Of a stretch of DNA of 64,000 bases, positions 1 to 64,000 are shown one piece after another. The DNA lies in NCBI GenBank assembly GCA_028583605.1, contig CM053331.1, forward strand, positions 2,750,001 through 2,814,000. The letters are read 5' to 3'. The notes under the pieces are model-generated. The model saw nothing but the letters and a program-made list of their open reading frames with translations, was not told where the DNA came from and did no database searches. This stretch comes from Dastarcus helophoroides. Taxonomy: Eukaryota; Arthropoda; Insecta; Coleoptera; Bothrideridae. Position 1 is the stretch's first letter. Each line of letters begins with the position of its first letter. The position numbers and the translations under genes were made by a program.

Positions 1-1816
1 CGTGATAAATAAACCCTTGTCTCGTTTTTTCCAAGGAAAAAAATGACGACGAAATTAGTTAAATGAAATGAACGCTCGCTAAATTGGTTAAAATATAAAG
101 TCTCCTTTTCGTATTAGATGGCCATGAGAAAAGCCTAGGCCTGCTTCGATTTATGTAATCCATTTGTCTGAGCTCGTATTGTTGCCGTTACACTATAAAA
201 CATTTTTACGACATTGCGCTCCAAGGAACAAAATAAATGAACGTCCTGTTATTTTATTCTAACTAGATAGATTGATGGTCCCTTTCGGAGATTACACTCG
301 TACTGTTTGTTTCATTAATCAAGTCATTTTGCGAATAGAATGCACATATGCCGACGGATATGTCTCCCTTTTCGACGCCTCTTTGAAAGCCTCGAACCAC
401 CGAAGAAGCAACACTTTTATTTAGTAAAACTGAGCACTTTAAATTACATTTTTTGATTATAAAAACAAGGTATGCGATGTCAATGCTGTTTGTTTTTCTT
501 TGGGGGTGGGAGGGGGGGCAGTGATTGGTAGAGATTGGTGGTGATTTGCATATTACAGTCACTAGAAAACTGCGTTTTGATCTAAATAATGTCATTTGAA
601 AGCAGCTCTGCATTTACAATTGATTCTGAGGTTTTTAGGCATCCTGAATTGAAAAACGTGAATCGTATCTTATTTTTTAAGGATCTTGTTAAATCATAGT
701 ATATTTAGCACCATTGTAGTGGTTTAAACAAGAAAACGTTGACGTCAGTGGAATAGTTTCGGAAAAGTCAGGGGATTAAATAAATGGTGGATGCGCCGGA
801 ATTACACTGTTATGATTTACTGCGGCAAAAAAGTTACCCCAAATCCAATTGCGAGGTGATTTTGCCTATCTTATCACACAAGAAATTACTTCTAAACGTA
901 CTTCTTTTATAGTCGAGGAAAACTCATAAAACTTTCCAAATCCGCCTTTCTATAAACATTACTTTCCACATTCGACGTAATTCGTAATTTATAATCGCGG
1001 AATTCACTTTTTGGGCCATCCGCCGGCTTCTCCCTTTCATATCAACAACATAAAATACCGAAATATAAAATATATCTCATATCCCATTCAATATCATACA
1101 ATTTCCCAGCGTGAAATAGTGTAGCCTGGCAATCTATAAAACATTATTTATATTCCCATCGCGGTTGCCGCCTTGAAGCTTCGTCGTTCGAGTGGGACAG
1201 ACAGGTGCTAGGGGTGTTCCAGAAGATGCCCCCGCTTATCTCTTCTTCTTCGCATGCAGAACGATTCGGCGAGCGACGGTCGCAATCAGACGTGTGCCAT
1301 TCACACTCGGTCCTGGTTATTTAGCGAGCACTTGATTTAACCATTTTTCTATTTCACACCTAGTTACTCTAAAACCGATAAATCTGTGTCGAAATTGAAA
1401 AACCGCAACGGCAGAATCGAAACAATTTATGGCGATGTTGAAAACACGCCATTTGATAGATCGTTGAAAACGTTGAGATTAATGCGACAAAAGTCGCAGA
1501 CAGACGCAAGTACATTGATAATTGTTAATGTTGTGTTGCGGCTTGTTAATTTCAGGTTGAATAGCTGAAGAATTGTATAGTATTACGACAAAAATTGACA
1601 GAAGCTGCTAGAACTTCAAATAAATTCAAAACACGTCAAATCATCCCTTAACTTGATCATTTACAAAATTCTATTAGGTTATCATTTTATCCCATTATAT
1701 TGTATATTAAATTAATGATAAGTGCCATCTTCCAAATTGCAAATAAAATAACAAACATAACAGTTTTATTTTTTTGCTTACTTCTAAAATATCATTAGAA
1801 AGTACCCACTGCATAT
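1..1816. other. AT-rich single-copy region, no gene supported
   Basis: No repeat structure and no convincing gene is visible. The stretch is AT-rich except for a more GC-balanced island at about 1160-1340. An open frame runs through that island from about 1118 to 1325 on the plus strand (about 69 codons). It has no start codon near its beginning and its only methionine lies in the middle, so it could be part of an exon or chance. A 60-codon frame at 1386-1568 is K/N/L-rich and looks like chance in AT-rich DNA. Confidence 0.5.
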
Positions 1817-2185
1817 TGTTACGTGTTTAAGGTTCGACTATAAACATGCTTCGAATTGTAACACTTTATTTGACAGAGGAAGAGAATGTAATACAACAAC
1901 AAATAACAAGGATCAATTAGTAACAGCTGAATGAATAAGAAATATTCATTTAGTGTTTAGTAATTGATTCTTGTTGTTAAATAGGAAACTGAAGAAATCA
2001 GAATAAGATTTACATGTATATTTATATCTGACAGTTGCTCTGGAAGCTTTCATCTCGTAAGAGGTTCTAGTATATTCCAGAGTCTATACGCTACGGTTAG
2101 AAGACCTTCACGTAAGCCACTTAAGTGATACAATTCATAAGGTGGCCCATTTACTTCGCGATTTCCATTATAGCAGTTCGTTACA
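1817..2185 (-). mobile_element. Solo-LTR-like element 1
   Basis: On the plus strand the segment opens with TGTTACGTG and closes with CGTTACA, the TG...CA ends expected of an LTR. Read on the minus strand it has a TATAAATATA box (about 2017-2026), a CTTCAGTTT initiator-like site about 30 bp downstream, then a long imperfect inverted repeat (about 1897-1985), and near its end AATAAAGTGTTACAATTCG. That last stretch closely matches AATAAAGTGGTTACAATTC in the LTR-like elements at 25.2-27.7 kb and 63.4-63.8 kb, so the three appear related. No internal coding region adjoins it and no clear target-site duplication is seen, which suggests an old solo LTR. The family (Gypsy, Pao or Copia) cannot be told. 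The left satellite array begins directly after it. Confidence 0.5.
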
Positions 2186-4439
2186 TTGTCAAGTTACAAT
2201 CGACAACAAAAATTAAACCAATAATTATTTGGGAAACACAGTTGGCTCTTTAATTATCTAAAATACTTCAGTGTGTGTCACCTATAACATTAAATAACTT
2301 TGTTTGTTAACTTGTCAATAAACTTTAACAAAGTATTGTTACTATTAAATAATTTGTCAGTAAACTTTAACAAAGTACCGTTAGAAATAAGTGTCAAGTT
2401 ACAATCGACAATAAGAATAAAAGCAATACTTCTTTGAAAAAAACATTTGGGCTGTTAGTCCTCTAAGGTATATTAAGAATGTTCTCAGGAAATGTCAAGG
2501 TAAAACAAAATAAATTCTTCAGTTTAAAGTTACAAACAAACATCCATGCAATTTTTTGTTGATGAGTATTTTAATTGTCCTGTCGTCTTATGTTTTTTTA
2601 TGAGAATATTTTGGTGTCATGTTACAATCAAGTACAAGAACCAAAATAATCGGTCTTTTTAAAAAAAAGAGTGTTTTTAGAATGTTTTTAGTGCGAGTAA
2701 AGTTATAATCAAGCACAAGAACTGCTGCAAACGTTTTTATAAGAGAAAGTAGTTTTAGAATATTTTTAGTGCGTATCAAGTTACAATCAAACACACAAAG
2801 TACTCTAATTCTTCTATAAAACAACCGCACTTTAAAAATAATTGCAGTAAGTTACTAAATAAAAATAATGTTTAAGTAAGTAAGTATTGAGCTATGAACA
2901 TACCCACACAGTTATTAATTGATAAAAAAAATAATTTTTCCCCCTTTTTAGAGAATTTAACATTATGGGTGTCAAGTTACAATCAAGCCAATTATTTGTT
3001 AAGATGTTAAAACAGTTTTGTGAAAGATTTTAATACTACTGTAGGATTATCAGTGTCTAGTTATAATCAAGCTGTTCCTCTTTGTGAAAAACAGCTGGTA
3101 TATTAGACTTATTAGGTGATTTTGAAATTGTCCCAGTAATTGTCAATATACAAAACAGGCTGAATTGTTCAGTAAGCCTTAAGTAAGTGTCAGGTTAAAG
3201 TCAAACATAAAAACCAAGAAAAATATTCTTTAAGCTAGTTGTGCAGTCATCTTACAAATTTTTTTATTATTTTTAGCAAACGTTTAGTTACAATTAAGCA
3301 CAAAAGTAAGATAACCGCTCTTTATAATATGTCAAATTACATTAGCTTAGTATCTTTAATTACTTTAAGACTATTACCAATTAGTATTAAGTTATAGTCA
3401 AGTACAAACACCAAGGTGATCGCTTTTATACACGAGAGTAGCTTTAGAATATTTTCAGTGTGTGTCAAGTTACAATCAAGCAAAAGAACCACCGCAGTGT
3501 AAATCTCAAATAAGTGTCAGGTTAAAGTTAAGCAGACAAAATGCTCTTTAAGTTGGTTATTTAGTCATCTTATGAATCTTTTTAATTATTTTTAGCAAAA
3601 TTCAAGTTACAATTAAGCACAAAGGTAAGGTAGTCGCCCTTTAAGACAACAAACATGTCAAGTTGCAATAGCTTAGTACCTTTAAGAGTCTTTTCAATTA
3701 GTATCAAGTTATAGTCAAATACAAAAACTAAGCTGATCGCCTTTATAGAAGAGAAAAGCTTAAGAATTTTTTCAGTGTGTGTCAAGTTACAATCAAGCAA
3801 AAGAACCACTGCAGTGTAAATTTTAAGTAAGTGTCAGGTTAAAGTTAAGCAGAAAAAATGCTCTTTAAGTTGGTTATTTAGTCATCTTATGAATCTTTTT
3901 AATTATTTTTAGCAAAAATCAAGTTACAATTAACCACAAAGGTAAGGTAGTCGCTCTTTAAGACAACAAACATGTCAAGTTGCAATAGCTTAGTACCTTT
4001 AAATACTTTAAGACTCTTTCCAATTAATATCAAGTTATAGTCAAATACAAAAACTAAGGTGATTGCCTTTATAAAAGAGAGTAGCTTTAGAATTTTCTCA
4101 GTGTGTGTGTCAAGTTACAATCAAGCAAAAGAACCACTGCAGTGTAAATCAACCACTATATTCTAAGCCTTAAGTGTCAGGTTAAAGTTATGCATACAAG
4201 AAAGGAAGATTTTTTTAAGTTAAAGTAAGGTTATCGCTCTTTGAGACGACAAACGTGTCAAGTTACAATAGCTCAGTTCTTTTAATTACTTTTAGTCTCT
4301 TCCTAATTAATATCAAGTTGTAATCAAGTACAAAAATCAAGGTGATGGTTTTTATAGACGAGAATAAATTTAGAATGTTTTCAGTATCTGTCAAGTTTCT
4401 ATCAAGCGAAAGAACCACTACAGCTTAAGCCTTGAGTAA

Positions 4440-5782
4440 ATGTCAGGTTAAAGTTAAACTTATAAAACAGAAAAATGTTCTTTAAATTAAAGTAAGGTAA
4501 TCGCTCTTTGAGATGACAAATGTGTCAAGTTACAATAGCTTAGTACTTTTAATGATTTTTAGACTCTCTCCAATTAATATCGAGTTAAAACCAAGTACAA
4601 AAACCAAGCTGATGGCTTTTAAAGACAAGAGTAGCTTTAGAAGGTTTTCAATGTGCATCAAGTTACAATCAAGCAAAAGAACCACTACAGTGTAAGCTTT
4701 AGGTAAGCGTCAGGTTAAAGTTAAACATACAAAAAAGGAAAATGTTATTTAAGTTGTAGAAAGGTAATCGTCGTTTAAAATGTTGTCAGTGTTTGTCAAG
4801 TTACAATCAAGCAAAAGAACCACCACACTTTAAACCTTGAGTAAGTATCAGGTTAAAATTAAATACACAAGAAAGGAAAATGCTGTTTAAATTAAAGTAA
4901 GGTAGTTGTTCTTTGAGACGACAAACGTGTCAAGTTACAATAGCTCAGTACCTTTAGTTACTTTGAAACTTTTTCCAATTAGTTTCAAATTATAGTCAAG
5001 TACAAAAACCAAAATGATCGCTTTTATAGAAAAGGGTAGCTTCAGAATCTTTTCAGTGTGTGTCAAGTTACAATCAAGCAAAAGAACCACTACAGCTTTA
5101 GCCTTGAGTAAATGTCAGATTAAAGTTAAACTTATAAAACAGAAAAATGTTCTTTAAACTAAAGTAGGGTAATCGCTCTTTGAGATGACAAATGTGTCAA
5201 GTTACAATAGCTTAGTACTTTTAATGATTTTTAGACTCTCTCCAATTAATATCGAGTTAAAACCAAGTACAAAAACCAAGCTGATGGCTTTTAAAGACAA
5301 GAGTAGCTTTAGAAGGTTTTCAAGGTGCATCAAGTTACAATCAAGCAAAAGAACCACTACAGTGTAAGCTTTAGATAAGCGTCAGGTTAAAGTTAAACAT
5401 ACAAAAAAGGAAAATGTTTTTTAAGTTGTAGTAAGGTAATCGTCGTTTAAAATGTTGTCAGTGTTTGTCAAGTTACAATCAAGCAAAAGAACCACTAGAC
5501 TTTAAACTTTGAGTAAGTATCAGGTTAAAGTTAAATATACAAGAAAGGAAAATGCTGTTTAAATTAAAGTAAAGTAATTTTTCTTAAGGACGAAAAACGT
5601 GTAATTAAAGGTAGTTGTTCTTTGAGACGACAAACGTGTCAAGTTACAATAGCTTAGTACCTTTAGTTACTTTGAGACTATTTCCAATTAGTTTCAAATG
5701 TTTTAAATTATAGTCAAGTACAAAAACCAAAATGATCGCTTTTATAGAAAAGGGTAGCTTCAGAATCTTCTCAGTGTGTGTC
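4440..5782. repeat. 672-bp higher-order duplication inside the 2-10 kb satellite
   Basis: The blocks 4440-5110 and 5112-5782 are near-identical to each other at an offset of 672 bp, much more alike than neighbouring monomers. A recent unequal exchange involving about 2.5 monomers is the simple explanation. The frames at 4513-4695 and 5185-5367, which differ by a single residue, are its visible echo. Confidence 0.8.
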
Positions 5783-7619
5783 AAGTTACAATCAAGCAAA
5801 AGAACCACTACAGTTTTAGCCTTGAGTAAGTATCTGGTTAAAATTAAACATACAAAAAAGAAAAATGTTCTTTGTATTAAACTAAGATAATCGTCCTTTT
5901 AGACGACAAACGTGTCAAGTTACAATAGCTTAATACTTTTAACTACTTTTAGACTCTTTCTAATTAGTATCAAATTATAATCAAGTATAAAAGAAGGTGA
6001 TGGTTTTTATAGACGAAAGTAGCATTCTAATATTCTCAGTATGTGTCAAGTTACAATCGAGCAAAAAAATCACTACAGTGTAAGCCTTAACTAAATGTCA
6101 GATTAAAATTAAACATACAAAAAAGAAAAAAATGTTTTTTAAGTTAAAGTAAGGTTATTGCTCTCTGCCTCGACAAACGTGTCAAGTTACAATAACTTAG
6201 TATTTTTAAATATTTTTAGGCTCTTCCCAATTAGCCTCAAGTTATAACCAAGTACAAAAACCAAGCTGATGGCCTTTAAAGACAGGAGTAGCTTCAGAAT
6301 GTTTTTAGTGTGTGTCAAGTTACAATTAAGCAAAAGAACCACTACAGTATAAGTTTTAAGTAAGTGTCAGGTTAGAGTTAAGCAGACAAAAAATGCTCTT
6401 TAAGTTGATTATTTAGTCATCTTACAAATCTTTTTAATTATTTTTAGCAAAAATAAAGTTACAATTAAGCATAAAGGTAAGGTAGTCGCTCTTTAAGACA
6501 ACAAACATGTCAAGTTGCAATAGCTTAGTACCTTTAATTACTTTAGGACTCTTTCCAATTAGTTCCAAATTATAGTCAAGTACAAAAACCAGAATGATCG
6601 CTTTTATAGAAGAGAGTAGCTTTAGAATCTTCTCAGTGTGTGTCAAGTTACAATCAAGCAAAAGAACCACTACAGTTTAAGCCTTGAGTAAATGTCAGGT
6701 TAAAGGTAAACATACAAAAAAAATGTTCTTTAAATTAATGAAAGGTAACAGCTCTTTGAGATGACAAATGTGTCAAGTTACAATAGCTCAGTACTTTAAA
6801 TTACTTTTAGACTCTTTCAAATTATTATCAAGTTATAATTAAGTACAAAAATCAAGATGATAGTTTAACTTGTGGTTTTTTTGAACCACTACAGTTTAAG
6901 CCTTGAGTAATGTCAGGTTAAAGTTAAACATACAAAAAAAAAAGATAACAAATGTATCAAGTTACAATAGCTCAGTACTTTTAATTACTTTTAGACTTTT
7001 TTAAATTAGTGTCAAGTTATAGTCAAGTACAAAAATCAAGGTGATTTTTTTTATAGAAGACAGTTGCTTTAGAAAGTTCTCAGTGTGTGTCAAGATACAA
7101 TTAAGCAAAAGAACTACTACAGAATAAGTTTTAGGTAAGCGTCAGGTTAAAGTTAAACATACAAAAACAGTAAATGTTCTTTAAATTTAAGTAGAGTAAT
7201 CACTCTTTGAAATGACAAACATGTCAAGTTACAATAGCTTAGTACCTTTAATTACTTAAAGACTTTTTTCAATTAGTTTTAAATTATAGTCATATACAAA
7301 ACCAAAATGATCGCTTTTATAGAAGGAAGTAGCTTTAGAATCTTCCTCGTGTGTGTCAAGTTACAGTCAAGCAAAAGAACCACACAGCTTAAGCCTTGAG
7401 TAAATGTCAGGTTAAAGGTAAACATACAAAAAAGAAAAATGTTCTTTAAATTAATGAAAGGTAATCACTCTTTGAGATGACAAATCTGTCAAGTTACAAT
7501 AGCTCAGTACTTTTAATTACTTTTAGACTCTTTTTAATTATTATCAAGTTGTAATTAAGTACAAAAATCGAGGTGATGGTTTTTATAGGCAAGAGTGACT
7601 TTAAAATGTTTTCAGTGTG

Positions 7620-7656
7620 TGTCAAGTTACAATAAAGCTTTTGCTTGATTGTAACT
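7620..7656. repeat. Short palindrome created by an inverted satellite fragment
   Basis: The satellite motif caagttacaat is followed at once by its own inverted copy (attgtaacttg), giving a hairpin-like palindrome, after which the array resumes in normal orientation with ggttcttttgaaccactac. A related but decayed inversion trace lies at about 6868-6900. These look like small foldback or template-switch scars in the array. Confidence 0.6.
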
Positions 7657-9985
7657 TGTGGTTCTTTTGAACCACTACAGTTTAAGCCTTGAGTAAATGT
7701 CAGGGTAAAGTTAAACATACAAAAAAGAAAAATGTTCTTTGAATTAAAGATACGTAATCGGTTTTTAAGATGACAAATGTGTCAAGTTACAATAGCTCGC
7801 TGCTTTTAATTACTTTTAGACTCTTTTAAATTAGTGTCAAGTTATAGTCAAGTACAAAAAGCAAGGTGCTTTTTTTTATAGAAGACAGTTGCCTTAGAAA
7901 ATTCTCAGTGTGTGTCAAGATACAATTAAGTAAAAGAACCATTACAGTGTATGTTTTAGGTAAGCGTCAGGTTAAAGTTAAACATACAAAAACGGTAAAT
8001 GTTTTTTAAATTTAAGTAAGGTAATCACTTTTTGAGACGACAAACATGTCAAGTTAGAATAGCTCAGCACCTTCAATTATTTAAAGACTTTTTCCAATTA
8101 GTTTCAAATTATAGTCAAGAACAAAAATCAAATGATCGCTTTTATAGAAGAAAGTAGCTTTAAAACCTTTTCAGTGTGTGTCAAGTTAGAATCAAGAAAA
8201 AGAACCACTACAGTGTTAGCCTTGAGTAAGTGTCGGGTTAAATTTAAACATAGAAAAAAAAATGTTTTTTGTGTGAAACTAAGGTAATCGCCCTTTTAGA
8301 CGACAAACGTGTCAAGTTACAATAGGTCAGTACTTTTAACTACTTTTAGACCATTTTTAATTAGTATCAAATTATAATCAATTACAAAAGAAGGTGATGG
8401 TTTTTATAGACGAGAGTAGCATTAAAGTATTCTCAGTGTGTGTAAAGTTACAATCAAGCAAATGAATTATTACCGTGTAAGCCTTAAGTTAATGTCAGGT
8501 TAAAATTAGACATACAAAAAAAAATGTGTTTTAAGTTTAAGCAAGGTGATTGCTCTCTGCCACGACAAACGTGTCAAGTTACAATAGCTCAGTACTTTTA
8601 ATTACCTTTAGACTCTTCCCAATTAGTATCGAGTTATAACAAAATTCAAAAACCAAGCTAATGGCTTTTAAAGACAAGAGTAGCTTTAGAATGTTTTCAA
8701 TGTGTGTCAAGTTACAATCAAGCAAAAGAACCATTACTGTGTAAGCTTTAGGTTAGCGTCAGATTATAGTTCAACATACAAAAAAGAAAAATGCTTTTTA
8801 AATTAAAGTAAGGTAATCACTCTTTAGGAAGTAGCTTTAGAATCTTCCCAGTGTGTGTCAAGTTACAATCAAGCAAAAGAACCACTACAGTTTTAGCCTT
8901 GAGTAAGTGTCAGGTTAAACATACAAAAAAGAAAAATGTTCTTTGTGTTAAATTAAGGTAACCGCCCAGTACTTTTAACTACTTTTAGACTCTTCCTAAT
9001 TAGTATCAAAATATAATCAAATACAAAAGGAGGTGATGGTTTTTATAGACGAGAATTGCATTATAATATTCCCAGTGTGTGTCAAGTTACAATCAAGTAA
9101 AAGGATCATTACAGTGTAAGCCCAAAGTAAACGTGAGGTTAAAGTTGGTAAATGCTTTTTAGAGTGTTTGTCAAGTTACAATCAAGCAAAAGAACCACTA
9201 CACTTTAAACCTTAAGTAAGTGTCAGGTTAAAGTTAAATATACAAAAAAAAGGAAACGCTCTTTAAATTAAAGTGAAGTAATTTTTCTTAAGGACGAAAA
9301 ACGTGTCAAGTTATAATAGCTTAGTACCTTTAAATACTTAAAGACTTTTTCCAATTAGGTTCAAATTATAGTCAGGTACAAAAATCAAAATGATTGCTTT
9401 TCTAGAAGAGGATTGCTTTAGAATCTTCTCAGTGTGTGACAAGTTACAATCAAGCAAAAGAACCACACAGCTTAGGCCTTGAGTAAATGTCAGGTTAAAG
9501 GTAAACATACAAAAAAGAAAAATGGTCTTTAAATTAATGAAAGGTAATCGCTCTTTGAGATGACAAATGTGTCAAGTTACAATAGCTCAGTACTTTTAAT
9601 TACTTTTAGACTCTTTTTAATCATTATCAAGTTGTAATTAAGTACAAAAATCAAGGTGATGGTTTTTATATGCAAGAGTGACTTTAAAATGTTTTCAGTG
9701 TGTGTCAAGTTACAATCAAGCAAAGAACCACTATACTTTAAACCTTAAGTAAGTGTCAGCTTAAAGTTAAACATATAAACATACAAAAAAATGCTCTTTG
9801 AATTAAAGTGAGGTAATTGTTCTTTGAGATGACAAACGTGTCAAGTTACAATAGCTTATTACTTTTAATTACTTTTGTACTATTTTAAATTAGTAGCAAA
9901 TTATAGTCAAGTACAAAAACCAAGGTGATTGCTTTTATAGAAGTGAGCAGCTTTAGAAAGTTTTTAGTGTGTGTCAATCAAGTCC

Positions 9986-10699
9986 TAAGAAAGCTAAAAA
10001 GCTAAAACATGCATCATCCAAACAACGACTAAATTATTATATTGTTTGCAACATAGAATTCATTAAAACACCAAAAATTCTTTTAGCCTGTAATCCTCTT
10101 CATTATTACCTTAGCTTTTAATGGTATGATCAACAAAACATTTCCTAAATTACTTTAAAAAAATGACAAACTAACTCTGGTCCTAAAACGAAGATTATCT
10201 TTTCCGTGCTTGATTATAACGTGACTCACTGAGAATTTTATTAAAGAACTGAAAGATAACTCTTATCAACTAAAGATTTTGTGGTTTCTTCTTTTTCAGC
10301 TTAAAAAAACTGTAGCAATTTCAGGTTTAAACTAGGACCATTTACAAAGATGATAGAATCTGAATAGCTCATCAAAAAAACTTTATCTTTTTACCCTTCG
10401 CCGTCATCGTTGTTCTAAGGACATTTTTATATTTATTTTGAGTATAAGACGTATCCACATTTTGGAAGAAGTTTATCAGAAATAAGTTTCTAAAATACGG
10501 AAGTTGTCTCGATGCTAGCGACCTTTGTGAGTTTCGTAACAACGTCTACAGCTAGTTTTAATTCTTGATATTAATTGTTGCAGTTAGCATATAGAAAAAA
10601 TGTGCCTAATTCGAAAGTCAATTAGAAATTATTCAGTGGGATTTAGATCTCTTGAGCTGACTAACAAGCCAGTTGAAAATATTTGTAATGACAACTGTT
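9986..10699. other. Single-copy AT-rich spacer
   Basis: I see no tandem repeat, hairpin or plausible coding region. The stretch lies between the end of the first satellite and an old copy of repeat family A. Confidence 0.5.
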
Positions 10700-11000
10700 T
10701 ACAAATAGTTAACAATGGCTAATGTTTATAATGACTGTACTACACTAATTAGGTCAAAGAACACCGAAATTGGTCTATGCTTAGCTGTAAATATTTTCAA
10801 CTGTAGCACCTTCGACTGTCTCATTACAGAATATTTAAGTGACGTTTTGAAATTACTTGGGTAATAATTCATTGGTATTTTACTTACAAAATTTACCAAA
10901 GTATTCTTGATATTACAATGAAGTAAAAGAGACATATTTGTAGTAAACACGATGTGATGACAGTTGTGAAATTTTTTAGTTTTTCGATAGCAATAAGAGG
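10700..11000 (+). mobile_element. Family A repeat, degenerate copy 1
   Basis: The segment aligns by eye with the family A copies at 11.65 and 38.65 kb: the ribozyme-like portion is decayed (ctaatta in place of ctgacga, then gaaattggtctatg), followed by the conserved taaatattttcaactgtagc and a body of about 170 bp. The 106-codon frame at 10726-11046 on the minus strand runs antisense through this repeat and shows no recognisable domain. Confidence 0.5.
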
Positions 11001-11623
11001 ACGCTAAAACCCTAGTTGAAAGAACGATATAAGAGACACAGAACAAGAATGAAAAAATTCGATAAAATATTTATCCAGCCATGAAAACAATAGACGGAGA
11101 TGACACAAGTGATATGAGTTTATTGTGTTTCATTTCGAGAATAGCCCTCGCTATCTAGACAAATATACGTCAGCTGTTGGATCCTGCCAGGAAACTCCAA
11201 TTTAATGTTTTTATCACTCCCTGAAGTTAAAATACTACTTTATATTTATTCTCCTTGCAGCTTTTCACATCGTATCCGATTTTAAAATTGTAGAGAGTTG
11301 TTTTATCCACTTTGCAGCCGCAAGCAGTGGTCTAATAACCTCTAGTTTATTTGCAACTTGTTCGTCTTGGTGTTAATTAAAAAAGTAAATAACACGACGG
11401 TTATTAGGTTTAGCTTCGGCAGGAACGAGCTTTGAATAGATTAACAACTGTATCACAGAAACTTTTCTGAAGAAAATTTTTGTGGGTCAAAAAGTGACTT
11501 TAAATAATAATAGACATAAATCAGTGATATGGAATTTCAACAAGACAATGGGACCTAGATCTCTTGAGTAGTTACGTGGCTGACTAACGTCTATAAGTTT
11601 CAGATAATAATGATAATGATGAT

Positions 11624-11676
11624 CTTCCTTGGCGCCTCATCAATATGGTACCGATACAGATGAGGCGCCAAGGAAG
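11624..11676. repeat. Perfect 17-bp inverted repeat (hairpin)
   Basis: Arms 11624-11640 and 11660-11676 are exact reverse complements (core ccttggcgcctca), with a 19-nt loop. The right arm overlaps the stem II position of the degenerate family A ribozyme that follows. The arms are far more GC-rich than the surroundings. It may be a truncated inverted pair of family A elements. Confidence 0.8.
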
Positions 11677-11890
11677 GCCAAAACCGTTCTATGGTTGTTG
11701 GTTGCAAATATTTTCAACTGTAGCAGCACGTATCACCTTCATCATAGTACCTTAAATTGACGTTTTTACGTACCTAAAGGTAGCCAACGACTCTTACATT
11801 CAATGAAAGATAACCCATAATACAAGAAAGTGCCCTCGCTACTAGTACCCTTTGTGATTTTAGTTACATCGTACATCGTACATCGTACAT
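11646..11890 (+). mobile_element. Family A repeat, copy 2, with degenerate hammerhead-like core
   Basis: Aligned to the 38-kb copies this reads: stem I strand accgata (11650-11656), core CAGATGA (11657-11663, consensus CTGACGA), a GGC/GCC stem II, AAAA where GAAA is expected (11680-11683), CCGTTC, then TATGGT, and the conserved caaatattttcaactgtagc. Two core positions are mutated, so no activity is expected. The body continues to the short acatcgt tandem repeat. Confidence 0.6.
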
Positions 11891-11895
11891 CGTAG
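11866..11895. repeat. 7-bp microsatellite (acatcgt)~4
   Basis: About four tandem copies of acatcgt lie at the right end of the family A body. The 38-kb copy has only one copy of the sequence here (ttacatcgtgcg), so this is a local expansion. Confidence 0.85.
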
Positions 11896-11899
11896 GTCG

Positions 11900-13290
11900 T
11901 AGGCATATGACATTATACAAAAATATTTTAAATTCACAGTATTTAAATAACTATTTAGTTTGAAAGCGTCGTTCTAAAGACACCAGGTTGTTTGGACAAA
12001 GACCTGAGGGCGTCTCCGTTTGTGAGCATTCAAACTATACAAACTTTGCGGGCGAACTAACTGGATGAAAGCACAACGTTGATGATTAAAAAACGGTTAG
12101 ACTTTGTGACGCTGAAAGCATGACAAGTCTTCCTGTTTGTTGCTATTCAGAAGGAAATTTAAATCTCGCTCTAAAGCCGGCGCGTTGTCAACGTTTAATT
12201 AAAATATTAATAATTCGTTTAGAGAAAACCGCTGTAATGGCGTTCGTTTATATTAATAATAGCCGATAAAATGGTATTTCTCTGGGCGGAAACGGGAAAA
12301 GTATGACGGCCCATTTACAGAAGCGGACATCGAAACTTTCTTATCTTGATGATAAATGTCTGAGATTTAGGCCTTTGTTGAAATAATGATATTTAATAAA
12401 GGAAATTGATATTTTTCTTGTAAAAATGTGCTGAAATACCTAAAAGCATTGTTCGACGTAATTCTCAAGTAGAGATTGATGCACCTTACATTTATTTCGC
12501 TTTATATCTTATCTGTATTATGTTTTGAATTGCTTTTGCCGGACTAACTTCCAGTTATTTATTAAAGGATTTTTAAAACTTGCAAGCTCGCATTATGACC
12601 ATACAATCTACTTAGATCAAGCTTAATTTACTTTTAAGTTGTCATTCAAGCGGAAATCTAAAGCAGAAACAGGATTTGTAACAGTCACAAGAAAACGGTG
12701 AGCACCTAAAAGTAGAGTGAACAAAAAGGTGGAGTCGGATCCCTCAACAATTAGTACACGTAAAAATAGGAAGTACGTGATTGGAATGACGTTCGTCGAG
12801 GACCGTGCAGCTTAACGACATCCTGGGAATATTCTGGAAGTAACTCAACCCGATTAACTAACTTGTTGGTTCTGCTCATGTCGTAACTTCGAACAGTGTT
12901 TTTCGTCGTGCATAATGAACGAATAGGGCAATTTATGCAGCCTGGTCTCTACCCAATTTCAAATCTTTTAACTACATATTTAAAGACGTTCAGATACTTC
13001 AACTACAGTCATTGCGGTTAAAAGTTTTTAGAACGTAAGCGGCCAACTACTCGATTTTTAGCATAGACTATATGCGTGGATACAATACAAATTTCCAAGC
13101 CGCTTTGCAGTAGATTTTCTGAGCCGACAACACTGCACCGCTTATCGGAGTCGGAGCTTCGCCAAAGGTATTTAGAAAGAGTAGTGCCATTACTTCAAGA
13201 TGTTTTCCCAACGTGCGAAATGACGCATCGACCTTTTGAGAGATGTATAAATTCAAATTTTCAGAAAGCAAATCTTTCAAAAAGTTGGAT
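11900..13290. other. Single-copy region, no gene supported
   Basis: No tandem structure. Around 12160-12310 composition is more balanced, with homeodomain-type attaat cores, as often seen in non-coding regulatory DNA, but nothing specific can be called. Overlapping frames on both strands at 13068-13330 (70 and 84 codons) have no recognisable motif and run into the next satellite, so I do not call them genes. Confidence 0.45.
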
Positions 13291-14234
13291 TTGCAAAATG
13301 AGAAGATTCCAAAAAAATATCAAAATTTGAAAGAGATGTTGAAGTTTTCAAAAAGAACTCGAAATTTGGAAATTTTGAAAAAACCAAAATTTTGAGTCTA
13401 CCAAACTCGATGATGATAAAAGATCGAAATTTTCAGAAAATTTCGAATTGACAAGACTAAAAGTTTGGAAAAAAGTCAAATTTTTTTTTAAAAAAAGGTT
13501 GAAATTTTCAAAAAAGTTAAAATTTGGAAAAGGTGGAAATTTTGAAAAAAGGTTGAAATTTTCAAAAAAGTTAAAATTTGGAAAAAGATGGAAATTTTGA
13601 AAAAAGGTGGAAATTTTGGAAAAAGGTGGAAGTTTTGAAAAAAGGTGGAAATTTTGAAAAAAAATCAAAACTTTTATTGAAAGTCAACATTTTGATCATA
13701 AAAGTTCGAAATTTTCAGTAAATTTCGAATTTAGAAAATTTGAAATTTCGAACCGAACGTAAGTAAACATTTTGAAAAATTGTAGTATTTTCGTAACTTA
13801 AAATGTCGGATTTTTTAAAAAATTTAAAATTTTCAGGAGAAGGCAAAATTATTAGAAGGTTCAAATTACAAAATTCGAAGATATGAGGGAAAGTCGAAAT
13901 TTAAAAAAAAAGGTGGAAGTTTTGAAAAAAATTGGAAATTTTGAAAAAAAATCAAAATTTTTATTCAATGTCAAAATTTTGATGATAAAAGTTCGAAATT
14001 TTCACTAAATTTCCAATTTAGAAAATTTGAAGTTTCGAACCGAACGTAAGTAAACATTTTAAAAAATTGTAGTATTTTCGTAACTTAAAATGTCAAATCT
14101 TTTAAACAATTGGAGATTTTCAGGAGAAGGCGAAATTTTTAGAAGGTTCAATTTACAAAATTCGAAGATATGAAAGAAAGCCAAAATTTTGAGAAAAAGT
14201 TGAAATTTTCGTAAAAAATCCACATTTTAAAAAA

Positions 14235-15400
14235 AGTCGAAATTTAAAAAAATCAAAACTTTAGGTCAAAGTCAAAATGTTGATGACAAAAGGCCGAAAT
14301 TTTCACAAAATTTGGAATTTAGAAAATTTAGTTTCAAACACAAATTCAAACGCAAATTCAAATTTTCAGAAAATTTCGAATTTATAAAATTCAAGAGTTT
14401 GAAAAAGTTGCAAAAATGTTGAAATTTCCGCAACTTAAAACGTCGGATTCTTCAAAAAAATTGGAAATGTTCAGGACAATGAGAATTATTCAAAACGTCA
14501 AATTTAAAAAATTTAACAAATCGAAATAAAAGTCGAAATGTTGAAAGAAGTTTGAAATTTGCAAAAAAATTCAACATTTGGAAAATGGTCGAAATTTTGA
14601 AGTAATCAAGACTTCGAGTTAAAGTCGAAATTTTGATGATAAAAGTTTGAAACTTTCGGAAAATTTCTCACACAATTTAAAAGCTTGAACAAAAGTCAAA
14701 ATTTTTCAGAAAGGTCGACATCTTAGACAATGAAAATGTCTGATTCTTCAAAAAAATTAAAAATTTTTATGACGAGGAGAATTTTTTAAAAAGGTGAATT
14801 AACAAAATTCGAAGATTCGAAAAAAAAAGTCAAAATTTCAAAGGAAATTTGAAATTTTCAAAAAAAAGTCGAAATTCTGAAAAAAAGTCGAAATTTTGAA
14901 AAAATCAAAACTTTGAGTTAAAATCGAAATTTTGATCTTAAAAGTTTGAAATTTTCAGAAAATTTTTCACAAAATTTGAAAGTTAGAAAAAAAGTCGAAA
15001 TTTAAAAAATTCAAAACTTTAGGTCAAAGTCAAAATGTTGATGACAAAAGGCCGAAATTTTCACAAAATTTGGAATTTAAAAAATTTAGTTTCAAACACA
15101 AATTCAAACGCAAATTTAAATTTTCAGAAAATTTCGAATTTATAAAATTCAAGAGTTTGAAAAAGTTGCAAAAATGTTGAAATTTTCGCGACTTAAAACG
15201 TCGGATTCTACAAAAAAATTGGAAATGTTCAGGACAATGAGAATTATTCCAAACGTCAAATTTAAAAAATTTAACAAATCGAAATAAAAGTCGAAATGTT
15301 GAAAGAAGTTTGAAATTTGCAAAAAAATTCAACATTTGGAAAATGGTCGAAATTTTGAAGTAATCAAGACTTCGAGTTAAAGTCGAAATTTTGATGATAA
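14235..15400. repeat. 758-bp higher-order duplication in the 300-bp satellite
   Basis: The block at about 14235-14640 recurs at about 14993-15398, including the distinctive tttcaaacacaaattcaaac stretch that other monomers lack. The shared landmark ttaggtcaaagtc lies at 14261 and 15019, an offset of 758 bp. Confidence 0.75.
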
Positions 15401-16299
15401 AAGTTTGAAACTTTCGTTAAATTTCTTACAAAATTTGAAAGTTCGAACAAACGTTAAAATTTTCCAAAAAGGTCGACATTTTCGAAACTGAAAATGTCGG
15501 ATTCTTTATAAAAATTAAAAATTTTCATGACAAGAAAAATTTTTTAAAAAGTCGAATTTACAAAATTCGAAGATTCGAAAAAAAAAATCAAAATTTTAAA
15601 AGAAGTTTGGAATTTTCAAAAAAAAAGTCAAAATTTTGGATAAGGGTCGAAATTTTGGAGTAAATCACAACTTCCAGGAAAAGTCGAAATTTTGATGATA
15701 GAAGCTTGAAAATTTCAGTAAATTTAGAATTCGAAAAATTTAAAAGTTCGAAAAAAAGTCAAAATTTTGCAAAAAGGTTGAACTCTTTGCAAATGAAAAC
15801 GTTTCAGGACAAGAAAAATTTTTGAAAACGTTTAATTTACAAAATTGAATATTTGAAATAAAAGTTGAAATGTTGAAAGAAGTTTGAAATTCTCAAAAGA
15901 GGTCGAAATTTTGGAAAAAGGTAGAACTTTTTGCAAATGAAAACGTTTCAGGACAAGAAAAATTTTTGAAAACGTTTAATTTACAAAATTAAATATTTGG
16001 AATAAAAATTGAAATGTTGAAAGAAGTTTGACATTCTCACAAGAAGCCGAAATTTTGAAAAAATGCGAAATTTTGTAAACATGAAACCTTCGAGTTAAAA
16101 TCAAAATTTTGACGATAAAAGTTTGAAATCTGAAGAAAATTTCTTACAAAATTCGAAAGTTTGAACAAACATCAACATTTTGCGAAGAGGTTGAAATTTT
16201 CACAGCTTAAAACGTCGGATTTCTCAAAAAAATTGGAAATTTTCAGGACAAAAAAAATTTTTCAAAACGTCGAATCTAAAAAATTCAAAAAATCGAAAT

Positions 16300-19200
16300 T
16301 AAAGTCAAAATGCTGACCAAAGAAATTTGCAAATAAGTTTAAAATAATATAATAATAAATAAATAACAAAAATATAAATAATAAAATATAATTTTAAAAA
16401 AGGGTTGAAATTTTGAAAAAATCAAAACTTTGAGTTAAAGTCGAAATTTTTATGGTAAAAGTTTAAAATTTTTATAACATTTCTTACAAAATTTGCAAGT
16501 TTGAACAAAGTCAAAATTTTCCAAAAAGATTGACATCTTTGAAACTGAAAATGCCGGATTCTTCAAAAAAATTAAAAATTTTCATGACGAGGAGAATTTT
16601 TCAAAAAGTCGAATTTACAAAATTCGAAGATTCGAAAAAAAAGTTAAAATTTTAAAAGAAGCTTGAAATTAAAAAAAAAGTGTCGAAATTTTGGACAAGG
16701 GTCAAAATTTTGGAATAAATCAACTCTTCGGGGCAAAATCGAAATTTTGATGATAGAAGCTAGAAATTTTTAGAAAATTTAGAATTCACAAAATTTAAAA
16801 GTTCGAAAAAAAGTCAAAATCTTGCAAAGAGGTTGAAATTTTCTCAAATGAAAAGGTCGAATTCTTTAAAAAAATTGTTAATTTTCGGGAGAAGAAAAAT
16901 TTTTGAAAACGTCGAATTTACAAAATAGAATATTTGAAATAAAAGTTGAAATGTTGAAATAAGTTTGAAATTCTCAAAAAAGCCGAAATTTTGATTGATT
17001 TTGAGAAAATGCGAAATTTTGTAAACATGAAACCTTCGAGTTAAAATCAAAATTTTGACGATAAAAGTTTAAAATTTTAAGAAAATTTCTTACAAAATTC
17101 GAAAGTTTGAACAAACGTCAACATTTTGCAAAAAGGTTGAAATTTTCCCAGCTTAAAACGTCGGATTTCTCAAAAAAATTGGAAATTTTCAGGACAAGAC
17201 AAATTTTTCAAAAGGTTGAATCTAAAAAATTCAAAGAGTCGAAATAAAAGTCAAAATGCCAAATAAAGAAATTTGCAAAAAAAATTCAAAATTCTAAAGG
17301 GTCGAAATTTTGAAAAAAATCAAAACTTTGAGTTAAAGTCGAAATTTTGATGGTAAAAGTTTAAAATTTTTATAAAATTTCTTACAAAATTTGAAAGTTT
17401 GAACAAAAGTCAAAATTTCCAAAAAGGTTGACATTTTCGAAACTGAAAATGTCGGATTCTTCAAAAATATTAAAATTTTTCATGACAAGAAGAATTTTTT
17501 TAAAAGTCGAATTTACAAAATTCGAAGATTCGAAAAAAAAAATCAAAATTTTAAAAGTTTGGAATTTTCAAAAAAAAAAATCAAAATTTTGGAAAAGGAT
17601 CGAAATTTTGAAGTAAATCACAACTTCCAGGCAAAGTCGAAATTTTGATAATAGAAGCTTGAAAATTTCAGTAAATTTAGAATTCGAAAAATTTAAAAGT
17701 TCGAAAAAAAGTCAAAATTTTGCAAAAAGGTTGAACTTTTTGCAAATGAAAACTTTTCAGGGCAAGAAAAATTTTGAAAACGTTTAATTTACAAAATTGA
17801 ATATTTAGAATAAGAGTTCAAATGTTGAAAGAAGTTTGAAATTCTCAAAAAAAGCCGAAAATTTTGAGAAAATGCGAAATTTTGAACATGAAAACTTTTA
17901 GTTAAAATCAAAATTTTGACGATAAAAGTTTAAATTGAGAAAATTTCTTACAAAATTCAAATTTGAATCAAAATCAATTTGCAAAAGGTTGAAAGATTTA
18001 CAGTTAAACTCGATCAAAAAATGGAAATTTAGACAAAATTTTAAAATTTTCGTAAACTATTTTAAAAATTCTCGAATTAAAAATCAAACTTTGAGATAAA
18101 AAATTTGAAATAAGAAATTTATTTACAAAATTTGAAAGTTTGAAAAAAAAGTCAAATTTTAAAAAAGGTTGAATTTTTCACACTTAAAAGTCGGATTTCT
18201 TCAAAAATTAAAATTTTCATGACAAAATTTTTTCAAAGTCGAAAATTTCAAATCAAGATTCGAAATTAAATCAAAATGTTGAATTTCCAAAAAAATTGCA
18301 AATTTTTGAAAAATAATTTAATAATAATAAATCACAAAATAAAATTTAATAAAAGTATAATTTTAAAAAGGGTTGAAATTTTGAAAAATCAAAACTTTGA
18401 GTTAAAGTCGAAATTTTTATGGTAAAAGTTTAAAATTTTTATAACATTTCTTACAAAATTTGCAAGTTTGAACAAAGTCAAAATTTTCCAAAAAGATTGA
18501 CATCTTTGAAAACTGAAAATGCCGGATTCTTCAAAAAATTAAAAATTTTCATGACGAGGAGAATTTTTCAAAAAGTCGAATTTACAAAATTCGAAGATTC
18601 GAAAAAAAGTTAAATTTTAAAAGAAGCTTGAAATTAAAAAAAAGTGTCGAAATTTTGGACAAGGGTCAAAATTTTGGAATAAATCAACTCTTCGGGGCAA
18701 AATCGAAATTTTGATGATAGAAGCTAGAAATTTTTAGAAAATTTAGAATTCACAAAATTTAAAAGTTCGAAAAAAGTCAAAATCTTGCAAAGAGGTTGAA
18801 ATTTTCTCAAATGAAAAGGTCGAATTCTTTAAAAAAATTGTTAATTTTCGGGAGAAGAAAAATTTTTGAAAACGTCGAATTTACAAAATAGAATATTTGA
18901 AATAAAAGTTGAAATGTTGAAATAAGTTTGAAATTCTCAAAAAAGCCGAAATTTTGATTGATTTTGAGAAAATGCGAAATTTTGTAAACATGAAACCTTC
19001 GAGTTAAAATCAAAATTTTGACGATAAAAGTTTAAAATTTTAAGAAAATTTCTTACAAAATTCGAAAGTTTGAACAAACGTCAACATTTTGCAAAAAGGT
19101 TGAAATTTTCCCAGCTTAAAACGTCGGATTTCTCAAAAAAATTGGAAATTTTCAGGACAAGACAAATTTTTCAAAAGGTTGAATCTAAAAAATTCAAAGA

Positions 19201-19845
19201 GTCGAAATAAAAGTCAAAATGCCAAATAAAGAAATTTGCAAAAAAATTCAAAATTCTAAAGGGTCGAAATTTTGAAAAAATCAAAACTTTGAGTTAAAGT
19301 CGAAATTTTGATGGTAAAAGTTTAAAATTTTTATAAAATTTCTTACAAAATTTGAAAGTTTGAACAAAAGTCAAAATTTTCCAAAAAGGTTGACATTTTC
19401 GAAACTGAAAATGTCGGATTCTTCAAAAATATTAAAATTTTTCATGACAAGAAGAATTTTTTTAAAAGTCGAATTTACAAAATTCGAAGATTCGAAAAAA
19501 AAATCAAAATTTTAAAAGTTTGGAATTTTCAAAAAAAAAATCAAAATTTTGGAAAAGGATCGAAATTTTGAAGTAAATCACAACTTCCAGGCAAAGTCGA
19601 AATTTTGATAATAGAAGCTTGAAAATTTCAGTAAATTTAGAATTCGAAAAATTTAAAAGTTCGAAAAAAAGTCAAAATTTTGCAAAAAGGTTGAACTTTT
19701 TGCAAATGAAAACTTTTCAGGGCAAGAAAAATTTTTGAAAACGTTTAATTTACAAAATTGAATATTTAGAATAAGAGTTCAAATGTTGAAAGAAGTTTGA
19801 AATTCTCAAAAAAAGCCGAAATATTGAAAAAATGCGAAATTTTGA
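16300..19845. repeat. ~1.55-kb near-identical duplication around a degraded junction
   Basis: About 16330-17880 and 18300-19840 are nearly the same sequence, most landmarks being offset by about 1963 bp. The frames 16844-17050 and 18807-19013 are identical. Most differences are lengths of A runs. The junction between copies (about 17925-18310) reads as the same satellite with many single-base losses and is poorer in every homopolymer. This fits either a recent duplication or an assembly error that retained two versions of one locus. Confidence 0.7.
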
Positions 19846-21480
19846 AAAATGCAAAATTTTGAAAACATCAAATCTTCGAGTTAAAGTCCAAATTTTGACT
19901 ATAAAAGATGGAAATTTTCGAAAAATTTCTTACAAAATTCAAAATTTGAACAAAATCAAAATTTTCCAAAAAGGTTCAAATACTTGTATCTCAAAATGGC
20001 AGATTCTTCAAAAAAATTTAAAGCTATTGCGACCAAGGGAACTTTTGAAAACGTCGAATTTACAAAATTCGAAAATCCTAAAAAAATTGGAAATGTTGAA
20101 GGAAGTTTCAAATTGTGAAAAAAAAGTCGAAATTATGAAAAAAGATCGAAATTTTGAAAAATTCAAAACTTTGAGTTAAAGTCGAAAGTTTGAAAAAATC
20201 AAAACAAACAAAATTTGAAAGTTCGAACAAAAGTCACAATTTTGCAAAAAAGTTGAAATTTTCGCAGCTGAAAACGTTGAATTCCTAATAAAAATTGAAA
20301 ATTTTCGAGACAAGAAAAATTTGTCATAAAGTTAAAATTATAAAATTGGAAAATTAAAAAAAAGTCAAAATTTTAAAAAAAGTTTAAAATTAAAAAAAAA
20401 TTGAAATTCTGAAAAAGGTCGAAATTTTGATGGTAAAAGTTTGAAATTTTCAAAAAATTTCTTACAAAATTTGAAAGTTTGAACCAAAGTCAAAATTTTC
20501 CAAAAAAGTCGATATTTTCAAAACTGAAAATGTCGGATTCTTCAAAAATATTAAAATTTTTCATGACAAGGAGAATTTTTTAAAAAGTCAAATTTACATA
20601 TTTCGAAGATTCGAAAATAAAGTCAAAATTTTGAAGAAACTTTGAAATTTTCAAAAAAAAGTCGAAATTTCGGAAAAGGGTCGACATTTTGGAATAAATC
20701 AAAACTTCCAGGCAAAGTCGAAACTTTGATGATAGAAGCTTGAAAATTTCAGTAAATTTAAAATTCACAAAATTTAAAAGTTCGAAAAAAAGTACAAATT
20801 TTGCAAAAAGGTTGAAATATTCGCAATGAAAACATCAGATTCTTTAAAAAAAATTGAAAATTTTTGGAACAAGAAATATTTTTGAAAACGTTTAATTTAC
20901 AATATTGAATTTTTAAAATAAGAGTTCAAAGTTGAAAGAAGTTTGAAATTCTCAAGAAATTTTGACTAAATGCGAAATTTTGAAAACATTAAAACTTCAG
21001 GTTAAAGTCGAAATTTTGATGACAAAAGTTTGAAATTTTCGGAAAATTTCTTACACAATTTAAAAGCTTGAACAAAAGTCGACATTTTGCAAAAAGGTTG
21101 AAATAATCGTAACTTAAAATAGCAGATTCTTCAAAAAAATTGAAAACTAGTGCGACAAAGGAAACTTTTGAAAACGTCGAAATTACAAAATTCGAAGATT
21201 CGAAAAAAAAATTGGAAATGTTGAAAGAAGTTTGAAATTTTCAAAAAAAGTAAAAATTCTAAAAAAAGGTCGAAATTTTGATAAAATCAAAACTTCGAGT
21301 TAAAGTCGAAATTTTGAAAAAATCAAAACTTCGAGTTAAAGCCAAAATTTTGAAAAAATCAAAACTTTGATTTAAAGTTAAAATTTTGATGAAAAAAGTT
21401 TGAAATTTTCAGAAAATTTCTTGCAAAATTTGAAAGTTTGAACAATAGTCAAATTTTGCAAAAAGGTTGAAATTTGCGTA

Positions 21481-22990
21481 GCTAAAAAAGTCTTTTAAAA
21501 ACAGTCGTCATTTTCCGGAGTCCAAAATCTCTGAAAAGAAGTCAAGATCCCGAAAATAATCGCCGTTGAAAAATAATCAAAAATGTTAAGCGAGTTATTG
21601 TTTTCAAAAGTCGAAATTTCCAAAAAGGTTCAAATTTTAAAACTCGATTTCTTTTTTAAAAGTCGTTATTTTCGTGTCTAGAATTTGGAAAAAAGTTAGG
21701 ATTTTGAAAATAGTCGTCGTTTAAAAAAATCGAAAATACTGAGCGAGTTATTGTTTTCAAAAGTCGAAATTTCTAAAAAAATCAAAATTTAAAACCCGAC
21801 TTCTTTTAAAAAAGTCGTACTTCTTTTAAAACAGTCGTAATTTCAGGAGTCCAAAATTTGCAAAAAAGTCAAGATTTTAAAAATAATCGCCGTTTAAAAA
21901 TAATGAAAAGTCGAAATTTCCAAAAAATTAAAATCTTAAACCTCGACTTTGGGAGTTTTGAGAGTTTGGAAAAAAGTTAAGATTTTGAAAATAGTCGTCG
22001 TTTAGAAAAATCAAAAATACTGAGCGAGTTATTGTTTTTAAAATTCGAAATTTCCAAAAAAAATCAAATTTTGAAACCCGACTTCTTTTAAAAAAGTCGT
22101 ACTTCTTTCAAAAAAGTCGTACTTCTTTTAAAAAAGTCGTAATTTCAGGAGTTCAAAATTTGAAAAGTAGTCAAGATCTTAAAAATAGTCGCCGTTTAAA
22201 AATAATCAAAAGTCGAAATTTCCAAAAAAATCAAATTTTAAAACCGACTTCTTTTAAATAAGTCGTCATTTCAGAAGTTTAAATTTTGGAAAAAGGTCAA
22301 GACCTTGAAAATAGTCGTCGTTTAAAAGAATCAAAAATGTTAACCGAGTTATTGTTTTTAAAATTCAAAATTTACAAAAAATTCAAATTTTGAACTCGAT
22401 TTTTTTTTAAATGTCGTAATTTCAGGAGTCCAGAGTTTGAAAAACAGTCATGATCTTGAAAATAGTCGTCGTTTAAAAAAATCAAAAATGTTAACCGAGT
22501 TATTGTTTTTAAAAGTCAAAATTTCCAAAATATTCAAATTTGAAAACTCGAATTCTTTTAAAAAGAGTCGTCACTTTTAAGAGTTCAAAATTTAAAAAAA
22601 AGTTCTTGAAAATAATCGCCGTTTAAAGAAATCAAAAATGTTAAGCAAGTTATTGTTTTCAAAAGTCGAAATTTTCAAAAAATGCAAATTTTAAAACTTG
22701 AATTCCTTTGGAAAAAGTCGTCACTTTCAGGAGTTCACAATTTGAAAAGAAGATCTTGAAAGTAGTCGCCATTTAAAGAAATCAAAAATGGTAAGCAACT
22801 TTTAAAAAAAGTTGTAATTTCAGGAGTCCAAAATTTGGAAAAAAGTCAAGGTCTTGAAAATAGTCGCCGTTTAAAGAAATCAAAAACGTTAAGCCAGTTA
22901 CTGTTTTCAAAAGCCGACATTTCCAAAAAAAAATTCAAATTTTGAAACAATCGAATTTTAAAACTGAGATTTACAAAATGTAATAAAAGG
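21481..22990. repeat. ~151-bp satellite array
   Basis: A second, shorter repeat follows the 300-bp array directly. The landmark gagttattgtttt recurs at about 21592, 21744, 22026, 22346, 22497, 22648 and 22897 (spaced about 151 bp or multiples), with aaaatagtcgccgtttaaa and tttcaggagtccaaaattt in each unit. It shares gtcgaaatttccaaaaa with its neighbour, so the two satellites may have a common origin. Confidence 0.8.
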
Positions 22991-23280
22991 TATAAATTTT
23001 CAGTCGGAATATTTTGAAGAAAGATAAAAGATTTTAAAAATATTCAAGAAAAACTTTAATTTAATATGTTTAATCCTTGCTTAAGATGCAAATTTCTAAA
23101 TTTTTTGACATTTCAGGAAAAAGTAACGGAGAAATTTGGAAAATAAGAAATTTTGGGAAAACATGTAAGATATTTTTTTAGAAATCTTCCATTTTTTCTG
23201 ACATTTTTGATTTTTGCTTTAAATTTTTGATTTTTTCTCGAAATTTGAACACATTATATAAAAATGTTTAATGTTTTTAT
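22991..23280. other. AT-rich remnant sequence
   Basis: Poly-A/T-rich sequence with decayed satellite-like words and no clear periodicity or gene. Confidence 0.4.
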
Positions 23281-23285
23281 AAAAA

Positions 23286-23372
23286 CTGAAACCACGAAAG
23301 ATTAAAAAATACAACAGAGGTTGCTCTAATGCATTTCGATAGCCAAGCCCTCATCTTCAGAGATATATCTCA
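23286..23372 (-). mobile_element. Family C end with ribozyme-like hairpin, copy 1
   Basis: Minus-strand reading: ctCTGAAGA (core 23354-23360), a GC-bearing stem-loop, TCGAAATGCATTAG, then agcaacctctgttgtattt and aatctttcgtggtttcag. This is the family C consensus seen also at 27.9, 44.9 and 54.3 kb. It abuts the family B tandem array, and the array's far end carries the gataaccaaggaccag tail found at other family C copies, so B and C may be parts of one composite element (23.29-24.5 kb). Confidence 0.65.
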
Positions 23373-23580
23373 AGATTTTTATTTCAATTTTTGGATGCAA
23401 GTAGAATGCAACCTAGACTACGAATTCATGCAGCCCTCCAGACGTTTATAGTGAATCATAGGAAGCTGAACTACCAACAGTTGAAACACTGCCACCTAGC
23501 GAAGCGGTTGCTCTCTAGGAACAATTTCCCAGAAGACAAGGATTCTAATGCACAGACCAATAGGTTTAAACATTGATTAG

Positions 23581-23653
23581 ATTCGAAGTTTGGAAACCAA
23601 AGACCGGTTTCGATCTTGTTAGATTTTGTCAGTTTGGTATATCTAACTCGAAT
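23581..23653 (-). ncRNA. Hammerhead ribozyme relic (family B unit 1)
   Basis: Same layout as the intact copy, with GATC/GAAA/CCGGTC/TTTGGT preserved, but the first core block reads CTGACAA (G8 changed to A) and the first stem II pair is lost (A opposite C). Cleavage is not expected. Confidence 0.65.
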
Positions 23654-23950
23654 GCTAACAAATATTCCGACAAGTAAGTACTAAAGAATTCCCAGACGAC
23701 AAGCGTGTGACTCTTAAGTACTACCACCTATTGGTCCATAGAGAAACTATGGCCATCGCCAACAATGTCGTATGCAACCTAGGCTACAAATTCATGCAGC
23801 CCTCCAGGCGGCGTGTATAGGGAATCATAGGTAGCTGAACTACCAACAGTTGAAACACTGCCACCTAGCGAAGCGGTTGTTCTCTAGGAAAGTTCCCAGA
23901 AGACAAGGATTCTAATATGCACAGACCAATAGGTTTGAATATTTATTAGA

Positions 23951-24023
23951 TTCGAAGTTTGGAAACCAAAGACCGGTTTCAATCTTGTTAGATCTCCTCA
24001 GTTTGGTATATCCAACTCGAATG
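23951..24023 (-). ncRNA. Hammerhead ribozyme, type I-like, intact core
   Basis: Minus-strand elements in order: distal stem I strand (24008-24023), proximal stem I strand ACCAAA (24007-24002), core CTGAGGA (24001-23995, fits CUGANGA), stem II GATC/GATT around loop TAACAA (23994-23981, one G-U pair), core GAAA (23980-23977), very short stem III within CCGGT, cleavage triplet GTC (predicted cut between 23971 and 23970), then TTTGGT (23970-23965), which pairs perfectly with ACCAAA, and a distal stem I strand (23964-23951) pairing with bulges. The small internal loop in stem I is where natural hammerheads contact the stem II loop. All catalytic positions match the consensus. The ultra-short stem III is typical of retroelement hammerheads, which may act as dimers. 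Activity is inferred. Confidence 0.75.
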
Positions 24024-24319
24024 CTAACAAATGTTCCGACAAGTAAGTACTAAAGAATTCACAGACGACAAGCGTGTGACTCTTAGTACTACCACCTATT
24101 GGTCCACAGAGAAACTATGGCCATCGCCAACAATGTCATATGCAACCTAGACTACAAATTCATGCAGCCCTCCAGGCGGCGTGTATAGTGAATTATAGGT
24201 AGTTGAACTACCAACAGTTGAAACACTGCCACCTAGCGAAGCGGCTGCTCTCTAGGAACAATTTCCTAGAAGATAAGGATTCTAATGCACAGACCAATAG
24301 GTTTGAACATTTATTAGAT

Positions 24320-24398
24320 TTGTTAGCATTCGAGTTGGATATACCAAACTGACGAGATCTAACAAGATCAAAACCGGTCTTTGGTTTCGAAACTTCGA
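24320..24398 (+). ncRNA. Hammerhead ribozyme relic (inverted family B copy)
   Basis: Plus strand: proximal stem I ACCAAA, core CTGACGA (24349-24355), perfect stem II GATC/GATC around TAACAA (24356-24369), then AAAA instead of GAAA (position 24370 G12 to A), CCGGTC (24374-24379) and TTTGGT. Only one core base is broken. Its inverted orientation shows what the parent looked like: CTGACGA with a fully paired stem II. Confidence 0.7.
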
Positions 24399-24500
24399 AT
24401 CTAATAAATGCTCAAACCTATTGGTCTGTGCATTAGAATCCTGGTCTTCTGGGAAATTGTTCCTAGAGAGAGATAACCAAGGACCAGTCTGTTCGTCCAT

Positions 24501-25192
24501 AATGTTTTTATATTTTGTTTATACTTCAGTTTTACCTTGAGACTGTGATGTCAGATGCGTTAAGGGATAAGGATTAAGGATTAAGTTCTAAAAGTCTCCC
24601 CTTGGGTGCGCCACACTTAGATACTCTTAGGTACGAAACACTAAAAGTAATTTCTGCTTTCGCGTAACGGAATTGATGCATGATTCGAATTCAGCGAGAT
24701 AAAGATGAGTTATCCTGTTTAAATGGTGCGTTTTGGTCCAAATTGTGTCAAACCGTTGAATGGGGAATCCACCCAATAGAAGGAATATCTATGGAGAAGT
24801 GTTGACAAGGGATAGGGTAATATGGGGGCTATCTTCACCTTTATTCCTTACCGTGACTTATATCTCCCTGATATATTGATGGATGGAGTTGAAGGGCGCG
24901 AATGATAAATGATGTCTTGTCCCAAGCGGGACCTATCTATGTTGGATCTAAACGTCGGCCATCATAAATTTCATTTTTGAACAGTTTAGCTCCATTATAT
25001 TACATGTTTCTACATTCAACATTTGTAAGAGTTGGGTAGAATGTCAGGCAACGTTAGGTTAGATGTTGCATTTCATTTGTGGGATTCAGATTAGATTTTG
25101 TAAAATAAGTAGGTGTTATAATGAACAATTTCCACAGCAACCTAACCTAACTTTGACTTTTTCTGATGATAATGTAAAAACTGTAACAATGT
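24501..25192. other. Single-copy region, no gene supported
   Basis: Mixed-composition sequence with no repeat period and no coding signal. A small cluster of ttaggtt/aacctaac words lies near 25050-25150, the same words as the telomeric tract at 34.7 kb, but too few to be called a tract. Confidence 0.4.
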
Positions 25193-25271
25193 TGTTACAA
25201 GATTTGCATTAGTAAGGAATTCTCTAGAAAAATTTAAGAATGGGAGGCGGCCGCCATAATAAATCATACGA

Positions 25272-27625
25272 CAGATAAGCACTCTAGATGTTTCCGCATG
25301 CGATTATCTGTACGGATTCCGTTCTCGAAAACCGGAAGCCTTTAAATACGCGGTTGTCTTTCCCTCAGTCAATTCATTGACTTCACTGAGGGAAAGCTGT
25401 CAGTTAATTAAACAGTGAGTTAGTTAGTTAATCAGTTGGTCAGTTAACCGACGGCAGATAAGCACTCTAGATGTTTCCGCAAGCGATTATCTGTACGGAT
25501 TCCGTTCTCGAAAACCGTAAGCCTATAAATACGCGGTCGTCTTTCCCTCAGTGAAGTCAATGACTTCACTGAGGGAAAGTTGTCAGTTAATTTAATAGTG
25601 AATTAGTTAGTTAGTCAGTTGGTCAGTTAACTGACGGCAGATAAGTACTCTAGAGATATCTGTACGAATTCCATTCTCGAAAACCGGAAGCCTATAAATA
25701 CGCGGTCGTCTTTCCCTCAGTCAAGTCATTGACTTCACTGAGGAAAAGCTGTCAGTTAATTAAACAGTGAGTTAGTTAGTTAGTCAGTTTTTCAGTTAAC
25801 TGACAGCAGATAAGCCACTCTAGATGTTTCCGCAAGCGATTATCTGTACGGATTCCGTTCTCGAAAACCGTAAGCCTATAAATACGCGGTCGTCTTTCCC
25901 TCAGTCAATTCATTGACTTCACTGAAGGAAAGCTGTCAGTTAATTAAACAGTGGCTTAGTTAGTTAATCAGTTGGTCAGTTAACCGACGGCAGATAAGCA
26001 CTCTAGATGTTTCCGCAAGCGATTATCTGTACGGATTCCGTTCTCGAAAACCGTAAGCCTATAAATACGCGGTCGTCTTTCCCTCAGTGAAGTCATTGAC
26101 TCCACTGAGGGAAAGTTGTCAGTTACTTTAATAGTGAATTAGTTAGTTAGTCAGTTGGTCAGTTAACTGACGGCAGATAAGTACTCTAGAGATATCTGTA
26201 CGAATTCCATTCTCGAAAACCGGAAGCCTATAAATACGCGGTCTTCTTTCCCTCAGTCAAGTCATTGACTTCACTGAGGAAAAGCTGTCAGTTAATTAAA
26301 CAGTGAGTTAGTTAGTTAGTCAGTTTTTCAGTTAACCGACGGCAGATAAGCACTCTAGATGTTTCCGCAAGCGATTATCTGTACGGATTCCGTTCTCGAA
26401 AACCGTAAGCCTATAAATACGCGGTCGTCTTTCCCTCAGTCAATTCATTGACTTCACTGAGGGAAAGCTGTCAGTTAATTAAACAGCGGCTTAGTTAGTT
26501 AATCAGTTGGTCAGTTAACCGACGGCAGATAAGCACTCTAGATGTTTCCGCAAGCGATTATCTGTACGGATTCCGTTCTCGAAAACCGTAAGCCTATAAA
26601 TACGCGGTCGTCTTTCCCTCAGTGAAGTCATTGACTTCACTGAGGGAAAGTTGTCAGTTAATTAAACAGTGAGTTAGTTAGTTAGTCAGTTTTTCAGTTA
26701 ACTGACAGCGGATAAGCCACTCTAGATGTTTCCGCAAGCGATTATCTGTACGGATTCCGTTCTCGAAAACCGTAAGCCTATAAATACGCGGTCGTCTTTC
26801 CCTCAGTCAAGTCATTGACTTCACTGAGGAAAAGCTGTCAGTTAATTAAACAGTGAGTTAGTTAGTTAGTCAGTTTTTCAGTTAACTGACAGCGGATAAG
26901 CCACTCTAGATGTTTCCGCAAGCGATTATCTGTACGGATTCCGTTCTCGAAAACCGTAAGCCTATAAATACGCGGTCGTCTTTCCCTCAGTCAATTCATT
27001 GACTTCACTGAGGGAAAGCTGTCAGTTAATTAAACAGTGGCTTAGTTAGTTAATCAGTTGGTCAGTTAACCGACGGCAGATAAGCACTCTAGATGTTTCC
27101 GCAAGCGATTATCTGTACGGATTCCGTTCTCGAAAACCGTAAGCCTATAAATACGCGGTCGTCTTTCCCTCAGTGAAGTCATTGACTTCACTGAGGGAAA
27201 GCTGCGAGTTAATTAAACAGTGAGTTAGTTAGTTAATCAGTTGGTCAGTTAACTGACGGCAGATAAGCACTCTAGATGTTTCCGCAAGCGACTATCTGTA
27301 TGGATTTCGTTCTCGAAAACCGGAAGCCTATAAATACGCGGTCGTCTTTCCTTTAGTCAAGTCATTGACTTCACTGAGGGAAAGCTCTGAGTTAATTAAA
27401 CAGTGAGTTAGTTAGTTAGTCAGTTGATCAGTTAACTGACGGCAGATAAGTACTCTAAAGATTTTTGCAAGCAATTATCTGTGCGGAGTCCATTCTCGAA
27501 AACCGGAAGCCTATAAATACGCGGTCGTCTTTCCCTCAGTCAAGTCATCGACTTTACTGAGAGAAAGTTGTCATTTAATTAAACAGTGAGCTAGTTGGTT
27601 AGTTAGTTGGTCAGTTAACTGAATT
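25272..27625 (+). repeat. Tandem array of 13 promoter units (~183 bp; two of 169 bp)
   Basis: Unit starts (cagataag or close variant): 25272, 25455, 25638, 25807, 25991, 26174, 26343, 26525, 26709, 26893, 27077, 27260 and 27443. Spacing is 182-184 bp except 169 bp after 25638 and 26174, where atgtttccgcaagcgatt is lost. The two blocks starting at 25455 and 25991 repeat the same long-short-long order (536 and 534 bp), so a three-unit block was itself duplicated. Copies differ by only a few bases, which implies recent expansion. Confidence 0.9.
25524..25578 (+). promoter_or_regulatory. Representative core promoter: TATA, TCAGT initiator and start-site hairpin
   Basis: TATAAATA lies at 25524-25531 and TCAGTG at 25548-25553, with the initiator A 26 bp from the first TATA base, as in arthropod TATA/initiator promoters. 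The initiator is inside a perfect inverted repeat: 18-bp arms at 25542-25559 and 25561-25578 (inner part gtgaagtca / tgacttcac) around one base. An RNA starting at this A would have most of the right-hand structure at its 5' end. Sister units have the same layout, though some carry mismatches (for example tcagtcaattca at 25376) and the first has TTTAAATA. Confidence 0.65.
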
Positions 27626-27709
27626 ATAATTGTAGTGTTCGGAAATTGGTTTGGAAATAAAGTGGTTACAATTCACGAGGTTTTAATTTTCGAACAGATA
27701 ACGACAACG

Positions 27710-27923
27710 CGATTGAATATATCTGCAGTGTGGGATTACATGGGTAGTTATTAATGGCAATGGGTCGATTATTAGTGGAGATAGTGGCTAGTACTCGAGA
27801 GATATTTTTATAAACGTTTTGAGTTTTGCGAATCTTTGAGAAAAACATGTAATGCTGACGAAAATTTTCCACGTATTGATTATCGACGAATCATCTTTTT
27901 TTCATCATAGATTCCAATACAAA
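27710..27923. other. Short single-copy spacer
   Basis: No recognisable feature. The 68-codon minus-strand frame at 27666-27872 overlaps the LTR end and has no recognisable motif. Confidence 0.4.
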
Positions 27924-28110
27924 TATTATCTCCTGAAACCAAGAAAGATTAAAAAACACAACAAAGCTTGCTCTAACGCGTATCCTTCTGAAGATGATAG
28001 CTTGGCTGTCGAAACACGTTAGAGCAACCTTTGTGGTGTTTTTTAATCTTTCTTGGTTTCAGGGGAGAAGATTTGTATTTAAATTTTTGAAGATAACCAA
28101 GTATGAGTCC
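27924..28110. mobile_element. Family C, two copies head-to-head (foldback)
   Basis: Left half (27924-27985) is a minus-strand family C end: acaaat, cctgaaaccaagaaag, attaaaaaacacaac, ttgctctaacgcg. Right half (27986-28080) is a plus-strand copy: CTGAAGA (27988-27994), stem GATAGC/GCTGTC, GAAAC, acgttagagcaacc, aatctttcttggtttcag and the gatttgtattt end. The halves are inverse complements over about 60 bp. A partial gaagataaccaag tail follows. The left half lost its ribozyme-like core at the junction. Confidence 0.75.
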
Positions 28111-29924
28111 GTATGCACCAAAATCATAGATTTTATAATCTTAAGCTAGTTTTGTTTAAGTTCAATCAGTCAAGCCTAGAAAAATAGACAGTTAAGTGTT
28201 CGTGTCAGAATACTGTATCTATTCAGACATTGGATTATGTTAGGTAATTTCATCGTTGGTGCATTTTTCACAAACAACTATCTAACTGGCGACAAAAGTT
28301 AAATAAGCTCCAAAAATAAATAATCCGACATTAAACATTAATTTTGTGGATGCGTCCTTATTGTTTCTTAGAATTCGTGTTGTGTGTGTCAAAACGGTTA
28401 AATATTTTTGTAAAGCATTACATTCATTTATTTTTTTTGCATTTCTGTTCTACTTTTCATCAGATCAGTTGATAAATGAAACCAAACATTGAAAATAGAT
28501 GCAATTATTTTCATATTTGTTTCAAGTATATACAAACACAAATAATTATGTGGTGACATAATTGCGAAACGATTTTTTTTCCAAGAGAGTAAGAGTTAGA
28601 GTGAAACATCACTCTAATCAGTCTGCCATGCCATTGCATTTAATAATTGGATACTAATGTGATAGAGTCTGTTGACCTATGAAGTCGTAAACCATTTGTT
28701 ATAATCAGCAGCGCCATATCAGAGCTTTTTGAGTTGGTTTTTACCTCTCTTTTAAAAAGTTGATCAAATTTCTTCCTCACTCTTCCCTCTTTATTAAACC
28801 TTCCTAATACTTGGTTAAAATCAATGACATATTGACTGAGACGTCCCCCAAGTTGAATTTTATTATTCTTAAATGCGTTAATGTTGCAAGCGTTTTAAAA
28901 AATATTTCCCCATCTGACGCCAGAGCCCCAATTCTGTTTGAATTTAAAATCTATTCGTGTCGCATGTTGATGGGGTTGCACGGTGGTGATTTTAACAAAC
29001 GCGCACGTTAATTGGTTTTGTTTTATTTGCCGCGGACACCGAACAAGTGTCAGGAAAGTTAGATGGGGTTTCCAATTTCAGTTCAGGTCAAATATTCCCC
29101 ATCTGGCACGCCCCAAAAATCTTATGTGTGGCGAGGTTGAGTGACGTTTTACGCCAACCGTAACATTTTCACTAGCCGGCTGATTGTATATAGCCAGTTG
29201 CAGACAATTTAACATCCCCTAAAAATCGCACCCTTTGGGCGCGAGCGTAAGAATCTTTTACGATTTCACAGGGTGCGTTGCAGTAACACATTTTATGTTA
29301 TTACTGGATATTACCCTCGACCTCGTCCGCGGAATGACATGAATTGCCTTTCCTACTTAACAAAAAAAAATGTCCAAAATTCAAGACAGTTTTTAGGTTT
29401 GTTAAATTGACGCTTGAAATTGTTTTATTTTTATGTTTTGTATATTAGGTAATTAGTTTGTATAAACGTAGTAAAACTAACTTAATCATCTAGACACAGT
29501 TTTAAAGAGTTCGTGCAGGTGGCAGAATGATATTTTGTTCAAATTCGTTGATTTAATCACGGGATGATTCATTCATAATGGCATTAATTTTACCAGAAGG
29601 TAGAGAAAAATTAATATGACACGAATCCGTTATTAAAAATATATATTTATAGTACATTTTCGCCGAAAAATATCATTTCATTTAGTCGAAAGTTTAGAAA
29701 AAGAAAAAACAGTTATTGCTAGTTTAAAGTCAGAATTTTGAAAAAAAAACCACTCTGAAAGGAAAAGGAACTCACCCCTTTTTAAAAATTTATAAATAAA
29801 AAAATTGTTAACGAGTCAAGTTTATTTATAAATCTTCAAATTCTGTTTCAAAATTTCGATATTAAATTTAAATGTTCGATTTTTTCTTTGACATTTATTC
29901 CTGAGATTTCACTCGAAACCAGTG
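28111..29924. other. Single-copy region with one stray 241-bp-type unit
   Basis: About 28300-28575 is a diverged single copy of the 241-bp satellite found at 35.7-37.65 kb (shared words: gatgcaattattttcata, tgtttcaa). The part from about 28580 to 29340 is more balanced in composition and looks non-coding. The 66-codon frame at 28811-29011 has no recognisable motif. 29340-29924 is AT-rich with nothing definite. Confidence 0.45.
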
Positions 29925-29925
29925 G

Positions 29926-32900
29926 AGGCTCGCGTATAGGCACAGTGGAACTGCAGCACCCTTAATTTCGCTTATGAGTTTTTTCTCAAAATTTTCCTTA
30001 AACAATTTTTTGTAGAGATTTTAAATTTTCTGTTTTTTTTTTAATAGAAATGTCAAGTTTCTTTTACGATGTTAAGGGATTTTACAATCTCTTGTAGGTT
30101 TTTTTCTAATTTTTGTAATCATTTTGAGAAAATAATTAAAATTTCAAAATAAAATCTAAATTTAACTCTTCCTATATTGCCCTAAAAAAATATGTTACTA
30201 AAATATTCAATATTTCCCCCCAAAAAAATTAACAGCGAATATTCGAGGTTTTACCTGAAATCTCAATTTCAACTTTATTGTATGAAAATTTTGAGTTTCT
30301 TCTAGATGTTTCGATTTATTTAAGAAAATTTAAATTTTTTCTGTAAAGTTCCCTTTTTTCCCAAATATTTTATAAAAAGAAATTTTTTATAAATTCCCAT
30401 TTTTTCTGAAAATTTTGACCTTAAAATTTCTTCTGAAAATTTCAACCCCTCCAGATTTTTTTGTTCCTCTAATTTGCTTTAAAACTGTCAAGTTTTTTCA
30501 CTAGACTTTGACATTTCATAGTTCATTTTATTTTCTAATTTTGATAAAAATGTTCAGCAAAAAATCCTAAAATTTTTATAACAATGTCTACATTTTGGAA
30601 AACGAAGACATTTTGAGAAAAAAAATAATTATCAACTCCTTTCGCATTTCGATATTTTTCTAAAATTAAATAACCACCAAGTCTTGGATTATTTTCGTAA
30701 AATTTCAATTTCAACCTTTCTCTAAAAATATTTTAAATTTTTTCTCAAATTTCGAGTATCCCTAAGAAGTTATGATTTTTTTCCCATAAAATTTGTGTTT
30801 TTCTCCAGATATTTTATACAAAGGATTTTTTTTTAGAATTTCGACTTTCTCTAAAAATATTTTAAATTTTTTTTCAAATTTCGATTATCCCTAAGAAGTT
30901 TTGATCTGTTTTTCATAAAATTTGTGTTTTTCTGTAAACATTTTATACAAAGGATTTTTTTTTTAAATTTCGACTTTTGCTGGAGATTTTGTCCTTAAAT
31001 TATTATTTATTTTAAACATTTTGATTTTTCTGATTTGTTTTAGAAATGTTAAAGTTTTTCACGAAATGTTTATATTTGAATGATTGAAATTTTTGAGAAA
31101 AAGGGTCAACATTTCAAGAAAAGTCAAAATTTAGAAAATAAAAACAATCAAGATGTTGCAAAAATTTTTGATAACAATTTAATGCTTTAATTCAATATTT
31201 TGAGATTAAAATTTAAACTTTGACAATTTATTTGTACATAAACTGCAAGTATTTTTTTCAAAATTTGTTCTAAAGTTTCACACAATTTCAAAAATCAAAA
31301 TTTGTGTTACTGAGAGTAATTTTTATTTTAATATAGTAATAAATAAATAATACATATAATAATAATACGAAAAAGTTTAAATTGAAAAAGAAAAAATTAC
31401 CAGTTATAAAAAATAAAGCCAAAGTTATCAGAAAAGCCGAAATTTGGGAAAAAGTGGAATTTTTGATAATTTTGAAATTTCTATGGAAGGTCAAATTTCC
31501 AAAAAAAAATAAGAATTTAAACAAAAATAAACAAAAACCAATATTTAAAAAAAATGTTAAGTTTTAAAATAGTCGATATTTTCCATAATTTTGCGGATAG
31601 AAAAAGCGAAATCGACATTTAAAATAAATTGAAGAATTTTTAATTACATTTTCAAAGAAGCTGAATTTTTGTATATTGGAGAAAACTCAAAATAATCAAA
31701 AACTTCGTAATTATTAAATAGGTTGAAATTTTAACACAGAAAAATTTTGGAAAAAGTAGAAATTTTGAGTAGTTTAAATTTAAAATAAACTCATTTTTTT
31801 TTTAAAGTTAAAGATTTAATTGGAAATGTTCGAAAAAAAATTATAAATACTATTTTGAAAAAAGGTCGAGCCTTTAAAAAAAAGTCGAGTTTTCATAAAG
31901 AGTTGAAATTTTGAAAAAGAAGTCGACGTTTTGAAATGGAGCCGAAATTTTTAGAAAAATTCGAAATTTTACGAATTGGTCAAAAAATTCAAGATCAGTT
32001 TTTAAGAAACGTCTCATTTAAAAAAAAAATCAAAATTTTTAAGTCAAGGATCGACAGTTTGCAAAGAATGTAGAAATTTTGAAAATAGTTAAAATGAAAA
32101 AAATAGTCGAAATTTTTAAGTGTTTCAAAAATTTTTAATTTTGAAAAATGCCTAAAATTTAAAAAAATTCAAACATTTGCAAAAACCAAAATTTTTACAG
32201 TGGGAATTAAGAAAAAGTCGAAAATTTTGGACAAGTGTAGATTTAAGAAAAGGTTAAACTTTTAAAAAAAAAGTCGAAATTTTTTGACACTTTGATTTTT
32301 TTAAATTTTGAGAGATGCAAAATTTATAAAAAATTTAAGAATATTGCAAACATTTTCAAAAACTTACAAATTTGTAAAAGAAGTCAAATTTTTGAAAATG
32401 AAGAGATTTTTGAACAAATAGGTCGAAATAGTGTGGTCCAAATTAAAAAAAAATATATCAAAACTTTGAAAAAGTAGACATTCAAAAGATCTGAGAATTA
32501 TTATCGAGTTTTTTAAATAACTCGAAATTTTAAATTTTTAAAAATTGGGAAATTTAGTTGAAATTTTGAAAAATGGTCGACATTAAAAAAACACTCGAAA
32601 TTTTTAAGAATTGAAAATTTTAATAAAAATATTATAATTTGGTGAAATTATTAAAAAGATCGAAAATTTTAAAAGTCAAAAGGCCAGTTCAAGAAAAGTC
32701 AAAAGTCCAAATTTTTAAAAAAAGTAAAAATTTTCAAAGGGTGAACATTTGAAAAAAATTACTGAATTTTCAAAAAAAAAAAAAAATAAACAAAACACCG
32801 AAAAGTTTAAATATTTTCAAAAATGGAGATAATTTTGGAAAGATTTTTGGAAAAGTCAATACTTAAAAATAAAATAAGGGTGAAATTACAAGAAAACAGT

Positions 32901-33142
32901 CCAAATTTTGGAATACAAACGAAATTTGGAAAAAATCCAGTTTTTTAAAAAACGCAACATTACTCAAAAATGTTCATTGTCAAGTTTTCTAAGAAGACTA
33001 AAATTTTCAAAAAGTTCCATTTTGGAAATGTCGAAATTTTTAGTAGAAATTTTAAAAAGTTGAAATTTTGAATTTTGGATCAAACGTAAAACGCTAAACA
33101 TTGACGCAGCACCCCCATTAGTCCTGGCTACGAGTCGCTACT
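29926..33142. mobile_element. AT-rich block with inverted ends, possible old hAT-like foldback
   Basis: The left edge reads ccagtggaggctcgcg and the right edge, as reverse complement, gcagtagcgactcgta: about 11 of 14 bases agree, and both lie beside gcagcaccc. CAGTGG-type ends are typical of hAT transposons. The interior is T-rich on the plus strand up to about 31080 and A-rich after it, as expected of a large decayed inverted repeat. No clean 8-bp target duplication is visible (ctcgaaac against ctaaacat). No transposase is seen. Frames at 31288-31567, 32292-32477 and similar are AT-rich chance frames. Confidence 0.35.
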
Positions 33143-33660
33143 GCTAAACATAAAGTTTTTATAAAAACTCAAAAACCTGATTTTTAAAGCCAAAGATTTG
33201 ATGATTTTCAGGTTAATTTTGAAATTTCAGATTTAAACTAGAAATTTTCGAAAAAAATCGCATTTTGAAAGAAGAATCTAAATTTCAGAAAGACGTATAG
33301 TATTTTTCAGAGAAAAAATTATAAATTGGAATTTCTTTCAAGGAATCATGCTGTTTCTATTAATCTTTTTCTTTTTAATAAAAACCAAATTTACTAAAAG
33401 ATGATTTTTCTCAAAATTTCAAAGCTTGTGGAAATTTGGAATTTATGAAAAAAGTCGATTATTTGGAATTTTTAAATTTAAAATTATTAAACTCAAAATT
33501 TTTTGTGAAATTTTGTGGGTCCAAAATCGTCATGTTTACAAATTTTTATTATTTCTGCAAATTTGCACTTTTTTCGTTAACAACGAAGTTTTGGAATTGA
33601 ACATTTCGGATTTTTAAAGTGAAAACCTCTTTAGGCGCTCTGAGCGACTACAGATAGGAA
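33143..33660. other. AT-rich remnant, no feature
   Basis: Decayed gaaatttt-type sequence like the interior of the preceding block. The frame at 33426-33617 is composed of common AT-rich codons. Confidence 0.4.
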
Positions 33661-34092
33661 AAAAATACATGAAATTGCCACATATATATATTACGTTTAT
33701 ATATACATAAATTGGGCAGCAAAGTTGTTCCCTATTGCATTAGATGGCGCTGTGAGGCCTTTAGATTAAAAAAATCCGACGTGCAAAGTTGTACTTTTGT
33801 CTTGTATCGTTAGATGACGCTGTCGTCGTTATCAAATCATTTATTTACATAAAAAATAGTGTAAAATTATTTAATACATCTGAATATAATACGAGTTTGA
33901 GAGTATCTAGATATAATACTAGTTTAAAAGTATCTCGCGGTGTTTTTTGAGATTGAACATATTCCACTAACGTATCCTACCTGCAAGATGCATCTATACC
34001 AATTTTAGTCAAGATCGTTCCAGTAATTAAGCATCGAAAAGCAGACAGACAGACGGACAAACACACTTTCCCACTTATTTATTAGTTAGGAT
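33661..34092 (+). mobile_element. Dispersed retroelement-like remnant
   Basis: Contains two copies of a ttagatggcgctgt-type word about 75 bp apart (33742, 33811) and ends with gtcaagatcgttccagta, then cagacagacggacaaacaca and a stretch ending ttagttaggatta. A gatcnntccagtan...cagacagacaaac string is a common 3' tail of insect non-LTR elements and SINEs. The 5' part is unrecognisable. A fainter relative lies at about 46065-46130 (aatagatagacaaacacac). Confidence 0.45.
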
Positions 34093-34680
34093 TAGTCCCC
34101 CGAAATGAAGAACTAGGTCTACTTGATTTTAAGTTTTTTTTTTGCAGTGTTTCCTTCTTGTACAAAAAAACTTTTCAGATAGTCACTTAATGACAAAATA
34201 TAAGGCCTTAGAGGGCAATCTACCATAGAAATATCCGAATTTCATCGAAGTTAACACTCCGAATGATCCCAACAATGCTTATTTGGTCTCCGTTTCTTTT
34301 AACAAGTTGGCGTGCTTCTAGGGGCGAGTTAAATTGCAGATAATACTCTTCGATCAGCGATTAAAATCCAATGATTTAATTTAGTTTCTACAATCACGCG
34401 AAGCAATTCCGAGCCAATCTTAATCCGACCAAATGCCCATTTCTAAACCTAACCATGGGAAATCCGTTGTTGATCCTTTATTGCACGCTTGCTGCGATCA
34501 ACAAGTTTCTAAGTGAGAGTCTCGTGAATTCGCTTGAAAATTATTGAAAATTGAACCGTTTCGTGCCGCGTGTTTATACGATGATTACTAGCTTAATAAA
34601 GAAGAATTTTAGAAAAGAAGTTTGGCTTCGTTAGCTTAAGCAAACGCATTATGTACAATATTTACCAATTTATTAATTAA
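34093..34680. other. Single-copy spacer left of the telomeric tract
   Basis: No repeat, hairpin or coding signal seen. Confidence 0.4.
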
Positions 34681-35258
34681 GTTAGGTTAGGTTAGGTTAG
34701 GTTAAGTTAGGTAGGGTTAGGTTAGGTTAGGTTAGGTTAGCTTAGGTTAGGTTAGGTTAGGTTAGGTTAGGTTAGGTTAGGTTAGGTTAGGTTAGGTTAG
34801 GTTAGGTTAGGTTAGGTTAGGTTAGGTTAGGTTAGGTTAGGTTAGGTTAGGTTAGGTTAGGTTAGGTTAGGTTAGGTTAGGTTAGGTTAGGTTAGGTTGG
34901 GTTAGGTTAGGTTAGGTTAGGTTAGGTTAGGTTAGGTTAGGTTAGGTTAGGTTAGGTTAGGTTAAGGTTAGGTTAGGTTAGGTTAGGTTAGGTTAGGTTA
35001 GGTTAGGTTAGGTTAGGTTAGGTTAGGTTAGGTTAGGTTAGGTTAGGTTAGGTTAGGTTAGGTTAGGTTAGGTTAGGTTAGGTTAGGTTAGGTTAGGTTA
35101 GGTTAGGTTAGGTTAGGTAGGTTAGGTTAGGTTAGGTTAGGTTAGGTTAGGTTAGGTTAGGTTAGGTTAGGTTAGGTTAGGTTAGGTTAGGTTAGGTTAG
35201 GTTAGGTTAGGTTAGGTTAAGTTAGGTTAGGTTAGGTTAGGTTTAGTTAGGCTTGGTA
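34681..35258. repeat. Interstitial (TTAGG)n telomere-type tract, ~115 units
   Basis: Almost uninterrupted TTAGG pentamers over 578 bp on the plus strand, with a few variant units (ttaag, tagggttagg, ttagc, ttggg, ttaagg) mostly near the ends and middle. TTAGG is the ancestral arthropod telomere repeat. It is flanked by ordinary sequence on both sides, so it is interstitial here and not a chromosome end, unless the assembly is wrong. Left flank is aattaattaag, right flank tttagttaggcttgg. Confidence 0.95.
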
Positions 35259-35734
35259 ATCTAAAACAAGATGGATAAAAAAACGAGACAATTAGGGATC
35301 CTGGACACTAATTTAATTTGATTCGCAACGAAGTTGATGTCAAATCACGAACAGTGCGAAATATCTTGGCTGCAAAGTAGAGCGAGATATTTTCTGACGA
35401 ACGTTACATTTTCCGACGATTATTGAGTTTTGTGAATCTATGAGAGAAATAATTAATTCAGATGATTTTTTTTAAATACGTGTTGTTTAAATTAGATCCA
35501 TTTGTTTACCTCTTAAATGCAACAATCCTCCAATGGTTTGGCAATGGTCTACAGAAAATAAGATCACCAAGTGTCTTTGAAAATATATCTTACATCAATG
35601 AAAAGTTAAACATTTGGTCTCACGGGAATTCCTTTACTTGGTATATTTTTTTTCAATAAAAACCCTTTAATATGCTTCAAAACCAATTCGGTTGATTGAT
35701 CAATAAAAATTACTTTTATGGATGCTTCGTTTTT
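35259..35734. other. Single-copy spacer right of the telomeric tract
   Basis: No recognisable feature. The 65-codon frame at 35462-35659 has no motif I recognise. Confidence 0.4.
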
Positions 35735-37650
35735 TAACTTTAAAGATTGTGGTTTAAATTTGGTTGGACTAGTTAATTACTCTTATACAATTCTACGATC
35801 ATTTAATGTTTAGTATTTTTGTTTCAATTTTCGTCAGATTAGATTAGAGAAAACAAAAATTAAAATTGATACAATTATTTTCATACTTGTTTCAATGCAA
35901 ACAAATATATAATAGTGTTTCGAAAATAAACTCTTAAATGAACGTGGTTAAAAACGTGGATCCCCAAACTCCAGTTAATGAGCATTTCTTGTTTAAATTT
36001 TGCTTGGACTAGTTAATTATTCTCAGACGATCATTTCATTTTTAGTATTTCTCTTTCAATTTTCGCCAAATTAAGTTAGAGAGAACAAAAATTAAAATTG
36101 ATACAATTATTTTCATACTTGTTTCAGTGCAGTCAAACATTTAACAAGTGTTTCGAAAAGAAACTCTTGAATAGGCGTGGTTAAAAACGTGGATTCCCAA
36201 ACTCCAGCGAATGAGAATTGCTTGTTTAAATTTTGGTTGGACTAGTTAATTACTCTCATTATAGTTTTATGATCATTCATTTTTAGCAGTTCTGTTTCAA
36301 TTTCCGCCAGATTAGATTAGAGAAAAGAGAAATTAAAACTGATACAATTATTTTCATACTTGTTTCAATGCAGTCAAATAATTAACAACTGTTTTGAAAA
36401 GAAACCCTTGAGTGGGCATGGTTAAAAACGTGGATTTTCAAACTCCAGTTAATGAGAATTTCTTGTTTAAATTTTGGTTGGACTAGTTAATTACTCGCAT
36501 ACAATTCTACGATTATTTAATTTTTATTATTTCTGGTTTCAATTTCCGCCAGATTAGATTAATGAGAACAGAAATTAAAACTGATGCAATTATTTTCACA
36601 CTTGTTTCAATGCAGTCAAATATTTAACAAGTGTTTCGAAAAGAAACTCTTGAGCGGGCGTGGTTAAAAATGTGGATCCCCAAATTCTAGTGAATGAGAA
36701 TTGCTTGTTTAAATTTAGGCTGGACTAGTTAATTATTCTCAGACAGTTTTACCATCATTTAATTTTCAGTATTACCGTTTTAATTTCCGCCAGATTAAAT
36801 TAGAGAAAACAGAAATTAAAATTGATACAATTATTTTCATACTTGTTTCAATGCAGTCAAATATTTTACAAATGTTTCAAAAAGAAACTCATGAGTGGGC
36901 GTGGGTAAAAACCTGGATCCCCAAACTCCAGTTAATGAGAATTTCTTGTTTAAATTTTTGTTGGACTAATTAATTATTCTCAGACAGTTTTACGATCATT
37001 CATTTTTGGTATTTCTGTTTCAATTTCCGTTAGATTAAATTAGAGATAACAGGAATTAAAATTGATACAATTATTTTCATTCTTGTTTCAATGCAATCAA
37101 ATATTTAACAAGTGTTTCGAAAATAAACTTTTGAATAAACGTGGTTAAAAACGTGGGTCTTTAAATTCCACTGAATGAGAATTGCTTGTTTAAATTTTGG
37201 TTGGACTAGTTAATTATTCTCAGACACTTTTACGATCATTTAATTTTTAGTATTTCTGTTTTCATTTCCGCCAGATTTGATTAGAGAGAACAAAAATTAA
37301 AACTGATACAATTATTTTCATACTTGTTTCAATGCGCTTAAATATTTAACAAGTGTTTCGAAAAGAAACTCTTAAATGAGCGTAGTTAAAAACGTGGATC
37401 CCCAAACTCCAGTGAATGAGAATTGCTTGTTTAAATTTTGGTTGGACTAGTTAATTATTCTCAAACAGTTTTACGATCATTTAATTTCTAGTATTTCTGT
37501 TTCAATTTCCGCCTAATTAGATTAGAGAAAACAGAAATTAAAATTGATTAAATTATTTTCATACTTGTTTCAATGCAGTCAGATAAGTACAAGTATTTTG
37601 AAAAGAAACTCTTGAGTAAGTGTGTTTAAAAACGTAAATCTCCAAACTCC
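35735..37650. repeat. 241-bp satellite, ~8 units
   Basis: Landmark cgtggatccccaaactc (or variants) recurs at 35955, 36188, 36429, 36671, 36912, 37152, 37393 and 37633: spacing 233, then 240-242 bp. Each unit also has ggttggactagttaatta, caatttccgccagatta and acaattattttcatactt. Copies are moderately diverged. A related single unit sits at 28300-28575, 7 kb away across the telomeric tract. Confidence 0.9.
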
Positions 37651-38045
37651 AGTGAATTGGAATTGCGCTGATATATTCCAGATATTTCAAGCTTAAGCCA
37701 GGAATAATTAATTTGTTGTCGGTGTTATTAACGAAATGACATCGGTGCATTCATATGCAGTAAGTTACATGGAAGGGTTGGTGAGCGTTCACCGCATTAC
37801 GTCAGTATCAGCAATCTCATACTCGTTTTATAGGAAAACTCTGTCGCGTTGAAGCCGAAACTATAGTTACTCCGCTTCTACCGTTGGGAATATAAGCTAA
37901 ATCAGAAATGCATTCGCTCAAATGGCATTTCCATCCGTTTACAATGCGACCTTATCAATGGGAAACAACTACATAGAGCTGAAAAAAAGGATGTTATTTA
38001 TCGCTATAGTCAATTAAATGTCTTACAACGAAACAGTCGATTGTG
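37651..38045. other. Single-copy spacer
   Basis: No repeat structure. A 63-codon minus-strand frame (37559-37750) starts inside the satellite and has no recognisable domain. Confidence 0.4.
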
Positions 38046-38141
38046 CTCCAGTTGAAAATATGTACAATCAACAACCGTAAGCCGGTTTCGATCTTTCTTG
38101 TCCTCGTCAGTATGGTGCGGTTGCTGTAAACATTTCCAACT
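38046..38141 (-). ncRNA. Hammerhead-like ribozyme, family A (core motifs kept)
   Basis: Minus strand: long distal stem I strand, ACCATA, CTGACGA (38110-38104), GGACAAGAAAGATC as a weak stem II (G-C, G-U, one A-A mismatch, C-G), GAAA (38090-38087), CCGGCT, then TACGGT pairing with ACCATA with one A-C mismatch, and a distal strand that pairs over about 20 bp with one bulge. Both core blocks fit the hammerhead consensus, but the cleavage triplet is GGCT or GCT instead of GUC, probably mutated from the GGTC seen in family B. Reduced or no activity is likely. Confidence 0.5.
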
Positions 38142-38190
38142 TATATATCTCCTAATGCACAGACTAATAGGTTTGAACATTTATTAGATT

Positions 38191-38262
38191 CGAAGTTTGG
38201 AAACCAATACCGGTTTCTATCTTGTTGGATCTCGTCAGTTTGGTATGTCCAACTCGAATGCT
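38191..38262 (-). ncRNA. Hammerhead relic, nested family B copy
   Basis: Minus strand keeps CTGACGA, GATC, loop CAACAA, GAAA and CCGGTA (GTA is an allowed cleavage triplet). However, the first stem II pair is G opposite A and one base of the proximal stem I is missing (ATTGGT). Confidence 0.55.
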
Positions 38263-38650
38263 AACAAATGTTCCGACAAGTAAGTACTAAAAAAATCATA
38301 GACGTCAAGCGTGTGACTCTTGGTCGCGTGTCACCTATTGGTCCATAGAGAAACTATGGCCATCGCCAACAATCTCGTATGCGAATCTAATAAATGTTCA
38401 AACCTATTGGTCTGTGCATTGGAATCGTTGTCCTCTGGGAACTTTCCTAGAGAGCAACCGCTTCGCTAAGTGGCAGTGTTTCAACTGTTGGTAATTCAGC
38501 TACCTATGATTCACTATACACGCCTGAAGGGCTGCATAAATTTGTAGTCTAGGTTGCATTCTACTTGCAAACTTATAGAGCCTTAAGACATTGTTTTTAT
38601 ATAAGTTGCAAATGCTTATATAGCCATAAACAACGTTTTATGGTTGTATA

Positions 38651-38746
38651 AGTTGGAAATGTTTACAGCAACCTCACCATTCTGACGAGGATAAGAAAGA
38701 CCTAAACCGGCTTACGGTTGTTGATTGTAGATATTTTCAACTGGAG
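38651..38746 (+). ncRNA. Hammerhead-like relic, family A right end
   Basis: Inverse copy of the left end. CTGACGA is kept (38682-38688), but GAAA has become TAAA and ACCATA has become ACCATT, so the core is broken. Confidence 0.5.
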
Positions 38747-38966
38747 TTAAAAGTTGGAAGCTGAAAATTGCAAGCTGAAAGAAAGTGCTGGCTGTAAATA
38801 TTTTCAACTGTAGCACGCTTGACTGCATTGCAGAACATACAATTGACTTTATTTATGAAAGCGTGTCCCACCAAAGATGCTTTTTTAATGCATGTTGGTA
38901 TACAACCCATAATACAAGACAGTTGCCTCACTAATGGTGACTTTTGAGACTTTAGTTACATCGTGC
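38747..38966 (+). mobile_element. Family A repeat body, copy 3
   Basis: From gctgtaaatattttcaactg the sequence matches the bodies at 10.78 and 11.70 kb, through ccataatacaagacagt to gactttagttacatcgt. The minus-strand frame at 38737-38931 lies across this repeat and is not a supported gene. Confidence 0.6.
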
Positions 38967-38984
38967 GTTAAAGGTGCTTTTGTG

Positions 38985-40267
38985 GCTTTTCCAAATTGCA
39001 AAGTAGTTTTCAAAATCCCTTAGAAACGGATCTAACGAGTTGAATGAAATTCTCCTTTTGGTAAGGATTTGTTTTAGAAGTCCATCGAAAATTTCTGGAA
39101 AAATGCTACTTTTCACAAAAGAAATCATGTTTTATAGACGTCTTGTAAATCTTAGTGGTACCTGCACTCATCTAAGGATACTGGTGCAGAGATAGCGTTG
39201 AAGTTTTTATGATCATTTACAGTATTTTCTACAAATTTGAATTGTTTTTCAAAGTTTTACCTTTTTTTTTTCGAAAAATAAGAACTTTTCTCTAGAAAAC
39301 ATTTTTTTATAATGAACGTGGACTAAAATTTCACTGAAATTTTGCCTTTTTCAGGAAAAACAAAATGGCCACCATTCTATCGACATTTTTTACTTTTTTA
39401 ATGTTTTTATGCAAATTTGCAGTTTTTTTCCACAAATTTCAATTTTTCGAAGTTTTGCTTTTTTTTCGAAAAATATGGACTTTTCTCCAGAAAACATTTT
39501 GTTATAAAGAATGTACAAATTTCGTTACACGAGAGTGCTAATCTTATATATTTAAACAAGAAATTCTTGTATTTATAAAAATATGTATATATTTACTATC
39601 TCGGAAACGTCTCTAACGATTTGAATGAAATTTTCCTTCTGGTTAGGGATTTGCTTTGGAAGTCCATTGAAATTGGTGTCTTTTCTGGAAAAATGCTATG
39701 TTACACAAAAAAAAATCTTTTTTTATAGACATCTTGTAAATTTTAGTGGGACTGGCACTGGATCTTAGGATACTGGTACAGAGATGGCGCTGACGTTTTT
39801 ATGGAAATGTGCAGTGGTTTCTACCCATTTCGACTGTTTTTTCGAAGTTTCACTTTTTTATTCGAAAAATATCAACTTTTCTTTAGAAAATATTTGTTAT
39901 AAAGAATGTATTAATTTCGTCATATTAAAAGTGCCAATCTTATATATTTAAACAAGCAATTCTTGTATTTATATAAATATGTATATATTTGCTATCTCGG
40001 GAACGGCTCTAACGATTTCAATAAAATTCTCTTTTTAGTTAAGGATTTACTTTAGAAGTCTATTGGACATGGTATCTTTTCTGGAAAAATGTTACTTTAC
40101 AAAAAAAATCTTTTTTTATAGACACATCTTGTAAATATTAGTGGAACACGCACTAAATCTAAGGATACTGGTGCAGAGATGGCGCGAAGGTTTTCATGAA
40201 AATTTGCAGTATTTTCTACAAAATTCAACTGTTTTTTCGAAGTTTTACTTTTTTTGTTCGAAAAATA
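38985..40267. repeat. Tandem dispersed repeat (~400 bp), left part
   Basis: Landmark aacggctctaacgatttgaa (variants) lies at about 39018, 39602 and 39998, with gcagagatggcgctgacg, aacaagaaattcttgta and cgaaaaatatgaacttttct in each unit. The first unit is longer (584 bp) through an internal duplication, the second is 396 bp. These words resemble a repeat common in insect genomes, whose class I cannot name. The third unit is interrupted at about 40268 by the pyrimidine tract and resumes at 43613. Confidence 0.75.
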
Positions 40268-42004
40268 TGAACTTTTCTTCTTATTCCACATTCCTTTCTC
40301 GTTCTTCCTTCTTTTTTCTTCCTTATTTATTTTCTCTCCTTCTCTCTTCCTTTCCCTTCTACCTTATTCGTTCTTTATTCTTCCTTATTCTTCATTCCTT
40401 TTTCCTTATTTCTTATTAATTCTTTCTTCTTTCTGCTTTCTTCTTTCTTTTTCTTTATTTATTTTTTCTACTTCCTTCTTGCTCTATCTTCTTTCTTCCT
40501 TCTCCTTTCCTCTTTATTCCTTTTCTTTTTTATATTTCTTCTCCCTTTTTCCTCCTTCCTCCTTTTATCTTCATTTTCCTTCTTTTTTGTTCCTTTCTTA
40601 TTTGTCTTTCATCCTCTTCTTTCTTTCTTTTTCCTTTTCCTATTTTCTTCTTTCTGTCTTTCTTATTTGTCTTTTCCCCTGTTCCTCTTCCGTCTGCTTT
40701 TTTCCATTTTCCCTTCTTCTTTATTCCTTTTTCCTTCTTCTTCCTTCCTTATTCCTTTTCCTTTTTGTTTCTTTCTCCGTTCTTCCTTCTTCTTTATTCC
40801 TCCTTTCTTCCTCCTTCTTTTGTCAATCTTCTTTTCTTTCCCTCTTTATTTTTCTTTCTTTCTTTTTCCTTCATTCTTCTTTCTTATTCCTCCTTTTTCC
40901 ATCCTTTTTTTTCTTTTTCCTTTCTCCTTTTTGCTTTTTCCTTTCTTCTTCTTCCTTTTTTCTTTTTTCTTTTTTCTTTTTTCTTTTTACTTTTTTCTTC
41001 TTCGGTATTTCTTCTTCATTCTTTTTTCTTTTTCTTTCCTTCTTTGGTTTATCTCCTTTCAATTTTCCTCTTCATTTTTCTTTCTTTTTTTTCCTTCATT
41101 CTTCTTTCTTATTCCTGCTTTTTCCATCCTCCTTTCCTTTTACCTTTCTCCTCCTTAATTCTTCCTTCTTTCTTCTTCCTATTTCCTTTTTTCTTTTTTC
41201 TTTTTACTTCATCCTTCTTTCTTTTTTCGCTTTCCTTCTTCATTCTTTCTTCTTTCTTTTTCCTTCTTCCTTCTTTCTTTTTTCTTCTTCCTTATTCCTT
41301 ATTCCTTCTTTCTTCTTCCTTCTTCCTTATTCCTTTTTTTCTTCTTTTGTCTATCTTCTTTCTTTTTCTCTCTTTATTTTTCTTTCTTTTTTCCTTCATT
41401 CTTCTTTCTTATTTCTTCTTTTTCCACCCTTCTTTTTTATCTTTATTTTTCCTTCTTCCTGCTATCTTTTTTTCTGGCTTCTTTCTGTTACCTTTCTTTT
41501 TTTTTTTCTTGCTTCTTCCTAGTTCTCAATTTTTTTTCTTTCTGATTTCCGTTTCCTCTTTCTTTTTTCTTCTTCATTCTTTTTTATCCATTTTCCTTCT
41601 TCCTTCCCCACTTGTACTTTATCCTTCTCTTTCTTTGTGTTTTCTTTGCCACTTGACTTCTTTCTGCTTTCCTCATTTTTTTCTTCCCTGTTCCTCTTTT
41701 GTCTGCTTTCTTGCTTTTTTTTCTTCTTTGTCCCTTCTTTACTTTTTCATATTCCTTCTTTTTTCTTTCTTCTTTCTTCTTCTCCCTTCCTTCTACCTTC
41801 TTCCCTGTTCCTCTTTTGTCTGCTTTCTTTCTTCTTTTTTCTTCCATCTTTCTTCTTCCTCTTTTTTTTTCTTTTTTTATTTTTCTTTTTCTTTTTTTTC
41901 TTCTTTCATCCTTCTTTCTTCTTTCTTTTTCCTTTTTCTTTTCCTTTTTTCTTTTTCCATTTTTCTATTTTCTTTTTTCTTCTTTCATTTTCCTTCTTTC
42001 ATTT

Positions 42005-43128
42005 TCCCTCTTCCTTCTTCCTTATTTCTTCTTCCTTCTTCCTTCTTCCTTCTTCCTTCTTCCTTCTTCCTTCTTCCTTTCTTCTTCTTCCTTCTTCCTT
42101 CTTCCTTCTTCCTTCTTCCTTCTTCCTTCTTTCTTCTTCTTTCTTCCTTCTTCCTTCTTCTTTCTTCTTCCTTCTTCCTTCTTCTTCTTCCTTCTTCTTC
42201 TTCCTTCTTTCTTCTTCCTTCTTTCCTTCTTCCTTCTTTCTTCCTTCCTTCTTCCTTATTCCTTCTTCCTTATTCCTTCTTCCTCCTTCTTCCTTCATTC
42301 TTCTTCCTTCTTCCTTCTTCCTTATTCCTTCTTCCTTCTCCTTCTTCCTTCTTCCTATTCCTTCTTCCTTCTTCCTTCTTCCTTCTTCCTTCTTCCTTCT
42401 TCCTTCTTCCTTCTTCCTTCTTCCTTCTTCCTTCTTCCTTCTTCCTTCTTCCTTCTTCCTTCTTCCTTCTTCCTTCTTCCTTCTTCCTTCTTCCTTCTTC
42501 CTTCTTCCTTCTTCCTCTTCCTTCTTCCTTCTTCCTTCTTTTTCTTTCTTCCTTCTTCCTTCTTCCTTCTTCCTTCTTCATTCTTCCTTCTTCTTTTTCC
42601 TTCCTTCTTCTTCCTTCTTCCTTATTCCTTCTTCCTTATTCCTTATTCCTTCTTCCTTCTTCCTTCTTCCTTCTTCCTTCTTCCTTCTTCCTTCTTCCTT
42701 CTTCCTTCTTCCTTCTTCCTTCTTCCTTCTTCCTTCTTCCTTCTTCCTTCTTCCTTCTTCCTTCTTCCTTCTTCCTTCTTCCTTCTTCCTTCTTCCTTCT
42801 TCCTTCTTCCTTCTTCTTCTTCCTTCTTCCTTCTTCCTTCTTTCTTCTTCTTCTTCCTTCTTCCTTCTTCCTTCTTCCTTCTTCCTTCTTCCTTTTTCCT
42901 TCTTCCTTCTTCTTCTTCTTTCTTTCCTTCTTTCTTCTTCCTTCTTTCCTTCTTCCTTCTTCCTTCTTCCTTCTTCCTTCTTCCTTCTTCCTTCTTCCTT
43001 CTTCTTCTTCCTTCTTCCTTCTTCCTTCTTTCTTCTTTCTTCTTCCTTCTTCCTTCTGTCTTCTTTTTTTCCTTCTTCCTTCTTCCTTTTTTCCTTCTTT
43101 CTTCTTCCTTCCTCTTCCTTCTTCCTTC
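42005..43128. repeat. (CTTCCTT)n heptamer core of tract 1
   Basis: Runs of the 7-bp unit CTTCCTT, interrupted by short slips such as cttctt and cttatt. The longest clean runs are about 42360-42515 and 42650-42815. A 7-bp period keeps all three frames open, which explains the long spurious frames. Confidence 0.95.
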
Positions 43129-43255
43129 AAAAAGAAGAAAGAAGAAAATAGGAAGAAGAAAAAAAGAAAAAGAAAAAGGGAAAAAGGGAAAAAAGAAAAA
43201 GGAAGAAGAAATCTTCCTTTTTCCCTTTTTCCTTTTCTTTTTTCCTTTTTCCCTT
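43129..43255. repeat. Purine island forming an inverted repeat in tract 1
   Basis: At 43129-43211 the plus strand switches to purines (aaaaagaagaaagaag, then gggaaaaagggaaaaaag), and at about 43214 it switches back to the near reverse complement (tcttcctttttccc...). The arms are about 45 bp, imperfect, with a loop of a few bases. This is the only strand switch in the tract. Confidence 0.8.
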
Positions 43256-43612
43256 TTTCTTTTTCTTTATTCCTTTTTCCTTTTCCCTATTCTCTTCTTC
43301 CTTCTTTTTGCTTTCTTCTTCCTTCTTCCTTTTCCCTTCTTCCTTCTTTCTTCTTGTTTCTTTCTTCTTTCTTCTTTTTTCTTCTTTCCTATTCCTTCTT
43401 TCTTCTTTCTTCTCTTATTCTCCTTATTTCTTCTTTCTTCTTCCTTTTTCCTTATTTCTTCTATGTTAATACTTCTTCCTCCTTTCCTCTTTCTTATTTC
43501 TTGTTCCTTCTTCCTTCTCCTTCTTTCTTTTTCATTCTTACTTCTTTCTTTCTATTTATTTCTTTTTTATTCTTTCTTCCTCTTTCTTCCTTTTTTTTCT
43601 TTTTTCTTTCAG

Positions 43613-43709
43613 AATTTTTCTCTAGAAAATATTTTGTTACAAAGTATGTATTAATTTCGTTATAATAATAGTGCTAATCTTATATATTTAAACAAGAAAT
43701 TCTTGTATT

Positions 43710-43759
<50 letters not shown>

Positions 43760-44000
43760 GTATCTCGGAAACGGCTCTAACCATTTGAATGAAATTCTTT
43801 TTTTGGTTAAATATTTGCTTTAGAAGTTGCCATTGCAATTGGAGTCTTTCCAGAAAAAAGGCATTTTTCAGAAAAAAAATCATGTTTTATAGACATGTTG
43901 TGAATCTTAATGGTGTTTACATTGGATCTGGAGCACTGACGTCTTACGTCGTACATCGGCAAGAAATCATACAAAAAATGGCTCTTCTTGCTCTCTTGCA
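43613..44000. repeat. Tandem dispersed repeat (~400 bp), right part
   Basis: Continues the unit cut at 40267 with ctagaaaatattttgttaca and aacaagaaattcttgta, then starts another unit with tatctcggaaacggctctaa (43761). The unit decays after about 43930. Small frames on both strands (43680-44019) are repeat translations. Confidence 0.7.
43717..43756. repeat. (AT)n microsatellite, 20 repeats
   Basis: A 40-bp AT dinucleotide run inside the 400-bp repeat. Other copies have only short atatgtatatattt at this point, so it is a local expansion. Confidence 0.95.
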
Positions 44001-44880
44001 TTGGATATTACCATTTTAACGTAAAATTAACGCAAAAAAATCGGAATTTGTAGGTAAAAATTTGAAAATTGAGAAAATATGATTTTACAAAAATATTTTT
44101 TTCTGAATACTCAAAATTTTAAAATCCAATCGAAATTTTAAGGGCAATATCAAAATATCGATCAAAAAAATTGAAATTTAGAAAACAAAGTTGAATTTTC
44201 CAAATTTATATAAAAAATCTGGAAATTTTGAGAAACTGTTTAACTTTTCCAATTTTTGTAAATTTCGAAAAAATAATAAGGATTTTGAAAGTAAAAGTAA
44301 TTCTTGATCTATTTAATCTATTTAAGAAAAAGTTAAAGTTCTCAGATTAAAGCCGAAAAGAAAAAGTCAAAATTTTATCGAAATTTCTCTTTCTGGAAAT
44401 TTTAAAAAAGTTCAGGTTTTTTCTCAAAATTTTTACGTTTTTTAAAGAAATGTTACTTTTTGTTGTATTTTTCCCAAATTTTGACTAGTTTTTTTAAAGT
44501 TTAAGCTATTTTCATAAAATATTGATTTTTTTCCAAAAAAAAATTATCAAGAATTTCAAAATTTCATGACTATTAAGGATCCTAATTTCAGTCCTAAATT
44601 TTACAATCATTGCTTTTTTTTTAAATGTTGACTTAAAAATTGGAAATTTAGAAAGAAAGAGATCGAAATTTACAAAATAAATTCGAATATTTGAAACTTG
44701 TAAAATAAATCTTGGTAGAAAATTTCGTAAAAAAAGTTCAAAACTATAAAAATAAAATTAAAATTTTAATTAACTAATTGAGATTTTAAATTTTTGAATA
44801 ACAAAAAGTATTTGATGAATCCAGAAGGCCCAATTTCATTACCCCACATTTGATAAGCATCACTGAAGTAATTCAGGTGG
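44001..44880. other. AT-rich remnant sequence
   Basis: Decayed gaaatttt/aaaatttt sequence like that of the satellites, without a measurable period. No gene. Confidence 0.4.
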
Positions 44881-44904
44881 TATTTTTCCTTCTCTAAAGA
44901 AGAA

Positions 44905-45090
44905 AGTCATCATCAGAGATATACCCCTCTGAAGATGATAGCTTAGCTATTGAAACGTGTTAGAGCAACCTTTGTTGGGTTTTTTGATCTTTTTTGGTTT
45001 TAGGAAACAAGATTTGTATTTAATTTTTTTTTGTAAATTTAATAAAGATAACCAAGGACCACTCCGTTCCAAGTCATCATCTGGAGAAGG
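44905..45090 (+). mobile_element. Family C end with ribozyme-like hairpin, copy 4
   Basis: CTGAAGA (44929-44935), stem GATAGC/GCTATT, GAAAC, gtgttagagcaacctttgtt, then ttttttggttttagg, acaagatttgtatttaa and the gataaccaaggaccac tail at 45049. This copy shows the element's 3' order clearly: hairpin, conserved spacer, AT stretch, tail. Confidence 0.7.
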
Positions 45091-46135
45091 CAGTTTTATC
45101 CATTAAAAAAGAGGAAAATTTTCGTGCCCAAAGAAGAAAAATTTATCCGTAAGGAAACGTCAACTTAATAAAACCAAAATTTATTTATCGGATTCAAGGA
45201 TTTGTTATTGCTTCCTTGCGTTTCTCCTTTTCCAAATTTTCATACATTTAGAGATTTGGATAAAAAAACAGGCGACGAAACAGCTTTATCAGAGCATCTT
45301 CCTAAGGTATTTCTCCTTTCAAATGGTACTGGGGATACGTTTTAGGCAATTTTGTGTATTTTCGCGCATATGTTATTTATATGAAAGGAAACGAAAGTCA
45401 AATGGTCGACGATAAATTACGAGACGCAAGTTATTGCTCCATTAATATGCGTTCGTAGCTGTATAACGCGGATATGAAAACTATAAATGATTTACTTCCT
45501 TTTGCCCCCAAATATTCAACTTTTTATTACCCGGAGTATGTACTGAAAGAGTTAAATGTGGGACTTTCCCAACGCCCTCTTTCACTTCATTTTGAATATT
45601 TACCTTAAGAGAATTTATTCCCGTAATAAACTCTTACGTCGAAGTCGTTTTCCATTTAACAGCTTTGTTTGTTAAGTTGTCTACCTACTGTTTAAATAAA
45701 CAAAATAATATAACAGCAGCTGGCCTCGTTTTAATAAGATTATTCGCCACTTTGTCTGCGAAAATAATTGTCTTTTGGAAAACAGCCAAGAATTAAAAAG
45801 AATCTTCAAATTTGTTAACTTGATCAATCAATTTGTTTTATTTTAATATTTAAATTTCCTTCTGGTTTTAGTTAACAACCAGATATTGCATACTTTCTGA
45901 TTTATAAAATTAGTCTGCACAAACCTAATAAAACTAGCTCCATCAGATGTACACAGTTTTAAAATGTTCGTGTAGTTTGCAGAATTATATTTTGTTCAAA
46001 TTTATTGATTCCTTCAGTGGCATATTTAGCTATCTTGTAGCGACTCATCAGCTATATATTTTCGTCAAAATCCCTTCAGGAATGAAGCCACAGAAAGCTA
46101 ATAGATAGACAAACACACGCATATATACTTTGGTG
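45091..46135. other. Single-copy region, no gene supported
   Basis: No tandem structure. 45340-45760 is relatively balanced in composition and looks like ordinary intergenic or intronic DNA. Confidence 0.4.
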
Positions 46136-46432
46136 GAACAGACTGGTCCTAGATTATCTTCAAGAATTGAAATACAAATCTTGTGTCCTGAAATCAAAGA
46201 AAGTTGCTTTAAAGCCGTAGAGAAACTGTTGAGTTGCTCTGAAGTAGTAGAGCAACTGTTGAGTTGCTCTAAAGTAGTAAAGCAACTGTTGAGTTGCTCT
46301 AAAGTAGTAAAGCAACTGTTGAGTTGCTCTAAAGTAGTAGGGCAACTGTTGAGTTGCTCTTAAGTAGTAGAGCGACTGTTGTCTTTTTTAATGTTTTTTG
46401 TTTCGAGGGGACAAGATTTGTAAATCGTATTT
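46136..46432. mobile_element. Family C remnant carrying a palindromic minisatellite
   Basis: Left end (46136-46203) is a minus-strand family C terminus: gactggtcctagattatctt, gaaatacaaatcttgtg, cctgaaatcaaagaaag. The right end (46382-46432) is the inverse: ttaatgttttttgtttcga, ggggacaagatttgta. The ribozyme-like centre has been replaced by the 30-bp minisatellite. Confidence 0.6.
46205..46381. repeat. 30-bp minisatellite, ~6 copies, each unit a palindrome
   Basis: Unit aagtagtaaagcaactgttg plus agttgctcta; six copies with few differences, spaced exactly 30 bp. Each holds agcaact-gttg-agttgct, a 7-bp perfect stem (9 bp in some). Because units are 30 bp and palindromic, both strands stay open, giving the frames at 46130-46363 and 46160-46345. 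The word ttgctctaa also occurs in normal family C copies next to the hairpin, so the minisatellite probably grew from it. Confidence 0.85.
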
Positions 46433-47095
46433 ACATATTACTTAGAATTTGTGTCAATATTACGACTGATGCTGATTTTTTGTTTATTTCTGCAATGTTT
46501 CCCCGGCAATTTGCGGTATAAAAATGATCTGTTTATAATCAATTAGCTGCCGCTAGAGCCCTCATGAAATGATAACACTTTTAAAGTGGAAAATGAAAAT
46601 GTATATCCCATGTACGACCTACGAATTTAAAACAAGGAGCAGCTGCACACAAAGAAGCCGACTGAATTCCCCATTGTAGTATCCAGGAATAATACGGGCA
46701 ATAAAAATAAAATTATGTTAAGTACCAGCGAACCCGGTACAAAGCCATTGTTAAATTTTAACCCGAATGGCTTTTCCATATATTTTGTAACATTTTGTGT
46801 GCCAGACAAATACGCCCGTTGTTTTTCCACTCTTCGTAAATTCGGGGAATTTCCCCGGTGCCCTAGTAATATTTGCGAAAGTGCGACATGCCTGAATTAC
46901 GTTACATCGTCTGCCGTCTATGGGGACCATTCGAAAAGTCATCAGATGTTATGAAAATTGCAATAAAAAAATATTTGGATTCTTCATCAATAGACGTCTC
47001 TGTGGGATTGGTTTTCAAGGAGTCACGCATCACAACTTTCCAGGAAATTGACAATATCACCATAAAAAGTTTTAACGAGACACGACCAAAATTTT
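46433..47095. other. Balanced-composition single-copy island
   Basis: 46500-47090 is visibly richer in G and C than its surroundings and open in several frames on both strands (46627-46830, 46715-46954, 46751-46942, 46873-47097, 46902-47135). Overlap of frames on both strands argues for composition, not coding. No domain recognised. A conserved non-coding element or an exon of an unknown gene are both possible. Confidence 0.4.
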
Positions 47096-49415
47096 GAGAA
47101 AACGCTAAACAATTTAATGAAATCAAAATTCCCATAAAAAGAAGTACAGTCTAAATACGAAAAAATCTCGAAATTTGAAAAATTATACATCTAAATTAAA
47201 ATGTTGACAAAAAATACTCGACATTTTAATAAAAATCTCAATAATAAAAAATTGTTAAGAAAAAATATTCAGCTTCATGACAAAAAGAGAAATTTTATAA
47301 AAAAATTAGAAATTTTACTTAAAAAAGTTTTTTAAACATGCTCTAAAATTTAAATAGAAGTGAAACATCGAAATTTTGAAAGAACACTTAAAATTTTTTC
47401 AAACATCAGAATTGAATCTTCGAACAAAAAAACTCAATATTTTCAAATTAACGTGAAAAAATGTTTAGAAAAATTCTAAATTTTATAAAACAAGGCAATG
47501 ACTTCTGTAACATTATTTTTATAAAAAAGTCTAAATGTTTATTAAAATCGAATTTTGTTTGAAAAAAGTTCTATATTTCATAAAAATTGGGAAATTTTAA
47601 TTAAAAGAGTCGAAATTTTGAAAAAACTTTTTTAAATAAACATTTTGAAAGAACACTTCAAATTTTTCTTAACATCAGAGGTGAATCTTCGAAAAAAGAA
47701 AACTCGAAATGAGATTATCATGAAAAAATGTTAGAAAAATTCTAAACTTCATGAAACAACGAAATGACTTATGTAACATTCTTTTTAGAAAAAAAGTCTA
47801 AATGTTTATTAAAATCAAAATTTTGTTTGTAAAAAATTCTATATTTCATAAAAAATTGAGAAATTTTAATTAAAAAGGTCGAAATTCTGAAGGAACTCTA
47901 AATTTCAATAAACATTTTGAAAGAACACTTCAAATTTTTCTCAACATCGGAGGTGAATCTTCGAAAAAAGAAAACTCGAAATGAAATTATCATGAAAAAA
48001 TGTTAGAACAATTCTAAACTTCATGAAACAACGAAATGACCTTTCTAACATTCTTTTTGGAAAAAAGTCTAAAGGTTTATTAAAATCAAAATTTTGTTTG
48101 GAAAAAATTCTTAAGTTTTATAAAAAATTAAGTAATTTTAATTAAAAAATCGAAATGTTGAAAAAACTCTAAATTTCCATAAACATTTTGAAAAAACACT
48201 TCAAATTTTTTTCAACATCGGAGGTGAATCTTCGAAAAAAGAAAACTCGAAATGAAATTATCATGAAAAAATGTTAGAACAATTCTAAACTTACTCTTCA
48301 TGGTAGACCCTTATTGACCGGAAATATTATGTTTTCTTCCATTTATTTAACATTTCCAAACTGGGCCGAAGAAATGTTAAATAAATTGAAGAAAACAATT
48401 CTAAACTTCATGAAACAACGGAATGACCTTTCTAACATTCTTTTTGGAAAAAAGTCTAAAGGTTTATTAAAATCAAAATTTTGTTTGGAAAAAATTCCTA
48501 AGTTTTATAAAAAATTAAATAATTTTAATTAAAAAATCGAAATGTTGAAAAAACTCTAAATTTCCATAAACATTTTGAAAAAACACTTCAAATTTTTCTC
48601 AACATCAGAGTTAAATCTTTGAAAAAAAAAACTCGAAATAAGATTAACATAAAAAAATGTTTAGAAAAATTCTAAACTTCATGAAACAACGAAATGACCT
48701 TTCTAACATTCTTTTTGGAAAAAAGTCTAAAGGTTTATTAAAATCAAAATTTTGTTTGGAAAAAATTCTTAAGTTTTATAAAAAATTAAGTAATTTTAAT
48801 TAAAAAATCGAAATGTTGAAAAAACTCTAAATTTCCATAAACATTTTGAAAAAACACTTCAAATTTTTCTCAACATCGGAGTTAAATCTTTGAAAAAAAA
48901 AACTCGAAATAAGATTAACATGAAAAAATGTTTAGAAAAATTCTAAACTTCATGCAACAACGGAATGACTTCTGTAACATTCTTTTTGGAAAAAAGTCTA
49001 AAGGTTTATTAAAATCAAAATTTTGTTTGGATAAAATTTTTAAGTTTTATAAAAAATTAAGTAATTTTAATTAAAAAATGGAAATGTTGAAAAAACTAAA
49101 TTTTCATAAACATTTTGAAAAAACACTTCAAATTTTTCTCAACATCGGAGTTAAATCTTTGAAAAAAAAAACTCGAAATAAGATTAACATGAAAAAATGT
49201 TTAGAAAAATTCTAAACTTCATGCAACAACGGAATGACTTCTGTAACATTCTTTTTAGAAAAAAGTTTATTAAAATCGAAATTTTGTTTGGAAAAAATTC
49301 TAAATTGCATAAAAAATTAAGAAATTTTAATTAAAAAAGTCGAATTTTTAAATAAATTCTAAATTTCAATAATCATTTTGAAAAAACACATATTCTAAAT
49401 ATCAGAGTTGAATCT
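47096..49415. repeat. 270-bp AT-rich satellite, ~8 units
   Basis: Landmark aacatcggaggtgaatcttc (variants) recurs at about 47402, 47671, 47943, 48213, 48601, 48872, 49141 and 49400. Spacing is 269-272 bp except 388 bp where a hairpin insertion sits and 259 bp at the end. Each unit also has ttctaaacttcatgaaac, acattctttttggaaaaaag and aaaatcaaaattttgtttg. Tract 2 begins inside the last unit, straight after gagttgaatcttc. Confidence 0.9.
48293..48396. mobile_element. Hairpin insertion in one satellite unit, flanked by a direct repeat
   Basis: One unit is longer by 117 bp. The extra DNA ends in a hairpin with 26-bp arms (48331-48356 and 48371-48396, one mismatch, inner part tttatttaacatttc) and a 14-nt loop. 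The sequence acaattctaaactt occurs on both sides (48279-48292, 48395-48408), consistent with a target-site duplication or with slippage. MITE-like, or a precursor-hairpin-like sequence. No family recognised. Confidence 0.6.
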
Positions 49416-50269
49416 TCCCGCTTTTCATTTTTTCCATGTTCTTTCGTCCTTTTTCCCAGTTCTTCCTTTTTTCTTTCTTCCCCTTTTTTTTTCTGTTGTT
49501 CCTTCTTCCTGCTTCCTTTTTTCTTCCTTCTTCTTTCTTGCTCCTTCTTTATTTTTTCTTCTCATTTATTTTCTCTTTGTTTCTTCTTCTTACTTCCTTC
49601 ATTCTTCTTTCTGCTTTCAACTTTCTTTTTCTTTTTTATTATTCCTTCTTCCCTGTATGTCTATTTTCTTAATTTTTCTTCATTACTTCGTTTTCGTTTT
49701 TCTTCTTTCTTTTTCCTGCGTCATTTTTCTTTTTCATTCTTACTTTGTTTCTTCTTCCCTATTCTCTCCTTTCTGCTTGTTTTCTTTTTTCCTTTTTTCC
49801 TTTTTCGTTTTTCTTCTTCCCTATTCTCTCCTTTCTGCTTGTTTTCTTTTTTCCTTTTTTCCTTTTCCTTTTTTCTTCTTCATTTTTCCTTGTTTTTCCT
49901 TTTCAATTGTTTCTACTATTGGAATTCTTCTTACTATTTCCATCTTCCTTTTTTTCTTCTTTTTTTCCTTCTCTATTTTTCCTTGTTTTTCCTTCCCAAT
50001 TGTTTCCACTTTTGGCATTCTTCTTATTTCTTCCATCTTTCGTTTTTCTTCTTTCTTATTTCTACTTTCATCTTTTTTTTTTCTTTTTTACCTTTCTTCT
50101 TCATTTTTATTTTCCTTTACTTTTCCACTTTTCTCCCTTCTTATTCCTTTTTTCTTATTGTTTATTCTTTTTACTTCATCCTTTTTCCTTCTTCATCCTT
50201 CATTGTTCATTATTCATTTTTTCTTCTTCCCTCTTCCTTCTTCCTTTTTTCTTCTTTGTTCTTTGGTCT

Positions 50270-50705
50270 TTATCTTTGTCTTTGGTTCTTTTGTTCTTTG
50301 TTCTTCGTTTCTTCGTTTTTTGTTCTTCGTTCTTGGTTCGTCGTCTTCGTTCTTCGTTTTCGTTCTTCGTTCTCTCGTTTTTTTTCGGTTTTTTCGTTCT
50401 TCGTTCTTCGTTGATGCCGTTCTTGTAGGTTCTTCGTTCTCTTCGTTCTTCGTTCTTTCGTTCTTTCGTTCTTCGTTTCTTCGTTCTCGTTCTTCGTTCT
50501 TCGTTCTCGTTCTTCGTTCTTCGTTCTTCGTTCCTTTCGTTTTTCTTCGGTTCTTCGTTCTTCGTTCTTCGTTTCTTCGTTCTTCGTTCTTCGTTCTTCG
50601 TTCTTCGTTCTTCGTTCTTTCGTCTTCTGTTCTTCGTTCTTCGTTTCTTCGTTCTTCGTTCTTGCGTTTTTACGTTCTTTTTTTTTTCCTTGCTTCCTTC
50701 TTTCT
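50270..50705. repeat. (CGTTCTT)n heptamer section of tract 2
   Basis: About 60 copies of cgttctt and variants with regular 7-bp spacing. It is the CTTCCTT unit of tract 1 with one C replaced by G, which adds a CpG-free but G-bearing position every 7 bp and gives the R/S-rich translations. Confidence 0.9.
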
Positions 50706-52139
50706 CTTCGTTGTTCGTTTTCGTTCTTCGTTTTCGATCTTTCTTGCTCCTTCTTCCTTTCCTTCTTCTTCCTTCTTCTTCTTCCTTCTTCAATCTTCGT
50801 TCCTTCGTTCTGTGTGCTCTCATGCTTGCTGTCTTCTTCTGTTATTTCTTACTTCTTTTCCTTTCCTTTCTTTTTTCTTTCTTCTTTCTTTGTCCTTTTT
50901 GACAGAGGATTCTTTTTTTCTTTTTCTTTTTTCTTTCTTTTTCTTTCTTTTATCTTTTTTCTTTTATGTTCCTTCTTCCTGCTTCTTATTTCCTTCTTTA
51001 TTCGGTCTTCTTCCTTCTTTTATCTTTTTTGTCATCTTCCTTCTTCTTTTTTCCTTCTTTTTTCTTCCTTCTTTCTTCTTTCTTCTTTTATTTTCCTTTT
51101 TTCATCTTTCTTTTTCCTTCTTTCTTTTTCCTTTTTCCTTCTTCCTTCTTTCTTCTTCCTTTTTCCTTCTTTTATCTTTCTTTTATCTTTCTTCTTCCAT
51201 CTTCCATCTTCCTTCTTTCTTCATTCTTCTTCCTTCTTTTATCTTTTTCTTCCATCTTCCTGCTTCCTTTTTTTTCTTCTTCTTTTCTTTTTCTTTTCTT
51301 CTTTTCTTTTTTCTTCTCTTCTTTTCTTTCTTCCTCTTCTTTTTTTTTTTTTTTCTCCTCTTTCTTCTTTCCTTCTTCCTTCTCCTTCTTTTATTTTATT
51401 TTTTATCTTTCTTCTTCCTTCTTCCTTCTTTTATCTTTATTCTTCCATTTTTTTTGTTCCTTCTTTTATCTTTCTTCTTCCATCTTCCTGTTTCCTTTTT
51501 TCTTCTTCCTTTCCTTCTTTTTTCCTTTCCTTCTTCCTTTTCCTTCTTTCTTCTCTTCTTTCTTTCTTCTTTCTTTTTCTTCTTCTTTCTTTCTTCTTTC
51601 TTCTTCTTTCTTTTCTTCTTTCTTCTTTCTTCTTCTTTCTTTTCTTTCTTCTTTCTTCTTCTTTCTTTCTTCTTTCTCTCTCTTCCTTTCTTCTCTTCTT
51701 TCTTCTTTTCCTTTCTTTTTCTTCTTTTCTTTCTTTTTTTCTTCTTCTTTTTTTTCTTTCTCTTTCTTCTTCTTCTTTCTTCTTTTTTCTTCTCTTCTCT
51801 TTCTTCTTCTTTTCTTCTTTCTTTCTTCTTTTCTTTCTTTCTTTCTTCTTTCTTCTTCTTCTTCTTCTTCTTTTCTTCCTTCTTCTTTTTTTCTCTTTTT
51901 CCTTCTTCTTTTCTCTTCTTCCTTTGTTCCTTTTTTTTTCTTCTTCTTCTTCCTTTTTCCTTCTTCCTTCTTCCTTCTCCCTTCCTCCTTATTTCTTCTT
52001 TTCTCTTTTTCATCTTCTTTCTTCTTTGTTCTTCTTCCTTCTTTCCGCTTTCTGCTTTCTTCTTTCGTCTTATCTTCTTTCTTTCTTCTTTCTTCTTTTT
52101 TCTTCTTTCCTTCCCTTGTCTTCTTTTCTCTGTTCTTCT

Positions 52140-52212
52140 ATCTTTCTTTTCTTCTTTCTTCTTTCTTCTTTCTTCTTTCTTCTTTCTTCTTTCTTCTTTC
52201 TTCTTTCTTCTT
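52140..52212. repeat. (TTTCTTC)n heptamer run in tract 2
   Basis: About ten clean tandem copies of ttcttct-type heptamers, a third variant of the same 7-bp unit. Confidence 0.85.
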
Positions 52213-53266
52213 ATTTTTGTTTCTTTTCTTTCTTTTCTTCTCTTTCTTCTTCATTCTTCCTTCTTTCTTCTTTCTGCTTTCTGTTCTTCTTTCTTTCTTT
52301 CCTGCTTTCTCTTTCTGTCTTTTCTTCTCCTCTTTTTCTTTCTCTTCTTCTTTCTTCTTCTTCTTTCTTCTTTCTTTTTTCTTCTTTCTTCTTTGTCCTT
52401 TCTTCTTTCTTCTTCCTTCCTCCTTCTTTCTTTTTTCTTCTTTCTTCGTTCTTCTTCCGTTCCTCTTCTTTCTTTTTTCTCCTTTCTTCTTTCTTTTTTT
52501 CTTCTTCCTTCTTCTTTCTCTTGACTTTTCCTTTCTTTCTTATTTTCTGCTTCCGCTTCCTCCTGCTGTCCTTCCTTTTTCCTTTTTTCTTCCTTTTTTT
52601 TCTTTTTATTTTTATTTTTCTTTTTCCTTTCTCTTTTTCTTTTTTATTTTCCCTTTTTACTTTTCGTTTATCTTCTTTCTTCTTTTTCCTTTTTTTTCTT
52701 ATTTTTTTGTTTTCCTTTCTTCTTTCTCTTTCCTTTTTCCATCTTCCTGCTTCCTTCTCCTTCCTTTCTCCTTCCTTTTTTCTTTTTTTATTTTTCATTT
52801 TTTTTCCTCTCCTTTCTCTGTCATCCCTCTTTCTTTCTCCTTCTTTATTTCTTCCATCCTTTACTTCTTACTTCTTACTCCTTACTTCTTCCTCCTTACT
52901 CCTTACTCCTTCCTCTGTCCCCCTTCTCCTCCCTGCTTCCTCCTTTCTCTTTCCCCTTCCTTCTTCTTTCTTGTTCCTTTCTTTTTTTCTTTTTTTCTCC
53001 TTCCCATTTTCTTCTTCCGTCTTCCTTTGTTTTCCTTCTTCCTTCTTAATCGCTCCTTTCCTCCTCCTTCTTCCTTTCTCCATTTTCCTTCTTCCTGGTT
53101 TCTTGTTCCTTCTTTATACCTCCTTTCCCCTACCTCCACTCTTCTCACTTTTCTCTTTCTTCTTCTTCCTGCTCTGTTTTTTATTTTTATTTCTTCCTTT
53201 TATCTTGTTCTTTCTTTCTTTATTTTTCTTTCTCCATACTTTCTCTTTATTTTCCCTGTTTTCAAT

Positions 53267-54070
53267 TTTCTGTAAATACCTTGTCATACACAAAGGGCAA
53301 AATCTTAACAGAATCAGAAATTTTCATGAGAAACTGAAGTTTTCGAAATATTTTTTTTTACGAAAAGGCGAAATATTACAGAAAAGTAAAAAATTATCTT
53401 GAAAAAATCACATAATTTTGAGAACAAGTCGAAATTTCAAATAAAACTGCATAAGAAAAATTTTAAGAAGAAATTTTGGGCAAAACTTCGAAATTTCTGT
53501 AAACACATTGTTTTACGGAAAAGTTGAAATCTGAAGAAAACTCGATATTTTTGAGAAAGCTGATATTGTTTTAAGAAAGTATTGATGTATCATGAAAGTG
53601 TAAAATTTCCTTAAATAAAAAAATCGAAAACAAGTTTAAATTTGAAAAATAAGTTTTGCCATTTAAAAAAAATATTTAGAGATAGATTTATGAAAAAACC
53701 ATGAAAAAAGGCGAAATTTTTGTAAAAAATATACATTATCTTGTAGTACAAATTTTTTTTATTCGGAATTTCTAGGAAGAGTAAAAATTTTGAAAAAACA
53801 TTCGATATTAAAGAAAATATTTACCACAATTTTGTAAATAAAAAAGATATTTCTAGAAAGGAGTAGAAATTATGATTAAATTTTCGAAATTTCTATAAGA
53901 GCAATGTTTTTATAAAAAAGTAGAATTAGAGTATCGCCGGTCGACTTTAAAAATAGACTCATCGATAATTGCATGCATAAGTTTATCGTCAAATGGGGAC
54001 CACCAAGGTAGATGGACCAACTGTATTAGCATCAGCTCTTGTTAGGAAATTATAAAAAAAAAAATAGAAT
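53267..54070. other. AT-rich remnant sequence
   Basis: Decayed gaaattt-type sequence to about 53920, then ordinary sequence. No gene or clear period. Confidence 0.4.
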
Positions 54071-54083
54071 CAATAAATTATCA

Positions 54084-54188
54084 TAACGAAGGCTTCCACG
54101 GCCAGAATTAGTAGAGGATATACTTCTTCCGGGAACACTTTTAGTAGTTCTTTGACACGGTCCAATCCCGGAAGAATTATATCCTCTA
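54084..54188. mobile_element. 105-bp hairpin insertion with 13-bp target-site duplication
   Basis: The insert is flanked by perfect direct repeats caataaattatca (54071-54083 and 54189-54201). It begins taacgaaggcttccacggcc and contains a hairpin with 23-bp arms (54112-54134 and 54166-54188, one mismatch, ends ttcttccggga / tcccggaagaa) and a 31-nt loop. The right arm ends exactly at the duplication. The size and lack of coding capacity make it a very short non-autonomous element. Family unknown. Confidence 0.8.
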
Positions 54189-54224
54189 CAATAAATTATC
54201 AGATTTTTATTTCTACTTGAGTAC

Positions 54225-54350
54225 TGAAATACAAATCTTGTGCCCTGAAACCAAGAAATATTAAAAACACAACAAAGGTTGCTCTAACGCGTTTCGATAG
54301 TCAAGCTATCATCTTCAGAGAGATACTGAGTAATTGTTTTTAGCTAACTG
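54225..54350 (-). mobile_element. Family C end with ribozyme-like hairpin, copy 5
   Basis: Minus strand: ctctCTGAAGA (core 54318-54312), stem GATAGC/CTATC with loop TTGA, GAAACGCGTTAGAG, caacctttgttgtgttttta, then ggtttcagggcacaagattt. Here CTCT before the core pairs with AGAG after GCGTT, giving a 4-bp stem I, the best of the family C copies. It lies only about 25 bp right of the 105-bp hairpin insertion's duplication. Confidence 0.7.
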
Positions 54351-56430
54351 CAGCCACCTACCTTGTTCATTCAATTAGATCAATAACTGTAGAAACACAG
54401 ATGAAGTTCTGGAGGAAAAATTAGGTTCGAAAAGATTCTGTAAAGTGATTGATAGTTTTCCCAATCCATTTGGTGACACTGGTTTGAGTTCAATTGATTG
54501 AGTTTTCTATGAGAGAAACTAAAAAGCAAAGAAGCAGCAAGAATAAGTTTTGTTTATTTAAAAATCAAGGAACATTTTGCTTCCTAAAGAAAAAAGAATT
54601 TGTCTTGGATGTGTTGACACAATGAAACTAAAAATCAATTAATTTAATTACTCAGTTTTGAAGATGGTCCATTTATTTTATGCTTTTTTCTCTTTAGATC
54701 CTCGGGATATTTAGAGATCCTGAAGAAGATACAGGTGGTAAAAATGACTTATCAAATGATCTTCCACTGTTTGTATTCGTTATATAAAGGAAATTGTCGA
54801 TTCTAATCTAGAGATATTTGAAATAAATTCTTTCCTTTAAATCTTTTCTTTATGGAGATTACTATTTCATGGCAAAAATTTCATTCTCTAAAGGGAGTTC
54901 TAAGGTGCTCATTCCCTAAAAGGGAAATATGTTGGTGTCTTTTCAAGACAAATTAAGGTCTACAACCTAGTAATATCAGTCAACCAGATGACCGTTAAAG
55001 GGCTTAAAGATTCGGTCCCTGTCAACCTCCTATTGTTTGGAGCAAGTGAACCAAATCAGAGATAAATTAGTAAGTATGAATCTCGGTTGTTGGCTCATCG
55101 TTAGAGTTGTAGGTCATTCGATCGCAGATTCATTAGACACCTTCTCTACCCGCGTCATTCAAACTCCAAGCAACACATCTAATTTGGTCTTCATTAACCG
55201 ACGATATTGCGGAGGGGCGATCGCTCGGTCTCCGCTGTCCGGCACGTACTTCCGCAATGGCCAATATTGACACAAATTACATTTACCCAGGCAATTGCCT
55301 ACAGCCTAAATCTTGGGACCATATGTCGGGACTTTAATTTCGTGTACACATAATCCATCATTACAACGTGCCAACTAACTTCATAAAGCTCGAGTCGTCC
55401 GACAATGGCAGATTGCGCTTGCACACTTTATATTCTGCATGGTGCACATAATTTACTGAGTTTATTAAGAAAGTGACATTTTGAATATTAAACCTGATTG
55501 ATTCCAGCTGTAAATTAAACCGAATAAAAAAGCATATAATCGTTTTGGAATTTTACATATTGTTGGAATTTTTACCTTAATATCGTCATTTAAAAGTTAG
55601 GTAACTGTTTTATAATTTATGCTGAATTAATACATTCTACACACATACGAGCTTATGCAAATGAGCGACACGAAATTAGCAGTCGTAATGGCGAATACAA
55701 TCATCCCCCAGCAATTTTTTCATGAAATTCCCCACTCGCAAACACGAGGTAATTTGAAACCTTCGCAATATTACTCCATTTGCTCGGCCTTCATATGGAA
55801 ACAAAACATTGCAATTTGGGCCGAATTGCCGCTCGTTTTCGCCAAGGGGAGAGCGATTCCTGAGGTCAGAAAATGTGGAATTTAAAAAAAACAGGCACTA
55901 AAGGTCGACTGGCAAACGAATCGCCCCGCAGGAACCGAAGCGATGTATTTTTATACGAGACACCTAATTGGCGTGGAGGTTGGACTTCGTTTACGATTTG
56001 GATTTGAGGAATGTTAATATTTGCGTGATTGTGGCGTTATTACCTCATTTTTAAATTAATTGCATCCTTCACGTATTAAAATAGAGAGAAAATGAAAAAA
56101 CCTTGTATTTGCAGAAAGTATTAGGGAAGAATTTTTGACATCTCAGAAGAAGGGAAAGTTTATCTATATTTTAAATTAACGAAGCTATTTTCTCTTTTTA
56201 AGAAAAAAAGAATGTTTTTCAAAGTAGAGATTTCGCTCTTAAATGGGTGAGCACTTGAAAATTGAACAGAAAAGATCTGGCCGTTTGGTTTTTTCTCCAA
56301 TGACCAAGATTAATTCAAGGAAAACTTTTTCATGTTTCACATGTACTAAATGAGCAAGATTTTGGTTTTTTCGCAGGTTTTTCCTACGTAGCTCAATAAA
56401 AAGAAATGCCTCTCTCATATTAGATTTCAA
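54351..56430. other. Single-copy region with balanced-composition islands, no gene supported
   Basis: 54351-54990 is ordinary AT-rich DNA. 55020-55470 and 55640-56000 are richer in G and C and include an atgcaaat octamer (55656-55663). Frames 55037-55270 (77 codons) and 55655-55885 (76 codons) show no recognisable domain. These islands resemble conserved non-coding DNA, but that cannot be tested from one sequence. Confidence 0.4.
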
Positions 56431-56639
56431 TCTTCTTCCTTTCTCCTTCTTCTTTTTTCTTATTCATCCTTCCTTCTCCCATCTTCCTTCTTCCTTCTTC
56501 CCTCTTCCCTCTTCCCTCTTCCCTCTTCCCTCTTCCCTCTTCCTTCTTCCTTCTTCCTTCTTCCTTCTTCCTTCTTCCTTCTTCCTCCTCCTTCTTCCTT
56601 CTTTCTTCTTTCTTCTTCCTTCTTCCTTCTTCTTTCTTC

Positions 56640-57450
56640 CTTCTTTCGTCATTCTTCTTCTTTACTTTTTTCATTTTTTTCTACCTTCTTCATTTCTTCT
56701 TCTTCCCTCTCTTTTTTCATTTTTTCTTCTTCATTCTTCTTTTTTTCTTATTCTTCATTCCTTTATCCTTCTTGCTTCCCTCTTTTTTCTTCCTTTCCTA
56801 TTCCTTCTTCATTTTCTTTTCTTCTCTCTTTCTTTCCCTTTTACCTTATTTATTCTTTATTCATCCTTAATTTTCATTCCATTCCCCTTATTTTTTATTA
56901 ATTTTTCCTCCATCCTCCTTTCTTCTTCTTTCCTTCTTCTTCATACTTCCTTCTTTCTTCTTTTCTCTTCCTCTATTTTCTTCTTCTTTCTTTCTTCTTT
57001 CTTCTTCTTTCTTCTTCTTTCTTCTTTCTGTCTTTCTTTCTTTCTTCTTTCTTCTTTCTCTTCTTTCTTCTTTCTTCTTCCTTCTTTCTTCTTCCTTCTT
57101 TCTTCTTCTTTCTTCCTTTTTTCTTCTTCCTTCTTTCTACTTCTTTCTTCCTTTTTCCTTCTTCCTTCTTTCGTCATTCTTCTTCTTTACTTTTTTCATT
57201 TTTTTTCTCCCTTCTTCATTTGTTCTTCTTCCCTCTCTTTTTTCGTTTTTTCTTCTTCATTCTTCTTTTTTTCCTATTCTTCATTCCTTTATCCTTCTTG
57301 CTTCCCTCTTTTTTCTTCCTTTCCTATTCCTTCTTCATTTTCTTTTCTTCTCTCTTTCTTTCCCTTCTACCTTCTTTATTCTTTATTCATCCTTAATTTT
57401 CATTCCATTCTCCTTATTTTTTATTAATTTTTCCTCCATCCTCCTTCCTT
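56640..57450. repeat. 525-bp-offset duplication within tract 3
   Basis: 56646-56925 and 57171-57447 are near-identical (shared opener tcgtcattcttcttcttta, shared tatccttcttgcttccctc), offset 525 bp. The duplicated part is irregular sequence, so this is true duplication and not slippage of short units. Confidence 0.8.
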
Positions 57451-57969
57451 CTTCTATCCTTCTTTTTCATACTTCCTTCTTTCTTCTTTTCCCTTCCTCA
57501 ATTTTCTTCCTTTCTTCTTCTTTCCTCTTAATTTTTTTTATCCTATATTTTTTCTTCCTTTTTCCTTCATCCTCCTGTTATTCCCATTTTTCTTCTTTTT
57601 TATTGCTTTCCTATTTGTTCTTCATTCTTTTCTTTTTTTTTCTTTTTCTATTTTCTTCCTTCTGTCTTTCTTATTTGTCTCTTTCTTTTTTCCTTTTGCC
57701 TTTTTTCTTCTTTCTTTTTCTTTTTTTCCTTTTTAGTTCCTCCTTTTTTCTTATTCCTTCCTTCTTTTTCCTTCTTTTGTCTTTTTTCTTTCTTGTTCCT
57801 TTTTCTTTCGTCCTTCTCTCTTTTTTCCTTTTTATCTTTCTTTCTTTCTGCTACCTTTTTCCGTTTTTCCTCTTTTACCTTCCTCTTTCTTCTTTCTTCT
57901 TTCATAGTTCTTGATTTTTCATTTTTTTCGCTTTCTGTTTCTTTTTTTTTCCTTCTTTCTTTATTTTTC

Positions 57970-59400
57970 CTCACTTGCACTTTATCCTTTTCTTATCGTT
58001 TCTTGTTCCTTTTCCACCTTTCCTCTTTTTGCCATCTTTATTTTTTCTCCCCTGTTTCTGTTTTGCCTATTTTCTTCCTTGTCCCTTCTTTCCTTTCCCA
58101 GATTATTTTTTTTCTTTTTCATTCTTCCCCCTTTCTTCTTTTTTCTTCCTTCTTCTTTTCTTCTTCTTCCACTTTTTTTTTCGTTTCTCTTGCTTCTTCT
58201 TTTTGTCCTTCTTCTTCTTTCTTTTCTTACTTTCTTTATTTCTTTTTTCTTCTTTTTCCTTGTTTTTCTTGTTACTTCACCTTTGTTCTTTTTCCTTTTT
58301 CCTTTATTATTTTTCTTTTTTGCTTTATTCCTCTTTTTTTTATCTTATTCCTCTTTTTATCCTTTCTTTTTCTTCCTTCTTTCTTCTTTTTTCTTTCTTT
58401 TTTCTTTTTTCTTCTTCCTTCGCCCTTCTTTCTTTTTTCTTCTTCCTTCTTTCTTTTTCGTTCTTTGGTTTTTGTTCTTCCTTCTTTCTCTTTTCTTCTT
58501 TCTTCGTCTTTCTTTCTTCTTCCTAATTAGTTTTTTCTTCTTTCCTCTTCCTTTGTCCCGCTTTACTCTTCATTCTTTATCCGTTCTTTTTCCTTCTTTT
58601 TCTCTATTTTTCTTCTTGCTTCTTCCTTCCCCACTGGTACTTCAACATTTCCTTTCTTTTCTTTTCTTTTCCACTTTTCTTCTTTCTGCCTTCCTCATTT
58701 TTTCTTCCCCGTTCCACTTTTGTCTGCTTTCTTTCTTTCCTTCTTCCTTCTTTCCTTCTTTCCTTCTTTCTTCTTCCTTCTTTCTTCTTACTTCTCCCTT
58801 CTTTCTTCTTTCTTTTTCTTTCTTACTTCTTTCTTTCTTCTTTGTTCTTTCTTCTTACTTTTCTTTTTTCTACTTTCTTCTTCATGCTCCCTTTTTCTTT
58901 TTTCGTTCTTCTTTCTTTTGATTTCTTTCTACTTTCCTTTTTCTCTACTTCTCTTCAGCTTTTATTCTTTGTCAATCCTTCCTTTCTCCTTTTCTCTTCC
59001 TTTCTTTTTTCCCTTCTTTTTCTTGTTTCTTTATTTTTTCTTCTTTCTTCTTCTTATTTCTTTCTCACTTCTTTTTTTATATCTATGTCCTTGTTTATTC
59101 TTCTTTTTTTCTTTTTCCTTCTTCCTTCTTATTTCCACCTTCTTCCTTCTTCCTTTTTCGTACTTTCTTTTTTCTTTTTTCTTCTTGGTTATTTTTTCTT
59201 ATTTTTCCTACATCCGTCCTCATTCTTTATTTGCCCTTTTTCCTCATCTTTTTTTATTTTTCTTTTTTTTCCCACTTGTACTTCATTCTTCTCTTTCTTT
59301 ATTTTTCTCTTCCACCTTTCTTCTTTCTGTCTTCCTGATTTTTTCTCTTCTGTTCCGCTTTTGTCTGTTTTGTTTCTTCTTTTTTCTTTCTCGCCTCTTT
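57970..59400. repeat. ~650-bp higher-order repeat within tract 3
   Basis: The composite motif cacttgtacttyat, about 60 bp of C/T, ttctttctgycttcct, then tgttccncttttgtctg begins at about 57972, 58632 and 59273 (offsets 660 and 641). The same composite occurs once in tract 1 at about 41609. Confidence 0.7.
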
Positions 59401-59745
59401 TTCCCTTTTCCTTCCTTCTTCTTCCTTCATTCTTCTTGCTTTCTTCTATTTTTCTTCCTTCTTAGTTCTTTCTTCTTCCATTTTCCTCATTCTTCTTCAT
59501 TTTTCATTTTTTGTTTGTCCTTCTTCTTTCTTTTTTCTTTCTATTCTTTTCCCTTGCCCCTTCTTTTTCTTTTATTTTGTCTTCTTCTTTCTCCTTCTTT
59601 TCTTTTCGTTTTTCCTAATTTTTTCTTTCTTTTTTTTTCTTCCTTCTCCTTTGTTTCTTCTTTCCTACTTCATCTTTCATCCACCCCTTTTCTCGTTCCT
59701 CTTCCTTTTTCTTGTCACTTCTTCTTTCTTCCTTATACTTTTTTT

Positions 59746-60460
59746 AAATTTCAACGCACTTGCAAAGAACATTCCTGTTCTGCCTTTAGAGAATTGAGAG
59801 TGTGATGCAGGAACAAACATAGACGTGGCTGAGGGGCCATTTTAGGTAATTTTTCGTTTTAGTTGCCGAGAAAAATTCTGTTCAGTAAAGAATTCCACAA
59901 TTTGTAAATTCTACAGAAAAAAGTATTTCCATAGCCGGAGGTCCTTAATGTGCCAAGCTGAATTGTAGAGGAATCTGCTGTCTCCTTATGTGCATCAAAA
60001 ACGTTACCCGTCGGAGGATTCGACCTATTAGTTAATGTGACCATCTTACATGCAAGTACTTGTACAAAAGTCATCAACCATTCGTCTGTGTTTCAGTGAT
60101 TCGAAACAATCGATGAAAATCTCACCATCCATAAGGCGAATCGCTCCTCATTGAATTGAATCATAAGTTGCCAAAATGTGCTTTGGGGCTAAACTCCAAA
60201 CAAGTGAACAATATTCTAGTGTTGACTTAGTTTAAACTTTAAAGAGAGTGAGGAGCTGATGAGGTGTGAATTTTAGCTCGAGAAAGAAATGCCAGGTTTC
60301 TTGGGGGGGGGGGGATTCGGCAATTGGTCATTTTAGGAAAAACTAGTGCATGTATTTACTCCTAGGATAGACAAATTAGATCTCACAGGGTGGACTTTAC
60401 CTTCCATGAGGATGTTGGTTTCATTATTTCTTGATGTTTCCTTAAGGCTAGTACACCATA
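59746..60460. other. Single-copy region with a poly-G run
   Basis: No repeat or gene. A run of 12 G (60303-60314) lies in it. The 72-codon minus-strand frame at 59859-60077 has no recognised motif. Confidence 0.4.
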
Positions 60461-60800
60461 GTAAACACAATCGCTAGACTATTTATAGAAAAATGGAGGA
60501 TTTTGTCTCTAGATATCCCAGAACAGTAGTAGACACAATCGCTAGACTATCTTTAGACAAATAAAGGATTTTGTCTCTAGACGGCCCAGAATAAAATTTG
60601 GAATGGTTTAGTAGCTTTGTCAGGCATCCACACCTCCGCAATTCAGCTAAACTAGTTTTTAAGACATCATGACAAGTGGTACAGCGACCCATCGGTTTGC
60701 TACTTATTCACAGATAATTGTAGAACAACCGATTCGTTTCACACTTGTTTATAGACAATTGAAGAACTTTGTCTATAGAGACGAATTCTGGGATTTTGTT
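60461..60800. repeat. 68-bp tandem duplication with a third partial copy
   Basis: acacaatcgctagactat occurs at 60465 and 60533, each followed by ggattttgtctctaga and a cccagaa end. A weaker third copy (tagacaattgaagaactttg, then gaattctgggattttg) lies at about 60750-60800. The 69-codon frame 60483-60692 spans it and is not a supported gene. Confidence 0.75.
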
Positions 60801-63271
60801 GCTCGTGTGTACTAGCCAATAGAAAAACAAAAAACAGCGACCTGAGTTTTTGAGGTATTGAAGTCAACTAGATATTTCTTTTTCCATTTCAGAACGATCT
60901 CAAGATACCATTGAATCATCTGTATCTGGTGTACTTGATCAAACCTCAGAAGAATGATAACGACTCATGGAAAAAGATTTAGATCGAAAGTGACTGAAAC
61001 CTTTAAGAATGATTTAATTAATTGAATTGGAAATTAGATATTGTTTGCTTTGGAGCAGTTTAAGGTTAAGCTTTAACGCCTACGCTGCCTTATTTCACTT
61101 AAGAAAGCAACATATCAGCAGTGAACTACCTCTTTAATCTCTAGATCAAGTTGTCGCAACAATTAGGTTAACAGATTGAAAAATACCAAACGCTTAACGC
61201 AAATGTAAATGAATTCCACATTTTACATAACAAAGCAATTCCAATTAATTGATTATACAATTTCGATTGTAGAATCGATAAATTAACGTGCGTTATTTTA
61301 TGGCAAACGAGCGAATAATGCGCTAATGAGGTCGAACGTTTATCGAGCAACCTTGCAGATTTGCTCTTATTTTCTTAGCGCGACTTTTATTTGGTTTTAA
61401 TTAAAATGCTCCGCTGAGAACAAAGCCGCAAGAATTCAATCGCACATGGAGGGTTTCCTTGAGTTTCGCCATATTTCCCCATTTTTATTTTTCTCCAATT
61501 AAAACTTCTTAGTCACCAGTGCTGACGACGCGTTGACATCAAAGCTTATTATCGTTCTTTGATTGTTGGAAGCAATATATCATTGTACTAGTCACGACTA
61601 CTGCAAGTATGTGGAAAATTCAAATGAGGTGTGGTTGAAAAGAATTTAGTTTTTCCATCCACGCTACTCTTTCATCGCTGACATTTGGTTGCTTTGCTAA
61701 GTGGAATTACAAAATTTAAGAATTAATTGACATTTTTACAATCTAGAAAAGTTTAATAACGATTAAAACAACAACAGATCTTAAAAAATTCACGATGTTT
61801 CTAGAAATATTTGCTATGACTGGACCTGGTTTCTCTTTTCAGCATCATTGGCGGTTATACCAGCAATTTGTTTAGCCCTTGATGTGCTAACAATAGCCAA
61901 ATAATAGCTAATAATAATAGTTATGAATGTTGAAAAGTAACAGAGTAACACAGTAAGGAATAGAAATGTCAATCTAGAAAACTGAATTTTTTTGTATCCA
62001 TAGAAGTTTGGATGAGGTTTGGACTAGACAGAATACTCGTAGCAGTCTGTATCCCATTACTTATTTGGACTTATTGACCGATTTAACACTATATTAAGTT
62101 GGAATATTTTCTCTAATGACCAAATAAAGCAGCAATATTTGTTCAGTGACGGAAATTACACCAAATTAGCCACCTACATTGTGTCGTAGTTTAACAAGAC
62201 CTCTGATAAAATAACTTATAGAATATAATTATTGTAGTAAATCCTACTGTATTTAACATTAATTTATGAATAATGCCTAACATCAAAGGTATCGAATGTT
62301 ATTTTAATTGGGCCGGAATTATTCAATTTAACAGGTTTCATCTATATGGCCGACGCGAAACATTATAAAATATGTTAAATTATTTCCATTTCCAATGTAA
62401 ATCATGATAAAGCAAGCCGTACGCTTCCAATGGAGATAGAACATACGTATAATTTCGTGTTTACGTTTAAACTCATTAAATCCATAAAATGCATATACGT
62501 AGAGTTGAATTAGCAATACAAACGAGCATATCGTGCGAAAGGCACAAATAATTCTAATTAGTAACATTAAATAAATATTTAACTTATATTTGGGGTGCCT
62601 GCATTTAATATGAATGCTGATGGGAGTTCAAATTTTATTGTTTTTAAACGTAAATATGTCGAGGGGAAATAATTAAAATATGTTGCATATTTAGCTTGTT
62701 CTCATCCCTGTAAAACATCCAATACTAATTCCTAGAATATTGTTGAAATTGTCCTTGATTTTCAAGAGATTTCAAACAATTTAGTTTATAAATGTTACAA
62801 ACAATTAGCTATAATTATTTACATTGTTAGAGGTGAACTTCAGTCTGTAAATACAAAGAAAAGGTGTAAAAATGACAATTGGTTACTTTTAACAGAACAT
62901 TAATGAAGCAATATTTCAACTTTATGTAAAAAGTAAATGTTTATTTTTCTTTCAAAGATACAGTCTCTTGGAATTTTTTTTCCAATATAGATTATATATG
63001 ATGTAACTAAAAATACAAAGGTCGCCAATTAGGTAATTTAAGTTGTATTAAGGGTTGCATTGCAAAAGCTACCTTCAACAGGTACGCCAGAAATTTTATT
63101 AGGTGCGTCTAATTTCTGAACATTATTTTTTAAGTCGTCAAAAATCATATCGAGCATGAATACTTTTTTTAATCGTGGGAAATATTGTGGACAAGACACG
63201 GTTTTGTAACATTTTCAAAGCATAATAAGCTTTTTTCAGTCTTCAAAAATTTTGGGGACACGACATATCAT
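60801..63271. other. Single-copy AT-rich region, no gene supported
   Basis: No tandem structure. 61170-61560 and 62280-62650 are richer in attaatt/ttaatta homeodomain-type words and of more even composition, suggesting regulatory DNA at most. Minus-strand frames at 61168-61350 and 62328-62567 are unrecognisable. Confidence 0.4.
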
Positions 63272-63440
63272 GGGACATTGTACCATGTAACATGTACCAT
63301 GTAACATGTAATATGTAACGCGTACCATGTAACATGTAGCATGTAACATGCACCATGCAACATGCAACATGCAAAATGCAACAAGCAATATGCAACATGT
63401 ACGACGTTCCATATAACACGTAACGTGTACCGTGTAGCAT
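63272..63440. repeat. Minisatellite of ~10 bp (catgtaacat / catgcaacat)
   Basis: Loose tandem repeats of accatgtaac, acatgcaac and similar 7-10 bp words. The minisatellite resumes at 63785-63830 (atgcaacgtgtaacatgtaa) on the far side of the LTR-like element. The 65-codon minus-strand frame of C/Y/M/L/H residues is its translation. Confidence 0.85.
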
Positions 63441-63446
63441 TAATAG

Positions 63447-63784
63447 TGTTGGGCGTTATCCGTTCGCATGATTAACGCTTGGTGAATTGTAACCACTTTA
63501 TTTCTAAACTGAACTCGGAACACTACAATTATAATTCACTAACACTGTTTAATTAACTAACTTATTCATTGACTTCTCACAAACTAACTAAACTAACTGA
63601 GGGAAAAGCGACCGCCTTATATAGGTCCCGCTTCGGGTTCTAGAAGAATCCAGCAGATAAGGCTTATCGTTTGTCAAAATTTCTGGAGCGCTTATCTGCC
63701 GTTTGATTTATTATCGCAGCCGCTTCCCCTTATCAAATTCTCTAGAAAATTCCCAACTAAACTTTATAATTATATTTTGTTACA
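63447..63784 (-). mobile_element. Solo-LTR-like element 3 (single-unit form)
   Basis: Plus-strand ends TGTTGGGCG and TTTGTTACA fit TG...CA. Minus strand: cggcagataagcgctcc with a second inverted gata site, TATATAAGG (63618-63626), TCAGTT initiator about 28 bp on, AATAAAGTGGTTACAATTCAC and GGATAACGCCCAACA. It interrupts the catgtaac minisatellite, which gives independent support for its limits. It is the one-unit counterpart of the expanded element at 25.2-27.7 kb. No clean target duplication (aatag against atatg) and no internal region, so a solo LTR is the best reading. Confidence 0.6.
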
Positions 63785-64000
63785 ATATGCAACGTGTAAC
63801 ATGTAACATGTAAAACATACCATGTAATGGTGCGTATCCATTGGCTTTCCAAAATGTGTACATTATATTCTCGAACTGTTAACTCGATACATATCTTTTG
63901 ATGTTAGCGACAGCCGGCGGAAATTTTGGCGAACCACGCTAAGAGGATTAACGCTTCTAATGTTACACAAGGTATTTGCGAACTTCAATAGATACGCACC
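63785..64000. other. Minisatellite end and single-copy sequence
   Basis: 63785-63830 is the right part of the catgtaac minisatellite. Nothing recognisable after it. Confidence 0.5.

Follow-up and report, generated by a model that had tools for sequence, protein, structure and literature searches.

A dispersed, retrozyme-like hammerhead repeat in Dastarcus helophoroides with insertion ends resembling those of Penelope-like elements

Introduction

Metazoan non-LTR retrozymes are described, in the excerpts of PMC7229834 and PMC4918200 used here, as non-coding tandem units of 150–450 bp that carry a type I hammerhead ribozyme, have a GC content below 50%, give self-paired RNA and show target duplications of more than 4 bp. 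As the machinery that mobilises them, the cited part of PMC7229834 names Penelope as a strong candidate: type I hammerheads and a tandem order are common to both kinds of element, and the genomes studied there contain both. For Penelope-like elements, excerpts of PMC3846280 report inverted pLTRs with an optional tail on one of them, palindromic junctions and target duplications of 8–10 bp, with some insertions lacking any. The Anolis element PAc cuts and extends both target strands, initiates inside its RNA and needs no ribozyme cleavage in vitro (PMC11167929, in part). A further relative is pDo500 of Dolichopoda cave crickets, an insect tandem repeat with a hammerhead for which single and double folds were proposed (PMC2837043, in part).

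Here we compare these systems with a repeat, element A, found in 64,000 nucleotides of the beetle Dastarcus helophoroides (the window, C7:2750001-2814000 of an assembly of 538.9 Mb in 50 contigs).

Results and Discussion

The window holds four hammerhead copies:

23579..23650, minus strand: hammerhead A1, G8 changed to A, first (closing) pair of stem II broken
23948..24019, minus strand: hammerhead A2, full core, GUC cleavage site between 23971 and 23970
24331..24402, plus strand: hammerhead A3, G12 changed to A, situated in an inverted half-unit
38186..38256, minus strand: hammerhead A4, core letters kept, GUA site, 1-nt deletion (slip) in stem I, G.A pair closing stem II

All parts of a type I hammerhead (CUGANGA, GAAA, NUH and stems I to III) are present in A2. 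Its core reads CUGAGGA and GAAA, stem II is GAUC/GAUU plus one U-A pair, stem III is A[CCGG]U and stem I is ACCAAA/UUUGGU with a long distal extension. With a strict descriptor of core and stems I to III, this copy is the sole match in the window, and 300 simulated windows (150 second-order Markov, 150 block-shuffled) give no match; for a loose core pattern, 0.85 chance occurrences are expected per window. The minus-strand hammerhead with core, GUC and three stems, as first read from the bare sequence, is thereby borne out, and so are the damaged sister copies, to which we add the inverted orientation of the half-unit of A3. Pattern scans of prokaryote and viral contigs gave no match.

The Rfam model HH9 (RF02275) scores A2 with 32.4, A3 with 31.5, A1 with 27.9 and A4 with 19.4 bits. 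For A1–A3 this corresponds to E-values of 6e-6 to 2e-4 in 1.3 kb and of 3e-4 to 9e-3 over the whole window; A4 has an E-value of 0.07 in 1 kb and is unlisted in the whole-window scan at E up to 1. No hammerhead match in the window reaches the Rfam gathering cut-off of 52 bits. The original prediction had proposed this covariance search and had named the lack of any match above threshold as the first of its refuting outcomes: HH9 does match all four copies, and formally this first outcome is what we obtained. We infer that the very short stem III depresses the score. The E-values of the window-wide scan need care, since it also gives microRNA and snoRNA families, nearly all in a CT-rich tract near 43.1 kb with up to 60 bits, below gathering, which look like effects of composition. 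The pair counts of the four window copies contain no covariation, as the copies are too alike.

Stem III of A2 consists of one A-U pair with a palindromic CCGG cap, so that a 6-bp intermolecular stem is possible. The axolotl Amex1 ribozyme has the same palindromic one-pair design and works better as a dimer, while invertebrate retrozymes are described with a more stable stem III (PMC7229834, in part). The computed double-hammerhead fold of A2 has −47.3 kcal/mol versus −19.9 kcal/mol for the single open hammerhead; the unconstrained minima are other structures (−29.3 kcal/mol for one strand, −61.0 for two). We regard A2 as a real hammerhead.

A1 to A3 belong to one tandem array:

23397..24470, minus strand (sense/ribozyme strand): main array of element A, two full units and one partial unit
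23397, minus strand: 3′ end of the main array at unit position 377 (...CTACTTGCA), the opposite side being the inverted half-unit
24318..24470, plus strand: inverted half-unit, head-to-head joint at 24320

On the plus strand, the units of 23397-24470 stand in antisense order. Tandem Repeats Finder (TRF) gives a period of 369 bp for 23406-24320 (2.5 copies, 92% matches), and the copy spacings are 366–369, which confirms the tandem repeat of about 366 bp that had been predicted. As a unit size, 366 holds locally; in the genome the unit is mostly longer, with 374–381 nt in 67 of 77 full units. The local copies diverge from A2 by about 5–8%, the sense frames of the array are interrupted by stops, and among 20 window ORFs no Pfam family was found above its cut-off (four families lie below). 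Given G8A, we expect A1 to be inactive in cis, and given G12A, A3 to be inactive as well. Release of a monomer requires two active ribozymes in tandem. Since only one of the two in tandem is complete, the locus should not release monomers now, and together with the inversion of A3 and the divergence of the copies this speaks against the claim of the original prediction that self-cleaving RNAs of about 366 nt, able to circularise, are, or recently were, made here.

The array lacks a target duplication of its own and has its inner end at unit position ~256–259. It lacks 11 nt of its 3′ end at internal junctions. These 11 nt could not be upheld as an added tail, as most genome copies have them at such junctions; the window array probably lost them by slippage between TTGCA repeats. 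The surroundings belong to another element:

23269..23281, plus strand: left copy of the 13-bp target site duplication TAATGTTTTTATA that flanks the hosting Penelope-like element
23282..24499, no strand assigned: Penelope-like fragment hosting the main array, with pLTR and tail pieces outside 23397-24470
23286..23366, minus strand: pLTR piece that itself carries a minimal hammerhead-like motif and matches the pLTR region of locus L046 at 84%
23371..23396, plus strand: sense 3′ end of the pLTR (...TTTCAATTTTTGGA), adjoining the array on the left
24471..24499, plus strand: Penelope-like tail (AGATAACCAAGGACCAGTC...), aligning to the tail of locus L029 up to 24488 and adjoining the array on the right
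24500..24512, plus strand: 13-bp target site duplication TAATGTTTTTATA, right copy

Judged by these neighbours, the main array is an old relic copy inside the pLTR/tail of a Penelope-like element. Elsewhere in the window are more pieces of pLTR, related to that of L046 with its hammerhead, at 27899-27981 (−), 27987-28123 (+), 44927-45028 (+), 46129-46203 (−), 46377-46422 (+) and 54225-54327 (−), two sets of which are head-to-head pairs. Between two inverted Penelope arms, at 46202-46381, a 30-bp repeat that is partly self-complementary (AGTTGCTCTA...TAGAGCAACTGTTG) stands six times; it looks like pLTR sequence expanded at the head-to-head junction.

Element A is dispersed over contigs C1 to C13. 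A 631-nt query gave at least 111 matches (40 scored of 4426 candidates) and a unit query at least 126 (40 scored of 1054), and the great majority of the listed copies have 97–99% identity to the query unit. We took 39 loci of 3.6–5.2 kb, including the window array; as they were picked as the best matches to the window query, multi-unit copies are over-represented among them. An intact hammerhead core is kept by 95 of 114 distinct units (103 of 123 rows, left from 130 found at E up to 1e-8 after 7 with more than 5 gaps were dropped), where a rough expectation of ~0.617 applies if the core decayed like the rest of the motif. Of the 114, 74 have GUA as their cleavage site and 26 have GUC. This agrees with the predicted placement beside animal retrozymes, namely a type I hammerhead in non-coding tandem units of a few hundred bp. 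Among its refuting outcomes the original prediction had also named the lack of a core better conserved than the rest of the unit. Core positions are slightly better conserved than other motif positions (0.978 versus 0.957), and the hammerhead has no significant excess over the rest of the unit in 77 full units (0.968 versus 0.960, p 0.13) or among the copies of the window. The best Rfam score in three genome loci of element A scanned is 34.4 bits. It is reached by all five ribozymes of L016:1354-3193, an insertion of four full and two partial near-identical units with a 12-bp duplication; in each of the three alignments displayed the core is complete, and hence intact copies exist in the genome.

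The GC content of element A is 0.42. It contains no ORF for a reverse transcriptase and GIY-YIG endonuclease, as an autonomous Penelope-like element would, and no ORF-sized insert lies between units within the mapped arrays (pieces up to 260 bp apart; gaps of 0.3–1.1 kb between separate clusters in L006 and L014 are outside this count).

The ends of the copies were mapped on a ruler unit (L009:1692-2068) in which the ribozyme cuts after position 170. Terminal copies stop at one of two 3′ sites, unit 377 or ~229. Ten young copies, chosen because their last unit was listed as ending at 378, all stop at precisely this letter and then continue into different flanks. The base after unit 377 is a T at 36 of 39 terminal ends, counted once 6 variants of internal junctions had been dropped from 45. 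Among 17 pieces stopping between 205 and 262, 14 stop at 219–232, before unrelated sequence; the exceptions are the 256 end of the main array and two inside arrays.

For an end census we used the largest cluster of each of 40 loci (the 39 plus A4). Two outward-facing 3′ ends of the type 229/377, joined head-to-head, occur in 17 of the 40, 229/229 in one and 377/377 in none; a 5′ end is paired with 377 in eight and with 229 in seven loci, and seven have other ends. Hence, where both end types are known, one of each is used in 17 of 18 two-ended loci (binomial p 7e-5 under the assumption that the two ends are used independently and equally often). Exact flanking duplications of at least 12 bp are present in 12 of 40 loci (control 0.0), of at least 10 bp in 15 (0.13) and of at least 8 bp in 21 (1.07), the controls being means per 40 over 30 rounds in which flanks were swapped between loci. 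The mode is 12 bp. Duplications of at least 10 bp are found in 11 of the 17 two-ended 229/377 loci and are absent from 25 of all 40.

The 229/377 loci of element A have two inverted, outward 3′ ends of which only one bears a tail, as in Penelope-type integration, and A also shows the retrozyme traits of lacking an LTR and of duplications above 4 bp, here of at least 12 bp in 12 of 40 loci. At the start side, 4 of 63 mapped starts fall within 5 nt of the ribozyme cut (1.8 expected, p 0.115) and 11 of 63 within 20 nt (p 0.088); five starts at unit 1 may be mapping artefacts. As the starts do not lie significantly at the cut, a self-cleaved RNA as template is without support. An apparently fixed 5′ end at unit 329 was revealed by ten fetched copies to be an artefact of the search window and was dismissed.

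The second insertion of element A in the window follows the 229/377 pairing, from which the main array deviates:

38138..38149, plus strand: left target duplication of A4 (AACTTATATATC), matching the right copy in 10 of 12 letters, including all of the first 8
38150..38569, plus strand: copy A4, in which an inverted piece with its end at unit ~227 is joined head-to-head to a sense piece that ends at 377
38570..38581, plus strand: right target duplication of A4 (AACTTATAGAGC)
38046..38145, minus strand: B1, which has a decayed hammerhead-like domain and is one arm of an older palindromic element
38647..38746, plus strand: B2, the other arm of element B

The exact part of the A4 duplication is AACTTATA. 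A4 was inserted within element B, and its excision restores an inverted repeat of 276 aligned positions with 86% identity. Family B is a second, older dispersed family with more pieces at 11654-11872, 10721-10846 and 38786-38964. Most B copies have a decayed hammerhead-like domain, with C-G as third stem II pair in one copy and U-A in another. A model of element A finds B1 with 26.6 and B2 with 24.3 bits, and the antisense strand of A scores equally (26.7); in plain alignment to A, B1 beats all but 4–8 of 2000 shuffles and B2 is unremarkable. That B is a Penelope pLTR, considered since it lies near GIY-YIG in 3 of 30 loci, was dropped: this proximity proves nothing, because B is at least equally frequent in the window itself.

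Satellites are abundant in this stretch of DNA, with tandem arrays at 3362-9977 (~267 bp), 25268-27622 (~183 bp), 35752-37666 (~241 bp) and 47373-49389 (~271 bp); in these four, Rfam detects no hammerhead at E up to 1 and the model of A gives no strong match. At 34677-35251 lies an interstitial array of ~115 telomere-type TTAGG repeats (96% matches), a repeat type that points to an arthropod.

Penelope-like elements are themselves present. We found at least 91 matches to GIY-YIG (PF01541; 150 scored of 1070 candidates), and ten ORFs from such loci gave five GIY-YIG and two RVT_1 domains above cut-off and nothing in three. A hammerhead-like motif occurs 21 times in 15 of 30 GIY-YIG loci, as counted with 34 letters and 6 edits allowed, derived from the same loci and without a chance control. 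Among the Penelope 3′ ends, one class is untailed (...TTTCAAT) and the other continues for ~38 letters more, as divided by a line set by eye after the data were seen (up to position 104 untailed, from 117 tailed). With this division, eight of ten outward end pairs combine a tailed with an untailed end, two are unclear and none is of one kind; the ten comprise six clear pairs in the 30 GIY-YIG loci, two clear ones in the window and the two unclear ones. Three of the ten have duplications of 11, 12 and 13 bp (without a chance control), three more have 7-bp matches and four have none. The mode of 12 bp in element A thus matches the 11–13 bp of this small Penelope sample.

From this likeness of ends and duplications, Penelope machinery is the best candidate for moving element A. 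We consider it probable that element A, with its ~377-nt unit and its type I hammerhead whose one-pair stem III is capped by palindromic CCGG, is a retrozyme-like, non-autonomous element mobilised by a Penelope reverse transcriptase/endonuclease. The partner is inferred from anatomy only, since no sequence common to element A and the 30 GIY-YIG loci was found. Two counterpoints are that the "tail" interval measures 148 nt in A versus ~38 nt in the Penelope elements of this genome, and that duplications of at least 10 bp are absent from 7 of 10 Penelope pairs. As for the route, a Penelope-like enzyme would take the RNA of element A in trans and cut both target strands, cDNA would begin at the two internal sites 229 and 377, and two cDNAs would be joined at their 5′ sides into a head-to-head copy. 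The hammerhead would trim multimeric transcripts, probably best as a dimer.

Three other readings compete with this one. In one of them the units are no independent element but the debris of pLTRs from an autonomous Penelope family with ORF copies that we failed to find; the hammerhead, the tandem order, the inverted junctions and the length of the duplications would all suit pLTRs. It appears unlikely to us, given that ORF-sized inserts between units within the mapped arrays and similarity to the 30 GIY-YIG loci are both lacking, and that A2 has no ATG at stem II, where PAc, the single published element compared, has its start codon (PMC11167929, in part). That the repeat is ordinary satellite DNA which unequal exchange has spread, and its hammerhead a chance or fossil motif, is highly improbable: the arrays are tandem, in a satellite-rich window, and their motif is conserved no better than the rest of the unit, but they are short and dispersed with fixed ends, the 12-bp duplications largely contradict such an origin, and the core is kept in most distinct units.

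The classical metazoan retrozyme, in which self-cleaved monomers are circularised and the circles copied round and round by a LINE reverse transcriptase into phased tandems, is the third. Units of element A are indeed tandem and phased, and a circle of the 369 nt from one local GUC site to the other is strongly self-paired, with a computed −121.5 kcal/mol (−85.5 ± 6.0 for shuffles, 0 of 100 as low). This scheme nevertheless seems quite unlikely here, because the starts of A do not cluster significantly at the cut and because LINEs are not known to leave two different outward-facing 3′ ends, both fixed, at each insertion. A possible template is a circle on which cDNA starts at two internal sites. 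The reverse transcriptases other than Penelope are abundant in this genome (16001 RVT_1 candidates, 150 scored). In other animals circles are documented and have been proposed as templates (PMC7229834; PMC4918200, both in part), and 15-bp duplications in Nematostella were called LINE-like (PMC4918200, in part).

Returning to the reading as a Penelope-mobilised element, A shares with the metazoan retrozymes the type I hammerhead, the non-coding tandem units of 150–450 bp, the low GC content, the self-paired RNA and the duplications, but differs in its two fixed outward 3′ ends, one of each, and in its head-to-head junctions (PMC7229834; PMC4918200, in part). We did not find a two-ended pairing for retrozymes in the excerpts of retrozyme and Penelope literature examined, to which Penelope hammerhead papers of 2014 and 2017 do not belong. 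With Pen2a of Adineta vaga and PAc, element A has in common the inverted head-to-head arrangement, the single tailed 3′ end, the hammerhead in the terminal repeat and target duplications, of 8–10 bp there and with a mode of 12 bp in A; it differs by the missing ORF, a tail interval of 148 nt versus ~31–38 nt and the long stem I (PMC3846280; PMC11167929, in part). pDo500 in turn is a ~500-bp satellite for which the cited part of PMC2837043 describes no insertion ends. Plant LTR retrozymes, with a type III hammerhead in LTRs and 4-bp duplications, are unlike element A with its type I hammerhead and 12-bp duplications.

Conclusion

In summary, the window contains copies of a self-cutting RNA repeat that are old and mostly broken, while the repeat itself is dispersed genome-wide. 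The analysis gives insertion-level evidence, from one genome, that retrozyme-like and Penelope elements are alike in their asymmetric end pair and in duplication length. Somewhat in favour of this idea, we suggest that animal retrozymes may be SINE-like parasites of Penelope, whose RNA would be accepted in trans, with both target strands cut and one cDNA obligatorily begun at each of two internal sites; the ribozyme would then not set the ends of genomic copies, and RNA circles would be dispensable as template. If this is true, every two-ended insertion should have one "tailed" and one "untailed" end, and cDNA is predicted to start at unit 229 for one of these ends and at unit 377 for the other.
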